A stretch of 64,000 nucleotides of DNA. Origin: a virus. Positions 1-64,000 of this stretch are shown here, one piece after another. Position 1 is the stretch's first letter. The number at the start of each line of letters is the position of its first letter. The stretch spans positions 1-64,000 of IMG/VR virus record IMGVR_UViG_3300032236_000300; one strand, written 5' to 3'. Both the position numbers and the translations under genes were made by a program. Under the pieces are notes generated by a model. That model saw nothing but the letters and a program-made list of their open reading frames with translations. It did not search any database and was not told the origin of the DNA.

Positions 1-2
1 AA

Positions 3-320
3 TTACGTGCCCTAGAGCTTTTTGGAAAGATGAGTGATGTAGGTGCTTTTACAGAGAAGTCCGAAGTTACTATTACTCATCGATCTAGCGGGGACATTAA
101 GCAGGTATTGCAGGAAAAAATCTCTCGTCTGCTGGGGTCAGACATCGAAGATGTCACTCCAAAACTAGCTGAAGAGTTAGGAATTGAGTTGGTAGAAGAA
201 GTAGTAGACGAAGTAGACGTCGAATTAGATGCTTTAGCCCGCGAAAGAGAAGAAAATAGAGTGCAAAGTTTGAAAGCGGCGGCGGAAAAAGCCAAAGAAA
301 GCGACGATGACGCCCGCTGA
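3..320 (+). CDS. terS: Terminase small subunit, C-terminal part (5' truncated)
   Basis: The reading frame is open to the left edge, so the gene starts before the window; the ATG at 30 is internal. The first visible residues, LRALELFGK followed by a short acidic/basic stretch ending in GAFTEK, match the end of the DNA-recognition region common in phage small terminases. The rest is a helical, very acidic tail typical of the part that contacts the large subunit. It overlaps the start of the large terminase gene by 14 bases, the usual order for a packaging operon. The subunit recognises phage DNA and hands it to the motor. The call rests on a short motif plus position. Confidence 0.75.
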   Translation, partial: LRALELFGKMSDVGAFTEKSEVTITHRSSGDIKQVLQEKISRLLGSDIEDVTPKLAEELGIELVEEVVDEVDVELDALAREREENRVQSLKAAAEKAKESDDDAR

Positions 321-1824
321 GCTTAAAGCACTGCTAAAAAAGATACCTAATATGTCTGATGCGGAGGCAAGAGACCTCTACGCGTCAGTAGAAGAGCATG
401 AAATACTGAAAGAACGGGAAGAAGCACGCCAAAATTTCATGACTTTCGTGAAAAAAGTGTGGCCTCACTTCATTGAAGGGGCGCATCACAAGAGAATGGC
501 TGCTGCATTCGAGCGCGTAGCGCGTGGAGAGTGCAAAAGGCTCATTATTAACATGCCGCCGCGCCATACAAAGTCAGAGTTCGCCAGTTACCTGCTTCCA
601 GCGTGGTTTTTAGGTAATTTTCCAGAGAAAAAGATCATTCAAACGTCCCATACCGCCGAATTAGCGGTGGGTTTTGGTCGAAAAGTGCGTAATTTGGTTG
701 ATTCCGACGTATTTTCAGAGACTTTTCCGGGCGTTGGACTGCAAGCAGACAGTAAAGCCGCAGGGCGGTGGAATACAAACCACAGAGGTGACTACTTCGC
801 TATCGGTGTTGGCGGTGCCGTTACTGGTAAAGGTGCCGATATCCTCATTATTGATGATCCACACTCAGAACAAGAGGCGGCGTTAGCTGCAACCAGCCCA
901 GAAATCTACGACAAGGTGTATGAGTGGTACACCTCCGGTCCACGTCAGCGTCTACAGCCGGGCGGCTCTATTGTTATAGTGATGACTCGCTGGTCTCAAC
1001 GCGATCTGACAGGCCAAGTGCTCAAGGCCGACGCCCAACGAGGCGGCGAGGGGTGGGAAGTGATTGAGTTTCCGGCGATCCTACCTAGTGGTAAACCCTT
1101 ATGGCCTAGCTTTTGGTCTTTGGCGGAGCTAGAAGCGCTACGCGAAGAGTTGCCTAACGGCAAGTGGCAAGCGCAGTACCAACAGAACCCAGTGGGGAAC
1201 GAGAGCGCTATTATTAAGCGCGACTGGTGGAAGTGGTGGGAAGAAGACAATCCACCTGAGTGTGAATACATCTTGCAGTCGTGGGATACCGCGTTCGAGA
1301 AAAACAACCGTGCTGACTATAGTGTTGGCACTACTTGGGGCGTGTTCACGCACCACAAAGATCACCAGAAATACCTGATTCTCCTTAACACCTACCGCAA
1401 GCGCGTGGAGTTTCCTGAACTGAAAAAGGATGTCCTACGCGAGTACAACGACTATGAGCCCGACACTCTAATAGTAGAAAAGAAGGCGTCAGGTGCACCA
1501 CTAATCTATGACTTGCGTGCGATGGGTATTCCAGTTAGTGAGTACACGCCGGGTAAAGGTCAAGATAAATTTGCCCGATTGAACAGTGTCAGTGACATAA
1601 TCGCCTCTGGCAAAGTCTGGGTGCCACGTACAAGGTGGGCCGAAGAACTAGTTGACGAGATCGCTTCGTTCCCGTCAGGTGAGCATGACGACTTAGTTGA
1701 CTCAACTACACTTGCGCTGATGCGATTCAGGCAGGGTGGGTTTTTACGTCTTCCGGTGGATGAGCCAGAAGAGATCGAATGGTTTAAAGGCCGCCGCGCT
1801 TCTGAGCGGTACTATACAGTGTAA
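307..1824 (+). CDS. terL: Terminase large subunit, packaging ATPase/nuclease
   Basis: This is the motor that cuts concatemeric DNA and pumps it through the portal. The 505 residues show both expected halves. The ATPase has a Walker A-like NMPPRHTKS at about 82-90 and a Walker B ILIIDDP at about 179-185. The RNase H-like nuclease has LQSWDTAF (D327), LIVEKKASG (E391) and GEHDDLVDS (D461/D462). Length is normal for the family. Start ATG lies inside the end of terS, so translation is probably coupled. The portal gene follows after 9 bases. Confidence 0.97.
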   Translation: MTPAELKALLKKIPNMSDAEARDLYASVEEHEILKEREEARQNFMTFVKKVWPHFIEGAHHKRMAAAFERVARGECKRLIINMPPRHTKSEFASYLLPAWFLGNFPEKKIIQTSHTAELAVGFGRKVRNLVDSDVFSETFPGVGLQADSKAAGRWNTNHRGDYFAIGVGGAVTGKGADILIIDDPHSEQEAALAATSPEIYDKVYEWYTSGPRQRLQPGGSIVIVMTRWSQRDLTGQVLKADAQRGGEGWEVIEFPAILPSGKPLWPSFWSLAELEALREELPNGKWQAQYQQNPVGNESAIIKRDWWKWWEEDNPPECEYILQSWDTAFEKNNRADYSVGTTWGVFTHHKDHQKYLILLNTYRKRVEFPELKKDVLREYNDYEPDTLIVEKKASGAPLIYDLRAMGIPVSEYTPGKGQDKFARLNSVSDIIASGKVWVPRTRWAEELVDEIASFPSGEHDDLVDSTTLALMRFRQGGFLRLPVDEPEEIEWFKGRRASERYYTV

Positions 1825-1833
1825 GGACACGAT

Positions 1834-4371
1834 ATGGCAACAGGAATGATGGACAAGGGTTTGTATCAAGCCCCCCAAGGATTATCTGCCCTAGCAGAGC
1901 AGCCAGACATGGAGATTGAGATAGAGGATCCAGAAGCTGTGCGTATTCACGCAGGTGATTTAGAAATAGACCTCGAAGCCAAAGACGGTAACGAAGAAGA
2001 TTTTGATGCTAACTTAGCAGAGTTTGTAGACGAAAGCGTATTACAAAGTCTAGCAGGCGATTTAATCGAAGAGTTTGATAAAGACGTTGGCGATCGACGC
2101 GAGTGGCTGCAGACTTATATAGAGGGTCTGAAATTACTAGGGTTGAAGTACGAAGAGCGTACCGAGCCTTGGCAGGGCGCTTGTGGTGTGTTCCACCCGA
2201 TGCTCACCGAATCTGTCGTCAGATTCCAGTCCGAAGCAATGATGGAGACATTCCCTGCGCAGGGGCCCGTCAAGACACAGATCGTAGGAGCCATCGACCT
2301 CCTAGCAGAAGAAGCCGCTGCTCGCGTGCGCGACGATATGAACTACCAGCTCACCGAGGTGATGACTGAGTACCGACCAGAGCATGAGAAGTTGTTGTGG
2401 AACTTGCCCATTGCAGGCTCTGCGTTCAAGAAGGTTTACTACGATCCAAGCAAGGGCCGTCAAGTAGCGGTGTTTATTCCGCCAGAAGACATCGTTGTCC
2501 CATACGGAGCGAAAGATTTGGAGAGCGCCGAGCGTGTTACACATGTGATGCGCAAGACCGAGAACGAGATGACCAGACTGCAGAAGTCTGGGTTTTATCT
2601 AGACGTAGAGCTTGGTGACCCATCGCATGAGTTGGATGAGATGGAGAAGGAGAAAGCCAAAGACCAAGGCTTCTCAGCAGTACAAGACGACCGCTACCGC
2701 GTGCTTGAGATGCACGTCATGCTGGACTTGAAAGGCTATGAGCACAAGAATAAAAAAGGTGAGCCAACAGGCATAGCGTTGCCATATGTGGTTACAGTAG
2801 AGAAAGGCTCAAGAGAAATCTTATCCATCAGAAGGAACTGGTTAGAAGATGACAAACTCCATACCAAGCGACAACACTTCGTCCACTACCAATACATCCC
2901 CGGTTTTGGATTCTATGGTTATGGTCTTATCCACCTTATCGGAGGCTACGCGAAATCAGCAACCATGCTCATCCGCCAGCTTGTCGACGCAGGGACCTTG
3001 TCAAATCTCCCCGGAGGTCTTAAGTCGCGTGGACTTCGCATTAAGGGTGATGACACGCCGATTCAACCCGGCGAATTCAGGGACGTAGATGTACCAAGTG
3101 GCAGTATCCGCGACAACATACTGCCGCTTCCATACAAAGAACCATCGCAGGTTCTGTTCACACTATTCCAGAACATAGTCCAAGAAGGCCGCGCATTTGC
3201 CTCATCAGGTGATGTGAAGGTCAGTGACATGAATAGCCAAGCCCCAGTGGGTACAACACTGGCTATTTTGGAACGCACATTGAAGGTGATGACGGCTGTT
3301 CAGAGCCGACTGCACTACTCGATGAAGCAAGAGTTCAAGCTCTTGAAGGCCATCATTGCAGACTACACACCAGAAGACTACGACTACACACCAGAAGAAG
3401 GCGACCGTCAAGTCAAACAGTCTGACTACCATCAGACAGACGTGATCCCCGTGAGTGATCCAAACGCCGCAACAATGGCGCAGAAGATTACTCAATACCA
3501 AGCCGTCCTACAACTTGCGCAAACTGCACCTCAGTTGTATGACTTGCCACTCCTACACCGCCAGATGATTGAAGTCTTGGGGGTTAAGAACGCGGCAAAG
3601 CTTGTGCCTACCGAAGATGATGCTGAGCCAGTTGACCCAGTACAAGAGAACCAAGATTTGCTTACTGGCAAGCCAGTCAAAGCATTTATTGAGCAAAACC
3701 ACGAAGCCCACATTAAGGTGCACTTGGCGGCTATCCAAGACCCCAAGATCCAACAACTTATGCAGATGAATCCACAAGCTCAAGCTATACAAGCTGCGGC
3801 TATGGCACACATCAACGAGCATATTGCGTTCGAATATCGCAAGCAAATGGAGCAGTCTATGGGTATGGCGTTACCCGTAAAAGACGAAAACACGGACAAA
3901 CCCAAACGTGTCTCCCCAGAAATGGCAGAGCAAATTGCTATCAAAGCTGCACAAGCTGCACAACAGCTGCTACAGCAGAACCAGCAACAAGCTCAACAGC
4001 AGCAAAACCAACAGCAGATGCAAGACCCAGTGGTCCAAATGCAAATGCAAGAGTTGCAACTCAAGCAGCAAGACCTCAAGCTCAAGGAACAGAAACAGGC
4101 TATCGATGCAGCAGAAAAAGCAGATCGCTTACGCATTGAAGAAGCCCGTATCCAAGCGCAAATGCAGATCGCTGCTATGCAAGTTGGTGCCCAATCTGCC
4201 GCGAAACGCGACCAGTTGGAAAAGCAACAGCACACTGAAGGTGTACGTATGGGCATAGACGCTGCCAAACATAAAGCGCAGATGGCTACCCAGCAACGCA
4301 CTGCTCAGATGCAAATGGCGGCACAACAACGTGCTCAGCAAAAACAGCAGCCCAAGAAGGGAGATAAATGA
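1834..4371 (+). CDS. Portal protein (P22/T7-like podovirus type)
   Basis: The portal forms the dodecameric ring at the vertex where DNA enters and the tail attaches. The 845-residue protein lies directly after terL. It has a long acidic N-terminus, a central region with PWQGACGVFHPML and SAFKKVYYDP that resembles environmental podovirus portals, and a glutamine-rich predicted coiled coil over about residues 660-845, as expected for a long barrel-type C-terminus. No enzymatic motif is seen. Size and position support the call; specific sequence signatures of portals are weak. The stop codon overlaps the next start (ATGA). Confidence 0.85.
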   Translation: MATGMMDKGLYQAPQGLSALAEQPDMEIEIEDPEAVRIHAGDLEIDLEAKDGNEEDFDANLAEFVDESVLQSLAGDLIEEFDKDVGDRREWLQTYIEGLKLLGLKYEERTEPWQGACGVFHPMLTESVVRFQSEAMMETFPAQGPVKTQIVGAIDLLAEEAAARVRDDMNYQLTEVMTEYRPEHEKLLWNLPIAGSAFKKVYYDPSKGRQVAVFIPPEDIVVPYGAKDLESAERVTHVMRKTENEMTRLQKSGFYLDVELGDPSHELDEMEKEKAKDQGFSAVQDDRYRVLEMHVMLDLKGYEHKNKKGEPTGIALPYVVTVEKGSREILSIRRNWLEDDKLHTKRQHFVHYQYIPGFGFYGYGLIHLIGGYAKSATMLIRQLVDAGTLSNLPGGLKSRGLRIKGDDTPIQPGEFRDVDVPSGSIRDNILPLPYKEPSQVLFTLFQNIVQEGRAFASSGDVKVSDMNSQAPVGTTLAILERTLKVMTAVQSRLHYSMKQEFKLLKAIIADYTPEDYDYTPEEGDRQVKQSDYHQTDVIPVSDPNAATMAQKITQYQAVLQLAQTAPQLYDLPLLHRQMIEVLGVKNAAKLVPTEDDAEPVDPVQENQDLLTGKPVKAFIEQNHEAHIKVHLAAIQDPKIQQLMQMNPQAQAIQAAAMAHINEHIAFEYRKQMEQSMGMALPVKDENTDKPKRVSPEMAEQIAIKAAQAAQQLLQQNQQQAQQQQNQQQMQDPVVQMQMQELQLKQQDLKLKEQKQAIDAAEKADRLRIEEARIQAQMQIAAMQVGAQSAAKRDQLEKQQHTEGVRMGIDAAKHKAQMATQQRTAQMQMAAQQRAQQKQQPKKGDK

Positions 4372-4562
4372 GTGAACAAGCGCTAAGACATGTCGCTAAG
4401 GAGTTCGACAAGCTCCGAGCCGACCAAATTACCTTCCTCGCAGGAGGAGGTGCAAAAGATTTCGCCGAGTATCGGCACGTCTGCGGTGTCATCCGGGGTC
4501 TGACACATGCGGAACAACTTGTCAAAGACCTTGTGCAAAAAATGGAGTATTCCGATGAGTGA
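4368..4562 (+). CDS. Small conserved head-region protein (64 aa)
   Basis: A 64-residue helical protein whose start overlaps the portal stop by 4 bases and whose end overlaps the GroES-like gene by 8 bases. The sequence (KEFDKLRADQITFLAGGGAKDFAEYRHVCGV in part) recurs between portal and capsid genes of related podoviruses. No catalytic motif is present. It may be a minor head or assembly factor by position, but its function is unknown. Confidence 0.75.
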   Translation: MSEQALRHVAKEFDKLRADQITFLAGGGAKDFAEYRHVCGVIRGLTHAEQLVKDLVQKMEYSDE

Positions 4563-4965
4563 GTTTGATGTATCCGCTGTAGACCTTTCTGGCATTCTTA
4601 ACCAGAGCGCCGAAGAGAAAGCAAAGCAGTTGCCCGATCCCAAAACCTATTACATCTTGACCGTTGTCCCAGAGGCGATGGAAGAGTTTGCTGATAGTGA
4701 TACAGGGATTATTAAATCCAGTCAGACCATGCACTATGAAGAAGTACTGACCCCAGTGCTATTTGTTGTGAAGTTGGGTCCAGACTGCTACAAAGACGCT
4801 ACCCGTTTCCCAAGCGGACCCAGCTGCCAAGAAGGTGACTTTGTCATCTGCCGTCCCAATTCAGGCACCCGCTTGAAAATCCACAACCGAGAGTTCCGAA
4901 TCATTTCGGATACATGTGTTGAGGCTGTTGTGCAAGACCCACGCGGTATCCAACGCGCTGCTTAA
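4555..4965 (+). CDS. GroES-like (Cpn10-fold) protein
   Basis: The 136-residue protein starts at the ATG at 4555 (GGAG about 8 bases upstream); a longer frame from 4507 lacks a ribosome site. The C-terminal half follows the co-chaperonin 10 pattern: a short N-terminal strand YYILTVVP, a variable loop region near residues 40-80, a strand before GDFVICRPNSGTRLKIHN, then EFRIISDTCVEAVV, aligning with the last third of GroES. By family knowledge it would cap host GroEL and help capsid folding. The conserved GroES mobile loop is not clear, so activity as a true co-chaperonin is uncertain. Confidence 0.7.
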   Translation: MSEFDVSAVDLSGILNQSAEEKAKQLPDPKTYYILTVVPEAMEEFADSDTGIIKSSQTMHYEEVLTPVLFVVKLGPDCYKDATRFPSGPSCQEGDFVICRPNSGTRLKIHNREFRIISDTCVEAVVQDPRGIQRAA

Positions 4966-4975
4966 GGAGTAAATC

Positions 4976-5977
4976 ATGCCATTACCAGAGTTTAAAGATG
5001 GGAAGTTTGTTTCCGATGGGGAACTAGAAGACGCCCAAAACACTATTGAAGACGATAAGTTTGAAGTAGATATTGAAGACGATACACCGCCAGAAGATCG
5101 CCGCCGCAAGCCCGATCCAGAAGGCCCTCCCGCCGACCCGACAGAAGAAGAGTTGTCGAGCTACGACGAGAAGGTGCAGTCGCGTATTAAGAAGTTCACC
5201 CGTGGTTACCACGATGAACGCCGAGCAAAAGAAGAAGCCCTACGCGAGCGCAAAGCGGCAGAAACCTTTGCTAAACAAGTATTTGAAGAAAACAAACGTC
5301 TTCAAAAACAACTAGCTGATGGCAGCAAAGTATTCATTGAGCAATCTCAATCATCTGCGGACTTAGAGTTGGCAAGCGCCAAAAAGAAGTACAAAGAGGC
5401 TTATGAGAACGGCGATGTAGACGCTATTGCCGATGCTCAAGCAGAGATTGCTAAAGCAACTTTGAAGTTGGATAGAGCTCAAGGGCTAAAACCTATCGAA
5501 GTTGAAGAACGTAATTTTGTCCCTGCTAAGTCAGATGAACCTCAGATTACTCCTCGTACCCAAAAGTGGATTAAAGCCAACAGCGACTGGTGGGGAGTAG
5601 ATGAAGAGATGACTATGGCTGCTATGGGGCTTGACAAAAAGTTAACTAAAGAGTATGGTGCGAACTATGTAGGTACTGAAGAGTACTTCAAAACCATCGA
5701 TAAAACGATGCGCAAAAGATTTCCTGAGCATTTTGAAGATGCTCAGAGCTATGAGGATGACGAGCCGCCTCCAAGAAAAAGATCGTCAGAACCGGTTGAT
5801 GAGGATGATGAACCCCCACGCCGTGCAAAACCAGCGTCTGTAGTAGCTCCGGCTTCACGCAGCACGCCGCCAACGCGTATCCGACTTAAGGCATCTGAAG
5901 CTGCGATTGCTCGCCGCCTTGGTGTCCCGATCGAAGAATATGCGAAACAGGTTGCTCAACTAAAGAGAGGTAATTGA
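4976..5977 (+). CDS. Scaffolding-like head assembly protein
   Basis: A 333-residue, highly charged protein between portal and major capsid protein, the normal place for a scaffold. Residues 1-55 are acidic and disordered. Residues 60-180 are a long helical, coiled-coil segment. Residues 190-245 form a compact part with QKWIKANSDWWGVDEEM. Residues 250-300 are acidic-proline-rich low complexity, and the tail is basic and helical, as expected for capsid-binding scaffolds. A clear AAGGAG precedes the start. The assignment is by composition and position rather than direct homology. Confidence 0.7.
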   Translation: MPLPEFKDGKFVSDGELEDAQNTIEDDKFEVDIEDDTPPEDRRRKPDPEGPPADPTEEELSSYDEKVQSRIKKFTRGYHDERRAKEEALRERKAAETFAKQVFEENKRLQKQLADGSKVFIEQSQSSADLELASAKKKYKEAYENGDVDAIADAQAEIAKATLKLDRAQGLKPIEVEERNFVPAKSDEPQITPRTQKWIKANSDWWGVDEEMTMAAMGLDKKLTKEYGANYVGTEEYFKTIDKTMRKRFPEHFEDAQSYEDDEPPPRKRSSEPVDEDDEPPRRAKPASVVAPASRSTPPTRIRLKASEAAIARRLGVPIEEYAKQVAQLKRGN

Positions 5978-5979
5978 TT

Positions 5980-6474
5980 ATGGAACAAGCACAAGTGAAA
6001 ACTAGTGAGAAGACAAACCGCTTGGCTCGTGAACTCGAGTCACGTGAAGTAGCAGATTCGCGTTTTGCGATGAAGCGACCAACACACTGGCGGCGTCCAG
6101 AATCTTTACCTAGCCCAGATGATCGTCCCGGGTGGAAACACCGTTGGATTCGTATCAGCATGATGGGCTCTCCTGATCCGAAGAATATTTCTTCTAGCTT
6201 CCGCGAGGGTTATGAGCCCTGCAAGGCAGAAGATTATCCTGAGATGATGATGCACGCTACCGAGGAAGGCCGCTTTAAGGGTGGTATTGAAATCGGTGGG
6301 CTGTTGTTATGCCGTACTCCATCCGAGTTTCTTGTTCAACGGGCTAAGTTTTACGAAGACCAGAACAAGGCAAATATGGAATCAGTTGACAACAATTTCA
6401 TGAGAGATAGTGATCCTCGTATGCAGAAGTTTGCTGAAAGGCAGACCAAAGTTACGTTCGGTTCTGGTACTTAA
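5980..6474 (+). CDS. Conserved head-region protein of unknown function
   Basis: A 164-residue protein. The ATG at 5980 is chosen over a TTG six bases earlier because AGAGAGG lies at the right distance. The middle, from WKHRWIRISMMGSPDPKN to GYEPCKAEDYPE, looks like a small globular domain conserved among environmental podoviruses. No enzyme motif or membrane segment is visible. Its place just after the scaffold suggests a role in head assembly or a minor virion component. Confidence 0.7.
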   Translation: MEQAQVKTSEKTNRLARELESREVADSRFAMKRPTHWRRPESLPSPDDRPGWKHRWIRISMMGSPDPKNISSSFREGYEPCKAEDYPEMMMHATEEGRFKGGIEIGGLLLCRTPSEFLVQRAKFYEDQNKANMESVDNNFMRDSDPRMQKFAERQTKVTFGSGT

Positions 6475-6494
6475 ACTTTTTAAAGGAGTCTTAA

Positions 6495-7337
6495 ATGGCT
6501 TATCCCACGGTCTCGGCCCCCTACGGCCTAAAACCGATCAACCTGATCGGAGGACAGGTATTCGCAGGTTCTACCCGTGAAATACCTATTCAGTACGGTG
6601 AAGCTACGAGCATTTACTATGGCGATTTTGTCAAAGTAGCTCAAGGTTTTGCTCAACGTCTCGCAGTTTCTACTGGCGGTGGCGCTTCTGGAATGGTCGG
6701 AGTTTTCTTAGGATGCTCTTACACCAACCCATTGACAAAGCAAAAGACATTTGCTCAATACTGGCCCGGCAGCACGCTGGCTGGTGATGCAGTGGCTATT
6801 GTTTGTGATGATCCTGATACTGTGTTCAAAGCAGTTGTTTGCTCATCTGGTACTACAGTCGCATCTGGCAGCTATGCCATGATCGGTCAAAACTACCAAA
6901 TGATTAACACTGTAGGTAGCACCGCAACAGGCAATTCATCTAACGCTTTGTTGTACTCTGCAACTTTGACTACTAGCACATTCCCAATGCGTGTCGTTGG
7001 TGTTGTGCCTGACACAGCATCTGCTGTTTCTGCAACAGGTAGCTCATCTTCTACAACTATTACCTTGACTGGCTCTGGCTTGCCTAGCGCTATCGTTGCT
7101 GGTACTGACGTGTCGTATGTAGCTTCTAATGGTCAAATCGTTCGTACTGGTTCTTTTGTAACTACTGCAGCTTCTGCAGGTTCTACAAGCGTGACCATCA
7201 ACGTGGCAACCACTTCATTGGGATTAACGGCAACGACTATCCCGTCCGGCTCAACCATCGTGTTTACTCAAATCCCAGAGATGCTCGTCAAGATCAACTT
7301 TGGTATCCATGAGTACTACTACGCTACTGCAATCTAA
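6495..7337 (+). CDS. Probable head decoration/minor capsid protein
   Basis: A 280-residue beta-rich protein with an N-terminal APYGLKPINLIGG motif and an Ala/Ser/Thr-rich composition typical of capsid surface proteins. Residues 175-255 look like an inserted Ig-like or beta-sandwich domain rich in TITLTGSG-type strands. It is directly upstream of the major capsid gene with a strong ribosome site (AAAGGAG). Decoration or stabilisation of the head is inferred from position and composition. Confidence 0.6.
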   Translation: MAYPTVSAPYGLKPINLIGGQVFAGSTREIPIQYGEATSIYYGDFVKVAQGFAQRLAVSTGGGASGMVGVFLGCSYTNPLTKQKTFAQYWPGSTLAGDAVAIVCDDPDTVFKAVVCSSGTTVASGSYAMIGQNYQMINTVGSTATGNSSNALLYSATLTTSTFPMRVVGVVPDTASAVSATGSSSSTTITLTGSGLPSAIVAGTDVSYVASNGQIVRTGSFVTTAASAGSTSVTINVATTSLGLTATTIPSGSTIVFTQIPEMLVKINFGIHEYYYATAI

Positions 7338-7349
7338 GGAGTAACTTAA

Positions 7350-8261
7350 ATGGCTATTTCACGCGCACAACTACTTAAGGAACTCCTGCCCGGCTTGAAC
7401 GCATTGTTCGGTCTTGAGTATGCTCGCTACGGCGAAGAGCACAAAGAGATCTACGAAACAGAGACATCTGAGCGTTCTTTCGAAGAGGAAACTAAACTGT
7501 CTGGCTTCTCAGCCGCTCCTGTCAAGAATGAAGGCTCTGCCATCGCTTATGACAATGCGCAAGAGGCATGGACTACTCGCTATAACCACGAAACCATTGC
7601 TTTGGGTTTCTCAATCACTGAAGAAGCGATTGAAGATAACTTGTACGACAGCTTGTCTGCTCGCTACACCAAAGGTTTGGCTCGCGCTATGGCTTACACC
7701 AAGCAAGTCAAGGGTGCATCAGTATTGAACAACGGCTTCTCTGCCCAATACGTTGGCGGTGATGGCGTATCTTTGTTCTCTACAGCACACCCCTTGGTCA
7801 ACGGTGGCACCAACAGCAACACTCCATCTACTCAAGCTGACTTGAACGAGACTTCTTTGGAAGCCGCCGTTATCCAGATCGCTGCTTGGACAGACGAGCG
7901 TGGCCTCTTGATCGCTGCTAAGCCCAAGAAGTTGATTATTCCTCCAGCACTCCAGTTCGTTGCAACCCGCTTGCTCGAAACTAAGTTGCGCGTTGGAACA
8001 AACAACAACGACATCAACGCTATCGAGAACAACGGTTCTATTCCAGAAGGCTGGACTATCAACCACTTCTTGACCGACGTTAATGCTTGGTTCTTGACTA
8101 CAGACGTGCCTAACGGTTTGAAGCACTTCGTTCGTACCCCACTGCAAAACAGCATGGACGGCGACTTCGACACCGGCAACGTGCGCTACAAGTCACGTGA
8201 GCGTTACAGCTTCGGCTGGTCTGATCCATTAGGCGTTTTTGGCTCTTCTGGTTCGTTCTAA
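7350..8261 (+). CDS. Major capsid protein, HK97 fold, Mu gpT-like
   Basis: This 303-residue protein should build the icosahedral shell. Family features are the N-terminal helix (LLKELLPGLNALFGLEY), an E-loop region around residues 35-75, a central block with FSTAHPLVNGG, and the C-terminal block RYKSRERYSFGWSDPLGVFGS, a recognisable ending of gpT-type capsid proteins. The codon pattern and strong AAGGAG site fit a highly expressed gene. A strong intrinsic terminator begins two bases after the stop, consistent with it ending the head operon. Confidence 0.88.
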   Translation: MAISRAQLLKELLPGLNALFGLEYARYGEEHKEIYETETSERSFEEETKLSGFSAAPVKNEGSAIAYDNAQEAWTTRYNHETIALGFSITEEAIEDNLYDSLSARYTKGLARAMAYTKQVKGASVLNNGFSAQYVGGDGVSLFSTAHPLVNGGTNSNTPSTQADLNETSLEAAVIQIAAWTDERGLLIAAKPKKLIIPPALQFVATRLLETKLRVGTNNNDINAIENNGSIPEGWTINHFLTDVNAWFLTTDVPNGLKHFVRTPLQNSMDGDFDTGNVRYKSRERYSFGWSDPLGVFGSSGSF

Positions 8262-8262
8262 T

Positions 8263-8290
8263 AAAAAGGGGGTCACAAGCCCCCTTTTTT
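8263..8290 (+). terminator. Intrinsic terminator after the capsid gene
   Basis: AAAAAGGGGG at 8263-8272, a 7-base loop, then CCCCC and six T (8280-8290). The A/T flanks extend the stem, so it is very stable. Confidence 0.92.
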
Positions 8291-8291
8291 G

Positions 8292-8319
8292 TTGACACCA
8301 TAGAAATATGGTGTATATT
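8292..8319 (+). promoter_or_regulatory. Consensus sigma70 promoter with palindromic operator
   Basis: TTGACA at 8292-8297 and TATATT at 8314-8319 with a 16-base spacer. A perfect dyad, ACACCATA-GAAA-TATGGTGT (8295-8314), fills the spacer and overlaps both hexamers. It lies directly after the terminator and drives the virion genes from 8406. A protein bound at the dyad would block RNA polymerase. Confidence 0.8.
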
Positions 8320-8405
8320 CCAAATATCTGGGTGACCCGCTTTACCACCACTGCCCCAGCAGACGATGCAACGATCGGTAAGGCTCTTTTGCATAAGGAA
8401 AAATT

Positions 8406-9119
8406 ATGGCACGCGCAACCTTTGACGGCCCGATACTAGCGGGCGACTATCGCTTTGGACCACTTCGCAATGTCGGTTATGCCGATATGGTTCAAGAAGC
8501 AGATATGGATTTAACAGTTACAAGTAACGGCTCCTCCAACTATGGTGGTGGATCCACGCAGTTTGTTAACTGCAACCAGATTCCTAACTTAAATGCGGTT
8601 GTTTACAACCCATCTGCATCTACATACCCCGCTGTAGCGCAGGCTATTCCTGCTGACACAGCTACAAACATCTATCGCGGCGCGGTGATGTATTTGCCTT
8701 ATGGTTCTGCAATCAATGACATTTTTATTGATATTGGTGTTGTCCCCGCAGTTGCCGCAGGTACCTTGACATCAGCCACAGTTTATGTTTCTAACAACTA
8801 CACTGCCGCCGCTGGTACAGCTGCATACGCAAATACCGCAGTTCTAACCTCTCCAGCAGTTGGTCGCCAGTCTTTGGCTACCTTTACTGCAACACAGTTA
8901 GCAAACCAAGCTGCAACTTCTAGAGACATTTTGTACACACCAAGTGCTAGTAGCGGCCCTAACTCTACTTCTATGTCACAAGTGGTGTTTACGATTGCTT
9001 TAGTTGGTACAAGCATGACAACCATTTCTGGTGGCTTGTTCTACTTCACATTGCGCTACACACAACTTGATGGCAACATCGGTACAACCACAACTTACCC
9101 ATACGGTAACTTTGATTAA
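8406..9119 (+). CDS. Virion structural protein (beta-rich)
   Basis: A 237-residue Ala/Thr/Ser-rich protein with no enzyme motif. Its N-terminus, with FDGPILAGDYRFGPLRNVGY, is a recurrent block in environmental podoviruses next to the capsid gene. The remainder alternates short strands and polar loops, as in capsid fibres or decoration proteins. It is the first gene after the palindrome-containing promoter and is followed at once by its own terminator, so it forms a single-gene unit that may be made in large amounts. Start supported by AAGGAA. Confidence 0.65.
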   Translation: MARATFDGPILAGDYRFGPLRNVGYADMVQEADMDLTVTSNGSSNYGGGSTQFVNCNQIPNLNAVVYNPSASTYPAVAQAIPADTATNIYRGAVMYLPYGSAINDIFIDIGVVPAVAAGTLTSATVYVSNNYTAAAGTAAYANTAVLTSPAVGRQSLATFTATQLANQAATSRDILYTPSASSGPNSTSMSQVVFTIALVGTSMTTISGGLFYFTLRYTQLDGNIGTTTTYPYGNFD

Positions 9120-9124
9120 TTAGC

Positions 9125-9146
9125 GGGGGCTTCGGCCCCCTTCTTT
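9125..9146 (+). terminator. Intrinsic terminator with UUCG tetraloop
   Basis: GGGGGC-TTCG-GCCCCC (9125-9140) followed by TTCTTT. It lies between the stop at 9119 and the next ribosome site, so read-through must supply the downstream genes unless another promoter exists. Confidence 0.9.
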
Positions 9147-9160
9147 AAAGGAAATTAATC

Positions 9161-9649
9161 ATGATGCAAACCGACGTCAAATCCACGCATATTATGGTGG
9201 GTACTTCTGGGTTAGTTTTTGCTAACCGCACCCGATTAAAAGGTGCTGTTGTATCCAACACTACTTCTGGCACACCCGCTAACGTAGCTTTTGCTAGTAA
9301 TGTCAGCGTGAGTGGCACATACACCACTTCTACTACGACCTGTACCATAACTGTGTCTACTGGGCATGGACTTTCCACAGGCAATAGAGTATTGGTAGTT
9401 TTTACTAGCGGTACAAACCCAACCGGACCTTATACAGTTACTGTTAGCAGTGCAACTGTTTTTACGGTAACTGTGCCTTCTAGTTCACAAACTGGAAACG
9501 CAACTGTGTACCCAACCATTCTGATGGAAATTGACATCACAAACAGCGTTCCTGTTAATGTCATCGTGCCGGGCGAAGGTATCTTGGCACCCGATGGTAT
9601 TTACTGTGGTGTTCCAACAAACATTGCAGCTACGGTGTTCTATGGCTAG
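9161..9649 (+). CDS. Small beta-sandwich virion protein
   Basis: A 162-residue protein with alternating Thr/Val/Ser strands. The middle (residues 60-115) has a TVSTGHGLSTGNRV motif followed by YTVTVSSATVFTVTV, a pattern seen in small Ig-like or beta-roll modules of phage structural proteins; a related GHG motif occurs in the tail hub at 23871. It probably forms part of the virion surface. The next gene overlaps its end by 8 bases. Confidence 0.6.
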   Translation: MMQTDVKSTHIMVGTSGLVFANRTRLKGAVVSNTTSGTPANVAFASNVSVSGTYTTSTTTCTITVSTGHGLSTGNRVLVVFTSGTNPTGPYTVTVSSATVFTVTVPSSSQTGNATVYPTILMEIDITNSVPVNVIVPGEGILAPDGIYCGVPTNIAATVFYG

Positions 9650-9953
9650 TCCCGCATGGACACGCAAGGAAGGCAAGAACCCGAATGGCGGCCTGAACGC
9701 CAAGGGGCGAGCCTCTGCGAAGAAAGAAGGGCACAACTTGAAACCGCCGCAACCAGAGGGCGGATCAAGGCGCGACTCTTTCTGCGCAAGGATGAGTGGA
9801 ATGAAGAAGAAGTTAACATCCTCAAAAACAGCGAACGACCCGAACTCTAGGATTAACAAAAGTCTTAGAGCATGGAACTGTGCTGATGGCGGGTATATTA
9901 AGTCTGCAGACGGCATAGCTCAAAAGGGTAAAACCAAAGGTAGGGTTTGCTAA
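9642..9953 (+). CDS. Small basic protein with DGIAxKGxTKG ending
   Basis: A 103-residue basic protein starting at 9642 (ATG inside the end of the previous gene). It begins PAWTRKEGKNPNGGLNAKGR, a lysine/glycine-rich block that recurs in small proteins of environmental podoviruses. The C-terminus, ADGIAQKGKTKG, is shared with the proteins at 10183 and 10859. No fold is recognised. The basic charge suggests nucleic-acid or capsid-interior binding, but this is inference. Confidence 0.7.
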   Translation: MASPAWTRKEGKNPNGGLNAKGRASAKKEGHNLKPPQPEGGSRRDSFCARMSGMKKKLTSSKTANDPNSRINKSLRAWNCADGGYIKSADGIAQKGKTKGRVC

Positions 9954-10186
9954 TGGAAATGGTTATCTGGAATTCGATCTTGTCTGCTTTTTCCGCTATC
10001 CTGATGTGGGTGTGGAAAGATAAATCGGATGAACTAAAGCGGGTAGAAATCCTACTCAATCGCACACGCGAGGAGGTCGCACGTGACTACGCAACTAATT
10101 CAGAAGTTCAAAGAATTACTGACCATATTGACCAACGCTTTAACAAACTTGAAGCAAAAATTGACCAGCTTATTGCGGGGAAATGA
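9953..10186 (+). CDS. Small membrane-anchored coiled-coil protein
   Basis: A 77-residue protein starting at the ATG at 9953, which overlaps the previous stop (TAATG). Residues 1-20 are hydrophobic and Trp-rich (VIWNSILSAFSAILMWVW), a likely membrane anchor, followed by a charged helix with heptad spacing. The shape resembles phage holin-associated or XhlA-like proteins turned around, but no family is certain. Confidence 0.65.
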   Translation: MEMVIWNSILSAFSAILMWVWKDKSDELKRVEILLNRTREEVARDYATNSEVQRITDHIDQRFNKLEAKIDQLIAGK

Positions 10187-10656
10187 TGCCGAGCGTAAGT
10201 AAGAAGCAACACAATTTCATGGCTGCGGTGGCTAATAACCCAGCGTTTGCCAAGAAAGCTGGTGTCCCTCAGTCCGTAGGTGAAGAGTTCACTAAAGCTG
10301 ATAAGACTGCCGGTGTTAAGGGTGGGACGCGCGAGCGGCCTGATTTACAGAAAGTGAATGAGGCAAAAACTCTTCACGGCAAGACGGAACTTTTCAAAAA
10401 AGGAGGCCTTATGGCTACGAAGAAAATGGGTATGGGTGGCGACACCACTGGAATGAGCGCTAACAAGCAAAGCAAGGGCATTACCAAAGAATCTATGGGC
10501 AAGGTTCGCACCGCTGCTCCTAGCAAAGATGGTATTGCTGAGAAAGGTAGAACCAAAGGTATGCAAGTCAAAATGGCTGGCAACTCAGTTGGTAATGGTC
10601 CAGCAACCTTAACTCATGGCACCTACAAGCGTGGTGGCATGACTAAGAAAAAATAA
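10183..10656 (+). CDS. Basic small virion-region protein with internal start
   Basis: A 157-residue lysine/glycine-rich protein. The N-terminal block SVSKKQHNFMAAVANNPAFA recalls DUF3008-type small phage proteins. The second half holds PSKDGIAEKGRTKG, the motif shared with neighbours, and ends in basic KRGGMTKKK. An excellent internal ribosome site, AGGAGG at 10401, precedes an in-frame ATG at 10411, so an 81-residue C-terminal product is likely made as well. The start overlaps the previous stop by 4 bases. Function unknown. Confidence 0.7.
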   Translation: MMPSVSKKQHNFMAAVANNPAFAKKAGVPQSVGEEFTKADKTAGVKGGTRERPDLQKVNEAKTLHGKTELFKKGGLMATKKMGMGGDTTGMSANKQSKGITKESMGKVRTAAPSKDGIAEKGRTKGMQVKMAGNSVGNGPATLTHGTYKRGGMTKKK

Positions 10657-10666
10657 GGAGATCAAC

Positions 10667-10849
10667 ATGGAAAAAGCGATGAAAGAAATGAGTGCTCCCA
10701 CACACAAAATGCATCACGAGCATGTTCAACAGCATGGTGCAGGCCACGCCCACCACAGCAAAATGTTCATGCCTCACAGCGCTGGACATATGTATGAACA
10801 AGATAAAGTTCGTGCTATGTGCGGCGGCGGAATGAGCAAGAAAAAATAA
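10667..10849 (+). CDS. Histidine/methionine-rich 60-aa protein
   Basis: The 60 residues contain about a dozen histidines and many methionines, with runs such as HKMHHEHVQQHGAGHAHH, followed by CGGGMSKKK. This composition is typical of metal-binding peptides (nickel, copper or zinc). AAGGAGATC gives a strong ribosome site. It lies among small basic virion-region proteins. Metal binding is an inference from composition; the family is not recognised. Confidence 0.65.
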   Translation: MEKAMKEMSAPTHKMHHEHVQQHGAGHAHHSKMFMPHSAGHMYEQDKVRAMCGGGMSKKK

Positions 10850-10858
10850 GGAGGCCTT

Positions 10859-11077
10859 ATGGCTGACATTAAATACCCCGACTCCACTCCAGTGGATGAG
10901 CCTGTTCGCACAGGCACTAAACCTCAAGAGCCGGGCAGTGGTATTCGTGTTGAAAAAGAACCCACGCCAAAACCAACACCAGCGCCAAAGATGGTTAAAA
11001 AAGCTTCTGGCGGTTCAGCATCTAGCCGTGCTGATGGTATTGCTATCAAAGGCCACACTAAGGGTAAATACTTATGA
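10859..11077 (+). CDS. Small Pro/Lys-rich protein with DGIAxKGxTKG ending
   Basis: A 72-residue protein: acidic N-terminus, a Pro/Lys hinge (KPTPKPTPAPK type), then a C-terminus with ADGIAIKGHTKGKYL, the same closing motif as in the genes at 9642 and 10183. The ribosome site and first codons (AGGAGGCCTTATGGCT, 10850-10865) are identical to those of the internal start at 10401. Its stop overlaps the next start (ATGA). Confidence 0.7.
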   Translation: MADIKYPDSTPVDEPVRTGTKPQEPGSGIRVEKEPTPKPTPAPKMVKKASGGSASSRADGIAIKGHTKGKYL

Positions 11078-11328
11078 TGGCAAGTCGGGGTATGGGAGAT
11101 ATCAATCCTTCCAAGATGCCAAAGGGTAAGGAAACTGCCCGAAGGGATAACACCGACTTTACTAAGTACGCTAAAGGTGGCGAGGTATGGGACAAACCAA
11201 ACCCAGCCAAAAAGCATAAAAAACTATCTTCAGCCAAAAAAGCTTCAGCGAAAGCTGCAGCAAAAGCTGCCGGTAGACCTTATCCAAATCTCGTAGATAA
11301 CATGAATGCAGCAAGGGGAAGCAGATAA
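11074..11328 (+). CDS. Small lysine/alanine-rich protein (84 aa)
   Basis: A basic protein with a Lys/Ala-rich segment (SSAKKASAKAAAKAAGRPYP) like histone tails, flanked by DFTKYAKGGEV and LVDNMNAARGS. The type recurs in the same position in environmental podoviruses. Binding of DNA inside the head is plausible from the charge but not shown. Both ends overlap neighbours by one to four bases. Confidence 0.65.
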   Translation: MMASRGMGDINPSKMPKGKETARRDNTDFTKYAKGGEVWDKPNPAKKHKKLSSAKKASAKAAAKAAGRPYPNLVDNMNAARGSR

Positions 11329-11501
11329 TGGCTGAAAAATGGATACAAAAAGCAATCAAGAAGCCCGGGGCTCTGCGCTCCGCGCTTGGTGCGAAAGAAG
11401 GCAAGCCAATTCCAGCAAAGAAGCTGGCAGCGGCAGCAAAGAAACCCGGCAAGATGGGACAACGCGCCCGCTTAGCCGAAACCCTCAAGAAAATGAAATA
11501 A
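11328..11501 (+). CDS. Very small basic protein (57 aa)
   Basis: The ATG overlaps the previous stop (TAATG). The product MAEKWIQKAIKKPGALRSAL... ends in LAETLKKMK and is strongly basic and helical. Closely similar micro-proteins are common in environmental podovirus genomes in the same cluster, which supports it as a real gene despite its size. Function unknown. Confidence 0.75.
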   Translation: MAEKWIQKAIKKPGALRSALGAKEGKPIPAKKLAAAAKKPGKMGQRARLAETLKKMK

Positions 11502-11510
11502 GGAACCAAA

Positions 11511-11768
11511 ATGTCTGCACTTAACGTAACCCAAGCCGAAGCCGATTTGCTCGTTGCAAGTTTGAAAATGTTTGCAACTGTGCACGTCAATGCGTCTGGT
11601 GTAATGCCTGCTGACGTAGAGGCGCTACTTGCTAAGTTGGCACCTGAGCCTGTACCCGTGGTTGAAGCTGTAGTTGAGACTCCTCCTGATGTTGTTGAAC
11701 CAACTCATGAAGAAGTAGAAGCTCACTTTGCTTCTGAAGAACACGAAGAACACCACGAAGACAAATAA
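11511..11768 (+). CDS. Small acidic protein (85 aa)
   Basis: Residues 1-45 form a helical domain (VTQAEADLLVASLKMFATVH); residues 46-85 are an acidic, Pro/Val/Glu-rich tail ending in a His/Glu run. AAGGAACC precedes the start, and the stop overlaps the next start by one base. No family recognised; position suggests a virion assembly factor. Confidence 0.65.
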   Translation: MSALNVTQAEADLLVASLKMFATVHVNASGVMPADVEALLAKLAPEPVPVVEAVVETPPDVVEPTHEEVEAHFASEEHEEHHEDK

Positions 11769-12712
11769 TGGCTAATACCTCCGGCGCAACCAGCTTTAAC
11801 CTTGACCTCACCGAGTTGGTCGAGGAGGCGTTTGAACGCGCTGGTGGTGAGCTACGCTCTGGCTATGACTTGCGTACTGCTCGTCGTAGCCTCAACATTA
11901 TGTTTGCTGACTGGGCAAATCGCGGAGTCAATCTTTGGACTATTGAGCAGGGCACAATCCCGCTAGTCCAAGGGCAAAACACTTACCCGCTCCCAAACGA
12001 CACTATTGATTTGTTGGAGCATGTCATCCGTACGGGTGCAAACGTAGCAGCAACACAGGCTGATCTGACTATCACGCGTATCAGCGTTTCTACGTACGCA
12101 ACTATCCCAAATAAAATTACTCAAGCCAGACCTATTCAGGTTTGGATTCAACGCTATAACGGACAGACTTCTCCTGTTGCTTCTACCTTGACTGCAGGTA
12201 TTGGGGCTACAGACACCACAATCGCGATCAGCGATGTTACGGGTTTACCCGCAGCTGGATTTGTAAAAATTGGCACTGAGATCATTAACTACAGCTACAT
12301 AGTTCAAAACACTGGCGCTAACTCAGGAACTTTGTACAACTGCTTCCGTGCGCAGCAAAACACTACAGCAGCAAGCCATAACTCAGGTGATGCCGTGTAT
12401 TGGCAACAAGTGCCAGCAGTAACAGTTTGGCCTACGCCCGACAACGCTCAGCAGTACACATTTGTTTATTGGCGGCTACGCCGTACCCAAGATGCGGGTG
12501 GCGGTGTGAACATCATGGATGTTCCTTTCCGCTTTATTCCTTGTATGGCAGCCGGTCTGTCGTACTACATTGCTGGCAAAGTGCCGACTGGAATGGAGCG
12601 TTTGCCTATGCTGAAAGCTCAGTATGACGAGGCATGGGAATTGGCTGCATACGAAGATCACGAGAAAGCTGCGTTACGTTTGGTTCCTAGACAGACTTAT
12701 ATCGGGAGATAG
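11768..12712 (+). CDS. Head-tail adaptor, P22 gp4-like
   Basis: A 314-residue protein. The N-terminal helical part (LTELVEEAFERAGGELRSGYDLRTARRSLN) is the classic start of gp4/connector-type proteins that dock under the portal. Residues 130-215 are an inserted beta domain (IGATDTTIAISDVTGLP...), and the C-terminal helices (LKAQYDEAWELAAYEDHEKA) close the fold. It would seal the filled head and receive the tail hub. The exact family (P22 gp4 or T7 gp11) cannot be fixed by eye. Confidence 0.72.
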   Translation: MANTSGATSFNLDLTELVEEAFERAGGELRSGYDLRTARRSLNIMFADWANRGVNLWTIEQGTIPLVQGQNTYPLPNDTIDLLEHVIRTGANVAATQADLTITRISVSTYATIPNKITQARPIQVWIQRYNGQTSPVASTLTAGIGATDTTIAISDVTGLPAAGFVKIGTEIINYSYIVQNTGANSGTLYNCFRAQQNTTAASHNSGDAVYWQQVPAVTVWPTPDNAQQYTFVYWRLRRTQDAGGGVNIMDVPFRFIPCMAAGLSYYIAGKVPTGMERLPMLKAQYDEAWELAAYEDHEKAALRLVPRQTYIGR

Positions 12713-12714
12713 CC

Positions 12715-13143
12715 GTGGGTAATCGGTTTGCCTCTGGTAAACACGCGATTGCGGAATGCGATCGTTGTGGGTTTCGATTTAAGTTGTCTGTGCTGAAGAC
12801 GGAGATCATAAAGTTAAAGAAATACGACTTGTTGGTTTGTCCTCAGTGCTGGGATCCAGACCATCCGCAACTTCAATTGGGTATGTTTCCTGTGGATGAT
12901 CCGCAGGCATTGCGTAACCCTCGACCAGATCGGAGTTATGTAGTATCAGGAACAAGCGGACTGCAGACAAATGTAAATGGTGGTACTACTCAAAGTGGTA
13001 CTGGAACTAATGAGGGTGGTAGCAGAATCTTTCAATGGGGCTGGAATCCTGTTGGCGGATCGGAGTTTTTTGATGCAGCATTGACGCCAAACAACTTGGC
13101 TTTAGTGGTGCAATTGGGTACAGTCACGGTAGTAACAACTTAG
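12715..13143 (+). CDS. Zinc-ribbon virion-region protein
   Basis: A 142-residue protein starting with GTG at 12715, two bases after the previous stop. Two CxxC knuckles (CDRC at 15-18 and CPQC at 42-45) form a zinc ribbon; the rest is a Gly/Ser/Thr-rich linker and a short beta-rich end. Its place between two adaptor genes suggests a head-completion component. Function is inferred only from position. Confidence 0.7.
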   Translation: MGNRFASGKHAIAECDRCGFRFKLSVLKTEIIKLKKYDLLVCPQCWDPDHPQLQLGMFPVDDPQALRNPRPDRSYVVSGTSGLQTNVNGGTTQSGTGTNEGGSRIFQWGWNPVGGSEFFDAALTPNNLALVVQLGTVTVVTT

Positions 13144-13151
13144 GAGTTGAA

Positions 13152-13352
13152 ATGGAAAAAAGCGATTTAGCACAAGACAAGAAGCTAATTAAAAAGGCTT
13201 TTGGCATGCACGACAAACAGTTGCATGAGAGCAAAAAAACCAATCTATCCAAGCTCAAAGGCGGTGGCATGGTTGGCGGCAAGTCAAACGAAGGCATGAA
13301 AATGATCGGTCGCAATTTGGAAAAAGCCAAAGCCAGCGGCAAAGCATATTAA
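13152..13352 (+). CDS. Small basic protein (66 aa)
   Basis: Lysine-rich and helical with DKKLIKKAFGMHDKQLHESK at the start and a Gly-rich middle (KGGGMVGGKS). A recurrent micro-protein of environmental podoviruses by my recollection of the family. GGAG supports the start. Function unknown. Confidence 0.65.
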   Translation: MEKSDLAQDKKLIKKAFGMHDKQLHESKKTNLSKLKGGGMVGGKSNEGMKMIGRNLEKAKASGKAY

Positions 13353-13363
13353 ACGGAGGCTAC

Positions 13364-13654
13364 ATGGCTAACGAAATTAAACCTACAAAGAAGAATAGCC
13401 CTGCTATTCACCGTGGTGCTAACCGCGACAATTTGCCCGGCTCTGACTATGCAGTCCCCCACACTATGGGCGGTAAAGCATTGGAAGAAAAAGACATTGG
13501 CTTTTCTGTCGAGATGCCACGTCGCACAAACTGGACTCCCTTAAATGGCGGAGTTTCTATTGGTGCAAATGAAAAAGTTGAGACCGAAGGTATCACCATG
13601 CGTGGTTACGGAGCTGCTATTAAAGGCATCAAGTCTAGAGGTCCGATGGCATGA
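13364..13654 (+). CDS. Small protein with basic GxxxKGxxSRG ending
   Basis: A 96-residue protein with no known domain. It ends GAAIKGIKSRGPMA, a looser form of the closing motif seen in the small proteins at 9642-11077. The stop overlaps the adaptor start by 4 bases, so it is co-translated with it. Confidence 0.65.
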   Translation: MANEIKPTKKNSPAIHRGANRDNLPGSDYAVPHTMGGKALEEKDIGFSVEMPRRTNWTPLNGGVSIGANEKVETEGITMRGYGAAIKGIKSRGPMA

Positions 13655-14358
13655 GCATGACGTACAGCGAGCTGGTAACGGCGATTGAGACGTATACCGA
13701 GAACACATTCCCTGCCACAACGCTGGCAGACGGAACAGTTGTGTCCTCAACTACGCAGATCAATCGCTTTATTGAGCAAGCTGAACAGCGCATTTTCAAC
13801 ACCATTCAATTCCCGTCACTGCGTAAAAATGTGACAGGAAGTATTACATCTAGTAACAAATATCTGTCTGCCCCTGATGATTTCTTGTCCGTATATTCCA
13901 TAGCGGTTATAGATTCATCAGGCGTTTACACGTACCTTTTGAACAAAGATGTAAACTTTATCCGTGAAGCGTACCCAGACCCCGCAATTGGTGGTCAGCC
14001 AAAGTATTACGCCATCTTTGGCCCGACAGTTACGTCTTCCACAATCAGCAATGAGTTGTCATTCATTCTTGGCCCAACGCCAGACAATGTGTACAGCACA
14101 GAACTGCACTATTACTACTACCCAGCCTCGATCACTACGACCTCTGATGGCCATTCTTGGTTGGGAGACAACTACGATACCGTTCTGTTATACGGATCAC
14201 TTATGGAAGCCTATACGTATATGAAGGGCGAAACAGATTTAATTGCTTTGTATACCCAGCGTTATAAAGAAGCACTTGCAGAAGCCAAGCGTTTGGGTGA
14301 TGGTTTGGAGCGTCAGGATGCGTACCGTTCTGGTCAATATAGACAGGCGGTGACCTGA
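13651..14358 (+). CDS. Tail adaptor, T7 gp11-like (tail tubular A type)
   Basis: A 235-residue protein. The segment TQINRFIEQAEQRIFNTIQFPSLR is characteristic of phage adaptor proteins that link connector and nozzle. It continues with beta strands and ends in long helices (YKEALAEAKRLGDGLERQ). It would form the ring between connector and tail hub. It overlaps both neighbours by a few bases. A second adaptor-like protein occurs at 11768, so the two probably form successive rings. Confidence 0.75.
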   Translation: MSMTYSELVTAIETYTENTFPATTLADGTVVSSTTQINRFIEQAEQRIFNTIQFPSLRKNVTGSITSSNKYLSAPDDFLSVYSIAVIDSSGVYTYLLNKDVNFIREAYPDPAIGGQPKYYAIFGPTVTSSTISNELSFILGPTPDNVYSTELHYYYYPASITTTSDGHSWLGDNYDTVLLYGSLMEAYTYMKGETDLIALYTQRYKEALAEAKRLGDGLERQDAYRSGQYRQAVT

Positions 14359-14789
14359 TGGCTTTTACGGGCAACTACTCATGCAACGCATTCAAGACGG
14401 GGCTAATGAACGGGACGTACAACTTCACAAGCGGTACGTTCAAGATCGCTCTCTACACAAACGCAGCTACCTTAGACGCAACTACAACGGCTTACACTGC
14501 CACTGGGGAAGCATCGGGGGGAAACTATTCTGCTGGTGGACAAGTTTTAACAATTGCCCAATCCCCAACTGTGGGATCAAGTGGTGGAACCACCGCATAC
14601 ATTTCGTTTAACAACGCTGCATGGACTGGCGCGATTACTGCGCGTGGGGCTTTAATCTATCTGTACAACGGTACTACAAACCCAGCGGTTTGCGTCTTGG
14701 ATTTTGGAAATGACAAGACTAGTTCTAGTACATTCACCGTACAATTCCCGGCAGTTACCAACACATCAGCAATCATAAGGATCGCGTAA
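14358..14789 (+). CDS. Tail/fibre-associated beta protein, copy 1
   Basis: A 143-residue Thr/Ser/Ala-rich protein. The core TFKIALYTNAATLDATTTAY-TATGEASG...YSAGG is shared with the protein at 14998, so they are tandem paralogues. The pattern is known in small structural proteins next to podovirus fibre genes. Probably a surface or collar protein. Confidence 0.7.
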   Translation: MAFTGNYSCNAFKTGLMNGTYNFTSGTFKIALYTNAATLDATTTAYTATGEASGGNYSAGGQVLTIAQSPTVGSSGGTTAYISFNNAAWTGAITARGALIYLYNGTTNPAVCVLDFGNDKTSSSTFTVQFPAVTNTSAIIRIA

Positions 14790-14986
14790 TGGCACTTGTA
14801 ACCACAATCTATGGCGAAATGGATGAGTCTCTTCTTGAGAAAAAAGAAGGTACTTTTGAGGACGATAATGAGATTGCAACTTGGGTTGAGTATTGGAAAG
14901 ACGCTGAGTTAGTCCACCGTTCTGCTCATGTGACTTTGAAAAAAGTGCCCAGTTTCGTGGGCGCTGAAACCGCTTCTTTAAGCTAA
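14789..14986 (+). CDS. Small protein between tail paralogues (65 aa)
   Basis: An acidic protein with a GEMDESLLEKKEGTFEDDNE block, then strands (ATWVEYWKDAELVHRSAHVTL). It starts on the A of the previous stop. No family is firmly recognised; it lies between two paralogous beta proteins and is probably co-expressed with them. Confidence 0.65.
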   Translation: MALVTTIYGEMDESLLEKKEGTFEDDNEIATWVEYWKDAELVHRSAHVTLKKVPSFVGAETASLS

Positions 14987-14997
14987 AAGGATTAAAA

Positions 14998-15474
14998 ATG
15001 TCAAACACCCAAAGTATGTGTACTTCTTTCTTGGGCCAGTTAATGACTGGAACCCATAACTTTGGTACAGCGCCTGTTCGTGCGTCTGGCGCATCTGACA
15101 CATTCAAAGCTGCTTTGTATTTAACCAGCGGCTCTATTGATGCTTCTACTACAGCGTATTCGGCTACGGGCGAAGTATCTGGAACTGGCTATACGGCTGG
15201 TGGTGTGACCATAACCAATGCTAATGCACCTGCGGCTACTAACTCTTCTGCTACTGCGGGGGTTGGATATTGGACGCCATCGGCCAGTATTGTTTATTCA
15301 ACTGTTACGTTGTCTACAGCTTTTAATGCCATGTTGATGTATAACTCAACGCAAAGTAATGCTGCAGTAGCGGTGTTTACATTTGGCTCCCAGACCATCA
15401 CGGCTGGTACGTTTACATTGACCATGCCATCTAACACAACAACAGCAGCCCTGCTTCGTATTTCTACAACATAA
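14998..15474 (+). CDS. Tail/fibre-associated beta protein, copy 2
   Basis: A 158-residue paralogue of the protein at 14358. It keeps FKAALYLTSGSIDASTTAY, ATGEVSG and YTAGG, with a longer N-terminus (MCTSFLGQLMTGTHNFGT). Duplication of surface modules is common near host-range genes. No enzymatic residues are seen. Confidence 0.7.
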   Translation: MSNTQSMCTSFLGQLMTGTHNFGTAPVRASGASDTFKAALYLTSGSIDASTTAYSATGEVSGTGYTAGGVTITNANAPAATNSSATAGVGYWTPSASIVYSTVTLSTAFNAMLMYNSTQSNAAVAVFTFGSQTITAGTFTLTMPSNTTTAALLRISTT

Positions 15475-15502
15475 AAGGGGGCGGCTAGACGCCGTTTAAA
15501 CC

Positions 15503-16393
15503 ATGTTTGGTCTTTCCCCGTTTGCATCCGCCCCGTTTAATTCAGCGGGTACGGATGTTACTGTTGCACTTACAGGCGTAGTTGCGTCTGGTAAGGTTGG
15601 AACACTAGTCCCTAATTTAGCGGGGGATTTAGCCACAGGTTCTGTAGGAACGGTTACACCTAGCATATCTGTTGCATTAACAGGTGTTACTGCTTCTGGA
15701 TTTGATGGGGTTGAGACACCCAATATATCGGTAGCGCTGTCGGGGGTAACTTCTTCCGGCGCAGTAAATTTCGTCGCGCCGACTACAGGGCTTTCAGGGG
15801 TATCGGCTTCTGGTGCCACAGGCACTGTTACTGCAATACAAAGTGTTAACGTATTTTTATCGGGCGTAGCAGCTTCTGGTAATACGGGGGCGGTAACTCC
15901 AAATATAACTGTTGCCATATCAGGTGTGGCATCTTCCGGGGCGGTTGGCTCTGTAACGCAATCTGCTTCTGCTGCACTTAACGGTGTAAATGCATCTGGT
16001 CTTGCTGGATCAATAGCGACCTCTAGGTCTTTAGCGTTGTCTGGCACTGCTGCTAGTGGCAATATTGGTAATGTTGTAGCGACTCAGGTTTTATCTGGAA
16101 ATAGCGCGTCAGGTAAGACTGGTTCTACGACGCCAAATATTACTGTTGCCCTTTCTGGAGTGACTGCTTCGGGCTTGACTGGGGCAGTGGTTGCCGTATA
16201 CTGGAAATTAATTGATGACAGTCAAACAGCAAATTGGTCAACTATAAATAACCCAGAGACTGCAAATTGGGCGACGATTGACAACTCACAGACTCAATCA
16301 TGGGCGGTAATAAACAATCCACAAACACCCTCATGGTCTACAATTGACGACTCAGAGACTGCTTCTTGGAAGCTCTTTGATACAACCAGCTAA
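15503..16393 (+). CDS. Repeat-built fibre protein with two repeat types
   Basis: A 296-residue protein made of repeats. About ten copies of a 18-22 residue unit with core GVxASGxxGxVxP (residues 15-230) suggest a stacked beta structure. The C-terminus has six copies of an 11-residue unit, W-x-x-I-[DN]-[DN]-[SP]-[QE]-T-x-x (residues 233-296). No clear Shine-Dalgarno precedes the ATG at 15503, so the exact start is less certain. It probably forms an elongated shaft in the tail or fibre. Confidence 0.75.
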   Translation: MFGLSPFASAPFNSAGTDVTVALTGVVASGKVGTLVPNLAGDLATGSVGTVTPSISVALTGVTASGFDGVETPNISVALSGVTSSGAVNFVAPTTGLSGVSASGATGTVTAIQSVNVFLSGVAASGNTGAVTPNITVAISGVASSGAVGSVTQSASAALNGVNASGLAGSIATSRSLALSGTAASGNIGNVVATQVLSGNSASGKTGSTTPNITVALSGVTASGLTGAVVAVYWKLIDDSQTANWSTINNPETANWATIDNSQTQSWAVINNPQTPSWSTIDDSETASWKLFDTTS

Positions 16394-16402
16394 AGGCAAC
16401 AG

Positions 16403-18733
16403 ATGGCTCTAGCCCTTAATGATCGCGTCCAGCAAACGGGAACGGCAAACACCACGGTAAGTTTTACCCTGACTGGCTCCGTCACGGGCTATCAATCCTT
16501 TGCGGTTATCGGGGATACCAATACAACTTACTACACTGCTACGGACGCAACGGGTAACTGGGAAGTCGGAATAGGAACTTACTCCACCACAGGGCCGACA
16601 CTAACCCGCACAACCATCCTGTCATCGAGCAACTCTGGCTCGGCGGTAACTTTCTCTGGCACGGTCAATGTCTGGGTAGATTACCCAGCGGAGAAGGCGG
16701 TAAGTACAGATACGCTTGCATACCCACCTGCTATTGGAGGCACAACCCCATCGACAGGAACATTTACTACTCTAACAGCACAGACAGAAACAATTAAAGG
16801 TACTGGGCAAAACTTTCTTTTACAAAGTCAAACATTTGATAGTGCTTCATGGCCTAAAAGCGCATCATTTGTTACAGCCGACCAAGTTGTTGCACCAGAT
16901 GGAACTACAACCGCAGATTATTTTTATGCAACAAATCCTTCTGCAACTTTTCCAAGTCTTTCGCAAGCATTTACTTGTACAACAAATCAAACATATACAT
17001 TTTCTTTATATGTAAGGTCTGCTGAAAGAACTACTGTTGATATTCAAGCGTATGGAAATAGTACAACTTATATAAATGAAACAAATGTAACAGGACTAAC
17101 TTCTGCATGGACAAGAATTACATTAACTGTTAATTCTTCATCTTATACATCATTACAGTTAAGAGTATTATTTTCAAATTCTTCTGTTACATGGTCTGGC
17201 TCACAAGGTATTTATATTTGGGGCGCACAGGCTGAATTAGCATCTACGGCTGGAACATATTTAGTAACAACTACAACTTCTACTTACGGAACACCATCCC
17301 TATCATTTAGTGGAGTAGCAGGACTAGGACTGCAATCAGATGGTAGTCTGTATGTAAGCCCTGCTGGTACTGGTGCGCTACAAGCACAAAAGACAGACTC
17401 TAGTTCTACGGGTGGTAATGCTAGGGGTGCTAATGCTGTTGATTGGCAGACTTTAAGAGCATCAGCAGGACAAGTATCTAGTGGCGCATATTCAACATTA
17501 AGTGGTGGTTATCAAAACACATCATCTGCGGCATATTCATCGGTTACTGGAGGTGTTGGAAATACAGCATCTGCAACTGCAAGCGCAATTAATGGCGGGT
17601 ATTTCAATACAAATAGTGGAACTTATGCTAGTGTTAATGGCGGTGCTTCTAATACTGCCGCAGGATATTACAACTTCATTGGCGCAGGGTTTACAAATAG
17701 CGGAACAAGCGGAAGTGCTGTAACCACCCAATCAGGAACAATGAACGCAACTACTGCGGTTACATTGTCAGGCAGTAACGCCAACATCAAAGTCGGTCAA
17801 TACATAACAGGCACTTCCATTGCTGGTGACACTTATGTTGCGGCTATATCTGGTACATCACTCACACTAAGTAAAAACGCTAGTGGTTCATCTACAAGCA
17901 CCCTATCTTTCTACACACCTCACGGAGTAGTAGTAGGAGGAGGAAATAACCAAGCCACGGGTTCTTATTCTTTTATCGGTGGTGGTGGAGATGCTGGTAC
18001 TGCGGCTAACAGGAATGTGGCTAGCGGGGATTGGTCTACTGTTGGTGGCGGTGTTAAGAATGTAGCCTCTGGCATTGGTTCTGTTATTGCTGGCGGTGGA
18101 ACTTATGGAAGTACTATTGGAAATACCGCTTCTGGTATTGGTAGTTTTATTGGTTCTGGTTGGGGCAATCAAGCAACAAATACAGGTTCTTCAGTAGTTA
18201 CTGGGGCTTATAACCTTGCAACAGGACAATATTCTGGTGTTTTTGGCGGTCAAATTGGAACAACAAGAGCAATAAACGGGTATATTGTTTTTCCTAGTAG
18301 TAATGCTGGTGGCTCAAATATTACTGGAGGCGCACAAGGTGCAATACTTGTTTTAAGTAGACAAACAACTGATGCAACTGCTACTGTTCTTACATCAGAT
18401 AGCGTTGCGGCTGGGGCTACAAACCAAATAATCTTACCTAGCAACTCTGCTTATTACTTCCGTGGAGAAATAATTGCTGGCGTTACAGGGGCTGGAAACA
18501 CAGCCGCATGGACTATTGAAGGTGCTATTAAGCGTGGTTCTGGAGTAGGCACAACCGCTATCGTAGGCACAGTAACAACTAACCGCACAGCGTATGATTC
18601 TGGTGCGTCTGGATGGTCTATCGCAGTAACCGCAGACACAACCAACGGCGGTTTAGCAATTACAGTAACTGGGCAAGCATCAACCACAATCCGTTGGGTG
18701 GCACAAGTCCGCACAACAGAAATGACATTCTAA
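16403..18733 (+). CDS. Large tail fibre with beta-roll shaft
   Basis: A 776-residue fibre. Residues 1-110 are an N-terminal attachment domain (LNDRVQQTGTANTTVSFTL...WVDYPAEKAV). Residues 135-290 look like a jelly-roll carbohydrate-binding module (NFLLQSQTFDSASWPKS ... IWGAQAELA). Residues 335-620 are many YadA-head-like repeats of form S-x-[VI]-x-G-G-x-x-N-x-[AI]-x-[GS], which fold as a left-handed beta-roll. The end is a beta domain without repeats. It should bind cell-surface glycans and set host range. Confidence 0.85.
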   Translation: MALALNDRVQQTGTANTTVSFTLTGSVTGYQSFAVIGDTNTTYYTATDATGNWEVGIGTYSTTGPTLTRTTILSSSNSGSAVTFSGTVNVWVDYPAEKAVSTDTLAYPPAIGGTTPSTGTFTTLTAQTETIKGTGQNFLLQSQTFDSASWPKSASFVTADQVVAPDGTTTADYFYATNPSATFPSLSQAFTCTTNQTYTFSLYVRSAERTTVDIQAYGNSTTYINETNVTGLTSAWTRITLTVNSSSYTSLQLRVLFSNSSVTWSGSQGIYIWGAQAELASTAGTYLVTTTTSTYGTPSLSFSGVAGLGLQSDGSLYVSPAGTGALQAQKTDSSSTGGNARGANAVDWQTLRASAGQVSSGAYSTLSGGYQNTSSAAYSSVTGGVGNTASATASAINGGYFNTNSGTYASVNGGASNTAAGYYNFIGAGFTNSGTSGSAVTTQSGTMNATTAVTLSGSNANIKVGQYITGTSIAGDTYVAAISGTSLTLSKNASGSSTSTLSFYTPHGVVVGGGNNQATGSYSFIGGGGDAGTAANRNVASGDWSTVGGGVKNVASGIGSVIAGGGTYGSTIGNTASGIGSFIGSGWGNQATNTGSSVVTGAYNLATGQYSGVFGGQIGTTRAINGYIVFPSSNAGGSNITGGAQGAILVLSRQTTDATATVLTSDSVAAGATNQIILPSNSAYYFRGEIIAGVTGAGNTAAWTIEGAIKRGSGVGTTAIVGTVTTNRTAYDSGASGWSIAVTADTTNGGLAITVTGQASTTIRWVAQVRTTEMTF

Positions 18734-18742
18734 GGAGTAAAT

Positions 18743-19012
18743 ATGGCTTTACAAATTAACGCAGTTAACCCTACAACAGGTCAAACTGTATATACGGCTT
18801 ATGCCCGTATCACTAACTTCTTTGGTACAAAAGACCAAATCCAAGTGCAAGTGGCTGTTCACGCATCACAAGATGCTCGACATGGTAACTTGCAGACTAT
18901 CAAAGAAAACGCACACTATATTGCTGTTGAAGACCTAAAAGGTGATTTGATACCAGCAATTTATGCTGTATTAAAGACTTATACAGATTACGCTAACGCT
19001 GTGGATTGCTAA
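18743..19012 (+). CDS. Small fibre-associated protein (89 aa)
   Basis: A compact alpha/beta protein (TAYARITNFFGTKDQIQVQV ... AIYAVLKTYTDYANAV) between two fibre genes, with AAGGAG before the start. Similar small proteins accompany fibres in related phages and may act as fibre assembly factors or caps. Function unconfirmed. Confidence 0.65.
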   Translation: MALQINAVNPTTGQTVYTAYARITNFFGTKDQIQVQVAVHASQDARHGNLQTIKENAHYIAVEDLKGDLIPAIYAVLKTYTDYANAVDC

Positions 19013-19013
19013 T

Positions 19014-20054
19014 ATGGCTATAAATACTGACTCTGTATCGGACACGCTGACTCCGTCTACGGGGACAGTAAATATTAGTGGCTATACAAATACGCTAAAC
19101 ACATTTGGATTTAAGAACCGTATCATCAATGGTGCGATGGTGATTGCGCAGTATGGAACAAGTGCAGTTTCAGCAACAACTACTAATGCAAGAACTTATG
19201 TTGCTTGCGACAGATGGGCGTATCAAACAACAGTTGCATCAAAATTTACTGTTGCATCATCTACCACAGCACCTGCTGGATTTATAAATTCTTTACTTGT
19301 TACATCTTCTACTGCTTACACTCCAGCCACAGGAGATGCTATACATATAACTCAACCCATAGAAGGGTTAAACATAACTGATTTAGGGTGGGGCGCAGTT
19401 GGTGCTTCTTCTATTACTATTTCTTTTTGGGTTCGTTCTAGTTTGACAGGAACTTTTGGCGGCGCATTACAAAATAGTGCGTCTAGTTATTCATATCCTT
19501 TTACTTACACAATTAATTCAGCAAATACATTTGAACAAAAAACTATAACAATTACAGGCCCTACATCAGGAACATGGTTAACAACTAATGGTGTAGGAAT
19601 ATTTGTAATTTTTAGTCTTGGTGTTGGGACAACTTATGCTGGTACTGCTGGTTCTTGGTCGGCAAATAACTATCAAGCGGCAACAGGACAAACAAATCTT
19701 GTGGCTACTAATGGTGCTACGCTATACATCACAGGCGTACAACTAGAAAAAGGCAGTACCGCAACATCGTTTGATTACAGACCTTATGGTACTGAGTTGG
19801 CTTTGTGTCAGAGGTATTATGAACAATCTGTACAAGCACAAAGTATGTATCAACCAAATCTTGGTGCAACTAACAGATATTTCACTATAAACTTTATGGT
19901 AATAAAAAGAGCCAATCCAACAATGACGGCTACTTTTGATCAAGGGGGAAGTGGTACATCATCAGTAACTATGTACACAGGCGCATCAAATGCTGGGCTT
20001 GGTAATTCGGTTGCTGCACAAGTATTAACTTGGACTTCATCTGCGGAGTTATAA
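19014..20054 (+). CDS. Tail fibre / receptor-binding protein
   Basis: A 346-residue fibre. It begins [20 protein letters not shown], continues with [16 protein letters not shown] and a beta-sandwich (residues 60-245), then [21 protein letters not shown] and ALCQRYYE, a conserved junction in many phage receptor-binding proteins. The residues after this junction would be the variable tip. One base separates it from the previous stop. Confidence 0.82.
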
Positions 20055-20055
20055 A

Positions 20056-20229
20056 ATGTATAAAAAAATAATCAACACATTAACTAATGAAGTTTTTGAA
20101 AATCAAATTCAACGAGCGTCTGATGGTGCCTGTATACCTTTTGACCCCGCAAATACAGATTACCAAGTCTATTTAAAGTGGCTGGAAGAAGGCAACACGC
20201 CTTTACCCGCAGATACGCCACAGGCATAA
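20056..20229 (+). CDS. Small fibre-associated protein (57 aa)
   Basis: The ATG lies directly after the fibre stop. The product contains [20 protein letters not shown] and [11 protein letters not shown], a block seen in short proteins or domains next to tail fibres of many phages. It may be a fibre chaperone or tip subunit. Confidence 0.75.
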
Positions 20230-20250
20230 TCCCATACAAAGGAAACCACT

Positions 20251-21375
20251 ATGTCAAGTACATATTCAACCAACCTAGCCTTAGAGCTGATGGGCACCGG
20301 CGACCAAGCCGGTAACTGGGGGCAGACCACCAACATCAATCTTGGCACTCTAATTGAACAGGCTATCTCAGGAATTGTTACTCAGGCAATTACTGACGGA
20401 GCAGATACGGTTATCACCATACCAAACGGGGCTACTGGTGTTGCTCGGAACATGGTAATTGAATGCACGGGCACATTGACTGCAGCCCGTAACTTGATCG
20501 TTCCAACTAATAAAAAGTTGTATTTTATTTACAACAACACTTCTGGTGGATATGCAGTAACAGTTAAGGTCTCAGGCCAAACCGGTGTATCAGTTCCTAA
20601 CGGGGCAAAGGTCATCTTGATGATGAACAGCGCTGGCACAGACATTGTGGCGGCTACAAACTACATGCCAACTTTGACCTTGGGCACTCCATTGGCTACT
20701 TCACAAGGCGGAACAGGTGCTACGGGCGCTTCAACAGGATCAGGTGGCCCAGTTCTTTCTACATCCCCAACAATAACTACACCAACATTAAATAGTCCAA
20801 CGCTAGTAACCGCAGCTTTGGGAACACCAGCATCTGGAACAATGACCAATGTTACGGGTTTACCCCTAACCACAGGTGTGACTGGAATTTTGCCAATTGC
20901 TAATGGTGGCAATAACAGCGCTGCAACTCCCACTGCTGGCGGTATTGTTTATGGTGATGGTTCTTCGCATCAAGTTTCAGCGGCTGGCACGGCTGGGCAG
21001 GTCTTAGTTTCTAACGGTACAAGCGCACCGGGCTGGACAAATGCTGCTACTGGAACAGTTACATCTATTGCAACTGGCAATGGATTGTCTGGTGGAACTA
21101 TTACTACTAGCGGAACACTAACATTAGGTTCAGTTGCATTTAACACAATTGGATCGTATGCGGTTGGAAATATCACAAATACAGGAACACTCAGCATAAA
21201 CCCGGGCGATACTTTATCTGCGGGAACTGGTAATGGTCAATTTAAATGTATGAATCAATCTACTGGAAATCCCACTAGCAATGCCGCTAGTGGTACATGG
21301 AGATTTATGAGTTTTGGTGCATTTGCTCAATGTGGACAACCAATTCAAGGTGTAATGTGTGTAAAGATTGCCTAA
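20251..21375 (+). CDS. Tail fibre with GGTG-rich shaft
   Basis: A 374-residue fibre. The N-terminus (TNLALELMGTGDQAGNWGQT) is a common podovirus fibre head. It is followed by a beta domain, a Gly/Thr-rich segment (SQGGTGATGASTGSGG) and repeats such as PTITTPTLNSPTLVTAALG, familiar from phage fibre shafts. The last 60 residues, with three cysteines, form a probable tip. AAGGAAACC precedes the start. Confidence 0.82.
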   Translation: MSSTYSTNLALELMGTGDQAGNWGQTTNINLGTLIEQAISGIVTQAITDGADTVITIPNGATGVARNMVIECTGTLTAARNLIVPTNKKLYFIYNNTSGGYAVTVKVSGQTGVSVPNGAKVILMMNSAGTDIVAATNYMPTLTLGTPLATSQGGTGATGASTGSGGPVLSTSPTITTPTLNSPTLVTAALGTPASGTMTNVTGLPLTTGVTGILPIANGGNNSAATPTAGGIVYGDGSSHQVSAAGTAGQVLVSNGTSAPGWTNAATGTVTSIATGNGLSGGTITTSGTLTLGSVAFNTIGSYAVGNITNTGTLSINPGDTLSAGTGNGQFKCMNQSTGNPTSNAASGTWRFMSFGAFAQCGQPIQGVMCVKIA

Positions 21376-21386
21376 AGGAAAAATAA

Positions 21387-21641
21387 ATGCTAACTTTTCA
21401 ATACGCCAAAAATCCTACCTTTGCTTCTGAAGACAAGTCAATAATATCTTTGACAGTTAAATTTGCAGAATATAACGAGGAATTGCCATTTGGTGCAACA
21501 AACTATGATTGTTATGACTATGGTCGTGATATTTATCAACGAGCATTAGCAGGTGAATTTGGTGAGATTGGAGCATTTGTTCCACCAGTTGTAGAACCTA
21601 GTCCTAATCAACCAACAACAATGGGATCACAGGATTTATGA
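21387..21641 (+). CDS. Small protein after fibre gene (84 aa)
   Basis: Mixed alpha/beta, with FGATNYDCYDYGRDIYQRALAGEFG in the middle and a proline-rich end. The position and the pattern recall small fibre-assembly proteins. The stop overlaps the cupin start by 4 bases. Confidence 0.6.
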   Translation: MLTFQYAKNPTFASEDKSIISLTVKFAEYNEELPFGATNYDCYDYGRDIYQRALAGEFGEIGAFVPPVVEPSPNQPTTMGSQDL

Positions 21642-21919
21642 CTGAAGCGGTAAGTCTTGCTCATACTGTCACTTATGACGGAGCAACTTTGAATGTGTAT
21701 CACGCAAACAAGGGCGAAGGCTTACCACGGCATAGTCATACATTTTCCCATTTGACTATGTGTCATAGTGGTAGTTGTGTGATTCGTAAAGAAGGAATTG
21801 AGAAAGTGATTGACAAGTACACGCAACCAATAAATCTCAAAGCGGCTGAATGGCATGAGATCGAGGCGCTGGAAGACGGCACGGTATTTGTAAACGTGTT
21901 TTCTGAGGATAAGTACTAA
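21638..21919 (+). CDS. Cupin-fold protein
   Basis: A 93-residue single-domain cupin. The first cupin motif is seen as GEGLPRHSHTFSHLTMCHSG (H32, H34, H38), and the second, shortened, as AAEWHEIEALEDGTVFVNVF. Three histidines in motif 1 could bind a metal. The substrate is unknown. It is translationally coupled to the fibre-linked gene before it, so a role in the tail tip or in modifying a host surface compound is possible. Confidence 0.75.
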   Translation: MTEAVSLAHTVTYDGATLNVYHANKGEGLPRHSHTFSHLTMCHSGSCVIRKEGIEKVIDKYTQPINLKAAEWHEIEALEDGTVFVNVFSEDKY

Positions 21920-21922
21920 GGT

Positions 21923-22636
21923 GTGGACCCATTTACTCTCCTCATGGCAGCCCAGACTGCCGTTGGCTTTATCAAGCAAGGGTGCGCACTCCTGCATGAA
22001 GGGCGGATGGAGCTTGAGAACGCGAAATCAACAGCGGAACAAGTCATTGGAGATGTCAAGGCAATCAAAGGAATTTTTGATTGGTTCATTGGTCTATTTG
22101 CTAGTAAACCAGCCGCCGAAGCGCCAAAGCCTGTGGCGAAAAAGAAAGCCAAAGTATCAGCCAAACAACAGTCCTACGAAGAACTCGAGCTCAAGCTCAT
22201 TAAAGACATTGGAGACAACCTTGGGCTACTCTTCGATACACAACAACAGATCACAAACCACTATCTTGAATTAGAAGAGGAGAGCAAAACTAACTACGAC
22301 CCGGCGCAAAACACCAGCAAGAAAGCTATTGAGCGTGCGCTGATTGAGTTGCAGTTGGAGAAGTTGATGGAGCAGGTGCGAGAGGCTATGGTCTACGCAC
22401 CGCCAGAGTTGAAGGATTTGTACTCCCGTTTCTTGAAAATGTACAAGAAGATTGAGCAAGAGCAGGAGTGGGCAAGGAGTGAGACGCTTCGCAAAGCTAG
22501 GTTGGCTAGATGGAAGCGTGAACGAGATGAAATTTATTGTATTGAGATAACAAGTGGGGTGATTGCCGTGATGTTTGTGTCATTATTTTTTGGGTGGTTA
22601 ATGTGGCAACTGCGAAGCTTGTCTGGTGGGTATTGA
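21923..22636 (+). CDS. Membrane-anchored helical protein next to lysis genes
   Basis: A 237-residue, GTG-started protein. The N-terminal third has an amphipathic helix and an Ala/Lys/Pro linker; residues 75-205 are charged helices; residues 210-230 (VIAVMFVSLFFGWLMWQL) are a C-terminal transmembrane segment. It directly precedes the lysis genes and overlaps the next one, so a part in lysis timing or late membrane events is plausible. GTG at 21921 is in another frame. Confidence 0.65.
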   Translation: MDPFTLLMAAQTAVGFIKQGCALLHEGRMELENAKSTAEQVIGDVKAIKGIFDWFIGLFASKPAAEAPKPVAKKKAKVSAKQQSYEELELKLIKDIGDNLGLLFDTQQQITNHYLELEEESKTNYDPAQNTSKKAIERALIELQLEKLMEQVREAMVYAPPELKDLYSRFLKMYKKIEQEQEWARSETLRKARLARWKRERDEIYCIEITSGVIAVMFVSLFFGWLMWQLRSLSGGY

Positions 22637-22776
22637 TAGGGGTAGCGATATGTATTGTTGTAGGAGTTACTTCAATGGCATACGTAGAAACCCTATACAT
22701 GCGTGCGCAGCTCAAACAAGAGATCAAAGAACTTAGAAAGTTAAAACAGGAAATCAAAAATGCTAAGTCTGACTAA
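22603..22776 (+). CDS. Small one-TM coiled-coil membrane protein
   Basis: A 57-residue protein with one membrane segment (WWVLIGVAICIVVGVTSMAY) and a charged helix (LKQEIKELRKLKQEIKNAK). GTG at 22603 is preferred (GGGTGG upstream), although GTG at 22594 is possible. Overlaps genes on both sides. It could be an antiholin or pinholin-like protein, inferred only from its form and lysis-cassette position. Confidence 0.55.
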   Translation: MATAKLVWWVLIGVAICIVVGVTSMAYVETLYMRAQLKQEIKELRKLKQEIKNAKSD

Positions 22777-23206
22777 TCCTTGGATACTTGTAAGCGTCAT
22801 TTCGCTGGTTGTCAGCTCATTCTTTTATGGGCATCATGTGGCCTATGTGGAACAAGAAACTGAGATTGCTCGGTTAAACTTGATTGAGCGCGACAAGGAA
22901 GAACAGATGAAGGTGCTGGCAAACGCCAAGTCACGGGAATTAGAAAGGGCAAACAATGAAGCTAAAGCCAAAATTACTGAGTTGCAGTCTAACCTTGCTA
23001 CTGGCGAGCTGCGGTTTTCTATCGCCACCCGCTCCGTTCAAACCTGCTCAGATTCCACCTCTACCACCGGAAATACGATCAGCCGAGCCGAACTTGACCC
23101 AACGGTTAGTCAATCTCTTGTCGCCATCACAGCCGACGGCGACTCAGCAATCCGCAGTCTCAACGCCTGCATCGATCTCTACAACCAAGTAAGGGGTAAA
23201 CAATGA
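22760..23206 (+). CDS. Rz: i-spanin, Rz-like inner membrane protein
   Basis: A 148-residue protein with an N-terminal membrane anchor (WILVSVISLVVSSFFYG), a long coiled coil (residues 30-75) and a C-terminal globular end with AELDPTVSQSLVAITADGDSAI, a clear Rz signature. Together with the Rz1 lipoprotein it fuses inner and outer membranes after the wall is cut. A complete Rz1 gene is nested in the +1 frame. This is strong evidence for a Gram-negative host. Confidence 0.9.
   Translation: MLSLTNPWILVSVISLVVSSFFYGHHVAYVEQETEIARLNLIERDKEEQMKVLANAKSRELERANNEAKAKITELQSNLATGELRFSIATRSVQTCSDSTSTTGNTISRAELDPTVSQSLVAITADGDSAIRSLNACIDLYNQVRGKQ
22956..23192 (+). CDS. Rz1: o-spanin, Rz1-like outer membrane lipoprotein (nested)
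   Basis: Entirely inside the Rz gene, in the +1 frame. The 78-residue product has a basic N-terminus, a hydrophobic stretch and lipobox LASC with the acylated cysteine at residue 19. The mature part is proline-rich (FLSPPAPFKPAQIPPLPPE), as in Rz1 proteins. Nested Rz/Rz1 pairs are classical in phages of Gram-negative bacteria, so this is a real gene. Confidence 0.9.
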   Translation: MKLKPKLLSCSLTLLLASCGFLSPPAPFKPAQIPPLPPEIRSAEPNLTQRLVNLLSPSQPTATQQSAVSTPASISTTK

Positions 23207-23430
23207 AATGGGATTTAAAAGCAATCGTCACACTTATTGCTTGTGTGGCATTGATGGAAGTAGTGACCTCAATGGTCTGGATGTTTGTTCAAGCAATCCT
23301 TGACCCAACAGTTGATGACAAAGTTGTGTTTGATATTGTTGGGCCTGCTTTCCAAACTATTGTTGGTGGTTTTATTGGTCTAATTACAGGTATTCACATT
23401 GGAAAGGCATCAAATGACGCAACTGAGTGA
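23203..23430 (+). CDS. Probable holin, two membrane segments
   Basis: A 75-residue protein with two hydrophobic helices (residues 7-31 and 45-67) joined by an acidic loop (DPTVDDK). Size, topology and its place between spanins and endolysin fit a class II holin that permeabilises the inner membrane. Strong AAGGGG site. Not assigned to a named holin family. Confidence 0.72.
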   Translation: MKWDLKAIVTLIACVALMEVVTSMVWMFVQAILDPTVDDKVVFDIVGPAFQTIVGGFIGLITGIHIGKASNDATE

Positions 23431-23869
23431 GCATTTTTCGCTTGATGAGGCGACGTATAGCGAGACCGCTGTGCGTATGCACATTAACAACCAGCCCGAT
23501 GAGCGTCAACTGGCGAACATGAAGATAGCGGCTGAAAACTTGGAGAAAGTCCGTGCTGTTACAGGACCTATGCGTGTTAACTCTTGGCTTCGCCTTCCTG
23601 ATGTTAATGTGGCTGTGGGTGGTTCCAAGGTTAGCAGCCACATGGATGGGTGGGCAATTGACTGCTCTAGCTCTGCTCATACTCCTTACGAACTGTGCCA
23701 GCTAGTTTTGAAGGCTGGTATTAAGTTTGACCAGATGATCCACGAGTACGGCAGATGGATGCATATATCGTTTGCCCCCGAGATGCGTCAGCAAGAGTTG
23801 ACTATCTATAAACCCGAAGGTAAGTACAAACCCGGCATCTTGACCGAAGCCGAATACCACGCAAAGTAA
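23414..23869 (+). CDS. Endolysin, M15-family peptidase
   Basis: A 151-residue peptidase starting at 23414 inside the holin end. The zinc site of M15_3/VanY-type peptidases is visible: SSHMDGWAID (H76, D83) and RWMHISF (H117), with the upstream SWLR substrate-binding block. It should cut D-Ala-containing or stem-peptide bonds in peptidoglycan. No signal peptide, so it needs the holin for export. Confidence 0.9.
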   Translation: MTQLSEHFSLDEATYSETAVRMHINNQPDERQLANMKIAAENLEKVRAVTGPMRVNSWLRLPDVNVAVGGSKVSSHMDGWAIDCSSSAHTPYELCQLVLKAGIKFDQMIHEYGRWMHISFAPEMRQQELTIYKPEGKYKPGILTEAEYHAK

Positions 23870-23870
23870 T

Positions 23871-26204
23871 ATGCCATTACAGAAACTGCAATTTAGACCG
23901 GGCGTCAACAGAGAATCAACCACCCTTGCCAACGAGGGCGGATGGTTTGAGTCCGACAAAATTCGGTTTCGTTCTGGCTTTCCTGAGAAGATTGGTGGCT
24001 GGGTAAGAGACACAGGTAATTACTATTCTCCAGTACCCACAGGCACTCTTGTATCTAACGGAACATCTGTTGCAGCAGCCCCGACAACCGGTGCGTTCTG
24101 GGGTGTGGTTAAGTCAATGTGGAACTGGCTTAATTTATCCGGATATAACCTTCTTGGTGTTGGTACTAATCTTAAGTACTACATACAAAACTCCAGTGGC
24201 GGTGCTTTTAACGACATTACCCCCATTCGTTTCACTACATCCGCAGGAGCGGTTACCTTTGCAGCCACTAATGGTTCTGCAACTATTACGGTTTCTAACT
24301 CTGGGCACGGCGCCCAGACTGGCGATTTTGTTTGTTTTAGTGGTGCTGCTTCTTTGGGTGGAAACATAACCGCATCGGTGTTAAACCGTGAGTATCAAAT
24401 CACTTACGTAAACAGCAACGCTTACACAATAACTGCTTCTGTTGCGGCAAATAGCAGTGACACAGGTTCTGGCGGCGCTTCTACGATTGGTAGTTACCAA
24501 CTTAACAGTGGTTATGGAACTTTCACCTTTGGCACTGGCTGGGGTGCTGGTGGCTGGGGCGGCTCTACCGGACCCGCATTCTCAACCACTCTTAATGGAA
24601 GCATCACTGCTAGTTCTACTTCCGCTATTACGGTTGTATCCACTACTGGTTTTGCTTCTAGCGGAACAATATATATTGGCGGCGAGGCAATCACATACAC
24701 CTCAACCACTGGTACTACATTTGCTGGAACCATTACTCGCGGCGTAAGCAACACTCCTGCAACGGCGCACTCTAGTGGCGACTTAGTTTCTCAATTTGCA
24801 GCTACTGCGACAGGCTGGGGTTCCGCAGCCACAACGGGTGTTGGTATTCAAATCCGCTTATGGAGTCAGAATAACTTTGGTCAAGACTTAATCATCAACC
24901 CCCGTGGTGGTGCGTTGTATTACTGGGCAAACAATGCCAGTCCAAACGTATACGACAGAGCGCAAACAATGGTTGCTGGTGGAACCATTACAAATACGGC
25001 TGGAACTACTACGCTAGACGCAACATTCCCATCTGTAGCAAATGGCGTCTTAGTATCCGACTCATCTAGGTTTGTATTTGCTTGGGGATGTAACGATCCT
25101 ACTGGTGTGTATGCAACTGTTGCCCAAGACCCGCTTCAGATTCGCTGGTCAGATCAAGGCTTATTTGGCGTGTGGACACCACAAGTTACCAACCAAGCAG
25201 GCGGTATTCGTCTAAGCCGTGGCTCTTCAATTATTAGTTGGTTACAGACCCGTCAAGAGGTATTGGTTTGGACTGATGCGGCACTGTATTCGCTTCAATA
25301 TCTTGGTCCTCCTTACGTATGGGGTACTCAGATTCTTGGGGATAACTTATCTATTGTCAGCCCCAACTGCACCGCCGTGGCTAGTAACGTGGTTTACTGG
25401 ATGGGTGCTGATAAGTTTTATATGTATTCCGGTCGCGTAGAAACTTTGCCTTGCTCTATCCGCCAGTACATCTATGACAACATTAACTTGACCGAGGCGT
25501 TCCAGATTCACTGCGGAACAAACGAGGGCTACAACGAAATATGGTGGTTCTATCCATCTGTTACTGGTACTAATGCCGATGGAACAAATGGTTCTGGAAC
25601 TTCCGCCAACCCCAATTCACTTATTGACCGCTATGTAATCTATAACCATTTAGAGCGCACTTGGTACTATGGAACCATGAACGGTACAACTGTTCGTCCT
25701 CGTACTGCTTGGCTAGATAGTCCGCTTCGCGCAGAGCCAACTGTAGCTATAGGGTATGTCTCTAGTAGTGCTTATACCAATGCAGCTGTTGTTTACCATG
25801 AAACGGGGATTGACAACAATGAGACAGGTACTCCAGTGGCTATTGATGCTTATTGCCAATCTGCGGACTTTGACATCGGGGATGGTCATAACTATGGTTT
25901 TGTTTGGCGTGTTATTCCTGACGTCACATTTGATGGCTCAACAAGCTCCGCACCCAACCTTAATTTCACGATTAAGCCGAGGGCTAATCCCGGTTCGGCT
26001 TACGGTGATGCCGACAATCCATTGGTTACCAGCGCAAACAACTACTCCACTGCGCCTTACTACAACGTCCAAAAATTTACACAAATTGTGTATGTGCGGG
26101 CACGGGGCAGGCAGATGGCATTTCGGATTGAATCAAACAACTTAGGCACTCAGTGGCAGTTAGGCACTCCACGTATTGATGTCAGACCGGATGGGAGGAG
26201 GTAG
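23871..26204 (+). CDS. Tail hub/nozzle protein, P22 gp10-like
   Basis: A 777-residue beta-rich protein. It opens with QKLQFRPGVNRESTTLANEGGWFESDKIRFRSG, which is typical of gp10-like hub proteins of P22-type tails, and contains long propeller-like strands (WMGADKFYMYSGRVETLPC, LERTWYYGTMNGTTVRPR). Insertions at 120-200 and 240-290 are Thr/Ser-rich beta modules with a SGHGAQTGDFV motif. It should form the tail tube/hub below the adaptors. Confidence 0.78.
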   Translation: MPLQKLQFRPGVNRESTTLANEGGWFESDKIRFRSGFPEKIGGWVRDTGNYYSPVPTGTLVSNGTSVAAAPTTGAFWGVVKSMWNWLNLSGYNLLGVGTNLKYYIQNSSGGAFNDITPIRFTTSAGAVTFAATNGSATITVSNSGHGAQTGDFVCFSGAASLGGNITASVLNREYQITYVNSNAYTITASVAANSSDTGSGGASTIGSYQLNSGYGTFTFGTGWGAGGWGGSTGPAFSTTLNGSITASSTSAITVVSTTGFASSGTIYIGGEAITYTSTTGTTFAGTITRGVSNTPATAHSSGDLVSQFAATATGWGSAATTGVGIQIRLWSQNNFGQDLIINPRGGALYYWANNASPNVYDRAQTMVAGGTITNTAGTTTLDATFPSVANGVLVSDSSRFVFAWGCNDPTGVYATVAQDPLQIRWSDQGLFGVWTPQVTNQAGGIRLSRGSSIISWLQTRQEVLVWTDAALYSLQYLGPPYVWGTQILGDNLSIVSPNCTAVASNVVYWMGADKFYMYSGRVETLPCSIRQYIYDNINLTEAFQIHCGTNEGYNEIWWFYPSVTGTNADGTNGSGTSANPNSLIDRYVIYNHLERTWYYGTMNGTTVRPRTAWLDSPLRAEPTVAIGYVSSSAYTNAAVVYHETGIDNNETGTPVAIDAYCQSADFDIGDGHNYGFVWRVIPDVTFDGSTSSAPNLNFTIKPRANPGSAYGDADNPLVTSANNYSTAPYYNVQKFTQIVYVRARGRQMAFRIESNNLGTQWQLGTPRIDVRPDGRR

Positions 26205-26208
26205 CCGT

Positions 26209-26304
26209 ATGTTCGGATTGTATGTTTCAAAGTGTTATGCAACCATAGAGGAAGCAGCCGCAGCCCGCAAAGAACTTGAACGTATGCACTGGGGCATTGC
26301 TTAA
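26209..26304 (+). CDS. Micro-protein (31 aa) with very strong ribosome site
   Basis: ATG at 26209 is preceded by GGAGGAGG (26194-26201). The product MFGLYVSKCYATIEEAAAAR... is a short amphipathic helix. The stop overlaps the next start by one base (TAATG). The strong site could also serve coupling to the next gene, so expression of this peptide is likely but its function is open. Confidence 0.6.
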   Translation: MFGLYVSKCYATIEEAAAARKELERMHWGIA

Positions 26305-26957
26305 TGACCATCCCAACCAATACCCAGCTACGTGCTAGTCAACAGCCGCGTTTACCTGCGGCTCCGGTTCAGTACGACCAGACTTTTATTGACTCATCTT
26401 TCAGTATTCTGCGCCAGTATTTCAATCAATTAGACAACCTGACCCAGAGCTTACTGACCAACACGGGCGGCAGGTTTCTGCGCACAGTCTGCGGGTCTTT
26501 CTACGACACGACGACTCAAAACGCAGCAGTAGCTAACACCGCATACAAAGTCACATTAAACAGCACCGATTCCGCCATATCAAACGGTGTTTCTATTGTT
26601 AGTAATTCACGCATTACAGTTGTGTATCCCGGCGTATACAACATTCAGTTCTCGGCGCAGTTTACGCGTTCCAACTCTGGAACAGACGTGGTCAGTGTTT
26701 GGTTTGCAAAAAACGGTGTGAACATAGACAATTCATGCACAGACATTGTTTTGACTGGCGGCGCTGCGGCATCGGCAACCGTTGCTTCATGGAATTATTT
26801 TATTTCGCTAAACGCCGGTGATTATTTTGAAATTGTGTGGTCAACACCGGATACACATGTTTCTATTACTTACGGGGGTACAAGAACTTCCCCTGTGCGT
26901 CCAGCAGTTCCGTCTGTCATAGCCACGGTTTCATTTGTCTCAGCCCCTCTATCATGA
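26304..26957 (+). CDS. C1q/TNF-like fibre or tail protein
   Basis: A 217-residue protein. Residues 1-50 are a helical attachment segment (TFIDSSFSILRQYFNQLDNL). Residues 60-215 follow the C1q-like jelly-roll pattern: a strand ending in VYPGVYNIQFSAQF, then VVSVWFAKNG, ATVASWNYFISLNAGDYFEIVWS. Trimeric C1q-type tips occur in phage fibres. Position after the tail hub fits a tail appendage. Confidence 0.72.
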   Translation: MTIPTNTQLRASQQPRLPAAPVQYDQTFIDSSFSILRQYFNQLDNLTQSLLTNTGGRFLRTVCGSFYDTTTQNAAVANTAYKVTLNSTDSAISNGVSIVSNSRITVVYPGVYNIQFSAQFTRSNSGTDVVSVWFAKNGVNIDNSCTDIVLTGGAAASATVASWNYFISLNAGDYFEIVWSTPDTHVSITYGGTRTSPVRPAVPSVIATVSFVSAPLS

Positions 26958-26991
26958 TAAACTCAATTAACCCCCCATCTACGAGGCAAAA

Positions 26992-28536
26992 ATGAGCCTA
27001 CAACTTGCTGCCCAACATTTAGCCGACCACGGTCGTGGTAAAGATACCGAACTTGTCCACATGGATAAGGGTGAAGTAAGAAGTCTCCAAGCTCTTGCCC
27101 AACAACACGGCGGGCATCTAACAATCAACCCCCACACTGGACTAGTTGAAGCAGGCTTCTTGTCTTCTATTTTGCCTATGGTTGCTGGCGCTGCTTTAGG
27201 TCCGGCAGGGTTTGGCATAACCAGTGCTTTAGGCGCGGGCTTAATGGTAGGTGCTGGAAGTATGATTCTTAACCCCAAAGGCGGGTTGATGGGCGGCTTG
27301 ATGGCTGGCCTCGGTGCTTATGGTGGTGCTGGATTAGGTGAAGGCTTAGCAAAACTTGGTGTTAGTTCTGAAGCTGGTTTAACAGGTGGCGCTACAGCCA
27401 ACGAAGCTGTTGATGAACAAATGAAAAAGATGGTTGCTGATCGTGAAACGCAGATAGCGGAACAACAGGCAAATCTTACAAAAATGGATCCTTCGTATAA
27501 CCCAACAAGCGGGGGTCAAATTACTAATACACCAATGCAGCCGTATACCGACGCTGAGTTAGCGCAGAACCGTGCTACTTTGATGAATGAGTATCAAGCC
27601 ACGGCACCTAAAACTGCCCCACAAAGTCTTTCTAGCATGGCGCCTACAGATCGCTTTAACGCTATGATGACTGGCGCACAGCAAGTTGTAAGTAATCCTT
27701 CTCAACTAAAAGACGTTGGTGGTGGTAGCTATGCAGGCTTAGCTAAATTGGGTGCAGAGGCTTTGGCTCCTGCGGCTCCTGCCGTTGCTTCTTCGTTAGC
27801 AAAACCCGGTACCTTAAACATCCCCGGCATAACAACAGCCACTGGTGCATCGGGACAAGCAGTTGTACCGCGTTATAGCTACACACCCGGTATGGCTACG
27901 CCGACTCCTGTGGCTAGTGCAACAGGCAGAGAAAATCTTTATTTCCCCGGCAGTAAGTACACAGCGCTCTCTGCTGATGAAGCGTCCTCGCTTTATGGGT
28001 ATCCAATTAAGTATGGCTACGCCGACGGCGGAGCAACTGTTGGTAGAAACCCTGTAGAGCAAATGTCTAACCAAAATGCTATCGGTGCCAATACGGGTTT
28101 TCCCCAAGCATATTTGCATAATAACGCATACGCTACTCCGTACCAAACACCTGTATCCCAAAATGTACTGACAGGCCCCGGCGATACTGGAGTAGACCCC
28201 TACACAGGGGAGCAAAAAATGGCTACAGGAGGTATCTCCGATGCAAGATATAACTTGGGCGGTTATTCTGATGGTGGTCGTCTCTTGCGGGGTCCCGGCG
28301 ATGGTGTTTCTGATTCTATTCCTGCTGTCATAGGTAAAAAACAGCCCGCACGTTTAGCCGACGGCGAATTTGTAGTACCTGCACGTATAGTTTCTGAGTT
28401 GGGCAATGGCTCGACCGAGGCTGGTGCACGTAAGTTGTACGCAATGATGGACAGAATCCAAGCCTCTAGAAAGAAAACTGTAGGCAAAGATCGCGTCGCG
28501 TATAACAACAAAGTTGACAGGCACTTGCCTGCATGA
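26992..28536 (+). CDS. Ejection/internal virion protein 1
   Basis: A 514-residue protein. The N-terminus is polar. Residues 55-125 are a glycine/alanine-rich hydrophobic region (GAALGPAGFGITSALGAGLM) able to enter membranes. The middle is low complexity. The C-terminus has GPGDGVSDSIPAVIG, LADGEFVVPARIVSELG and ARKLYAMMDRI, a block typical of podovirus internal virion proteins. It likely leaves the head with the DNA. The next gene overlaps it by 4 bases. Confidence 0.68.
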   Translation: MSLQLAAQHLADHGRGKDTELVHMDKGEVRSLQALAQQHGGHLTINPHTGLVEAGFLSSILPMVAGAALGPAGFGITSALGAGLMVGAGSMILNPKGGLMGGLMAGLGAYGGAGLGEGLAKLGVSSEAGLTGGATANEAVDEQMKKMVADRETQIAEQQANLTKMDPSYNPTSGGQITNTPMQPYTDAELAQNRATLMNEYQATAPKTAPQSLSSMAPTDRFNAMMTGAQQVVSNPSQLKDVGGGSYAGLAKLGAEALAPAAPAVASSLAKPGTLNIPGITTATGASGQAVVPRYSYTPGMATPTPVASATGRENLYFPGSKYTALSADEASSLYGYPIKYGYADGGATVGRNPVEQMSNQNAIGANTGFPQAYLHNNAYATPYQTPVSQNVLTGPGDTGVDPYTGEQKMATGGISDARYNLGGYSDGGRLLRGPGDGVSDSIPAVIGKKQPARLADGEFVVPARIVSELGNGSTEAGARKLYAMMDRIQASRKKTVGKDRVAYNNKVDRHLPA

Positions 28537-28997
28537 GCACGATATACGCAGATGAAGACCCATCCTCATTTATTGAGGAGCTGAAGGTAATTTTGCCTGA
28601 GCATTATGAAGAGCTCTGCGTAACTAAAGATTTTCCCTTGATGCCAGACTATGAAGCCTACGGGCGGTTGTGCGTGGCGAAGATGCTGAAGTGCATAACT
28701 TGTAGGATAGATGGGGCGCTAGTTGGATACGCTATCTTTATAGTCCAACCTCATTTACACTATATGAGCTGCAAGACAGCATTTGAGGATATTTACTTTC
28801 TCAAGAAAGAATTCCGCCAAGGACGTAACGGAGTAAGACTATTCCAGTACGCCGAACGCGTGCTTAAAAGTGAAGGTGTGCACAGAATAATCATGCACAC
28901 AAAAATGCACATGGACAACTCTCGGCTATTTGAGTACCTTGGTTACAAGTTTACCGATAAGCTGTTTACGAAAATTTTGAGCACGGAGCAAACATGA
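28533..28997 (+). CDS. GNAT-type acetyltransferase-like protein
   Basis: A 154-residue protein with the GNAT layout: central strands ALVGYAIFIVQPHLHY, then DIYFLKKEFRQGRNG (motif A, acetyl-CoA loop R/Q-x-x-x-G), helix VRLFQYAERVLKSEG, strand HRIIMHT, and SRLFEYLGYKFTDKLFTKIL (motif B). Related GNAT genes often sit between ejection proteins in podoviruses. Substrate unknown; it may acetylate a virion or host protein. Overlaps both neighbours as ATGA. Confidence 0.8.
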   Translation: MSTIYADEDPSSFIEELKVILPEHYEELCVTKDFPLMPDYEAYGRLCVAKMLKCITCRIDGALVGYAIFIVQPHLHYMSCKTAFEDIYFLKKEFRQGRNGVRLFQYAERVLKSEGVHRIIMHTKMHMDNSRLFEYLGYKFTDKLFTKILSTEQT

Positions 28998-31522
28998 CCT
29001 ACTCACGCAGAGAACTTTATGCCTTGGGTGAGCCTCTTGGAGATAGCGCAACCTACCGCAAGGCCGACGGCGGTTTAATCCTTGGCGGTGGCGGATCGTC
29101 TGCTCCTTCTAGCCCGACACAAACACAGACTCAAGTTCAAGACTTACCTGATTGGGCCAAGCCATATGCGCAGAACGTACTGTCGCAAGGCGCTGCTTTA
29201 ACTGATATCAATCAGAATCCATACCAACCATACGGCGGAAATCGTATTGCTGGGTTTACTGATTTACAGAATCAAGCGTTCCAAGGTGCCCAAAACATGG
29301 CACCGTCTCAGCAGCTAAACACTGGCACGGCATTGGCTGGGGTATCTGGCTTGGGTGGTCTAGGCGTTGCAGGGCAAGCTAACCCACAGAACTTCCAACA
29401 AAATGTTGGCGGGTACATGAACCCGTACATGCAGCAAGTGTTAAATCCACAGCTGGACGAATTACGTCGTCAGTACGGTATTACTGGAACTCAGCAGGCT
29501 GGGCAGGCTACACAAGCTGGTGCATTTGGCGGTTCGCGCGACGCGATCATGGCGGCTGAAAACCAACGTAATCTTGGTACAGCACAAAACCAAGCAATTG
29601 GTCAAGCCTACGGCAATGCATTTACTAACGCACAAAACCAGTACAACGCAAACATGCAAAACCAGCTTGCTGGTTTTGGATTGGCAAACCAAGCCGCTGG
29701 TCAGTTAGGCCAGTTAGGTCAGACTCAGTATGGTCAGCAGATGGGTATCAACCAACTGCAGAACCAGTATGGTGCACAACAGCAGGCTTTGAACCAACAA
29801 GGTTTGACTACTGCCTACAACGACTTCTTGGCTCAGAAAAACTACCCATACCAGCAGCTCAGCTACATGGCAAACTTGGTGCACAACACACCAATGGGCA
29901 TGAACACGACCTCTCAGGTCTATCAAGCGCCTCCGACTGGAGCGCAAACTCTGGGTGCTTTGGGTCTAGGTGCATACGGATTAAGCAAAATTGCGGGTGG
30001 TGGTTTAGCAGAAGACGCACCAAAGTACGGTATCGGCGGTAGTGTTTTAAGTCGTGGGTTTAAAGATGCTGCGGTTGCTAAGATCCCTACTAACGAAGGA
30101 TTACAGGCTGCGGCACAAGGTGCTCAAGCACGTGGGGATATAAACACCCAACTAGAAGCCCAAGGGCTGATGAAGCAGGGCGATGCCATAAGACAGGAAG
30201 ACGCGGCTATCAATCGTGGTATTGCTGGACAGTTGCCAGAGCAGTTTGCTGACAATATGGTTCGTGCTGCTCGTGGCGGCATTATGGCGTTTAAAGAAGG
30301 TGATGTTGTCGATGACTCCGAAGATGACGAAAGAGTAACAACTGACCAAGATGGTGCTTCAATTGGCTTTACAGGTACGCCTTCCCAACAGGCTATGGCG
30401 CAAGGGTTTTTGGCTTCGCAAGCAAGATTACAGAACGCTCCACAGTATGAGCCTCTAACTCGTAAGGGCAGATTGTCCGCACAGCAGCGGTCTTATGAAG
30501 ACCTAAAAACTATGGCTGGCCCCGACCCATATGGCGCGTACGAGAAGCAACTAGCTGAAGATAAAGATACTAGCGCTAAGGTCCTAGAACAAAACAAAGG
30601 TCTTGCTGCTTTGCAAGCAATTCCAGCCGTCCTTCAACCCGGAGGAACGCTTCGTGCTTTTGGTGCTGGTCTAGGAGCACTCGGTACTGGATTCGCTAAA
30701 GCTGGCGAGGCCGACCGCGCTGAGAAACGATACCTCGGTCAAATGCAGTTCCACTTGGCTGATGCCAAGCGCAAAGAAAACATGGGTATGTACGCCGAGG
30801 CTCGCAAAGACGTACAAGATGCTGAAGTTGCAAGACTCAATGCAATTAAAGAATACCGCGCTCGTGAGACTGCATCTGGTGGTAACTTCGCTAAGATGGC
30901 GCAAGCCTTGCGTGCTCCCGCTGGTTCGGGCGGTGCAGGTAAGTTGCCACAGGTTGATCGTGATGCTGCAGTGCTAGCAAAACAAATTGTTGACCTAAAA
31001 AATAAAGATCCTAATGACAAACAGATCCCACTTTTAGAGTCAAAACTTACGGCACTAAAAGATATTATTGCAACGACTAAGACTTCTGATATTGGCGCTA
31101 ACAAAGCAGAAATTGAGAACAAGAAAATCTTTGGCAATATATCTCTTAAAGCTGCAGATGAGGCCCGTAAGAGTGCGTTAGCGGAAGCGTCATCCAAAAA
31201 TGTTTGGGGCGCTAAAGATGCAGATGCTAAATTTACAGAGATATATAAGCGGAAATACGACGAGGCTATTGGTAGACACGCCGAAACTATTGGTAAATCC
31301 AAAGATGAAATTACGCAAGTTGCACCTATGCCAGAGCATGGGGTTAAAAACCCCAACGCCGCTCCAGCGGCAAAACAAACTACGGGCGCAGCAGGGGCAC
31401 CAGATATTAAGAGCGTTTCAGGAGCGCCAGCTGGTGCTACCATAGGAAGGAAGACCCTTCAAGGGTATGAAATCCTTGACTCTACCGGTAAACTAATCGG
31501 GTACGCAAAAGGCACCTCATGA
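28994..31522 (+). CDS. Ejection/internal virion protein 2
   Basis: An 842-residue Gln/Asn/Ala-rich protein. Residues 50-310 are long helical segments with repeated NQ-rich pieces (QNQYNANMQNQLAGFGLANQ). Residues 320-345 are a short Gly-rich hydrophobic part. Residues 400-450 are acidic, with ARGGIMAFKEGD. The last 350 residues are charged helices. It resembles the middle core protein of podovirus ejectosomes. No catalytic motif is seen. Confidence 0.68.
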   Translation: MTYSRRELYALGEPLGDSATYRKADGGLILGGGGSSAPSSPTQTQTQVQDLPDWAKPYAQNVLSQGAALTDINQNPYQPYGGNRIAGFTDLQNQAFQGAQNMAPSQQLNTGTALAGVSGLGGLGVAGQANPQNFQQNVGGYMNPYMQQVLNPQLDELRRQYGITGTQQAGQATQAGAFGGSRDAIMAAENQRNLGTAQNQAIGQAYGNAFTNAQNQYNANMQNQLAGFGLANQAAGQLGQLGQTQYGQQMGINQLQNQYGAQQQALNQQGLTTAYNDFLAQKNYPYQQLSYMANLVHNTPMGMNTTSQVYQAPPTGAQTLGALGLGAYGLSKIAGGGLAEDAPKYGIGGSVLSRGFKDAAVAKIPTNEGLQAAAQGAQARGDINTQLEAQGLMKQGDAIRQEDAAINRGIAGQLPEQFADNMVRAARGGIMAFKEGDVVDDSEDDERVTTDQDGASIGFTGTPSQQAMAQGFLASQARLQNAPQYEPLTRKGRLSAQQRSYEDLKTMAGPDPYGAYEKQLAEDKDTSAKVLEQNKGLAALQAIPAVLQPGGTLRAFGAGLGALGTGFAKAGEADRAEKRYLGQMQFHLADAKRKENMGMYAEARKDVQDAEVARLNAIKEYRARETASGGNFAKMAQALRAPAGSGGAGKLPQVDRDAAVLAKQIVDLKNKDPNDKQIPLLESKLTALKDIIATTKTSDIGANKAEIENKKIFGNISLKAADEARKSALAEASSKNVWGAKDADAKFTEIYKRKYDEAIGRHAETIGKSKDEITQVAPMPEHGVKNPNAAPAAKQTTGAAGAPDIKSVSGAPAGATIGRKTLQGYEILDSTGKLIGYAKGTS

Positions 31523-34500
31523 CATACGAATTCGTTCCTCTCTCCAAGGCTGAACCCACAGAGGCAAAAGACCAAGGAGAAGGTGGCGAGTTTACGTTTG
31601 TCCCATTAGCCGCCGCAAAATCGCCTATACAAGAAAGAATGACCGTTCCTACGAGTGTGGGGACGTCTGGCGTCAGCATGGCTGAAGCGGAAGAAGAGCC
31701 TACCCGTCCAGTTCCTAAAGGCAAATCTATATTTGAGCGCGGCGTCAAGATGGAGCCGCCTACTGTTGACTACCAAAAGAACTTGGAGACTATGCGCCAG
31801 AGCGGTAGTCCTGAGTCGGTTATGTTTACTCCCGGTCGTCAGCTTGAATCTATCGACCAACAGATCATGCGTGGCGAGGCACGCAGAACAAGAGAGCAGG
31901 AGATTGCTGCTAAGAAAGCCGCCGAGCTTGCTGCAACTAAAGAGTTTTTACTTAAACGTCAAGCCGAACAAGAAGGCTATGGCGTTGGTTCTTTTGGGCA
32001 AGACATTGCTGGCGCTACAGCTAAAGGCATTGTAGGTTTAGGGCAGTCTGCTGCTGGTCTAGCGCAACTTGCTACTGGCTGGATTCCCGACGATCCAAAT
32101 ATCAACCCGCTCCAGATAGGCCAGTGGGGGAAGATGCTGGACAAGCTTGGCTACGACCCCGAAGCCACAAGTCAATTTATATCTGGGCTGCAATCTCCAC
32201 AAATGCAACTGCAACAAAACGAAGTTGCTCAAGCCAAAGGATTCTTTAATACCGCCGCAGCACTTGCAGTAAACCCGCTTGCGCTGCTAGATTCGATTGT
32301 TGAGTCTCTCCCCGGAACTGTTGGTGCAGGTGCTGCTGGTGGTAAGTTCGTACGGTATCTTGCAGGTAAAGCTACGCAAGAAGCAGCAGAGCGCGGGCTA
32401 ACAGGTGCAGCCGCACAGAAGTTTATTGCCGAAAAAGTAAAAGAGAAATCTACTCAAATTGCTGCCGCCGCAAGTGCCGCCGAGGGCGCACAAACCGCTG
32501 GTTCTATTGCTGACCAAGCCCGTGCCGCTGGTAAAGATTGGGATGAATACGTAGCTCCTGCGTTAGCGGCGGGGTTTGGCACGGCGGCTATTGGTGTTGT
32601 TGCTGGTAAAGCGGCGTCCAAACTTGGTATCGGTGACGTAGAAACTGAAATTGCTGCACGCTCTGCGGGCGTCAAAGGGGTTGGTGTTGGCGCTGCTGAC
32701 CAGTCTCTAGCAAAAGTTGTACGTAATGAGTTGATTAAAGAAGGCGTCTTTGAAGAGATGCCTCAGTCGGTGCAAGAACAAATCTTTACTAATCTTGCTA
32801 CTGGTCGTCCTTGGAACGAAGGTGTAGAAGAAGCCGCAGCACAAGGCTTAATGGCTGGTGCTGGTATGGGTGGCGGGCATGCTGTTATTGCTCGTGCGTT
32901 GCAACGCACTGGTGAAATCGTCCAAGAGCAGACTAACAAATTAGCTCAAAGTATCGTTGACCAACGTCAGCCGTCGGCAGAAGAACTGGCTAAGTCCAAA
33001 GGATTCCTGCGCAAAGAAGGAACCAAAAAAGAAAAGTCTGAAGACGACCTTATCGCCGACTTGGATAAATACAACCAAGAACAGATAGACGCTGAAGAGG
33101 CCGCGCCTCCACAGACTGAAGATGAAAAGTTAGCCGCTAAAGAAGCCGCCGACGAACGTGCAGCGATCCAAACTACGCACGAGTTCGTGCCTCTGCAAGA
33201 AGACCAAACAGTCCCAGAGCCTCCCGACATCTTTGGTAAGAAAGAAGAAGCCGCACCTGCCGCTGTTCAAGAAGCCGCACCTGCCGTTGCTGAAGAAACA
33301 GATCTGCAACGCGCAGATAGATTAGACGCCGAGGCTGCTGAACAAGAGACGGCTCAAGAAGCCCGTAAAGCCAACGCTCGCGAAATTGCCAAAACTAACT
33401 TTGATGCCGCTATTGACCAAGTAGATAGCCTTGAGTTCAATGGCGATCTTAATGCGGCCTTTGATTCGTATAAACAAAACACGCTCGATACATTGGCTGA
33501 GAAAGGCGAGAAAGATCAGTATGTATCCGATGCCGCCGACCGTGAATTTGATCGGTTAGTTGCAGAGCACAACGAAAAACAGACGCCTACAGCAACTCTT
33601 GAGCCAGTAAAAGATCAAGAAACAATCCAACAAATTAGACGTGAAAACCCTACAAATGGCGTTTCACTTGGGGATTGGACAGATCCAAATACAGATAACT
33701 TATGGGACGGCGCTAACTATTATGCTGGTATCGCCCAAAGATATGGTGGCCCTACTAGCCTTACGCCCGTCACTACATTAGCGGAAGCTAAACAGGCTGA
33801 AGCAAACGGCAAATCTATATATGCAGTAAATAAACCAGAGCCAGCTACGGTTGAAGAACTACAAACGCAGCGCGAAAACGCACGTTTGGAGATGATTAAG
33901 CTGCATACCAAAACTGGTAATAGGCCAAAGACGGGTACCAAGAAGCGTGAAACCTATGATGCTTTACAAGAAAAGCTAAACAAACTAGACGTCGAAATTG
34001 CTAAAGTAGCAAAACCAGAAGCACCAGAGTTTAACGGCGAACCCGCCCCTATCAGTACTGATCTTGTAGTTATAACTCCACCTGCGGCAGTACAACAAGT
34101 ACCTGCGCTACCACCACCCGATCAAGCATCACCTGATCTACAGGCAGTCTACGACTCCGCCGCCGCTAAAGCAAAGAAGGCGTGGGAAGTTTTATCACTT
34201 GCTGATGAAGCACTATCTCAAGAAGAAGACCCTTCTGATGGTAGCCAGCCTTCTCCTGTAAAACTTAAACGCTTAACTGATGAGCGAAACAAAGCACATG
34301 CTGAGTGGGAAGTATTAGAGAAAGAAGCCGAGAACGCATTTACTGCGCTTACTCACGAGCCCTACACCGTAGAAGGTGAAGTCCGTATCGTAGAAGAAAC
34401 CGTAGCGCCACAGCTTGCGGCTCTTCCTGCACCTGATGTAAATCGCCTAGAGAAGCACTATGGCTTAAGCGCAGGCTCGCGTGACTTCGTTCTCAAAGTT

Positions 34501-37500
34501 AAAGAAGATATTGTTCGTTACGCCAACGAAGGTGCCGAGGTTATTGCCGAAGCCATCCGTGACATTATTGGCAAACTGCATGCAGGTGTCTTAACTGCAG
34601 CAATTATCTTTAACCCAACAAACGTAAGCACCGCCGAGTTTGTTACTTACCCAACAGCCACAATTGCCATAACTGAACAGGTACTTGCTGACTTGCCAGC
34701 GGGCACGGAGATGATGTCGGACGGCGCTAAGCAGTCTTATAAAGTTCTGTACCCATCTATCAAAGATAAGCTGCAAGCAAACAACAAAATCCTTACGATC
34801 GTAGATAAACCCAAGGGTCACACGTACGTGTTCAATCCTGACGGTACTCTATTGTTGCGTACCAAGACGCTGACAGGACTGGCCCCCGGGGACTTCTATA
34901 AAGGTAACAACAACCTTCCACAGAACCGTATCACCCCCGCAGGGTTCTTCACATTCGGCCTGCGTGATGCAATGCGTAGCGTTGACGAGGCAAAGACTGC
35001 TGGCGAGTATGACTTCGGCAAAGTGTTCGTGCTAGATAAAGTTATCGGCGGCGAATACAGCATGACCTTGATGCACTCGGTGTGGATGCACGAGTCCGAC
35101 GCCGCTATGCGTGCAAAGGCTATTGCCAGTGAAAGCGAAACAGATTCACGCTATTCGTTTGGTTGCATCAACGTAAACAAACAAACCTATAAGTTCCTGA
35201 TTGATAACCATCTCAAGCAAATGGATGGCTCATCGGTGTTTGTTGTTCCTGACAACCCTGCAAACTTAGCGTCTCTCCTATCGGGCAAGCCAGAGAACCG
35301 TGACGGACTTGAGCGTAATGTATTCACACCCCCAACAAAGACAGTAAACAGAACTATTGATTCTGCTACTACAACTCCAAACCTTGCATCTGCTGCAGCT
35401 GCGGACAGACGCAGGAATATGTTTAGAAGCATCGTTGCTAACGCGCTTCCAGACGAAGTTGGACCAGACCTTACCGAAGCTATTGCCCATAATCAAAGGG
35501 GCATAAACAAACTAGATGCGCTCTACAAAGACGGCAAGATTACTCCAGAGCAATACGCGGAAGCGATGCTCAAGATTAACGAGAGCATTAGAGAGCGTGC
35601 GGATAGAAGTCGTAGCAACAAGAGTAAACAGCGTGGATTCGGTCGTGTTGTAACCGCATTAGAAGATGCTAAGAAAGCTGGGCGCATTAGTCCAGAGACC
35701 GCCGACTTTGCTATTTGGTTCTTGATTCAGAACCCCGCGCTTGCAGATGATCTAGCTATTAAGATCGCCCTCCCAAAAACAAAGAGGGAAAAAGAAGCTA
35801 CTGAAGGTACTGCCGGAAACTACAACCCTATTGCAAAAATAGTTCGTTTAGTTACACGCAAAGCGCCGACACCGTTTGAGGCTGAGACAGAAACTGAACG
35901 CTACGCCGCTACTAAAGAAGACACGGCTGTTCACGAAATACTGCACCATCTTGAGCGTATGTTGCCCGTGCAAGTACGCCGTTTGATACGCAACGAATGG
36001 TCACGCCAGATTAGAGACAAGCTAAAAGAAGCAGCTAAAACTAAAAACACAGCGCTTCAGTTCTATCTAAATAACGTAATCAAAGCCAACACTGAGCAAG
36101 ACATGGTTGCTTGGACGCTTGCGTCTAAGGCTATCCAAGATGGTGATGTGCCATACGAAATGTATGCGCTATTTAACCCTTCAGAATTCTGGGCGGTTAA
36201 CGCATCTAACCTACTGTCTGATCGCTACTATGCTGGCACTAAGTTCCAAAAAGCAAAACAATGGATGCGCGAGTTCATTGAAACGCTTAAATCTATATTC
36301 GGCTTGAGTAGCGATGATCCGATCATCCAAGGTCTAAATGCTGTATTGCGTGGCGATGGCACTTTTGTATCCAAAGACATGCTTTCAGAAGGCAAGCCTG
36401 ACCAAACATTTAGACAGATTGTGCAGAAGGGTTTGCACCCTTCCGTAGTTGAAGCAATAAACAACAACGACATCAGCGGCGCTCTGCGTGCTGTAGCAAA
36501 GAACACATCTGGTATCTACTCCGTGCTTGCCGCACGGTTGGCAGAACTGAACCTACCTACAACAATCGGCTTTAACCGTGAAAGAGAATTGGTACGCCAG
36601 CACATAGACAGCAAGTCTAGTCAGCAGCAAGTCCAACTCTTTACCTACGTACGCCGTGCGTACCCAGAACTATTTGAAAAGTATTTCAAGAACTACGATC
36701 GGTCTGAGAGTTTAGAACTTGTTTATGCAGGTTTGAAAGAACTGTACAAACCCCAGTACAACACATCTGCGCTGAATATGCAGTTGGCGCTAGTGCGTGA
36801 TGAGTTTGATAAGGCCATGCCCGGCCTCACGCATTCTGGTTTGTACATGCCTAGCTCTGATGCAATCAGCCTTAGAACTAGTGGTCAATTCGGCTTAACT
36901 AACCGCGTGTTCTTACATGAGGTTGTGCACGCCGCTACTGAGTTTGTATTGCGTGACACCAAAGGTCTGAGCCAACGCCAACGCGAAGCAGTAACTCAGT
37001 TGTATGTCATGTACAACTATGCAAAGAGCCAACTAAACATTGAAGCCTATGGGTTCAAGAACGTATTTGAGTTTGTTGCTGAAGCACTAACCAACGCTGA
37101 CTTCCAAAAGAAACTACGTACCGTCGAATACGAACCCGCACAAGGGTCGGTCTACAACTCGCTGTTGCGTTTTGCAATGAAAATGTTCGGTGCCGACAAC
37201 GTAGCTGGCGCAACAATAATCCAAGCCAACGAGATCTTCTCTGCATTCCGTCCAGCTGGTGCAGTAAATGCACCGTTGCGGTTTGGCCCACCGATCAAGG
37301 GTAAGAAGGGCAGATACAAAAAAGGCCCGATTACAAGTAAGTGGCGTACCGCCGAGGATGCTGCAGTTCGTTTAGCTGATGCACTCAAAGGTGCAATGAG
37401 TAGTATTCCAGAAGCATCTAGTCTAGCTAGTGCGGTTCGCCGTGCGGGTAAATTTAAATTACGTAACCTAGAGTTCCCATTCTTAGGCTTACGGATGCTC

Positions 37501-40473
37501 AAAGAGGATGTACAGCAAAGTAATCCTTACATTGGCTCGGCGGTCAAGATCATTACAGATATGTTGGCGTACCGTGGACGTATGCTCAGCCGTGCTAAAG
37601 ACACTATTCAGAAGTGGGCACAGATGCAGTTGGACGCGCCTGCACAATCCCGCTTGATGTCACGCGTTATGTTGGAAGCTACTATTCAAGGTATCGAAGT
37701 CGATCCTCTAGGCCCCGGCTACGTAAACCCATTGACTGCTGGACCTAACGATAAAGTTGCACCGCAACCGCTTGTCGACGCATGGAATAAACTTGATCCT
37801 AAGTTCCAAAACTTGTATCGTGAAGTACGTAACTACTATACCGATCTGCTCAAGGCTACTATCCGTGAAATGAAGATGCGGGTGTTGACAAGCGGCAAAA
37901 CATCGGCAGAGAAGAAAGACCTAATACGTAAGATTAACAAGCAGTTTGCTGAAGAAAACTTTAGCCGCCCATACTTCCCATTACGGAGATTTGGTGATTT
38001 CTGGTTCCAAGTTACCGCTAACGGACGTACCGAGTTCTACACATTTGAAAACCATATCGATCGCGATTTAGCGTACGACAAACGGTACGCTGAATTATCT
38101 AAAGGCAATGTGACTCAACAGGCTGCGGCTGAAAGCATGCGTGCTGGCAATACCATATCGCAGTTGTACACCGACAATAAAAATATTGGCGGCGCTCTAA
38201 AAGATGTCAATGAACTTATCGATAGTATTTCTGACACAGTGACTACAGTTCAGGGAGGCCAAGCCTTTACTACTAAGAAGTCGGCTGATGCTATCAAGAG
38301 TGAAATTAAAGGTGCTATTGACCAACTAGTCTACGTTCTTTTGCCACAGCAAAGTATGCGTAAGATGTTTATTAACCGCCGCGCTATCCAAGGTGCAAGC
38401 GGTGACATGTTGCGTGTGTTTGCGGATACATCTGTACGAGCGGCATATCAGCAGTCTCGGTTTAAGTTTGTTCAGCCATTCCTAAACAACATGAGCAACG
38501 CTCATGATTACATCCGTGCGTTTGTACAAGGAAAACGTCAGACTGAAGCACTCGACTACATCAACGAAGTTGAGAAACGCTACAAGCATATCTTTAGTAT
38601 GGAAGATAAGAGTGCGTTAGCTAGGTTTGCTGGCGGCGCTAACCAAATGATGTTCATGGTCAACTTGACTGCGCCTGCTAGTGCGTTGATGAACGTCTTG
38701 GCATTCCCAATTATGGCTGAGCGCACCATAGGCGGTAAGTACGGTATCGTTAAAGCAAATGCTGTAATGGCTAAATACTTTGGTCAGTACATGCGGACAC
38801 TACCTAAACGCACTCTTGTGCCTATGGGCAAAGGTCTAAAAGCTGAAATCTCGTGGCCTTCTATTGTGGAAGGTGGCTACCTGAAGGGTGCATCTGCCCG
38901 TGCTGCGCAGAAGTTTGCCGACGACGGCGACATTAACGTATCGCAAACCAGCGACGTGTTTGATTTTGCAGAGCGTCCATCTGAGTTATATAGCAACGGG
39001 ATGTTTAGCCGAGTCATGCAAGGCATAGCCATGCCATTCCATCAGCTTGACCGCCTTACCCGTGAAGTAACGCTGATGTCTGTATTTGATTTGGCATACG
39101 AACAGTACCTAACTGCTGACAAACGTGACGAGCGTGGCGTTATCCAACGTGATACCAAGACAGGTAACCCATTAAAGTACACAGAGGAAGAAGCATTTAA
39201 CGCGGCGATCGAAGATGCGCGTGATGCGGCGGCGGCTTCGCTTGGTGAATACCTACGCCAACTTAAAGGTCGTGCGTTCTCAGGGCCTGTCGGTGCGCTT
39301 GTGATGCAGTTCAAGCAAGTGAGCGTTACGATTTTCCGTGCTATCTATCGTGATATGTGGCTGGCGTTTGGCGCACCGTTGACAACAGCAGAACGGGACG
39401 AGTTCAAGAAGTTCTTGACCGAACAGTACAAAGGCGCCCCAAATGCTACACAACTTGTAGAACAGCAGATAAAAGAATACGAAGCCTACCAAAAAGAAAT
39501 TCACCGCGAAGCCTTCCGCAAGGTAGTCATCATCAATGCAACTGCGTTCTTAATGGCCGGTGCAGAAGGTACGCCTTTGTATTTCTTAGTATCGTTACTA
39601 CCAGCGATTGCTAGAGTATTTGCTCCAGACGGCGAAGACTGGGATGACTTTGAGACTTGGTTCTTCAATATGCTAATGAATGATTTTAGTGGAGCTGTTA
39701 GCGAACTAGCGATGCAGTCTGGCATGGACGAAGAAAGCGCGGAAGCATTAGCTAAGAAGGCCGCGCATGCTGTTGCACGCGGAATCCCTGCGGCTGTAAC
39801 TAACTGGAGTTTGACCGAACGTATTGGTATAAACCCCGGGGAGATGCTCTTCCGTAACGCACGCTACTACGCTGACGCTAAGCAAGAACTGCAAGATATG
39901 GTTATCAGTAACCTCGGCGCGTTCCCAAGTTACATGCTTGATAACGTACCTACTGCTTACCAACTTGTACAGCAAGGACACTACGAGCGTGCCTACGAAA
40001 AGCTGTTCCCTGCAATTGCCACTAAGCCAGCCGTTGCTTATCGATTTAGTGAAGAAGGTGCTAAACGTATTTCGGGCAAAACTGTCTTGCACAAAGATGA
40101 GTTCGATAAGCTAGACATTGCGGCACAGGCTGTCGGTATCCGCCCAGAAAAGCTAACTTTAGTAGAGCGTGCAAGCTCAGCGGCATCAGAGAAGATGCTT
40201 AGATTGAATAACAAAAAGTCTCAGTTGTTGGACCGCATTTGGGTAGAGCATTTGGCTAACAGTCCAGCCGAGAACATAGCACGACAAGAGTTTTACAAGT
40301 TTGCTTATAAACACCCTAACTTTATTGATGACCCAGAAAAAACTATCGAAGATAGTTTTGAGAAGAAGTACGAAGGGTTGGCAAGCGCAGGTGTGAATCT
40401 TGGCGTGGATATCCCAGAGAATCTATTGCCAGAGGTTGCGCCGATCCTGTCGGGTGCAAAGAAGTTGCGTTGA
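31519..40473 (+). CDS. Giant polyvalent ejection protein: L,D-transpeptidase plus two zincins
   Basis: A 2984-residue protein, the largest gene. Residues 1-30 carry two EFVPL-like motifs, and a third is at 555-559. Residues 150-340 are Gly/Ala-rich and helical; 480-980 are acidic, Ala/Glu-rich linkers. Residues about 1060-1270 are a YkuD-type L,D-transpeptidase (H1186/H1191 and S-F-G-C at 1213-1216). HEILHH (1472-1477) with a later NPSEFWAVN gives one zincin; HEVVHA (1800-1805) with FEFVAEAL gives another. The rest is helical, with hydrophobic stretches near 2378-2405 and 2671-2700. Multi-domain polyvalent proteins injected with DNA have this plan. It could breach peptidoglycan at entry and cleave proteins. 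Confidence 0.85.
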   Translation: MTYEFVPLSKAEPTEAKDQGEGGEFTFVPLAAAKSPIQERMTVPTSVGTSGVSMAEAEEEPTRPVPKGKSIFERGVKMEPPTVDYQKNLETMRQSGSPESVMFTPGRQLESIDQQIMRGEARRTREQEIAAKKAAELAATKEFLLKRQAEQEGYGVGSFGQDIAGATAKGIVGLGQSAAGLAQLATGWIPDDPNINPLQIGQWGKMLDKLGYDPEATSQFISGLQSPQMQLQQNEVAQAKGFFNTAAALAVNPLALLDSIVESLPGTVGAGAAGGKFVRYLAGKATQEAAERGLTGAAAQKFIAEKVKEKSTQIAAAASAAEGAQTAGSIADQARAAGKDWDEYVAPALAAGFGTAAIGVVAGKAASKLGIGDVETEIAARSAGVKGVGVGAADQSLAKVVRNELIKEGVFEEMPQSVQEQIFTNLATGRPWNEGVEEAAAQGLMAGAGMGGGHAVIARALQRTGEIVQEQTNKLAQSIVDQRQPSAEELAKSKGFLRKEGTKKEKSEDDLIADLDKYNQEQIDAEEAAPPQTEDEKLAAKEAADERAAIQTTHEFVPLQEDQTVPEPPDIFGKKEEAAPAAVQEAAPAVAEETDLQRADRLDAEAAEQETAQEARKANAREIAKTNFDAAIDQVDSLEFNGDLNAAFDSYKQNTLDTLAEKGEKDQYVSDAADREFDRLVAEHNEKQTPTATLEPVKDQETIQQIRRENPTNGVSLGDWTDPNTDNLWDGANYYAGIAQRYGGPTSLTPVTTLAEAKQAEANGKSIYAVNKPEPATVEELQTQRENARLEMIKLHTKTGNRPKTGTKKRETYDALQEKLNKLDVEIAKVAKPEAPEFNGEPAPISTDLVVITPPAAVQQVPALPPPDQASPDLQAVYDSAAAKAKKAWEVLSLADEALSQEEDPSDGSQPSPVKLKRLTDERNKAHAEWEVLEKEAENAFTALTHEPYTVEGEVRIVEETVAPQLAALPAPDVNRLEKHYGLSAGSRDFVLKVKEDIVRYANEGAEVIAEAIRDIIGKLHAGVLTAAIIFNPTNVSTAEFVTYPTATIAITEQVLADLPAGTEMMSDGAKQSYKVLYPSIKDKLQANNKILTIVDKPKGHTYVFNPDGTLLLRTKTLTGLAPGDFYKGNNNLPQNRITPAGFFTFGLRDAMRSVDEAKTAGEYDFGKVFVLDKVIGGEYSMTLMHSVWMHESDAAMRAKAIASESETDSRYSFGCINVNKQTYKFLIDNHLKQMDGSSVFVVPDNPANLASLLSGKPENRDGLERNVFTPPTKTVNRTIDSATTTPNLASAAAADRRRNMFRSIVANALPDEVGPDLTEAIAHNQRGINKLDALYKDGKITPEQYAEAMLKINESIRERADRSRSNKSKQRGFGRVVTALEDAKKAGRISPETADFAIWFLIQNPALADDLAIKIALPKTKREKEATEGTAGNYNPIAKIVRLVTRKAPTPFEAETETERYAATKEDTAVHEILHHLERMLPVQVRRLIRNEWSRQIRDKLKEAAKTKNTALQFYLNNVIKANTEQDMVAWTLASKAIQDGDVPYEMYALFNPSEFWAVNASNLLSDRYYAGTKFQKAKQWMREFIETLKSIFGLSSDDPIIQGLNAVLRGDGTFVSKDMLSEGKPDQTFRQIVQKGLHPSVVEAINNNDISGALRAVAKNTSGIYSVLAARLAELNLPTTIGFNRERELVRQHIDSKSSQQQVQLFTYVRRAYPELFEKYFKNYDRSESLELVYAGLKELYKPQYNTSALNMQLALVRDEFDKAMPGLTHSGLYMPSSDAISLRTSGQFGLTNRVFLHEVVHAATEFVLRDTKGLSQRQREAVTQLYVMYNYAKSQLNIEAYGFKNVFEFVAEALTNADFQKKLRTVEYEPAQGSVYNSLLRFAMKMFGADNVAGATIIQANEIFSAFRPAGAVNAPLRFGPPIKGKKGRYKKGPITSKWRTAEDAAVRLADALKGAMSSIPEASSLASAVRRAGKFKLRNLEFPFLGLRMLKEDVQQSNPYIGSAVKIITDMLAYRGRMLSRAKDTIQKWAQMQLDAPAQSRLMSRVMLEATIQGIEVDPLGPGYVNPLTAGPNDKVAPQPLVDAWNKLDPKFQNLYREVRNYYTDLLKATIREMKMRVLTSGKTSAEKKDLIRKINKQFAEENFSRPYFPLRRFGDFWFQVTANGRTEFYTFENHIDRDLAYDKRYAELSKGNVTQQAAAESMRAGNTISQLYTDNKNIGGALKDVNELIDSISDTVTTVQGGQAFTTKKSADAIKSEIKGAIDQLVYVLLPQQSMRKMFINRRAIQGASGDMLRVFADTSVRAAYQQSRFKFVQPFLNNMSNAHDYIRAFVQGKRQTEALDYINEVEKRYKHIFSMEDKSALARFAGGANQMMFMVNLTAPASALMNVLAFPIMAERTIGGKYGIVKANAVMAKYFGQYMRTLPKRTLVPMGKGLKAEISWPSIVEGGYLKGASARAAQKFADDGDINVSQTSDVFDFAERPSELYSNGMFSRVMQGIAMPFHQLDRLTREVTLMSVFDLAYEQYLTADKRDERGVIQRDTKTGNPLKYTEEEAFNAAIEDARDAAAASLGEYLRQLKGRAFSGPVGALVMQFKQVSVTIFRAIYRDMWLAFGAPLTTAERDEFKKFLTEQYKGAPNATQLVEQQIKEYEAYQKEIHREAFRKVVIINATAFLMAGAEGTPLYFLVSLLPAIARVFAPDGEDWDDFETWFFNMLMNDFSGAVSELAMQSGMDEESAEALAKKAAHAVARGIPAAVTNWSLTERIGINPGEMLFRNARYYADAKQELQDMVISNLGAFPSYMLDNVPTAYQLVQQGHYERAYEKLFPAIATKPAVAYRFSEEGAKRISGKTVLHKDEFDKLDIAAQAVGIRPEKLTLVERASSAASEKMLRLNNKKSQLLDRIWVEHLANSPAENIARQEFYKFAYKHPNFIDDPEKTIEDSFEKKYEGLASAGVNLGVDIPENLLPEVAPILSGAKKLR

Positions 40474-40668
40474 TTACTTACGCCAAACCCGTAGCCCCTT
40501 GATGCCGTCTTCAATGACGGCTTTTATTGCAACCTTAAAACCAAGCCGTCTAGTTACGGCTTTAACTGTGGCTTTGCTTTCTTCTATCCTTAAGCAAGGC
40601 ACGAAGAATGACGTGCCCCGCTTAAACTTACGCCAGTTAATTTGGTAATCAATATCATTGATCCTCAT
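40474..40668 (-). CDS. Small conserved phage protein (64 aa)
   Basis: Starts at 40668 (GAGG upstream), overlapping the primase end by 14 bases, and stops on the base next to the giant gene's stop. The product has NWRKFKRGTSFFVPCLRIEE and KAVIEDGIKGLRVWR, a recognisable short phage protein found beside replication genes. The form suggests a compact alpha/beta fold; function unknown. It is the last gene of the leftward block. Confidence 0.78.
   Translation of the reverse strand: MRINDIDYQINWRKFKRGTSFFVPCLRIEESKATVKAVTRRLGFKVAIKAVIEDGIKGLRVWRK
40504..40525 (+). terminator. Terminator of the late rightward block
   Basis: GCCGTC at 40504-40509, a 6-base loop, GACGGC at 40516-40521, then TTTT. 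It lies inside the coding end of the opposite-strand gene at 40474. A second hairpin, AAGCCGT/ACGGCTT, is at 40543-40562. Confidence 0.75.
40543..40562. terminator. Second hairpin in the convergent zone
   Basis: AAGCCGT (40543-40549), loop CTAGTT, ACGGCTT (40556-40562). Short T/A flanks on both sides allow weak termination in either direction. It is also coding sequence on the minus strand. Confidence 0.45.
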
Positions 40669-43468
40669 CGGCTTGCGCCTCATCCGTATCTGAAGTACCT
40701 ATGAAGACATCAGGGTCAAGGAAGTCACCTTTCGAGCAGTCAAATACAAACGCATCAACTGGTGGAATACCGCTAATCTTCGTGCCTTTAGCCATGCGCT
40801 TCTTCACAGTGCCGACATAGACGCCGTCTTTGGTAAGCGAGGTCAACACGTCTTTAATTGTGATCTGGTGCTCAGCACACCACGCCCGTAACTTCTTGCT
40901 GATGATGAATAGCTTCTGGGTATCAGGCTCCATCCGAATGATAAGTTCGCCTTGTGGTTCTAAGATAGGGAGCATCTCCACCCCCGTTCGTTTGTCCGCT
41001 TGGTCGTTAATCACCAAAGTATTGCGGCGGTGCTCGCTCCAGTACTCGCCGATCACACTGCTGTGAGTTGTGACTGGTGGCTTAATTTCTGTACGCATCT
41101 GACCGAACTCGGCGACTACCCACTTGAGTACGCGGCCTACGTCAATATCGTGGATGCCCAAACGCTTGGCAAATAAAGCACCAGCTATGTTGCATGCCGC
41201 TACACCTGACCAGAATCGCTCACGGCCTGTAAATCCAATCTGCTTGTCGATGATGCGCTGTAGTTCTTTGACTTCTAGGATGCGCTCTTCCAAGTTCTCC
41301 ACCAAGTCGCGGATGTAAATATGGCCTGCATGACCATAGTTTGTGTAGAGTTTGGGGTATATCTCGTCGGCTTCTTCTTTAGTGATTAGCTTAGTCTCAG
41401 GGATTTGATACTCAATTACCCGCATCAACTCACCATCTGGTGTGGATTTCAAAGACTTGAGCTTATCTACGATCGATGCATTTGACGAACAGAGAAGCAT
41501 AGTCTGCCACTTAGCAAAGTTCTTGCGCTCAGAGTTTGAATTGGAATTCATCCGTCCACGGCCTCGGCCTTGGGAGACTGCGTAGGCAAAGTCAGAGCAG
41601 TCGTCTGGCTTCATCTTGGTAATCTCGTCACAGCCCAAACCAATGTTGTTCATCACACCGAGTCGGTGTAAGCGTACAGCCATAGTGTCTCGCTCAATCA
41701 GCATCAGCTCTTCGGGGTGCCCATACACACTGTGCATAGCCTTTATTGCTGTCGTCTTGCCTGTGCCAGACTCATTGTTAATCATGTTAATGATTGCACC
41801 TTTGAGATGCAGATGCTTCATTAGCGGTGCGCCAAACGCAGTAAAGAATCCAAATGCATGGGGCTCAAACCCCGGCATGTCATATTTATTGATTACGCTT
41901 TTCCATTCTTCAAAGTCACCGACTGGGTTAAACCAATCTGAAAGGTCTGCTGTGTAGCTAGATGGTGGGCTGTACTTGTCGCCTTGTGCGGTAATTTCTT
42001 TCTCGCCAATAATGAACGACTTGTTCTTCTCGGTCCAGCCGAACTGCGTCCTCATGATTTCTGCTCCTTGTTTGTATTGCATTTCCTTCACCGAACGAAC
42101 GATGTAGGCCATGATGTTTTCCATTTGCTTCTTCAGCGCCACGACACCAAACCAAGCCAGCTTCTCGCGTAACTTATCTGTTGTCAGTAAATCCACCACG
42201 GGCAACGCAAATTCTTTTACGCCGTCACGGGGCGTGTGCAGACGCATCCATATCGTCTCGCCTGCTTGTGGGTCTTTCAACCGCTTGACCACATACAGAT
42301 CATGCTCGTAAATCAGGTCGGCTTCGGGGTCATCCTCATCGTCTGACTTGCGATAGACGCCGCCATTCTTGCCTCTGAAGTATGGAAAGGGATACTCAGG
42401 GATATCGTAGACAACCGTCTTTTCTTCCGATACATACTCAACCGTGTTGTCCTCTGCCGTAGCCGCCGCGATCTCTGCGCCAAGAACGATAGGAGATTTG
42501 ATTTTGCCTTTGTGAATACAGCCTGCGCAACCCGACGGATTGATAGCCTCCCACGAATCGCAGGTGTAAGGGCCTTTGATTAGCTGTACCTTGGCGACTG
42601 TCTCGTCAGGGTGATAGTCAGGGTGATCCCTAGATACGTCATGTATGGCGGTGTCGGCATCCGTGCAAAACTTAGCAATAGATAGCGTGGCACGCCAACG
42701 CGGTTCGTCCAAAATCTTTTGGTCTGCAATCGCTCTAGCCAACTGCAGGCAACCTGTTCCGTTTACGTTTTTGTCTACGATGATTTGGAATCGGTGCTGT
42801 CGGTTGCCCATCAGCGCCTTGGTCATGTCGTCTGCAAACGTAGGCAGATAGTCAGGCGTCTCATCTATAACGCCCAGCTTGTCTTTGAATTCACCAAACG
42901 AAATTTCTTCGCCCATCATCATTACCGCTACTGGTAATGGCGGCTCAACTTTATGATTGAATGTATCGGGCATCCGCAGGATAGATGCGGCATCCGCAGT
43001 TCTAGCGGGGTCGTCTTCTAAACCTTCTTCATTGCATACCGCCTTTAGACGCTTAGCGGTATTAACCCACTCTTTACGGGTGATTGGTTCTGTCAAAGGC
43101 CAGTAGACATGCAGTCCACGACCAGAATTAACAACCGTCGGTCTTGGCAAACCAACAGTTTTACAAAATGCTTTAAGCGCGTTTAGTCCGTCGCCCTGAT
43201 CCGCATACGGTTTACCTACGCCACAGTCAATATCAAGCCAAAATGCCTTGATGTTTTTCACGTTATCGTTAGTACGTGAACCTGATTCTTCATACTTTGC
43301 ACACGCAAAGTAAACGTCGAACTTCTCGTTCAGCAAAGTCTGAACGGCGTCCTCTACCCCCTGCATGTCCTCAACAAATATTTGCCGAGGGTGGCCTGTC
43401 TTTAGACCCACCACGCAGTACCACCCGTCAGACGATAAAACCGTCGACAGTAAATCTGCTCTTGTCAT
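40655..43468 (-). CDS. Primase-helicase: archaeo-eukaryotic primase fused to DUF927-like ATPase
   Basis: A 937-residue two-part replication protein. The prim-pol part has WLDIDCG (D79, D81), VVNSGRGLHVYW (S115-H120) and RMPDTFNHK (165-173). A zinc knuckle follows (C303, C314, C317, H319). The C-terminal ATPase has NNESGTGKTTAIKA (about 564-577), a CDE Walker B-like segment near 613-615 and a conserved SNSNSERKNFAKWQT block as in DUF927 helicases. It should unwind DNA and lay primers for the polymerase encoded upstream in the same block. Confidence 0.9.
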   Translation of the reverse strand: MTRADLLSTVLSSDGWYCVVGLKTGHPRQIFVEDMQGVEDAVQTLLNEKFDVYFACAKYEESGSRTNDNVKNIKAFWLDIDCGVGKPYADQGDGLNALKAFCKTVGLPRPTVVNSGRGLHVYWPLTEPITRKEWVNTAKRLKAVCNEEGLEDDPARTADAASILRMPDTFNHKVEPPLPVAVMMMGEEISFGEFKDKLGVIDETPDYLPTFADDMTKALMGNRQHRFQIIVDKNVNGTGCLQLARAIADQKILDEPRWRATLSIAKFCTDADTAIHDVSRDHPDYHPDETVAKVQLIKGPYTCDSWEAINPSGCAGCIHKGKIKSPIVLGAEIAAATAEDNTVEYVSEEKTVVYDIPEYPFPYFRGKNGGVYRKSDDEDDPEADLIYEHDLYVVKRLKDPQAGETIWMRLHTPRDGVKEFALPVVDLLTTDKLREKLAWFGVVALKKQMENIMAYIVRSVKEMQYKQGAEIMRTQFGWTEKNKSFIIGEKEITAQGDKYSPPSSYTADLSDWFNPVGDFEEWKSVINKYDMPGFEPHAFGFFTAFGAPLMKHLHLKGAIINMINNESGTGKTTAIKAMHSVYGHPEELMLIERDTMAVRLHRLGVMNNIGLGCDEITKMKPDDCSDFAYAVSQGRGRGRMNSNSNSERKNFAKWQTMLLCSSNASIVDKLKSLKSTPDGELMRVIEYQIPETKLITKEEADEIYPKLYTNYGHAGHIYIRDLVENLEERILEVKELQRIIDKQIGFTGRERFWSGVAACNIAGALFAKRLGIHDIDVGRVLKWVVAEFGQMRTEIKPPVTTHSSVIGEYWSEHRRNTLVINDQADKRTGVEMLPILEPQGELIIRMEPDTQKLFIISKKLRAWCAEHQITIKDVLTSLTKDGVYVGTVKKRMAKGTKISGIPPVDAFVFDCSKGDFLDPDVFIGTSDTDEAQADEDQ

Positions 43469-43489
43469 AGCCGCCTCTAAGAAATGCGT

Positions 43490-43515
43490 CGGAGGGGCGC
43501 GGCAAGCCCCGTCCG
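43490..43515 (-). promoter_or_regulatory. GC-rich hairpin between primase and HTH gene
   Basis: CGGAGGGGC (43490-43498) pairs with GCCCCGTCCG (43506-43515) with one bulge. No T-run follows on either strand, so it is more likely an mRNA processing or stability hairpin than a terminator. Confidence 0.45.
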
Positions 43516-43519
43516 AACG

Positions 43520-43762
43520 CTACTGAACAAAACCAACCTTTGAAAGCATCTCGTTTATTTTGGTCTCGTGTACCTTGCGTGGAATCCACTCGCCTGTAAA
43601 CCATTTGTAGACGGTCATGCGGCTGACTCCAAAGTACTCAGCGACTTCACTAACGGAATATTCTTTCGTGATACAGAATCGCCCCAGCTTTACGCCGGGG
43701 CTTTTGATATCTGCTTCTTGGTTAGCACGGACGATTCGAGTTGCGTAACCTCTGTTATCCAT
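43520..43762 (-). CDS. Helix-turn-helix DNA-binding protein
   Basis: An 80-residue protein. Residues 34-60, with YSVSEVAEYFGVSRMTVYKW, form a textbook helix-turn-helix of the Xis/MerR-like or excisionase type; basic residues follow (IPRKVHETK). It may regulate phage promoters or aid recombination. It lies between the ssDNA-binding candidate and the primase gene and is directly adjacent to the former. Confidence 0.82.
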   Translation of the reverse strand: MDNRGYATRIVRANQEADIKSPGVKLGRFCITKEYSVSEVAEYFGVSRMTVYKWFTGEWIPRKVHETKINEMLSKVGFVQ

Positions 43763-44625
43763 TACTCTTCTTCAGTCCATTGCTTCAGTACGTCATTGAA
43801 CTCTTTCTTAGGTGCGGGTTCGACGTTTTTCTTGATGGTGCGTTTAGTTGGCTCTGGCACTTCTTCTGCGGCGGCTTTAGGCGCAGGAGCGGCAATCGCT
43901 TTCTTTTTAGCACCGTCGGTCTGTGCAGGGGTCTGCACAACTGCGGCTTTAGCGGCAGGGCTATCGCCCTTGTCTTTGGCAACTAGCCATTCTTCTTTAG
44001 ACAAGAAACGCACAGGCTTGAAGGTCAACTTGGGAGTATCGCTATCGCTGTCCATACGCATCTCTGTTACCAAAGTGCCGAGGCTCTTGCCTTGTGCGCC
44101 AACATACTTAGCGTATTGCTGGAACGGCATCTTGTCAGTATCGCCACGACCAAAGATTGATTTGGCGGGTAACACCAACTGGAACACGTCGCCTGCAACG
44201 TCGTCGGCTAACAAAACAGCCAAGCGTTGCTGATAACGACAGGCGCGTGAATCGCCTTGACCAGAGCCTTTGATGTTTTGTGAACAACCTTCGCATGTGG
44301 AATGTTGTGGGTACTCAATGCTTGCATCGGGTTTGTCGCCGTCGTTAGACCAGCAGTCAGGGTGCGAAGTCTCACCAGCAACATACTTACCAGCGTAGAA
44401 AGAACGTGATACTTTAGATGCGCCGTTCACAATGACGATATTCATTGCGCGGTTTTCGTTCTTTGCAATCTCCTCACCGCTGACCATCATGCGGAACACA
44501 CCACCACGGATGGAGATGCGCTTCATGCCAGTGTTACCAGCAAGAGCCTTGGTCATGTCATCGAGGCCAACTTCCTTGAGGTAGTCGGGAACATTGTTGC
44601 TAAAGAGTGCGAGGTCGTTACTCAT
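43762..44625 (-). CDS. Possible ssDNA-binding protein with zinc cysteines
   Basis: A 287-residue protein starting at 44625 (AAAGGAAAA). The N-terminal part is beta-rich (KRISIRGGVFRMMVSGEE, MNIVIVNGASKVSRSFYAGKY). Four cysteines at about 91, 111, 114 and 129 could hold zinc. The C-terminal third is Lys/Ala/Pro-rich and ends in an acidic WTEEE, like tails of phage SSBs that recruit partners. It is next to primase and helicase genes. SSB function is inferred from layout and context only. Confidence 0.5.
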   Translation of the reverse strand: MSNDLALFSNNVPDYLKEVGLDDMTKALAGNTGMKRISIRGGVFRMMVSGEEIAKNENRAMNIVIVNGASKVSRSFYAGKYVAGETSHPDCWSNDGDKPDASIEYPQHSTCEGCSQNIKGSGQGDSRACRYQQRLAVLLADDVAGDVFQLVLPAKSIFGRGDTDKMPFQQYAKYVGAQGKSLGTLVTEMRMDSDSDTPKLTFKPVRFLSKEEWLVAKDKGDSPAAKAAVVQTPAQTDGAKKKAIAAPAPKAAAEEVPEPTKRTIKKNVEPAPKKEFNDVLKQWTEEE

Positions 44626-44809
44626 TTGATTTTCCTTTGATAAAGTTGTATATAGCATTTGCGTTAAAGAGCAGTTCTTCAACTGACCCTTCGGAGTACT
44701 TACTCTGTTTCATTTGAGTAAGTGCCTGATCTACCGCACGCTCTCGGTAGAACAGTTCGTCGCGTTCCCTACGGAACTGCATTTCAAGTGTTGTTATCTC
44801 GGTGCTCAT
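44618..44809 (-). CDS. Small coiled-coil protein (63 aa)
   Basis: A charged helical protein (LEMQFRRERDELFYRERAVDQ) overlapping the SSB-like gene by 8 bases and touching the gene before it. GGAGG just upstream of the start. It may be an accessory subunit of the replication complex; function unknown. Confidence 0.65.
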   Translation of the reverse strand: MSTEITTLEMQFRRERDELFYRERAVDQALTQMKQSKYSEGSVEELLFNANAIYNFIKGKSNE

Positions 44810-45204
44810 TATTTCCTCCGAATAGTTATTTCATATTCACGATCAACGTTCAAGCCCATAGGCTCTACGTCAGGGTTGTTCTCTAAGAACTCTTTCATAT
44901 TCGTTTGATGAATACGCTTTTCTAGCAACTGCATTGCTTCATGCTCACGCATGAACTTGTAGAAGCTTTCCCAATCATTAGTCCAGAAGCGGTCTTTGAC
45001 GGTTCGATACGCAGTTCCCTGCGGTGTTGAAAAGCTAGTCACGCCAGTCTCTTTAGAGACCTCAAGTAACTTGTGCTTTAGGGTAGTCATCTGCTCTTCT
45101 AATTCGGCAGTCTCGGCCTTGTACTTTGCGTAGATGGCCTCTTTGGTGTCGCGAATCTTAATATAAGCTTCGACGACTTTCTCAATAGAAATATCTGATT
45201 CCAT
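44809..45204 (-). CDS. Conserved replication-region protein (131 aa)
   Basis: Starts at 45204 with GGAG five bases upstream; a longer frame to 45249 lacks a ribosome site and would reach into the promoter leader. Residues 1-60 are a coiled coil. The second part has TSFSTPQGTAYRTVKDRFW and FLENNPDVEPMGLNVDREYE, a block I have seen conserved in many tailed phages beside replication genes. Function unknown. It is the first gene after the promoter at 45258. Confidence 0.75.
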   Translation of the reverse strand: MESDISIEKVVEAYIKIRDTKEAIYAKYKAETAELEEQMTTLKHKLLEVSKETGVTSFSTPQGTAYRTVKDRFWTNDWESFYKFMREHEAMQLLEKRIHQTNMKEFLENNPDVEPMGLNVDREYEITIRRK

Positions 45205-45231
45205 ACTCACTCCAATTTGTTTTTTATAGGT

Positions 45232-45250
45232 GTTGGCTTGTTGCGCCAAC
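45232..45250 (-). promoter_or_regulatory. 5'-terminal mRNA hairpin
   Basis: GTTGGC (45232-45237), 7-base loop, GCCAAC (45245-45250). The predicted start of transcription is about 45251, so the RNA would begin with this stem-loop. Confidence 0.55.
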
Positions 45251-45257
45251 GAAAATT

Positions 45258-45285
45258 ATTATACTCTATTTGTTGACAGTGTCAA
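45258..45285 (-). promoter_or_regulatory. Consensus sigma70 promoter, leftward, internal
   Basis: On the minus strand TTGACA (45285-45280) and TATAAT (45263-45258) with a 16-base spacer. A 13-bp dyad TTGACA-C-TGTCAA (45273-45285) covers the -35. The -35 touches the stop of the helicase gene. It gives extra transcription of the genes from 45204 to 40474. Confidence 0.85.
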
Positions 45286-46823
45286 GAGTTAATTTCACTT
45301 TTATACAGGTCGATGATCTTGTTGTGAAAGTCCAATTTGTTTTGCAACATACCGTAGAGTTTTGTTTCTACAGGACTACCTTCAAGATGCACGACTGTCA
45401 TAGGATTGCGCTGACCCGGCCTATCGATACGTGCGTTTGCTTGCAAGTATGTTTCTATCGACGTGACAGGAGCGTACCACACGATTACGTTAGCGGCTGT
45501 TAGGGTTACTCCGTGTGCCGCCGCTTGTGGTTGAATCAAAAGTACTCGTGGCTCATCTTGTTCTTGAAACCTTTTAAAGATGTCGGTGCGCTTTGACACA
45601 CTTACAGAGCCATTGATAATCTCTGACGTTACCTTGTTCTTTGTTAGGAAGTCTTGTATTAAATCTAACGTGTGCGTGAATGGTACAAACACTAGAACTT
45701 TATGGCTTGCCTCTTCAATAACTTCTAACAAAATGTTTAATCGATTCGATGCATCAAACTCAATTACATTCTTGGTATCTGTATATACAGCGCCGCAAGA
45801 GATTTGTAATAGTTTGTTTAGTTGAGCCGCCGCATTCACGGCAGAGACTTCATCGCCAACTGCTTCGATCAGCATTTCTTTCTTGAGGTCTTTGTAGTAC
45901 TTGGACTGCTGTGGTGTTAGTGGTGCGAATCGTGAAGTGTGTGTCACATCAGGCAGATCAATACAGTCTTTCTTCTCAAACCGAATCGCTGGCTGGAGCA
46001 TGTTGTGCACGATGCTTTGTGCTTGTGGTTTTGGAATCCATTTGAATCGAGTCAGTTGATACATCACAACATCGCGGTAAGCCGTGTATAAGTGCGGGGC
46101 TTTTGCAGGTACGCATAGTTTGGCTAGGCCATAAGCATCTAGTGGAGACTGAGCTGCGGGTGTACCCGTCATCATCCATATCCAAGTATCAGGAGTGACG
46201 ATTCTTTTTAACGTTTTAAACCGCTCGGTCCTAGAGTTCTTGTAAGCGTTTGCTTCGTCAATGATGATGAGGTCAAACCCACCAGCCTTGAGTTCTTCTT
46301 CAACAACGCTCACGCCGTCGTAGTTAATGATGACGTACTCGGCACCGCCCTCGACGATAGCCTTGCGTTTCTTGCGGTCGCCGTGCGCCACATCTACATG
46401 GCGGTGAACAGCAAACTTAAACAAGTCGGCTTGCCATGCGGCTTGCATGATTGAGACGGGGCAGATAACTAGCACGCGACTGATGTAGCCCTGCGCTATT
46501 AAATAGTCCGATGCCCATATAGCCGATGCCGTTTTGCCAGTACCCTGCTCGTTAAAACAAAAGGCGCGTGGGTGTAAGGTCAGAAAGGATGCGGTATCCT
46601 TTTGATGGTTCATTGGTCTATGGAGTCCGGGCCAGTCATAGTCACGCTCTATGGGAGACGGCACGTCAGGTAGCCCCAATACTTTAAGCATCTGTGCTTC
46701 CTTCAACCCCCAATGAACAGCCACCGAATCCTCGGTGTACTCGGCACTCTTAGCAATCGTCGAGAGAATCTTCTGTGGCTCTTCAGTCTGTATGACTAGG
46801 TATTTGTTTTCAACTACTTGCAT
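45282..46823 (-). CDS. SNF2-type DNA helicase/translocase
   Basis: A 513-residue superfamily 2 ATPase. Motif I NEQGTGKT (91-98), Ia with LVICPVSIMQAAW, motif II DEAN (189-192), motif III MTGTPA, and motifs V/VI in HGVTLTAANVIVWYAP and QANARIDRPGQ are all present. It should move along double-stranded DNA and may help replication start, fork restart or protein removal. The order beside Cas4-like nuclease, polymerase and primase genes is common in podoviruses. Confidence 0.93.
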   Translation of the reverse strand: MQVVENKYLVIQTEEPQKILSTIAKSAEYTEDSVAVHWGLKEAQMLKVLGLPDVPSPIERDYDWPGLHRPMNHQKDTASFLTLHPRAFCFNEQGTGKTASAIWASDYLIAQGYISRVLVICPVSIMQAAWQADLFKFAVHRHVDVAHGDRKKRKAIVEGGAEYVIINYDGVSVVEEELKAGGFDLIIIDEANAYKNSRTERFKTLKRIVTPDTWIWMMTGTPAAQSPLDAYGLAKLCVPAKAPHLYTAYRDVVMYQLTRFKWIPKPQAQSIVHNMLQPAIRFEKKDCIDLPDVTHTSRFAPLTPQQSKYYKDLKKEMLIEAVGDEVSAVNAAAQLNKLLQISCGAVYTDTKNVIEFDASNRLNILLEVIEEASHKVLVFVPFTHTLDLIQDFLTKNKVTSEIINGSVSVSKRTDIFKRFQEQDEPRVLLIQPQAAAHGVTLTAANVIVWYAPVTSIETYLQANARIDRPGQRNPMTVVHLEGSPVETKLYGMLQNKLDFHNKIIDLYKSEINS

Positions 46824-47160
46824 TTAGTTTGTCTTTTAGTACGTAGATTTGGGTATAAGAAGAAATATCTGACTCTGAAAGCAACAAGCCTCGCGCATGT
46901 GTTTCTTGTGCTACTCGCATGTCGTCGCCAGTTTCATCCATCCCCCACTTCTTTCTAAGCGAATGAAACGTGATTGGTTGATCGCCATATAACAAAAGCC
47001 ATGCGGCTTTAAGCTGATCGTTTGTCATGTCACGAGCAAAGTGTCCTACCACTGTAGTCTTTATGTCTTCAAACCGCATCGTATAGTCCATAGACCTAGG
47101 GTCAGACCAACCAAACTCATACCGCCCTGTTGCCTTGTATTTCATTGTCGCCGTACTCAT
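46810..47160 (-). CDS. Small protein, paralogue of the next upstream gene
   Basis: A 116-residue protein starting at 47160 (ATGA overlap with the gene before). The segment MTNDQLKAAWLLLYGDQPIT resembles LTVEQLRAAWILAYGTRWVS in the protein at 47157, and both are followed by a similar helical end, so the two are tandem paralogues. No known domain. It overlaps the helicase start by 14 bases. Confidence 0.68.
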   Translation of the reverse strand: MSTATMKYKATGRYEFGWSDPRSMDYTMRFEDIKTTVVGHFARDMTNDQLKAAWLLLYGDQPITFHSLRKKWGMDETGDDMRVAQETHARGLLLSESDISSYTQIYVLKDKLNASS

Positions 47161-47687
47161 GTCTTGATCCTGCCTATTGGTACCCACTGATCGGTTAAGT
47201 TGTGGGTTTCTATTTCACCAAATGCAATCAAACGATGCGCCACAACATTTAGATAGTCGTCGTCCATCGGCTTTTCCATAGACACCCAACGTGTTCCATA
47301 CGCAAGTATCCAAGCGGCACGAAGTTGTTCCACGGTTAACTCAAATGCAGGGTGCTCTTCCAAGTCAATCTTTCTAAGGCGAGCCTGTGGTGGGTATGTG
47401 GTTTGTTTTAGGGTGTGGTTTTTTAACATGTTGGCTACGGTGGCGCTGTTACCGAGGTGAGTTATGTATGGGCCAGCAGTGATAGTGGCGCTACCATTAC
47501 CACCATTACTAACCTCTAACATCGAAGACCCATAAAACATCGCATCAACAGATGCTTTTTCCAATGACTCACTTAACCCCGTGGTCGGATCGGCGAGCAT
47601 ATGATCTATTACTGCTTGCGCTTGTGACGCGCAGGTTTGATCTTGTGGTTTTTCCGCCTTTACTAAGAGGCTTTTTATGATCGACAT
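47157..47687 (-). CDS. Protein of unknown function, overlaps HNH gene
   Basis: A 176-residue protein. The ATG at 47687 is chosen because AAGGGAG lies 9 bases upstream; the ATG at 47696 has no spacing. It shares the QLRAAWILAYG block with the protein at 46810. The first 119 bases of the gene overlap the HNH gene in another frame, which is long for this compact genome. Function unknown. Confidence 0.65.
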   Translation of the reverse strand: MSIIKSLLVKAEKPQDQTCASQAQAVIDHMLADPTTGLSESLEKASVDAMFYGSSMLEVSNGGNGSATITAGPYITHLGNSATVANMLKNHTLKQTTYPPQARLRKIDLEEHPAFELTVEQLRAAWILAYGTRWVSMEKPMDDDYLNVVAHRLIAFGEIETHNLTDQWVPIGRIKT

Positions 47688-47835
47688 CTTTTCCATCTCC
47701 CTTGTGAACTAGTCCTGCTTTTTCCATAATCGCCCGCGCTTTGTTGCGCTCGGCTCTTTTCTTCTTAACGGCGGGCGTGCCGTCGTATGTTTCGTATTCG
47801 TGCTTGTATGGTCTAGGTTTATTGACGTATGGCAT
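47569..47835 (-). CDS. HNH-like endonuclease
   Basis: An 88-residue basic protein. The core is KKRAERNKARAIMEKAGLVH, then KDVDHKKPLSKGG (D52, H53), SNLRVTSASSNRSYA (N67, N76), matching the beta-beta-alpha metal site of phage HNH proteins without zinc cysteines. It could nick or cut DNA in replication or packaging. AAGGAGCC supports the start. The 3' end overlaps the next gene by 119 bases. Confidence 0.82.
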   Translation of the reverse strand: MPYVNKPRPYKHEYETYDGTPAVKKKRAERNKARAIMEKAGLVHKGDGKDVDHKKPLSKGGKTTRSNLRVTSASSNRSYARRSDHGVK

Positions 47836-47844
47836 GGTGGCTCC

Positions 47845-48096
47845 TTAGTAGTTTGCGGTATTGCCTTTGTAGACGATACGGTAGTTTTGGATTTCACGGT
47901 CAATGATTTCGCGTGAGTTGTTGCGAGTGACATCTACCGCAATATTTCTAATGTGTGTCGCAAGTGAACCCCAAGGGTTTCTTGCAATTTCTTCCATCAC
48001 CGTATCGACAATCAATTTCTTCACGTCGTCTTGCAACTTCATGTAAGCGGCGGCGGCATTGTTTGGGTCGGCTAAGTCTTCTGCGGTTTCTATCAT
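47845..48096 (-). CDS. Small protein of unknown function (83 aa)
   Basis: Helical, with LADPNNAAAAYMKLQDDVKK and VTRNNSREIIDREIQNYR. A perfect AAGGAGG precedes the ATG. Nine-base gaps separate it from both neighbours, the Cas4-like and HNH genes. No domain recognised. Confidence 0.68.
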   Translation of the reverse strand: MIETAEDLADPNNAAAAYMKLQDDVKKLIVDTVMEEIARNPWGSLATHIRNIAVDVTRNNSREIIDREIQNYRIVYKGNTANY

Positions 48097-48105
48097 ATTT
48101 CCTCC

Positions 48106-48771
48106 TTAAGTTTTCTTACTGTTGTGCTCACAGTCGGTTACAGGGCACCAACCACGGCAGGTGAAGTTTGGTCTAGGGTTCCAAACATCCGTAATCATCG
48201 CACTCTCTAGCTGATTTGTCTCGGGTATCCATTTGCCCCAAGCCTCAGTCTGTTGGTCTGCAGTGAATTCGGCAGGAACTAAATCTTTGACTACCAAAAA
48301 CATCAGGCCAGCCTTGATGGATTTGATTTGCGGGAAGTGTTTGAAAGTCAAAAGGGACAGCAATTCTAGTTGCTTCTTGTCCGCATACCGACTGGACTTG
48401 CTAGTTTTGTAATCAACAATTCGTGCCTTCTCGCCATCAATAACAAGCAGGTCGGCGATACCACGAAACCAAACATTCTTGTCTCTAAATCCGCAGGGCT
48501 TCATGTCCTTGGTTAAGCCCATCTCGTACTCGCACAACTTCTCGCCCGACAAGGCTTTCAGTGGGTCTAAGAACGGCTGGATGTAAGCGTACTTTTCTGG
48601 TATCGGAGTACCATCACGGATGTATTCTTCTGCTGCCTTATGAACCGCACTGCCGTAGAGCAAGTGTTCCTGTGGTGGCTCGACGATATCTTTGACGATA
48701 CGCATCCTGTGGTACTTGCGTGGGCATTGTTGGAACAGCGAAATACTGCTGTAAGACCATGTGTAATTCAT
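48106..48771 (-). CDS. Cas4/RecB-like PD-(D/E)XK exonuclease with Fe-S cysteines
   Basis: A 221-residue nuclease. Motifs: SLFQQCPRKYH (C16), GSAVHKAAE (H44), FRGIADLL (D107), IVDYKTSK (D120, K122), a QLELLSL helix, and a C-terminal CRGWCPVTDC (C205, C209, C214). One N-terminal and three C-terminal cysteines make the iron-sulphur site of Cas4-type enzymes. In phages these act as 5'-3' exonucleases in recombination. No CRISPR genes are nearby, so it is a replication enzyme. Confidence 0.92.
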   Translation of the reverse strand: MNYTWSYSSISLFQQCPRKYHRMRIVKDIVEPPQEHLLYGSAVHKAAEEYIRDGTPIPEKYAYIQPFLDPLKALSGEKLCEYEMGLTKDMKPCGFRDKNVWFRGIADLLVIDGEKARIVDYKTSKSSRYADKKQLELLSLLTFKHFPQIKSIKAGLMFLVVKDLVPAEFTADQQTEAWGKWIPETNQLESAMITDVWNPRPNFTCRGWCPVTDCEHNSKKT

Positions 48772-48978
48772 TTATTTTCTACCTAATGCTTTTGCAAAGT
48801 GGTCGTCGTAGCGTCTACGCATCTCATCAAGCGTAGCGGCGGCACCTGCGTTTTCTTGTTTGACTTTCTCTTCTACCAGTTTGGCAAAGGCTTCAACGTC
48901 AGTAACGCCACCAGTCACAATGCCGTCGGCAATAGAAAAGCCAGCCTGTCTAGCCATCTCAATGATTTCATCTTTCAT
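48772..48978 (-). CDS. Small helical protein (68 aa)
   Basis: The start at 48978 overlaps the polymerase stop as ATGA, with GGAG six bases upstream. The helix-rich sequence (MARQAGFSIADGIV ... FAKLVEEKVKQENAG ... EMRRRYDDHFAKALG) resembles small accessory proteins found after phage polymerases. Function unknown. Confidence 0.68.
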   Translation of the reverse strand: MKDEIIEMARQAGFSIADGIVTGGVTDVEAFAKLVEEKVKQENAGAAATLDEMRRRYDDHFAKALGRK

Positions 48979-50837
48979 ACCAAACTCCATTTCTCAATAG
49001 ACATCTTCTTACCGCAGTCGGCGTAACTTTTACCTGCGCCAATCTCACATGCCAAAGGCAAAGTCTCAGCCCACTTGGGGCGCCAACGCATACATTCGTT
49101 TACATATTTGATAGCTTCATCGCGCTCTGATTCGGGAACTACACACGCCACGGCATCATGCACAGTTAAAACTGGCTTGTAGCGTTTCGCTATCCGTAGC
49201 ATCTGCTCAGCAATCACACAGCGTGCGAGTGCTTGGCACAAATTCTCGACTACCTTACCGCCGTAGATTCTGACCACACCCTTGCGTGTATCGTAGACAT
49301 ACTGGATTCGACCATGAACATCAACCTCGCCATTAGCACGCAGGCTCATATACTTGAGAGGCAAACCGCTAGGAAGATCGTAGCCAATTCCGGGGAGTAC
49401 GCTTACTGCCTGTACTTGTTTACCAAACGTAGTAGTGACAAGCTTCTCGCTTGACAAGGCTTCCAAAGTTCTTTGTCCTTCATCCCACAACGCGGGGATA
49501 TGCGGGAACTCTTGGCGGTAAACCTTCAAGATGTGTTGGCACATAGGGTCTTCTAAATTAACCCCAAAGTTTCTTAGTTGCAACTGGAACTTGCGCCAAC
49601 CCATGCCGTAACCCGCACCAAGAATCGTGGTCTTACCTACGAAACGCTCGGACTCATTGATATCTTCAACTGGCTTGCCATATATCTTTGCCGCCATGAT
49701 TTTGTACACATCTCGGCCTTCTGCAAACGCAGTTACCAAATCGTTCTGCCCCGATAGCCATGCAACGATACGCGCTTCGATCTGTGAAGAGTCGGCATCA
49801 ATCATGACGTAACCATCAGGCACAACGATCGCTGATTTAAGTGGTGACTTGCGTGGCAAGTTCTGTAGGTTTAGCTTGTCGTCCCCACCCCAACGCCCTG
49901 TGTGCGCGGCATAGTATCTGAGGGGGACTGGGAGGCTACCACGCTTCGCTATGGAGATAAACCTTTGCGTGCGTGTCTCTTCTAGTGTGGACTTTGTCCC
50001 AAGGCGTGCGGCAACAAGTGCTTGCACTCGCTCGTCCCAGTGGTCTGCCAGTGCTTTAAATCCTTCGTCGCTCTTAGCCAAAGCAAGCGCTTGCTTGCCT
50101 GTTGTGGGGCTAACCTTCATGGGTGGTGGCACACCATACTCAATCAATCGCTCGGCAAACTTCTGATTGGACATGAGCACCTCTCTGTCGGCGCACGCCT
50201 CGGCGATCAAGGCTTCCTTCTTCTCCTGTACCTGCACAAGATGTTGCTCAAGTATCGGCAGGTCTAGACGTAGCGTCGGCTCTGTGAACATACGCAGAGT
50301 CATGTCAACTAGCCGTAGCTCTGGCTTCTTGAAGTTTGCTTGCAGAATATTGAATAGGTCGTACGTCAGCTTGACGTCGTTCTTGCAGTACTCGCCGTAC
50401 TGCGCCAAATCCTGCGCAGAAAAATCCATCCTGCGTTTGCCCATAGCCGCGACTACCTCAGTACCCTTCACCCCCAAGCCATAACGCTCGGCGGCTTTTG
50501 CTAGGCTGTTGCCAACCTCTGTGCCGTCAATAGCACGTAGCATTGCTAGAGTATCGAGAAGTACTTTTGGCCTAATACCAAACCGCCAAGAAAGGATAGC
50601 ACCATCAAACATGCAATTATGAGCAAGCAGAAAAGAACTATCCCAGTCAAAGTTAGATAGAAACTCACTGGTGTCGGCGTGATTTCCTGTGAACCATTGT
50701 GTTGTGTCGTCATTTACTTTTACTCCTACACCGATGACCTCAAAGCGGTCGTCGCGAATGTACTCTTCAGTTGTTAATTTGGATAGAGAGAAGTCTTTGT
50801 CGTAGAACGTCTCGAAGTCAAGGGTGATTAGGTTCAT
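48975..50837 (-). CDS. DNA polymerase, family A, with 3'-5' exonuclease
   Basis: A 620-residue replicative polymerase. Exonuclease motifs: LDFETF (D7, E9), LAHNCMFDGA (N74, D78) and YCKNDVKLTYD (Y150, D154). Polymerase motifs: HTGRWGG (311-317), IDADSSQIEARI (345-356; motif A), KTTILGAGYGMG (401-412; helix O) and LTVHDAV (556-562; motif C, H559-D560). The size fits short phage family A polymerases. It has no 5' nuclease domain. Start and stop overlap neighbours by 4 bases. Confidence 0.96.
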   Translation of the reverse strand: MNLITLDFETFYDKDFSLSKLTTEEYIRDDRFEVIGVGVKVNDDTTQWFTGNHADTSEFLSNFDWDSSFLLAHNCMFDGAILSWRFGIRPKVLLDTLAMLRAIDGTEVGNSLAKAAERYGLGVKGTEVVAAMGKRRMDFSAQDLAQYGEYCKNDVKLTYDLFNILQANFKKPELRLVDMTLRMFTEPTLRLDLPILEQHLVQVQEKKEALIAEACADREVLMSNQKFAERLIEYGVPPPMKVSPTTGKQALALAKSDEGFKALADHWDERVQALVAARLGTKSTLEETRTQRFISIAKRGSLPVPLRYYAAHTGRWGGDDKLNLQNLPRKSPLKSAIVVPDGYVMIDADSSQIEARIVAWLSGQNDLVTAFAEGRDVYKIMAAKIYGKPVEDINESERFVGKTTILGAGYGMGWRKFQLQLRNFGVNLEDPMCQHILKVYRQEFPHIPALWDEGQRTLEALSSEKLVTTTFGKQVQAVSVLPGIGYDLPSGLPLKYMSLRANGEVDVHGRIQYVYDTRKGVVRIYGGKVVENLCQALARCVIAEQMLRIAKRYKPVLTVHDAVACVVPESERDEAIKYVNECMRWRPKWAETLPLACEIGAGKSYADCGKKMSIEKWSLV

Positions 50838-51289
50838 TGTTTAAGTTGTGCCCACGGATCAGGCAAGGTGCTTTGTTGTGGTGGGATAAATTGCGACTGT
50901 TGCATTAACCTGCTTTGCGCGTATGATTTTTTCAGTTCCTCTTCAAGTACCGACAGTGCTTGGTCTGCCACTGCTTTTGTTGTTAACAGCGTTTTCGGCC
51001 TTCCCTCTTTCTCTTCCCTGTAGTCCCACCTTGTTTTAGCGGGAGACATAGCACGCTCAAGAATCTCTTGGTAGGCTATTGCTTTCCTAAACTTTTTAAG
51101 ATGCGCCCTGTACTCGGTACTGATACAGTACTTTTCTATAGAAGTGAAGCGGTCAAACCCGTCCCCCTTTACAAGTGAATCCCACTTGCTATCGTCAATA
51201 ACAAACTCTTCCGCAAAATGATTGTCCATGCGTTCAAGCAAGAGTTTTACCTCGTCAGCGCAAAAGCGCCGTAGTAGTTTTATTTTCAT
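50834..51289 (-). CDS. Conserved protein before the polymerase (151 aa)
   Basis: A charged helical protein with RWDYREEKEGRPKTLLTTK in the middle and a Gln/Pro-rich tail (QQSQFIPPQQSTLPDPWAQL). The end overlaps the polymerase start by 4 bases, so co-translation is expected. It may be a polymerase accessory factor; no known domain. Confidence 0.68.
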   Translation of the reverse strand: MKIKLLRRFCADEVKLLLERMDNHFAEEFVIDDSKWDSLVKGDGFDRFTSIEKYCISTEYRAHLKKFRKAIAYQEILERAMSPAKTRWDYREEKEGRPKTLLTTKAVADQALSVLEEELKKSYAQSRLMQQSQFIPPQQSTLPDPWAQLKQ

Positions 51290-51441
51290 TCTTTACCCCT
51301 CCATATGAGAAATGCACGCTTGATTGCGTACCATAGGCTTTGACGCATCAGTTGCTTCTTCAACTGCTCGTTCTCCAATAGCAACTCGCTGTTGTGCATG
51401 GACATCATGTTCCATGCTTTCTGTATATCTTCTTGAGTCAT
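51286..51441 (-). CDS. Micro-protein (51 aa), coiled coil with basic end
   Basis: Fills the gap between genes at 51438 and 51289 with ATGA overlaps at both ends. The sequence MTQEDIQKAWNMMSMHNSEL continues as a leucine-rich coiled coil and ends in a hydrophobic-basic helix (WYAIKRAFLIWRGKE). Overlaps on both sides make it a very likely gene. Confidence 0.72.
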   Translation of the reverse strand: MTQEDIQKAWNMMSMHNSELLLENEQLKKQLMRQSLWYAIKRAFLIWRGKE

Positions 51442-51683
51442 CCTATCTTCCCCGCTTTTAATATGCCAAACTCAGAACGCTTCCAAAGAAATGAAATGGT
51501 TGGCACAGCACCAGCACTAAACAAGTCTGATGCTGTAAAAGTAGCATTAGTATGTCTTGGGTACCCCGGGCCAACGTATCTCTTAGTGTCTCGGTAGTGT
51601 GGTACATAAGTTATGTCATTCAGTTTAAATGAGGTGTACCTGTACAGTTCAGCTTTGTCTTCGTCTTTTGCTTTTGTAGTCAT
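51438..51683 (-). CDS. Small protein of unknown function (81 aa)
   Basis: A beta-rich small protein (YRYTSFKLNDITYVPHYRDT, then VPTISFLWKRSEFGIL). It overlaps both neighbours by 4 bases. No domain recognised. Confidence 0.65.
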   Translation of the reverse strand: MTTKAKDEDKAELYRYTSFKLNDITYVPHYRDTKRYVGPGYPRHTNATFTASDLFSAGAVPTISFLWKRSEFGILKAGKIG

Positions 51684-52210
51684 TTAGTCACCTCGGTCTT
51701 TGTTGAGAACTTAGCGATCTCGCGGTTCAAATACCAACGTGCTTTGAGCAGGTCTTCATAATGGCTTCCCTTGTGGTCAGCGCGGCTGATGTACTTGACT
51801 ACGTTTCCTAAGTTGTAGCCAAACCCTTTAGCCTCGATGAAGTCGATAGTCTCGATACCGCCCATCTTGTAGTGCGGTGGGTGATTAACCATGTCGGTGT
51901 GATGCGTAGCGATTATGTCTGCACGTGCTTGCTTTGCTATGGCTATCGCGTCATCAAGATTTATATCTTCTTGCGCTTCCATCTTGGCTAAACCTTCTCG
52001 TACATCTGCGATTCGTTTCTTAATCGACTTGCTCTTCTTCTGTGCCGGTGGTGCGCTAACCACACCATTCTTCTTATCCATGTACCGAATGTTGTGCACG
52101 TATTGCACCGTCGCACCAGTAGCGTCGGCTACGACTTGTGCTTTTGCCAGTGGGTGCTTTGCTAAATACTTACGCACTTTTGTGCTCATTGCTGATGATC
52201 TTTTTGCCAT
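51680..52210 (-). CDS. HTH plus DUF3310-like protein
   Basis: A 176-residue protein starting at 52210 (GGAG seven bases upstream). Residues 8-45 form a helix-turn-helix (LAKAQVVADATGATVQYVHN). Residues 50-100 are a helical linker. The C-terminus, with HYKMGGIETIDFIEAKG and NVVKYISRADHKG...ARWYLNREI, is the DUF3310 domain common in phages, sometimes called nucleotide kinase-like but without proven activity. The fusion to an HTH suggests a regulatory role. Confidence 0.85.
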   Translation of the reverse strand: MAKRSSAMSTKVRKYLAKHPLAKAQVVADATGATVQYVHNIRYMDKKNGVVSAPPAQKKSKSIKKRIADVREGLAKMEAQEDINLDDAIAIAKQARADIIATHHTDMVNHPPHYKMGGIETIDFIEAKGFGYNLGNVVKYISRADHKGSHYEDLLKARWYLNREIAKFSTKTEVTK

Positions 52211-52221
52211 AGTTTTCTCCA

Positions 52222-52572
52222 TTAAGATTTAAGTTTGAGACCGCGCCTATCTAGCGCAGTGAATAGTTGCTTTGCTGACATTGCGCCCATGTTGGGCACT
52301 CGGTTTAACCAAAAATACGCTCTTGTGTTTAGTAAGTCCTCCATAGTTAAGATGTGTTGTGCTCTGACTGCATTCGCTACTCTTGTTGGTAGTTCTAAAT
52401 ATAAAACTGGATCTTCTTTCAACCACGCACTTGGTGCGGGTTTGACTTTTACTTCAAGCATGTCGTCTGCTTGTGCGTAAGCTTTCTCTGATATGTGCTC
52501 TGTGTCTCCTCGTATCAACATTGCTTGCATTGCGGCAATAGCAATCTGATCCCTCAACAGTACGTCTATCAT
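52222..52572 (-). CDS. RNA polymerase alpha C-terminal-domain-like protein
   Basis: A 116-residue protein. Residues 58-116 follow the RpoA C-terminal domain: a first helix LPTRVANAVRAQHILTMEDL, then LNRVPNMGAMSAKQLF and DRRGLKL, matching the helix-hairpin-helix that binds UP elements and activators. Residues 1-40 are a separate helical piece. It could bind DNA or compete with the host alpha subunit to redirect transcription. The residue match is by eye; other HhH folds remain possible. Confidence 0.75.
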   Translation of the reverse strand: MIDVLLRDQIAIAAMQAMLIRGDTEHISEKAYAQADDMLEVKVKPAPSAWLKEDPVLYLELPTRVANAVRAQHILTMEDLLNTRAYFWLNRVPNMGAMSAKQLFTALDRRGLKLKS

Positions 52573-52775
52573 GCGTTCTTCTCCATATATTTAATTCGCG
52601 CTTCCAACTCTCGTATCTGCGCTCTAGCCACGGCTAGTTCTTCCATGAGGTTTAGGTAGTCGGGCATGGCTACAGAATCGCTTACTTGTTTTTTACGGTT
52701 CAAAGACTTTATGTGTTCTTGCTTGATGCGAGACTCCATCTCGACTCGGTTGAACTCTTCATCTTCGGGCGTCAT
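52569..52775 (-). CDS. Small coiled-coil protein (68 aa)
   Basis: Charged helix with heptads at the C-terminus (LMEELAVARAQIRELEARIKYM). Overlaps the alpha-CTD-like gene by 4 bases and the next upstream micro-gene by 4 bases. It could be an oligomerisation partner; unknown. Confidence 0.68.
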   Translation of the reverse strand: MTPEDEEFNRVEMESRIKQEHIKSLNRKKQVSDSVAMPDYLNLMEELAVARAQIRELEARIKYMEKNA

Positions 52776-52942
52776 TCTTGTCCCCCATCTTGTTCCATGT
52801 CTTTGAGCATCTGATTTAACGCCATCATCTGTTTGCTTTTTTGCATGCTTTGGGCGTGGAGCATGTTCATCGCTTCTCTCAAGGCTTGAGTTGCCCCGTA
52901 GAGTTCAATGATTTCTTCTTTAATTTCTTGTTTGGTTTTCAT
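52772..52942 (-). CDS. Micro-protein (56 aa), helical, Met-rich
   Basis: ATGA overlaps at both ends. The product MKTKQEIKEEIIELYGATQA is followed by a Met/Gln-rich helix (MNMLHAQSMQKSKQMMALNQ). GGAG precedes the ATG. Its exact fit between neighbours supports a real gene. Confidence 0.72.
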   Translation of the reverse strand: MKTKQEIKEEIIELYGATQALREAMNMLHAQSMQKSKQMMALNQMLKDMEQDGGQE

Positions 52943-53151
52943 TCTCCATCTCCAATGTCTTTAAGTTTCTCTTGCAGTCTACGGATGCGCTGACGGTTGT
53001 ACTCAACTACGCTAGTAGCGTACTCAAGTGACTTCTCCGCTTGCATCTTCGATAGGGTTGCATCACGCATCTCTATCTCGATAATCTCGCGCAAAGTTCT
53101 TGGGCGCAACATATCTCTAATGAAGGCTACTAGTGTTTCTCGTTTAGTCAT
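52939..53151 (-). CDS. Small basic coiled-coil protein (70 aa)
   Basis: Helical, Arg/Lys/Glu-rich (FIRDMLRPRTLREIIEIEMR, then SLEYATSVVEYNRQRIRRLQ). AAGGAG before the start; overlaps at both ends. One of a run of short helical proteins, possibly subunits of one complex. Confidence 0.68.
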   Translation of the reverse strand: MTKRETLVAFIRDMLRPRTLREIIEIEMRDATLSKMQAEKSLEYATSVVEYNRQRIRRLQEKLKDIGDGE

Positions 53152-53465
53152 GTGTTTTTACTCCTTAATGCTTCTTCAATCGCCTTGGCAAACTCAAATC
53201 TATCTCCGTACGGCATTGTGTTGCTAATCGCAAACACCTCATCCTCCGTCAACCCAACCCAAGGCTTCTTGTAGTCTTGGATGTCATCATCTTCTTCTAC
53301 TCTGCGGTGTGGCACTGATATGCCGATTGGTCTATTCATGTGTCCCTCCCAATTAAGTGTGTCTGTGTTTAGCCTTATCTGAATCCCACGGGCAGTACAT
53401 TCCGCATAGAATGCTTGATCTTTTATGTAGCGTTCTTTTACTTCGTCACTCCATTGCGAGTTCAT
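53148..53465 (-). CDS. Small conserved phage protein (105 aa)
   Basis: The C-terminus, KPWVGLTEDEVFAISNTMP and RFEFAKAIEEALRSKN, is a familiar ending of small phage proteins of unknown role. The N-terminus is a charged helix (ERYIKDQAFYAECTARG). AAGGGG gives the start. Overlaps the next gene by 4 bases. Confidence 0.7.
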   Translation of the reverse strand: MNSQWSDEVKERYIKDQAFYAECTARGIQIRLNTDTLNWEGHMNRPIGISVPHRRVEEDDDIQDYKKPWVGLTEDEVFAISNTMPYGDRFEFAKAIEEALRSKNT

Positions 53466-53475
53466 TTCTTCCCCT

Positions 53476-53700
53476 TCATAGCAGTGCCTCGGGTAATTTA
53501 TTGCGTTGCTGTTGTTGGTACTGCTCTTCTTGTTTCTTAGTCCAAACTTTTAGCGGGTGTGTGGGGAAAGGCCAATCGAAAACTGGCGTACCACGACTGT
53601 TAGCGGCACCTTCGTAGGGAACGGTCATTGTGGGAGTCACAAGGACAACTCGTTCATCAACTCGTACAACTGATCGACGTTTTCTTCGTTCACTAGCCAT
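53476..53700 (-). CDS. Small basic protein (74 aa)
   Basis: The start at 53700 has a strong GGAGG six bases upstream, although the first 64 bases overlap the VRR-NUC gene. The product has EGAANSRGTPVFDWPFPTHP and a Gln-rich helix. The strong ribosome site inside the nuclease gene indicates a true overlap rather than a chance frame. Confidence 0.68.
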   Translation of the reverse strand: MASERRKRRSVVRVDERVVLVTPTMTVPYEGAANSRGTPVFDWPFPTHPLKVWTKKQEEQYQQQQRNKLPEALL

Positions 53701-53933
53701 GCATGCCCTCCAGCATTTCTAATTTTGCTAATCTCTCGTTCTTGTAACGCAGTAGGAATGTTCCTACCCGCTTTGCATTCGACCGCAAAGAATACTCCAT
53801 TAAAGCAACCTACGATATCAGGGATTCCACTACGCCCATACCCACCAGTAGCAGGCATGAAATAGTATGCACCTAACTTGTCGAGTATCTCTTTTGCTCT
53901 ACTCTTAACTTTAGCCTCGGGTGTCATAGCCAT
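53637..53933 (-). CDS. VRR-NUC nuclease
   Basis: A 98-residue single-domain nuclease. GGYGRSGIPDIVGCFNG (P38-D39) and FFAVECKAGRNIPTALQ (E52, K54) are the PD-(D/E)XK site of VRR-NUC proteins, which cleave branched DNA such as Holliday junctions. It would resolve replication or recombination structures before packaging. It is the first gene after a terminator and an extended -10 promoter. AGGAGAG supports the start. Confidence 0.92.
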   Translation of the reverse strand: MAMTPEAKVKSRAKEILDKLGAYYFMPATGGYGRSGIPDIVGCFNGVFFAVECKAGRNIPTALQEREISKIRNAGGHAWLVNEENVDQLYELMNELSL

Positions 53934-53964
53934 GTACTCTCTCCTAATAATTTATTGTTGACAC

Positions 53965-53973
53965 AGTATAGCA
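53965..53973 (-). promoter_or_regulatory. Extended -10 promoter for the VRR-NUC gene
   Basis: On the minus strand TGC-TATACT (53973-53965), an extended -10. The -35 is weak (TTGTGT near 53993-53988). It starts right after a terminator, so it re-initiates transcription of the genes from 53933 on. Confidence 0.55.
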
Positions 53974-53976
53974 CAT

Positions 53977-54003
53977 AAAAAAGCCCGACACAATAGGTCG
54001 GGC
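53977..54003 (-). terminator. Intrinsic terminator, leftward
   Basis: On the minus strand GCCCGAC, a 7-base loop and GTCGGGC (arms at 53997-54003 and 53983-53989) followed by TTTTTT (53982-53977). It ends the transcript of the gene at 54064. Confidence 0.88.
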
Positions 54004-54011
54004 GAAAAAAA

Positions 54012-54040
54012 GGACATACTTCCAAATTGAAAGTATGTCC
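54012..54040. repeat. 27-bp palindrome family, copy 1 (also hairpin plus T-run)
   Basis: GGACATACTT (54012-54021) and AAGTATGTCC (54031-54040) are perfect inverted arms around 9 bases. It is the most symmetrical copy (11 of 12 dyad positions in the 27-bp unit 54013-54039). On the minus strand seven T follow, so it can also act as a terminator in tandem with the next hairpin. Confidence 0.85.
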
Positions 54041-54063
54041 CTAGTAGTTAAGGTTTAACTATA

Positions 54064-54957
54064 TTAGCAAGTAGTTTGTATTGCACCTGCCGTCATGTAG
54101 ATGTGCGGTATCTTCTCATCTTCTATCTTTACGCCCATACCCTCGATCGCTTGGTTGTTCTCCATGATCTTGAGGATCGCCAACTTCTCTTGGTACTCTA
54201 CAGGCAAATCGTAAGTATTAGATGTCACCATCACCACCTCTGCGATTGTCAAGTCCACCACCGTCATAACCCCACTAGGTAGAAGTTTAACTAGTAGACC
54301 AGTTCGGTTCTCCCACGCTCTGAACACACTATCGACGATTCTGTATGTCGCTAGATGATCCCGCCATTTAACATCAAGCATCATGTTAGGCGGTAGTGGT
54401 TGCGGTCCGTTGTCTTGCACATCTGCCATGTACGATAGTACGGAAGCCGCAAGTACAGTTACATTCACACACGCTGTCAGTTGACTGTTTGCATTCTGTC
54501 GTAGGCTATGGATACGATAACTCGCGTCGGTAATCATGGTCTTGGCTACCTCGTCAGGCGGGAATTCCTTGAACGCATCTAGTGCAGTCTTCAATGCAAT
54601 CTTGTAATGCTTAGTCCGTTTTCGGTTTCGCATACCGCGTTGCTGTTGAATCCTAGGCGAGTCGAGTTGATAGATGTTGATGTATTTGCCGTCTACATAG
54701 TCTTGTGTAATTCCGATCTTGCCGATCTTCTCTTCGTTGTTATACACAACTACCTCGCTCACTACACGGGCGTCACTCCTACTACTACCATCGCTATTAC
54801 GATGGAAAGATACTCCGTGCGATTCGTATGCAATCTTTGGTAACTTGATAGAGAGATCACACAAAAGAATATGCAAGTCAGGGTGAATGCCATACTCCTC
54901 CCGCCCTTTCGGGTCGTACTTGTATGGTAGGGCTGTGAAGTCAATAGGTTCGCTCAT
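54064..54957 (-). CDS. Conserved protein of unknown function (297 aa)
   Basis: An alpha/beta protein without known motif. Visible pieces are DLHILLCDLSIKLPKIAYES, a basic helix QQQRGMRNRKRTKHYKIALK, and a C-terminus IEGMGVKIEDEKIPHIYMTA. AAAGGAA precedes the start. It is the last gene before a double terminator. Its neighbourhood (MoxR/VWA block upstream, nuclease downstream) does not fix a role. Confidence 0.7.
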   Translation of the reverse strand: MSEPIDFTALPYKYDPKGREEYGIHPDLHILLCDLSIKLPKIAYESHGVSFHRNSDGSSRSDARVVSEVVVYNNEEKIGKIGITQDYVDGKYINIYQLDSPRIQQQRGMRNRKRTKHYKIALKTALDAFKEFPPDEVAKTMITDASYRIHSLRQNANSQLTACVNVTVLAASVLSYMADVQDNGPQPLPPNMMLDVKWRDHLATYRIVDSVFRAWENRTGLLVKLLPSGVMTVVDLTIAEVVMVTSNTYDLPVEYQEKLAILKIMENNQAIEGMGVKIEDEKIPHIYMTAGAIQTTC

Positions 54958-54966
54958 AAATTCCTT

Positions 54967-55200
54967 TCAGTTAAGTGTCTCGTTGTTGCTTTCGCCTGCA
55001 ATGTGTAGGTCGTATGTCGTAGTTACGGCTTCGACTAACTCTTGTCTCGATAAACAAGTAATGATCGCTGATCGCGCTAATATGTTTAGCATGATGTTGA
55101 GTACCTCGTCAGGCTGAAGTTCTGCTTGACGCATAAGATTAACTACATCTGTTGCTACCTTGTGAAGTTTGTCACTTGGTTTTGCTTTCTCTATTCTCAT
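54967..55200 (-). CDS. Small helical protein (77 aa)
   Basis: The start at 55200 is fixed by AAGGAGATAAAC; a longer frame to 55242 has none. Helical, with KVATDVVNLMRQAELQPDEV and LARSAIITCLSRQELVEAVT. Between two larger unknown genes; function unknown. Confidence 0.65.
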   Translation of the reverse strand: MRIEKAKPSDKLHKVATDVVNLMRQAELQPDEVLNIMLNILARSAIITCLSRQELVEAVTTTYDLHIAGESNNETLN

Positions 55201-55210
55201 GTTTATCTCC

Positions 55211-56080
55211 TTACCATTCAAAGCGTTTAAGAATATCGTCAACCTTGGCTTTCACATTCTCGCGAATGTAGTCGCTCTCTTTCAGAGTATCAAGATCCGT
55301 GTTCGTTAGCGCTGCGCTAAGTTCGCGTCGTGCTTGCTCTAACTTGGGATCGTTAGTAATGTTGAGTCGGCTCAACAAGTTAACCAACTCGTGTGCGTTG
55401 GTGAGTATCGTGCCGTGAAACACTTTGCGTTTGCCTTCGTCATCACTGGCTAGGCGTTCGCTCATGTGAGTCAGGCATTCGTACAGTCGTTGCCACACAT
55501 CACGCATCGCGTGGTTGAGTCGCTCGTTGAAAGCAGTCTCATACTGGGCTACCAGTTCTGCCTTCGCTTGCTCACCAATCTCAATGCGGAAGTCACCAGC
55601 CGTTGGAATCGGCGTTAGCGTATACGAGAAGCGAAACTTCTTAGCGATCTCGTCTGGCTCAGGGTACTCGTCACGATTGAACAAGTCACCTAGTTGGAAT
55701 GCACCTGCTGATATCAGCGTAGGGTAGATGCCAACGAACACATCAACCAAGCGTTCGAACTCTGCCTTCTTCTCATCAAGTGTGCGTTTGTATCCTCCGT
55801 TGAATAAGTTTTCCATAGTGACGATGCGAGGACCTGAGTCAGACCAAGGGATAGTCTGTTTGGTATTCCACAACCGAGCACCTGCCGCGAATCGGATCAC
55901 GGCTTCATGGTGTGGGTTGCCTGCAAGCAAATGCTTGTGGTAGTTGCCCGCCTTAACCTTAGTGTTCTTCGCTGAGTCCACCTCTTCAGATACACGCTTG
56001 TCCAACTTGCGTGCAGTCCAACATGAGATGTTCAACTCCACCATCATTGCGCTTGTTGCGATACTAATTGATTCAGACAT
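55211..56080 (-). CDS. DUF3150-like protein of the MoxR/VWA block
   Basis: A 289-residue helical protein starting at 56080 (AGGAGAGCAG). It has ELNISCWTARKLDKRVSEEV, RFAAGARLWNTKQTIPWSDSG and a long helical middle (KKAEFERLVDVFVGIYPTLI, MRDVWQRLYECLTHMSERLA). This layout recalls DUF3150 proteins that accompany MoxR ATPases and VWA proteins in phages and plasmids; the assignment is from memory of the family. It may be the target or adaptor of that chaperone pair. Confidence 0.6.
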   Translation of the reverse strand: MSESISIATSAMMVELNISCWTARKLDKRVSEEVDSAKNTKVKAGNYHKHLLAGNPHHEAVIRFAAGARLWNTKQTIPWSDSGPRIVTMENLFNGGYKRTLDEKKAEFERLVDVFVGIYPTLISAGAFQLGDLFNRDEYPEPDEIAKKFRFSYTLTPIPTAGDFRIEIGEQAKAELVAQYETAFNERLNHAMRDVWQRLYECLTHMSERLASDDEGKRKVFHGTILTNAHELVNLLSRLNITNDPKLEQARRELSAALTNTDLDTLKESDYIRENVKAKVDDILKRFEW

Positions 56081-56270
56081 TCTGCTCTCCTGTAAGTTTG
56101 TCCTGTTCCACCTTGCTTGCGAGATACACAATCACTTGAGACATTGATGGCTTGAAGCCAATCTCCCTCTCTAGCCTTGTTTGCATTATTCGCAAATACT
56201 CATACGCTACTGCGTTGACGCTAAGCGTTCGCCTGTCAGCCATAGTTTTTAAATAATCTGCGTCCGTCAT
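56073..56270 (-). CDS. Ribbon-helix-helix-like regulator (65 aa)
   Basis: Starts at 56270 (GGAG five bases upstream). RRTLSVNAVAYEYLRIMQTR and PSMSQVIVYLASKVEQ resemble the strand-helix-helix layout of Arc/CopG-type repressors. It lies between the VWA and DUF3150-like genes with short overlaps, so it may regulate this block or bind the repeated palindromes. Confidence 0.6.
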   Translation of the reverse strand: MTDADYLKTMADRRTLSVNAVAYEYLRIMQTRLEREIGFKPSMSQVIVYLASKVEQDKLTGEQNV

Positions 56271-56272
56271 AC

Positions 56273-57532
56273 TCACTCCACTAAAACAGATTGACCAACA
56301 CTAGGAACAAAGCCCTTGTTCCCTACCACACACCACAAGACTGGCGCACTCGTTGATGACCAGTCGCCACAGTTCCCTCCATAGAAATATCCGTCGGTAA
56401 GCATCACGGTGCATTGCGGTGTGATGCGTTTCTCTTGCATGTACGCGGGTACACAAGCAGGCTCAGTACCGCCACCACCTTTGGGTTGTGTAAGTGATGC
56501 GATGTTTTGCAACTCGCCACCTGAGTAAGTCTCATGCCCTGCGACATGGCTATCCCAATACATCAACTCGATCTTCTCGGGTGCTACCTCGTCGCAGATT
56601 GATTTCATCTCTCCGAGAAAGCGTCCTAGTTCGGGACCGCCAATAGATCCTGATGTGTCTATCCCGATAGCAATACACTCGGCGCGGTGCGTCTCTGCGC
56701 TTGGCATGATGATCCCGCTTGCAAGATAGCGACGATTAGGTCTGCGCCATGTGGATTGATCGCCACCGCGTGTAGCAGTCTTGATGAACTCACGCAACGC
56801 TTCGCGCCAATCAACCTTGGGGTGAAGGATCTCTTCGATACCGCGTGGCACTTTGCCTTTCATCTTTCCCGCAAGCATTGAACCTTCGCGTAATGCTGAG
56901 TCGATCTCGCGCTCTAGTTCTTCGGTTTCTTCTTGCGTTAGTTCGCGTGCGCCTTGCCAGTCGTGCTCGTCAAGTTCATCGGGACAACCTGACGGCTTGT
57001 CATTTTGTCCACCGCCAGAGTGACCGATCCCGCCCTCACCATCGCCTTCGCATTCGCCGTCCTCGTCCTTGCCACCCTTGCCTTCCTCAATGAGTAGGTC
57101 GTAGACTTGCTTGGTATCCATACCGCGATACTTCTCGTCAATCAAACCAATGACCTTACCAGTCTGGGGGTCGCGTGGCATAGCCACCTCGTTCTCGCTC
57201 GGGTCGGTGTCTTTGATCTGCAAGTTGATTACATAGTCCATAGCCCAGTTCGCTACCTGCTTATCGGGCAAGTGTTTCCATACCGTCATATGACGATAGG
57301 CTTTGTGCATAGCCTCGTGCACCACCAAGAAAGCAAGTTGCTTTTCGGTCAGCATATCTACGAATGCACGCCCATACTCCACATCACGCCCGTTGGTACG
57401 CGCGGACTTACACTTCTCCGATACAGTAACCTTGCCCACCATGAATACTCCTGAGAATAAACAGAAGTCAGGGCTCTGCATCAAGCGTACATGCGCACGC
57501 TCTATCCGTTGTTCAGCCGTTAGTTTCATCAT
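56273..57532 (-). CDS. VWA-domain protein with N-terminal metallopeptidase motif
   Basis: A 419-residue protein of the DUF2201 type. Residues 1-140 form a zincin-like domain with FLVVHEAMHKAY (H72, E73, H76). Residues 150-195 are an acidic Gly-rich linker. Residues 280-419 are a VWA domain with the metal-binding DTSGSIG (292-298) and later TDGYF. Such proteins work with MoxR ATPases as chaperone pairs that remodel or mature targets. The ATPase gene is 0.9 kb upstream in the same block. AAAGGGAG supports the start. Confidence 0.88.
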   Translation of the reverse strand: MMKLTAEQRIERAHVRLMQSPDFCLFSGVFMVGKVTVSEKCKSARTNGRDVEYGRAFVDMLTEKQLAFLVVHEAMHKAYRHMTVWKHLPDKQVANWAMDYVINLQIKDTDPSENEVAMPRDPQTGKVIGLIDEKYRGMDTKQVYDLLIEEGKGGKDEDGECEGDGEGGIGHSGGGQNDKPSGCPDELDEHDWQGARELTQEETEELEREIDSALREGSMLAGKMKGKVPRGIEEILHPKVDWREALREFIKTATRGGDQSTWRRPNRRYLASGIIMPSAETHRAECIAIGIDTSGSIGGPELGRFLGEMKSICDEVAPEKIELMYWDSHVAGHETYSGGELQNIASLTQPKGGGGTEPACVPAYMQEKRITPQCTVMLTDGYFYGGNCGDWSSTSAPVLWCVVGNKGFVPSVGQSVLVE

Positions 57533-57692
57533 CTTCTCCCTTTAAAGTCATTACCCATTTACCAATTTGTTCTTCCGTATAGAACGATAGAATCCAATCC
57601 GCCAACACATGAACTGGATCTTCGAGTATGCGGTCGTATAGCATGTCCAATGCTTCCTCACCAAAGTGATGTTTAATCTCTGCGGGTGTCAT
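57513..57692 (-). CDS. Micro-protein (59 aa) before the VWA gene
   Basis: Starts at 57692 after GGAGGAAGAAG. The product MTPAEIKHHFGEEALDMLYD ... WVMTLKGEDDETNG is helical and acidic. It overlaps the VWA start by 20 bases and the preceding micro-gene by 20 bases. Clear ribosome site and fit support it. Function unknown. Confidence 0.72.
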   Translation of the reverse strand: MTPAEIKHHFGEEALDMLYDRILEDPVHVLADWILSFYTEEQIGKWVMTLKGEDDETNG

Positions 57693-57837
57693 CTTCTTCC
57701 TCCTCCATCAGTTGTCGATAGATTGCTCTTGCTTGTTTAGCAATAACTCTTGCGGTGTCTACGCCACTAGCCCACGACACTTTGCCGTTAGCACGACTGG
57801 CAAGTAGCCACGCCATTACAAAATCTTCTTCACTCAT
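57673..57837 (-). CDS. Micro-protein (54 aa), helical
   Basis: MSEEDFVMAWLLASRANGKV ... ARVIAKQARAIYRQLMEEEE. Starts at 57837, overlapping the previous gene's end, and has GGAGG a little upstream inside it. The protein type (short, helical, acidic end) is like its neighbours. Function unknown. Confidence 0.7.
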   Translation of the reverse strand: MSEEDFVMAWLLASRANGKVSWASGVDTARVIAKQARAIYRQLMEEEEDDTRRD

Positions 57838-58066
57838 TGCCTTCCTCCGCATGCTGTAAGTACCAGTCGTACCACATACTGATTGCTTCTACGGTTTCGG
57901 CAATGAACGCGTGTTTGCTTTGCTCATCACGCCATTGCACACCCGCGTCGCCTATCACGCTAGTGAGAACACACATAAGAAAAGATCCGTTCTGCCCATG
58001 CAGTAGAGAACCAATCTCGTTCTTCAACTTTCGTATCTCTGCTAACTCTTGCTTGCTTAGATTCAT
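57830..58066 (-). CDS. Small protein of unknown function (78 aa)
   Basis: Helical N-terminus (LSKQELAEIRKLKNEIGSLL) and a Trp/Tyr-rich C-terminus (TVEAISMWYDWYLQHAEEG). GGAGGAG gives a strong start at 58066. Overlaps the next gene by 8 bases. Confidence 0.68.
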   Translation of the reverse strand: MNLSKQELAEIRKLKNEIGSLLHGQNGSFLMCVLTSVIGDAGVQWRDEQSKHAFIAETVEAISMWYDWYLQHAEEGNE

Positions 58067-58067
58067 A

Positions 58068-58238
58068 TCACTCCTCCTCGTTGTAGTTAAGTGCCTCTGT
58101 TAAAACATTACCAATGTACAAACCCCCAAACAAGATCGACGCCTTGTTCAGATAGCCGTTATCTGAGAATCCAAACACGATAAACAAAACACCAATGATT
58201 GTGAACACTACAAGGTGTACTGGGCTTGCTATTTTCAT
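58068..58238 (-). CDS. Small two-TM membrane protein (56 aa)
   Basis: Two hydrophobic helices (HLVVFTIIGVLFIVFGF and KASILFGGLYIGNVL) and an acidic end (NYNEEE). The stop ends two bases before the next start. The upstream gene overlaps as ATGA. An early-expressed inner-membrane protein; could be a superinfection exclusion or host takeover factor, which is speculation. Confidence 0.72.
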   Translation of the reverse strand: MKIASPVHLVVFTIIGVLFIVFGFSDNGYLNKASILFGGLYIGNVLTEALNYNEEE

Positions 58239-58378
58239 ATCTCCTCCTCTTCGGGCACATAGCCTTCTCTTGGTGTCTCATACATAGTGATATATGCGTT
58301 ACCGTTTTCATACCGCACTTCCCAGTCGGTGTGACCAAACTCAAGTCTGCAATACTCATCTAACAAATCTGAATTCAT
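58235..58378 (-). CDS. Micro-protein (47 aa), acidic
   Basis: Starts at 58378 after AAGGGGGTGGT. The product MNSDLLDEYCRLEFGHTDWE ... YITMYETPREGYVPEEEEI is a small alpha/beta piece with an acidic tail. ATGA overlap with the membrane protein gene. Function unknown. Confidence 0.7.
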   Translation of the reverse strand: MNSDLLDEYCRLEFGHTDWEVRYENGNAYITMYETPREGYVPEEEEI

Positions 58379-58387
58379 ACCACCCCC

Positions 58388-59449
58388 TTAGAACAAGTAC
58401 TGGTTCTCGCGCATCCAAGTAATGAATGCACCGCTAGTCATCAAGATCTGTTTCTTCTCAGGGTGCTTGCTCGTGGAGAGACAAAACACGCTTTGGAGTT
58501 CCTTGGGGGTACGCTTCAAGTACTCGAACCACTTGCCAATGTTGGCGCGGTCGATCCTTTGCATAGCACCATAAGCCATGATGTTCAAAGCCGCAGGTGA
58601 TGTTGGTAACTTGCAACCTTTTGGATCGTCGATAACCTCTTGCCATGATGGGAGACTGTCTGCCACCTCTACATAAGCAAGCATGTCTCGTGCGCCTGCT
58701 TCACCGATTGAACCAGTCAATGCTGATATCAAAGCATTACGAGTAATCAGATGACGCTTCATCAAGATGTTAGATGCGCGATGCAATGAGCGTGGAGATA
58801 CAAAAGATTTCTGTGGAGTCTTTGGGTTGAAGATGTATGGGTTCTCGGCTTGCCCCGCATCTCTGTAAGATGCCAATGCGTGTGGGTATGCTTTCACCCA
58901 TGCCAATGCTTCAGCCGCGATTCCATTGTTAGCACCCCATTCAATCCATTCATCAGATGTTGGCTTGCGTACTTGCATAATAGTTATCCTGTTAAGTGAG
59001 TGGGCTTTGAGCATGTCGCCCACCCCATCAGTTGAGTTGTTACCTGCTGTTATCACGATAGAGTCGGTGTGTAGTCGTGATCCACTAATGCGTCTCTCGT
59101 TGAGTAGTGGGTGTAGCATGTTCTGCACAGCCATTGATGAAGGCTTAGTGAACTCGTCGATGAACACAACGCAAGGATCTCCCAAGTGAAAACCCCAATG
59201 CTCGTTGGGATAGAGAGCAGTAGTTTTGGTTTCATGATTGGGCATTGGGATACCAATGTCACCCAACTCTGTGTTCGGTGTATCGATATACACACCACGA
59301 TACCCAGTCTTTGCTACGATGCGTTCAAACATAGCGGTCTTACCAACCCCTGGCTCGCCTACTAAATGTATTGCATTCTGATTTCCGAAAGCAAGGATCG
59401 CGTCCTCTGCTTCAGCCAAAGATACCTCGGTTGTCATACGAACTTCCAT
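58388..59449 (-). CDS. MoxR-type AAA+ ATPase
   Basis: A 353-residue AAA+ protein. Walker A VGEPGVGKT (30-38), Walker B VVFIDEFTKP (94-103), sensor 1 VITAGNNSTDGVGD and an arginine in LNERRISG fit the MoxR family. MoxR ATPases act with VWA proteins to activate or remodel partner complexes; a VWA gene lies downstream. GGAG supports the start at 59449. A 27-bp palindrome (59482-59508) sits just upstream. Confidence 0.9.
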   Translation of the reverse strand: MEVRMTTEVSLAEAEDAILAFGNQNAIHLVGEPGVGKTAMFERIVAKTGYRGVYIDTPNTELGDIGIPMPNHETKTTALYPNEHWGFHLGDPCVVFIDEFTKPSSMAVQNMLHPLLNERRISGSRLHTDSIVITAGNNSTDGVGDMLKAHSLNRITIMQVRKPTSDEWIEWGANNGIAAEALAWVKAYPHALASYRDAGQAENPYIFNPKTPQKSFVSPRSLHRASNILMKRHLITRNALISALTGSIGEAGARDMLAYVEVADSLPSWQEVIDDPKGCKLPTSPAALNIMAYGAMQRIDRANIGKWFEYLKRTPKELQSVFCLSTSKHPEKKQILMTSGAFITWMRENQYLF

Positions 59450-59481
59450 AATCTACTCCAAATTTAATTAAACAAAACAAA

Positions 59482-59508
59482 GACAAACTTACGAATTGAA
59501 AGCATGTC
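59482..59508. repeat. 27-bp palindrome family, copy 2
   Basis: GACAAACTT (59482-59490), 9 bases, AAGCATGTC (59500-59508). It fills the gap between the gene ending at 59509 and the MoxR start. On the minus strand TTTGTTTTGTTT follows, so weak termination is possible. Confidence 0.8.
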
Positions 59509-60516
59509 TTACAAACACGCTTCAGTTGAGTACTCGCGGTACTTCTTATTGCTGTCGTGTTGTATCGTGCCGATTGGCGCTTCCTCTAGTGTTAACACCT
59601 CCTTCTGATATTGAAACTTCAGTAACTCGTTAAAGAAATAGATGAGACGCTTGGTGTCCATCTTCCATACATACTCGCGGTCTTGGTCGGGCAAGATGCG
59701 TTGGTCGTATTCTGTTGATGCGCTGAAAGAAAGAAACTCAACCAATGGCAACATGGCTTCCATGCGCTTACCCTCGTCTGCTATCTCCATTGCGTTGTTC
59801 ACCTGTTCAAAGAACTCATTGCGTATGTACGCCTGTGGTTTAGTGTGGTAGTTCATTTGTGTGGTATCAGAAGTGAGAATGTATTTCGCACTTCTTGGTT
59901 GATAGTGGTTGGGCTTGTAGTCACCACGGCACAAGTCCATACCGATTCCCTTCCCGCCTAGCGTGAGTGAGGTAACCATCTTGGCGTAGTCGGTGAATAC
60001 AGTAAAGCGTGCTTTGAGTGCTTTGAACTTTTCCTTGTCAACGACATGGCGCGTCTCGTTGGTCATGTCCTCGGTGTCTACTGTCCCGCATGGGAAAACC
60101 TTCAGTTTGCTACCTATGCGATAGGCGTGCCCCATACCATCGAAGTAATACGCTTTGCCGTTGCGCTTGGCAAACTTATCTACGCCGAACAACTCTTGCA
60201 AGATTTGAACAGTTGATATCGTGTTCCAGTCACCCACGCTGAAGGTGAACGAACCGTGTTGGTGATAGATAGCAATGTCGGTTTCGTAGTACTTAACAAT
60301 CACATCTCCCATTTCAAAGCGGATCTGTGTGCGGTCGTATCTGCGATTGAGTCCTAGCGGTTTCTTGCCCTCGCTTGCACCTTTGCTGAATGGTTTCACG
60401 GCATTGTGATGGATCAATGCTTCTTGGTATGTTGTTAGGCGGGGTATGTTGTCTGCCATGAATGTGTACGCTGAGTTGTTACCGCGTGCCCACTTGTCGT
60501 TTGGTTTTACTGCCAT
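59509..60516 (-). CDS. Conserved protein of unknown function (335 aa)
   Basis: The start at 60516 is fixed by GGAGGAAATCAA; upstream codons in the frame overlap another gene. The sequence begins AVKPNDKWARGNNSAYTFMA, then alpha/beta segments (EMGDVIVKYYETDIAIYHQH, AYYFDGMGHAYRIGSKLKVF) and a helical end. Its form is a compact intracellular protein; no known motif. It is flanked by palindrome copies on both sides and precedes the MoxR gene. Confidence 0.7.
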   Translation of the reverse strand: MAVKPNDKWARGNNSAYTFMADNIPRLTTYQEALIHHNAVKPFSKGASEGKKPLGLNRRYDRTQIRFEMGDVIVKYYETDIAIYHQHGSFTFSVGDWNTISTVQILQELFGVDKFAKRNGKAYYFDGMGHAYRIGSKLKVFPCGTVDTEDMTNETRHVVDKEKFKALKARFTVFTDYAKMVTSLTLGGKGIGMDLCRGDYKPNHYQPRSAKYILTSDTTQMNYHTKPQAYIRNEFFEQVNNAMEIADEGKRMEAMLPLVEFLSFSASTEYDQRILPDQDREYVWKMDTKRLIYFFNELLKFQYQKEVLTLEEAPIGTIQHDSNKKYREYSTEACL

Positions 60517-60543
60517 TTGATTTCCTCCAATAGGTTTTGTTTC

Positions 60544-60570
60544 GACAAACTTACAGTCTGTCAGTTTGTC
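60544..60570. repeat. 27-bp palindrome family, copy 3
   Basis: GACAAACTTACA (60544-60555), GTC, TGTCAGTTTGTC (60559-60570): 11 of 12 dyad positions pair. It overlaps the 3' end of the gene at 60551 and lies 28 bases before the start at 60516. Confidence 0.8.
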
Positions 60571-60844
60571 CTGTGATCTTGGTGATCGGGTCGGTGTTGT
60601 CACGATTGAACTGGTCGAAGTCCTCCAACTCCATAGCGTGTTGCTTCTCTGCATACTCAGATACCAAAGCAAAGTCTGCGGTGTCAGTCTCGTTACCAAT
60701 TACCTCGTCCACCCAACATGCACTAGCGTCGAACGCCACTTGCATGGTCTCGCACGCTTCCGTGATCGCATCAACCTTCGCGGTTGCTTCTTCGCTATCA
60801 GGATTAGCGATATCCTCGAATTCAAATACAACTAATACTTTCAT
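60551..60844 (-). CDS. Small acidic protein (97 aa)
   Basis: Opens with VLVVFEFEDIANPDSEEATA and has a ferredoxin-like or ACT-like strand-helix pattern (AKVDAITEACETMQVAFDAS). Strongly acidic. AAAGGGGAG gives the start. Acidic small early proteins sometimes mimic DNA or bind host factors, but there is no direct evidence here. Confidence 0.65.
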   Translation of the reverse strand: MKVLVVFEFEDIANPDSEEATAKVDAITEACETMQVAFDASACWVDEVIGNETDTADFALVSEYAEKQHAMELEDFDQFNRDNTDPITKITGQTDRL

Positions 60845-61029
60845 ACATCTCCCCTTTGTTGTGCCATTTCAAATTGCCTAATCATCTCGTCGCGTGCTTC
60901 CTTGTTCTCGATCAGGTGCATGAACAGTTTGCGCACCATGAACTCTTCATGTTTGGTTTTAAGATACAGACCAGTTGCAAGGGACGCCCATGCAAACAGA
61001 ACAATCTCGCTAATACTTATTTCAATCAT
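60841..61029 (-). CDS. Small membrane-anchored protein (62 aa)
   Basis: Hydrophobic N-terminal helix (ISEIVLFAWASLATGLYL) then a charged helix (ENKEARDEMIRQFEMAQQRG). GGAGG before the start; overlaps at both ends. Likely an early inner-membrane protein of unknown role. Confidence 0.68.
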   Translation of the reverse strand: MIEISISEIVLFAWASLATGLYLKTKHEEFMVRKLFMHLIENKEARDEMIRQFEMAQQRGDV

Positions 61030-61189
61030 TGGTTCCTCCAGTTTTAAAGTTTTCTATCTCTTTCCGTAGCGGTTCGTCGCTTTGCGTCTTGAGTATACGC
61101 ACCCAGTCCACACGCGACAAGAACCACCTAAACAATGGGACATTGCAGTCTTGGCAAAGCAACTCTGCGTTGTCTCCCTTCTTAGTCAT
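61022..61189 (-). CDS. Small CxxC protein (55 aa)
   Basis: Starts at 61189 (GGAGGACTTTG upstream). Contains LLCQDCNVPLFRWFLSRVDW with one CxxC, perhaps half of a zinc site completed by dimerisation. A longer frame to 61210 lacks a ribosome site. Function unknown. Confidence 0.65.
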   Translation of the reverse strand: MTKKGDNAELLCQDCNVPLFRWFLSRVDWVRILKTQSDEPLRKEIENFKTGGTND

Positions 61190-61262
61190 CAAAGTCCTCC
61201 ACCCAAACAATTACAAACACATATAAAAACACCACAAAGCAGACAGTCTGCGCCCATGTCAT
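61182..61262 (-). CDS. Micro-protein (26 aa), single membrane helix
   Basis: Starts at 61262 after AAGGAAGTCAC and overlaps both neighbours. The product MTWAQTVCFVVFLYVFVIVW ends in VEDFDD: one membrane helix and an acidic end. Small for a gene, but its overlaps and ribosome site are as good as those of its neighbours. Confidence 0.55.
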   Translation of the reverse strand: MTWAQTVCFVVFLYVFVIVWVEDFDD

Positions 61263-61432
61263 GTGACTTCCTTTTCTTGTATCCAATAGTGATAGGCGTT
61301 CTCCCGACCGCCTTTTGCGTCTTGCTCTTTTAGTGCGCGTATGGCACTCTCTGCACTTGTCTTGTTGTAAAAGATAGCATCAAGACAACTTTCTTCTCCG
61401 TCGCTCTCCCAAACCAAATAAACCATAGTCAT
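61259..61432 (-). CDS. Small protein (57 aa)
   Basis: Starts at 61432 as ATGA with the previous gene. The product MTMVYLVWESDGEESCLDAI ... IRALKEQDAKGG ... YHYWIQEKEVT has a strand-helix-strand form. Fits exactly between neighbours with 4-base overlaps at both ends. Confidence 0.7.
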   Translation of the reverse strand: MTMVYLVWESDGEESCLDAIFYNKTSAESAIRALKEQDAKGGRENAYHYWIQEKEVT

Positions 61433-61650
61433 AACTCACCCCGCGTTGATTTCTGATTTGTATTTTTCAGCGCAGTCGGTGCAGACTGCGAGGTTACGAA
61501 TTGATAGCAACCCTTTCCATACTCTTGCACCACAGTCCACTTGGCGCGATCTTTCAGGGCTTGCTCGTCACCACATGGCTTGCATATCAAGTGACCATAA
61601 GACGCACGCTTGCGACCTACACCATTAGTCAGGCATTTAATACACCGCAT
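61429..61650 (-). CDS. Zinc-ribbon-like small protein (73 aa)
   Basis: The start at 61650 is given by AAAGGAATCAAT. Two knuckles, CIKC (3-6) and CKPC (23-26), should bind one zinc; the rest is basic and polar. It may bind nucleic acid or protein early in infection. Second gene of the leftward transcript. Confidence 0.72.
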   Translation of the reverse strand: MRCIKCLTNGVGRKRASYGHLICKPCGDEQALKDRAKWTVVQEYGKGCYQFVTSQSAPTALKNTNQKSTRGEL

Positions 61651-61663
61651 ATTGATTCCTTTC

Positions 61664-61906
61664 TTAGACGCTTGGCGTAGACCAAGCATAAACCTTGACG
61701 CCGTTGGCTGGGTTGCCCGTTGCCCAATTCAATTTGATACCACGATAGCCAGACTCATAGTCCTCACGCACGCCGTATGCCATGCCGTCGATCAACCGCA
61801 GTTCTTCGCGGTAGAGTTCCCGCCAGTTGCGGTCGAAAGCAATGATTACTGGATTGCGTGCTTGGGTTGCACTTGATGACGATGAATTAGCAGAACGAAT
61901 TTGCAT
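61664..61906 (-). CDS. First leftward early gene (80 aa)
   Basis: Starts at 61906 with GGAGGTTCT. After a Ser-rich N-terminus (QIRSANSSSSSATQARNP) comes a compact part with VIIAFDRNWRELYREELRLI and GIKLNWATGNPANGVKVYAW. No known domain. It is the first gene behind the consensus leftward promoter and a structured leader, so it should be made earliest. Confidence 0.7.
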   Translation of the reverse strand: MQIRSANSSSSSATQARNPVIIAFDRNWRELYREELRLIDGMAYGVREDYESGYRGIKLNWATGNPANGVKVYAWSTPSV

Positions 61907-61921
61907 AGAACCTCCATAAAA

Positions 61922-61948
61922 GACAAACTGACAAGTTGTAAGAATGTC
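61922..61948. repeat. 27-bp palindrome family, copy 4
   Basis: GACAAACTGACA (61922-61933), AGT, TGTAAGAATGTC (61937-61948). It lies in the leader of the leftward early transcript, 16 bases before the first gene. Confidence 0.8.
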
Positions 61949-61958
61949 GCTGAACTGA

Positions 61959-62001
61959 GGGCGACCCGTTCGCCCATAGCAGTTCCCCTGCCGTGTGGCA
62001 G
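61959..62001 (-). promoter_or_regulatory. Structured leader of the leftward early mRNA
   Basis: Two hairpins: GGGCGA/TCGCCC (61959-61975) and CTGCC/GGCAG (61988-62001). The second is at the predicted 5' end of the RNA (about 62001). With palindrome copy 4 the leader can form three stem-loops before the first ribosome site. Confidence 0.6.
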
Positions 62002-62007
62002 AGCCAC

Positions 62008-62036
62008 ATTATAACAGAATAACTATACAATGTCAA
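62008..62036 (-). promoter_or_regulatory. Perfect sigma70 promoter, leftward early
   Basis: On the minus strand TTGACA (62036-62031), a 17-base spacer and TATAAT (62013-62008), a full consensus at optimal spacing. It should be one of the strongest host-dependent promoters of the phage and drives the leftward block. Confidence 0.92.
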
Positions 62037-62090
62037 GTGTTTGTACTGTGAAAGGGAGGTTTGTCCCTTCATCTGCGTTTGTTTTTTAAT

Positions 62091-62126
62091 CCTATAGTTC
62101 CTATTGTACCTAATGTACCTAATGTT
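62091..62126. repeat. Four tandem 9-bp repeats
   Basis: CCTATAGTT, CCTATTGTA, CCTAATGTA and CCTAATGTT follow one another with no gap (consensus CCTAWTGTW). The array lies 55 bases upstream of the leftward -35. Confidence 0.85.
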
Positions 62127-62210
62127 CTGTAACCCTTTTTTTAAAGTAGAACATTCGAAATGTGCTGTAAGTTGTTGATTTATATAGATGTTGTGTTGTA
62201 TTGTTGTTGT

Positions 62211-62234
62211 ATTGTTCTATTGTTCTATTGTTCT
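62211..62234. repeat. Iteron array, three ATTGTTCT copies
   Basis: Three perfect tandem copies of ATTGTTCT, the reverse complement of AGAACAAT. They form a perfect 24-bp inverted repeat with the array at 62333-62356, 98 bases away. Confidence 0.92.
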
Positions 62235-62332
62235 TTAAAAATATATATAGGGGGAAAATTGAATATACAATAGTATTACACTTGCTGGGGAGTGCGTTCG
62301 AACTGCAAATTTTCAAAACTGCTTTTTTCGAC

Positions 62333-62443
62333 AGAACAATAGAACAATAGAACAATAGGCAAAAAAGCCTTATATATCAACGACTTGTATTGTTCCGTTG
62401 TTTTTTGGCACCACAGAACAATAGAACAAAAGGGCAGAACAAT
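62333..62443. repeat. Iteron array, five AGAACAAT copies
   Basis: Three tandem perfect copies (62333-62356) and two single ones (62415-62422, 62436-62443), plus one-mismatch copies at 62423-62430 and, reversed, 62389-62396. Confidence 0.9.
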
Positions 62444-62455
62444 GCGCGAACAAAG

Positions 62456-62519
62456 GGCTACCCCGTTGCAATGACCGATCCCTAGCCCCGACAAACTTCC
62501 AAAGTGGAATTATGTCTCC
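62456..62519 (+). repeat. Early leader repeat, copy A (contains 27-bp palindrome copy 5)
   Basis: A 64-base block starting GGCTACC, CGTTGCAATGACCG and ending ATGTCTCC; about 50 of 64 positions equal copy B at 63296 without gaps. Palindrome copy 5 is inside: GACAAACTTCCA (62490-62501), AAG, TGGAATTATGTC (62505-62516). Confidence 0.88.
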
Positions 62520-62588
62520 CTATTAAACATTTTAAAACCAGTGGGTTTTGTAAGTTTCCCGTAAGCATAGGGGTTTAGTATCAGGATA

Positions 62589-62610
62589 CCAAGAAAGAGG
62601 GCTTTCTTGG
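62589..62610 (+). promoter_or_regulatory. Hairpin before the first rightward gene
   Basis: CCAAGAAAG-AGGG-CTTTCTTGG, nine perfect pairs, 26 bases before the start at 62637. No T-run follows at once, so a stability or translational role is more likely than termination. Confidence 0.6.
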
Positions 62611-62636
62611 ATTAACTTTCCTACTGGAGAAATCAA

Positions 62637-63254
62637 ATGGAAAAAACTATCGTAGCGCAAGCCATTCCAAATCAAGCATCAAAGTCAGGTGCAATGTTCG
62701 CAAAGTCAGAAATTGACGCGAAAGAATCCTTGGAGATGTTTGCTCGTGATCTTGGAACCGAGCCGACCTACACCGACTGGATCGCCAAGCGCACCGACTG
62801 GGTGAACGGATATATAACAGCAAAACCGCAGACCAAGGGCAACGCATCGGATTTGGCATTCAAACGCTTTGCAGATCGACTGGTAGCAGATTATGGTTTC
62901 ACGATACCAAAAGCACAAACGCAGGCATCGATCAAGAAAGCCACTGAGAGGGCTAAGAAAGCGGAAGAACTGGAACGCAAATATGAATCCATACCAACGC
63001 ACCAAATCACCGAGAATCTGCGCCAAGCGTATGAACTGCAAGCCAAGAATCCCACCAAGAAATTAGCAACGCTAAAAGAACTGGAGACGATTCTAAAAGC
63101 GCGAACCAAAGCGGAAGAAAGCGGAGTTAAAGAAGAACTTAAATCTGCGCGATCTGCCTTGATCGAACTGGCTAAGAAATGCACCGATCTAGAATTACTG
63201 GAGACCGCGACCAGTATTCTCGATGAGTCGAACTATGAAGTGACGATTCAGTAA
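62637..63254 (+). CDS. Early protein A, paralogue of the gene at 63480
   Basis: A 205-residue helical, charged protein. Residues 39-95 (LGTEPTYTDWIAKRTDWVNG ... AFKRFADRLVADYGFTIPKA) match the next gene's domain. The rest is a long Lys/Glu coiled-coil region with THQITENLRQAYELQAKNPT. No enzyme motif. GGAG before the start. It is followed by a strong terminator and is a highly placed early gene; a role in host takeover or replication start is inferred from position only. Confidence 0.75.
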   Translation: MEKTIVAQAIPNQASKSGAMFAKSEIDAKESLEMFARDLGTEPTYTDWIAKRTDWVNGYITAKPQTKGNASDLAFKRFADRLVADYGFTIPKAQTQASIKKATERAKKAEELERKYESIPTHQITENLRQAYELQAKNPTKKLATLKELETILKARTKAEESGVKEELKSARSALIELAKKCTDLELLETATSILDESNYEVTIQ

Positions 63255-63268
63255 GATCGAAACAAAAC

Positions 63269-63295
63269 GGGAGGGGAAACCCTCCCAATTTTTTT
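63269..63295 (+). terminator. Intrinsic terminator with GAAA loop
   Basis: GGGAGGG-GAAA-CCCTCCC (63269-63286), AA, then seven T. It ends the transcript of early gene A, so early gene B needs its own start or antitermination. Confidence 0.92.
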
Positions 63296-63359
63296 GGCTA
63301 CCGCGTTGCAATGACCGTTCCCTACCCCAGACATGCTTACTGGGTGACAACATGTCTCC
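63296..63359 (+). repeat. Early leader repeat, copy B (contains 27-bp palindrome copy 6)
   Basis: Second copy of the 64-base leader. Palindrome copy 6: GACATGCTTACT (63330-63341), GGG, TGACAACATGTC (63345-63356). A looser similarity (GGTTTGTAAG...GTAAG...AGCATA) continues for about 50 bases in both leaders. Confidence 0.88.
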
Positions 63360-63479
63360 AAAATATATTTTCAAAATCTTCTGGTTTGTAAGGTTCGTGT
63401 AAGGTTACACAAGCATACTTGCGGCCTCGCTAGGGGATAGGCCTCTAGTGGGAATAGCAAACCTAAAGGAGAAAATGCT

Positions 63480-64000
63480 ATGACAGACAAAACACCAGTG
63501 GCACAAGTAGTGCACGCACTTAGTCACGATCGCCGCACAGAAGCATATGAGCAAGGCGGCCGATACTCAGCAAATAGGCTCGAGGCCGTAGCGATCGCGT
63601 CAGACGCCGCAAAGACGCTGGGCACTGATCCATCATTTGACCAGTGGACAGAATATTCTGTGCAGTGGAAAGACGGCTACATGCACAACAACCCAGACAA
63701 CACTGGCGGCGCGGCCGATACAGCATGGGGTAGGTTTGCCAGTACTCTAAACGAATTATTTGGGTTGACCAAACCGAAGAGCACCAGCAAGGCCGCTACA
63801 GCGAAAGCTACGGCACGAGAAGCAAAGGCCGCCGAAGTACTGGCAAAACACGCCGACAAAGCCGCTCACACTATCAAAGAACAAATAGCAAAGAACTACA
63901 GCGCGATCGCTGAGGCCGTAAAGCAAGGTAAGACCACTAAGGTACAGCGCGACGACGGCGTGGTTGTAGATCTTAAGAAGGAGCTAAAAGAATTAGAGAC
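63480..64000 (+). CDS. Early protein B, paralogue of early protein A (3' truncated)
   Basis: Open from the ATG at 63480 (AAAGGAG upstream) to the right edge, 173 codons and two bases. Residues 47-100 (LGTDPSFDQWTEYSVQWKDG ... TAWGRFASTLNELFGLTKP) align with early protein A, including LGT[ED]P[TS][YF] and the W/G spacing. After this come Ala/Lys-rich helices. The reading is richer in G+C than its neighbour and has three CGATCG sites. Function unknown. Confidence 0.78.
   Translation, partial: MTDKTPVAQVVHALSHDRRTEAYEQGGRYSANRLEAVAIASDAAKTLGTDPSFDQWTEYSVQWKDGYMHNNPDNTGGAADTAWGRFASTLNELFGLTKPKSTSKAATAKATAREAKAAEVLAKHADKAAHTIKEQIAKNYSAIAEAVKQGKTTKVQRDDGVVVDLKKELKELE

Follow-up and report, generated by a model that had tools for sequence, protein, structure and literature searches.

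Stoperators are known from temperate actinobacteriophages, in which they maintain lysogeny, and MetJ operators are built from boxes in exact 8-bp phase. The stoperators of cluster A mycobacteriophages (L5, Bxb1) occur in many copies, mostly off promoters and in some cases within genes, with a consensus that shifts between lineages (PMC6550527). Phages T1, Stevie and TLS carry 22-bp repeats that are predominantly intergenic and that their authors compare with stoperators (PMC4319613, PMC11447400). In cluster K mycobacteriophages, the ESAS are multi-copy imperfect inverted repeats located near start codons (PMC12699233).

We analysed a stretch of 64,000 nucleotides of viral DNA (hereafter the window), which makes up most of the 65,213-base IMG/VR virus record IMGVR_UViG_3300032236_000300 and whose early region contains a repeated 27-bp palindrome. 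These repeats are best described as an array of DNA operators with an unusual layout, that is, a palindromic stoperator-like system. Like the stoperators of cluster A, they are present in many copies over transcribed regions with none on the early promoter, some copies lie inside genes, and the consensus shifts between lineages. However, stoperators are asymmetric, oriented with transcription and found in 20-30 copies per genome, whereas the palindrome is symmetric, 27 bp long, present in 8-11 copies and limited to one early region. Stoperators also serve the immunity repressor of temperate phages, whereas a search of 14 records, some of them fragments, for the tyrosine integrase and ParA families gave no match here. 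Lysogeny is therefore not indicated. The elements of T1, Stevie and TLS, which are virulent phages, are likewise repeated and predominantly intergenic, but they are asymmetric and in one orientation, whereas the present sites are palindromic and also intragenic. ESAS lie near SAS motifs and are made of paired 17-nt inverted repeats around a variable spacer, in contrast to the fixed 27-bp frame and 5-bp centre of the palindrome. Nothing like SAS was noticed here. The exact 8-bp phase of the boxes is shared with MetJ/CopG-type ribbon-helix-helix (RHH) operators, but the RHH protein of the phage is not universal among site-bearing phages. As a first-pass annotation of the window had supposed, the papers searched described no named phage element with such a form.

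Identification of the sites

Six 27-mers had been listed in the first-pass annotation, and their coordinates were all exact. Symmetry within these copies amounted to 12, 9, 12, 10, 10 and 8 of 13 position pairs; this range of 8-12 of 13 is near the pairing of 8-11 of 12 positions given previously. With a symmetrised profile the six copies scored 27-40 bits. The best score per dinucleotide shuffle of the whole window averaged 7.9 bits and did not go beyond 15.1 (60 shuffles), so that all six copies exceeded shuffled sequence by more than 10 bits. When each copy was left out of the profile in turn, it still ranked between 2 and 8 among some 64,000 positions. The six copies thus stood as exact and far above chance, but not as the complete set: scanning the window with the profile gave eight copies, those at 56983 and 56076 being added. 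Neither of these fits the description of all copies as lying in gaps before a gene, since the first is inside the VWA gene and the second lies over a start codon. Equally good matches in ordinary coding sequence, which would have argued against a family of sites, were not found, the sole fully intragenic copy being itself kept in 35 homologous genes. The sites, listed without strand, and the neighbouring features were as follows.

54013..54039, Site 1, GACATACTTCCAAATTGAAAGTATGTC, 39.7 bits, at the 3' end of the leftward early operon
56076..56102, Site 2, GACATTCTGCTCTCCTGTAAGTTTGTC, 18.6 bits (shuffle maximum, 15.1), absent from the first-pass annotation, located where the DUF3150-like gene 55211-56080 has its ribosome site and start codon
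56983..57009, Site 3, GACAACCTGACGGCTTGTCATTTTGTC, 25.0 bits, within the VWA gene 56273-57532, likewise absent from that annotation
59482..59508, Site 4, GACAAACTTACGAATTGAAAGCATGTC, 35.9 bits, preceding the MoxR-type ATPase gene 58388-59449
60544..60570, Site 5, GACAAACTTACAGTCTGTCAGTTTGTC, 37.1 bits, preceding the gene of a 336-aa protein, 59509-60519
61922..61948, Site 6, GACAAACTGACAAGTTGTAAGAATGTC, 36.1 bits, first site downstream of the leftward early promoter, covering about +52 to +78 in the predicted transcript
62008..62036, minus strand, predicted early promoter, TTGACA-N17-TATAAT with a TG extension, 12/12 matches
62490..62516, Site 7, GACAAACTTCCAAAGTGGAATTATGTC, 34.7 bits, upstream of the rightward gene of a 205-aa protein
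62637..63254, plus strand, gene of an all-helical 205-aa protein, one of two paralogues, with a site before each
63330..63356, Site 8, GACATGCTTACTGGGTGACAACATGTC, 27.2 bits, upstream of the second rightward paralogue

The phage also encodes, besides the VWA (DUF2201) protein and the MoxR-type ATPase, PolA, a SNF2-type helicase, a DUF927 protein and a 2984-aa polyvalent protein with an LPD39 domain.

Consensus and distribution among phages

A protein search with the ATPase yielded 42 loci, a choice independent of the motif, and many of these loci hold 5-9 copies; pattern scans of viral contigs added many more. From about 400 distinct copies in relatives (407, each with at most two mismatches to the pattern), we derived the consensus GACA-NNN-TGAC-N5-GTCA-NNN-TGTC, in which the GAC/GTC boxes stand exactly 8 bp apart. 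Exact matches to GACANNNTGACNNNNNGTCANNNTGTC numbered 318 in the loci retrieved (2.01 Mb), part of which had been selected by the pattern itself, and none occurred in the reversed sequence. The form shared across relatives is GACANNNTGACNNNNNGTCANNNTGTC, which corrects the one given in the first-pass annotation; the window copies are a drifted subset of it, with T often replacing G at position 9. Larger or whole records contained about 8-11 copies each (none in the reversed control), and in the maps drawn these were limited to the early region, between the 205-aa genes and the VRR-NUC gene.

Among 257 Gb of bacterial and archaeal genomes (genome_contigs), the pattern matched 94 times, against about 60 matches expected by our own estimate, and 71 of the 80 loci fetched were single-copy; no arrays were found in the bacterial genomes of this collection. 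A host or prophage origin was discarded, as these matches were near chance and mostly single-copy. Four matches in Limnohabitans represent one conserved coding sequence. Chance or conservation of the coding sequence also seems to account for single-copy pattern matches in helicase genes and in clusters 315 and 326. The palindrome belongs to phages and was not seen in prophages.

The copy in the VWA gene occupied a single codon phase in 35 of 36 rows, the remaining row being a site at a gene start. Across the 35 distinct homologues, Asp was almost always encoded by GAC and Ser almost always by TCA, and wobble bases were fixed within a variable Gly/Ser-rich linker. These codons and neighbouring wobble bases are held to the operator sequence, for which selection on the DNA itself is the best explanation; the copy is maintained by synonymous constraint.

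Coherent changes of the site between lineages

In one group of phages, of the CTAG type (L023, L025, L027 and L028), the sites read GACANNNCTAGN5CTAGNNNTGTC and are found at homologous places: in the VWA gene (at about 510 bp), after the gene of a 297-aa protein, in the gap that separates it from the VRR-NUC gene, and before a 205-aa gene. Two other loci (L032 and L038) have CCG...CGG as inner box, in the same 27-bp frame and in seven copies, and further lineages carry multi-copy palindromes of their own, of the types TCGACA, CTAACA, TAAC or CTAGG. The cultured Planktothrix phage Pag-Yong1 carries CCGGTTCAGNCTGAACC, mostly in gaps between early genes. Because all copies of a genome change together, these comparisons imply that a single trans-acting reader would serve all of them. 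The coherent changes would then form a natural series for following how specificity shifts jointly in one protein and in all the sites that it reads.

Position of the array relative to the early promoter

The sequence at 62036-62008, a consensus match of the sigma-70 type, was the strongest promoter match in the region, with an extended -10 element, and is predicted to drive the leftward operon. No site overlaps it, and Site 6 starts about 52 bp past the transcription start which, like all those given here, is predicted from sequence. Homologous, near-consensus early promoters were present in most site-rich contigs. The distance from the predicted start to the first site was constant within clades, at +51 to +54 in the main clades, while further clades had about +30 to +37 or about +64 to +68; the other operator classes showed a similar arrangement, at about +27 to +85. 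The median distance between successive sites was 1047 bp. Its coefficient of variation was 0.49, as compared with 0.81 for random placement, the contigs being related and therefore not an independent sample. This even spacing could partly reflect a tolerance of sites mainly in gene gaps. Neither the location of the array downstream of the early promoter nor its even spacing of about 1 kb had been foreseen in the first-pass annotation, nor had the two additional copies, one of them intragenic, or the coherent re-spelling.

At the level of sequence, the array, its conservation, the selection on its DNA, the coherent change of spelling and the conserved distance to the predicted promoter are firm. 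We consider it probable that the eight palindromes constitute a stoperator-like array of road-blocks for one phage-encoded DNA-binding protein, by which elongation through the early operon is blocked. RNA polymerase starting at the consensus promoter (62036-62008) would reach the first site after transcribing about 52 bp and would then meet a further site about every 1 kb, down to Site 1, the terminator. Once the binding protein had accumulated and occupied the sites, elongating polymerase would be blocked or slowed and the early operon shut off, the divergent 205-aa genes being controlled likewise. We infer binding at the sites and, from this layout, repression of elongation: the sites lie inside the transcribed operon, none is on the promoter, no promoter signal accompanies them and one is intragenic, all of which fits a block of elongation, of the kind exerted at the stoperators of L5-type phages (PMC6550527), better than control of initiation. 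Shut-off of early genes during lytic growth would be the simplest use of such an array. More tentatively, and with somewhat less than even confidence, we propose that, in a whole family of apparently virulent phages, the early operon is controlled solely beyond its promoter, by an array of evenly spaced road-blocks whose operator spelling drifts jointly from lineage to lineage and one copy of which is fused to the terminator. If true, a palindromic counterpart of stoperators in widespread uncultured phages without integrase would mean that early genes can be shut off by road-block arrays in lytic growth as well, and this would be relevant to the repeats, so far unexplained, that lie between genes of T1-like phages.

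The sites might instead be conventional operators, each situated at the promoter of the next gene, where a repressor or activator would control initiation. Many sites do end 15-22 bp ahead of a start codon, and both 205-aa genes have a site upstream. However, such a gap fits a ribosome site only, and no -10 element was enriched at any offset beside 131 oriented copies. The clear early promoter is free of sites, and one conserved copy falls midway through the VWA gene, so that we regard control of initiation as unlikely. The sites were also rejected as promoters themselves, no -10 pattern being present near the 131 copies; the possibility that the inner TGAC doubles as a -35 box failed.

Less likely again is a role in DNA architecture or segregation, in which the array would condense, loop, anchor or partition the phage genome in a parS-like manner and would not control transcription. 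The even spacing would suit such sites, as would an intragenic copy kept by synonymous constraint. On the other hand, the sites end at the operon terminator, a fixed distance separates the first of them from the early promoter, and the ParA that a parS/ParB system encodes with its site had no match in the 14 records.

Candidate binding proteins

The first-pass annotation had put forward three proteins as possible binders. The genes of two of them were as follows.

43520..43762, minus strand, 80-aa helix-turn-helix (HTH) protein with an HTH_3-like match, best candidate binder
56073..56276, minus strand, 67-aa CopG-like RHH protein, candidate binder judged unlikely

For the proposed road-block protein, the 80-aa HTH protein is the leading candidate and the only universal one of the three, with an HTH_3-like match in all 14 records (below the Pfam cut-off in 12 of them) and clear homology to the window protein where tested. 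A second search detected it in 15 of 22 records, most misses being short fragments. It is encoded in the replication operon. Its predicted recognition helix was nearly fixed where the outer boxes are GACA (in most cases VSRMTIYKWF, one position being M, V or L), whereas lineages lacking the outer GACA differ and have Q, A or T at the same position. This pattern fits a reading of the outer GACA boxes by the HTH protein. The helix leaves the inner boxes (TGAC, TTNC, CTAG, CCG) unexplained, since it hardly changes between these lineages.

MetJ-like binding of the CopG-like RHH protein, with tandem dimers occupying the 8-bp boxes, appears improbable. The 8-bp phasing of the boxes, the position of the gene within the array and an RHH-like model (mean pLDDT 89.5) with a weak CopG match would agree with it. 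However, the protein was not found in site-rich, near-complete records of 65.6, 52.2, 51.8 and 42.4 kb, and its DNA-contact strand residues are alike in TGAC and some CTAG lineages, that is, across operator spellings. Presence and absence rule it out as a universal binder. The third proposal, an HTH-DUF3310 protein at 51680, was not supported, the protein not being seen in the early and replication regions of three site-rich records (G001, G016 and G034).

The 205-aa, 336-aa and 297-aa proteins and an 80-aa Zn-ribbon protein were also present in the site-bearing near-complete records examined, making them possible binders too. Profile searches with the last three gave no reliable known fold or family. 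A known DNA-binding fold was rejected for the 205-aa protein, whose AlphaFold model was all-helical with no PDB match better than E = 3.

DNA sites, RNA pairing and the operon-end copy

The preference of the first-pass annotation for a DNA operator over an RNA hairpin was borne out. Among the 407 distinct copies, no covariation beyond composition was found at the free positions: pairing at positions 5/23 was 0.35 as compared with 0.37 expected from column frequencies, and at 6/22 it was 0.28 as compared with 0.29. At positions 9/19, uncompensated changes dominated within genomes (G.A nine times and T.C three times, versus T.A five times), the compensated T.A being confined to one clade. The compensatory changes that would keep pairing in a nut- or put-like RNA element were thus not found. 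Hairpins acting in the transcript through antitermination, translational control or processing are accordingly very improbable, and largely refuted already: the sites are transcribed, often directly before a ribosome site, and the operon-end copy is a real terminator-like hairpin, but the free positions lack covariation, inner changes within genomes are mostly uncompensated, one copy is mid-gene and no Rfam family scored above its gathering score.

The stem followed by a T-run that defines an intrinsic terminator was seen at the operon-end copy and not in the array overall. Site 1 and its leftward T-run were matched by a terminator scan at 54042-54010 on the minus strand. A T-run followed the copy after the 297-aa gene in 93% of 27 relatives' gaps, as compared with 8% of 395 other copies, and the operon-end copy paired at the free positions far more often than the others. 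These comparisons support the view that Site 1 doubles as an intrinsic terminator. The array ends with this copy. Copies 1 and 2 of the first-pass annotation had both been suggested as terminators; this applies to the former, and no conserved tail was apparent for the latter (Site 4). Two features adjoin Site 1.

53983..54003, minus strand, second intrinsic terminator hairpin, directly after Site 1 and conserved in close relatives
53965..53993, minus strand, promoter-like sequence TTGTGT-N17-TATACT of the next operon (VRR-NUC, PolA), identified from sequence, with the same arrangement in relatives

The next operon has no copies of the palindrome past this promoter, the counterpart of which in the related locus L013 reads TTGACA-N17-TATACT.

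Repeats and promoters

Sites 7 and 8, two of the 27-bp palindromes of the early region, have a longer upstream block, GGCTACCSCGTTGCAATGACCGWTCCCTASCCC, in common, and one 27-bp site lies about 120 bp upstream of each of two paralogous genes that adjoin the terminase genes.

62449-62516 and 63297-63356: sites 7 and 8 with the upstream GGCTACCSCGTTGCAATGACCGWTCCCTASCCC block
62637-63254 and 63481 to past the window end: 205-aa paralogue pair, predicted all-helical

Because this block is common to both sites, it suggests a cassette duplicated ahead of the two paralogues. Three related phage records (G001, G016 and G034) likewise have two copies of the 205-aa gene.

Two short repeat arrays, mutually inverted, were also found.

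62210-62233 and 62334-62357: 3 copies each of the 8-bp GAACAATA

A resembling array is present in four close relatives (L018, L008, L098 and L086), and the arrays at 62210-62357 could possibly be an origin or an additional control site. The stretch between them, in the divergent control region, is AT-rich.

A second predicted consensus promoter was located upstream of the operon containing the helix-turn-helix (HTH) gene.

45285-45258, minus strand: predicted promoter TTGACACTGTCAACAAATAGAGTATAAT

Its -35 element is contained in a short palindrome, TTGACACTGTCAA; at the equivalent place, early promoters of some relatives carry TTGACATTGTCAA. The cultured cyanophage Pag-Yong1 (L302, OL906435.1) has its own multi-copy palindrome, CCGGTTCAGNCTGAACC, whose copies span 5537-29687 and lie for the most part in early intergenic gaps.

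Other coding sequences

31519-40473: 2984-aa polyvalent protein with LPD39

This protein also gave a weak L,D-transpeptidase (YkuD) match.
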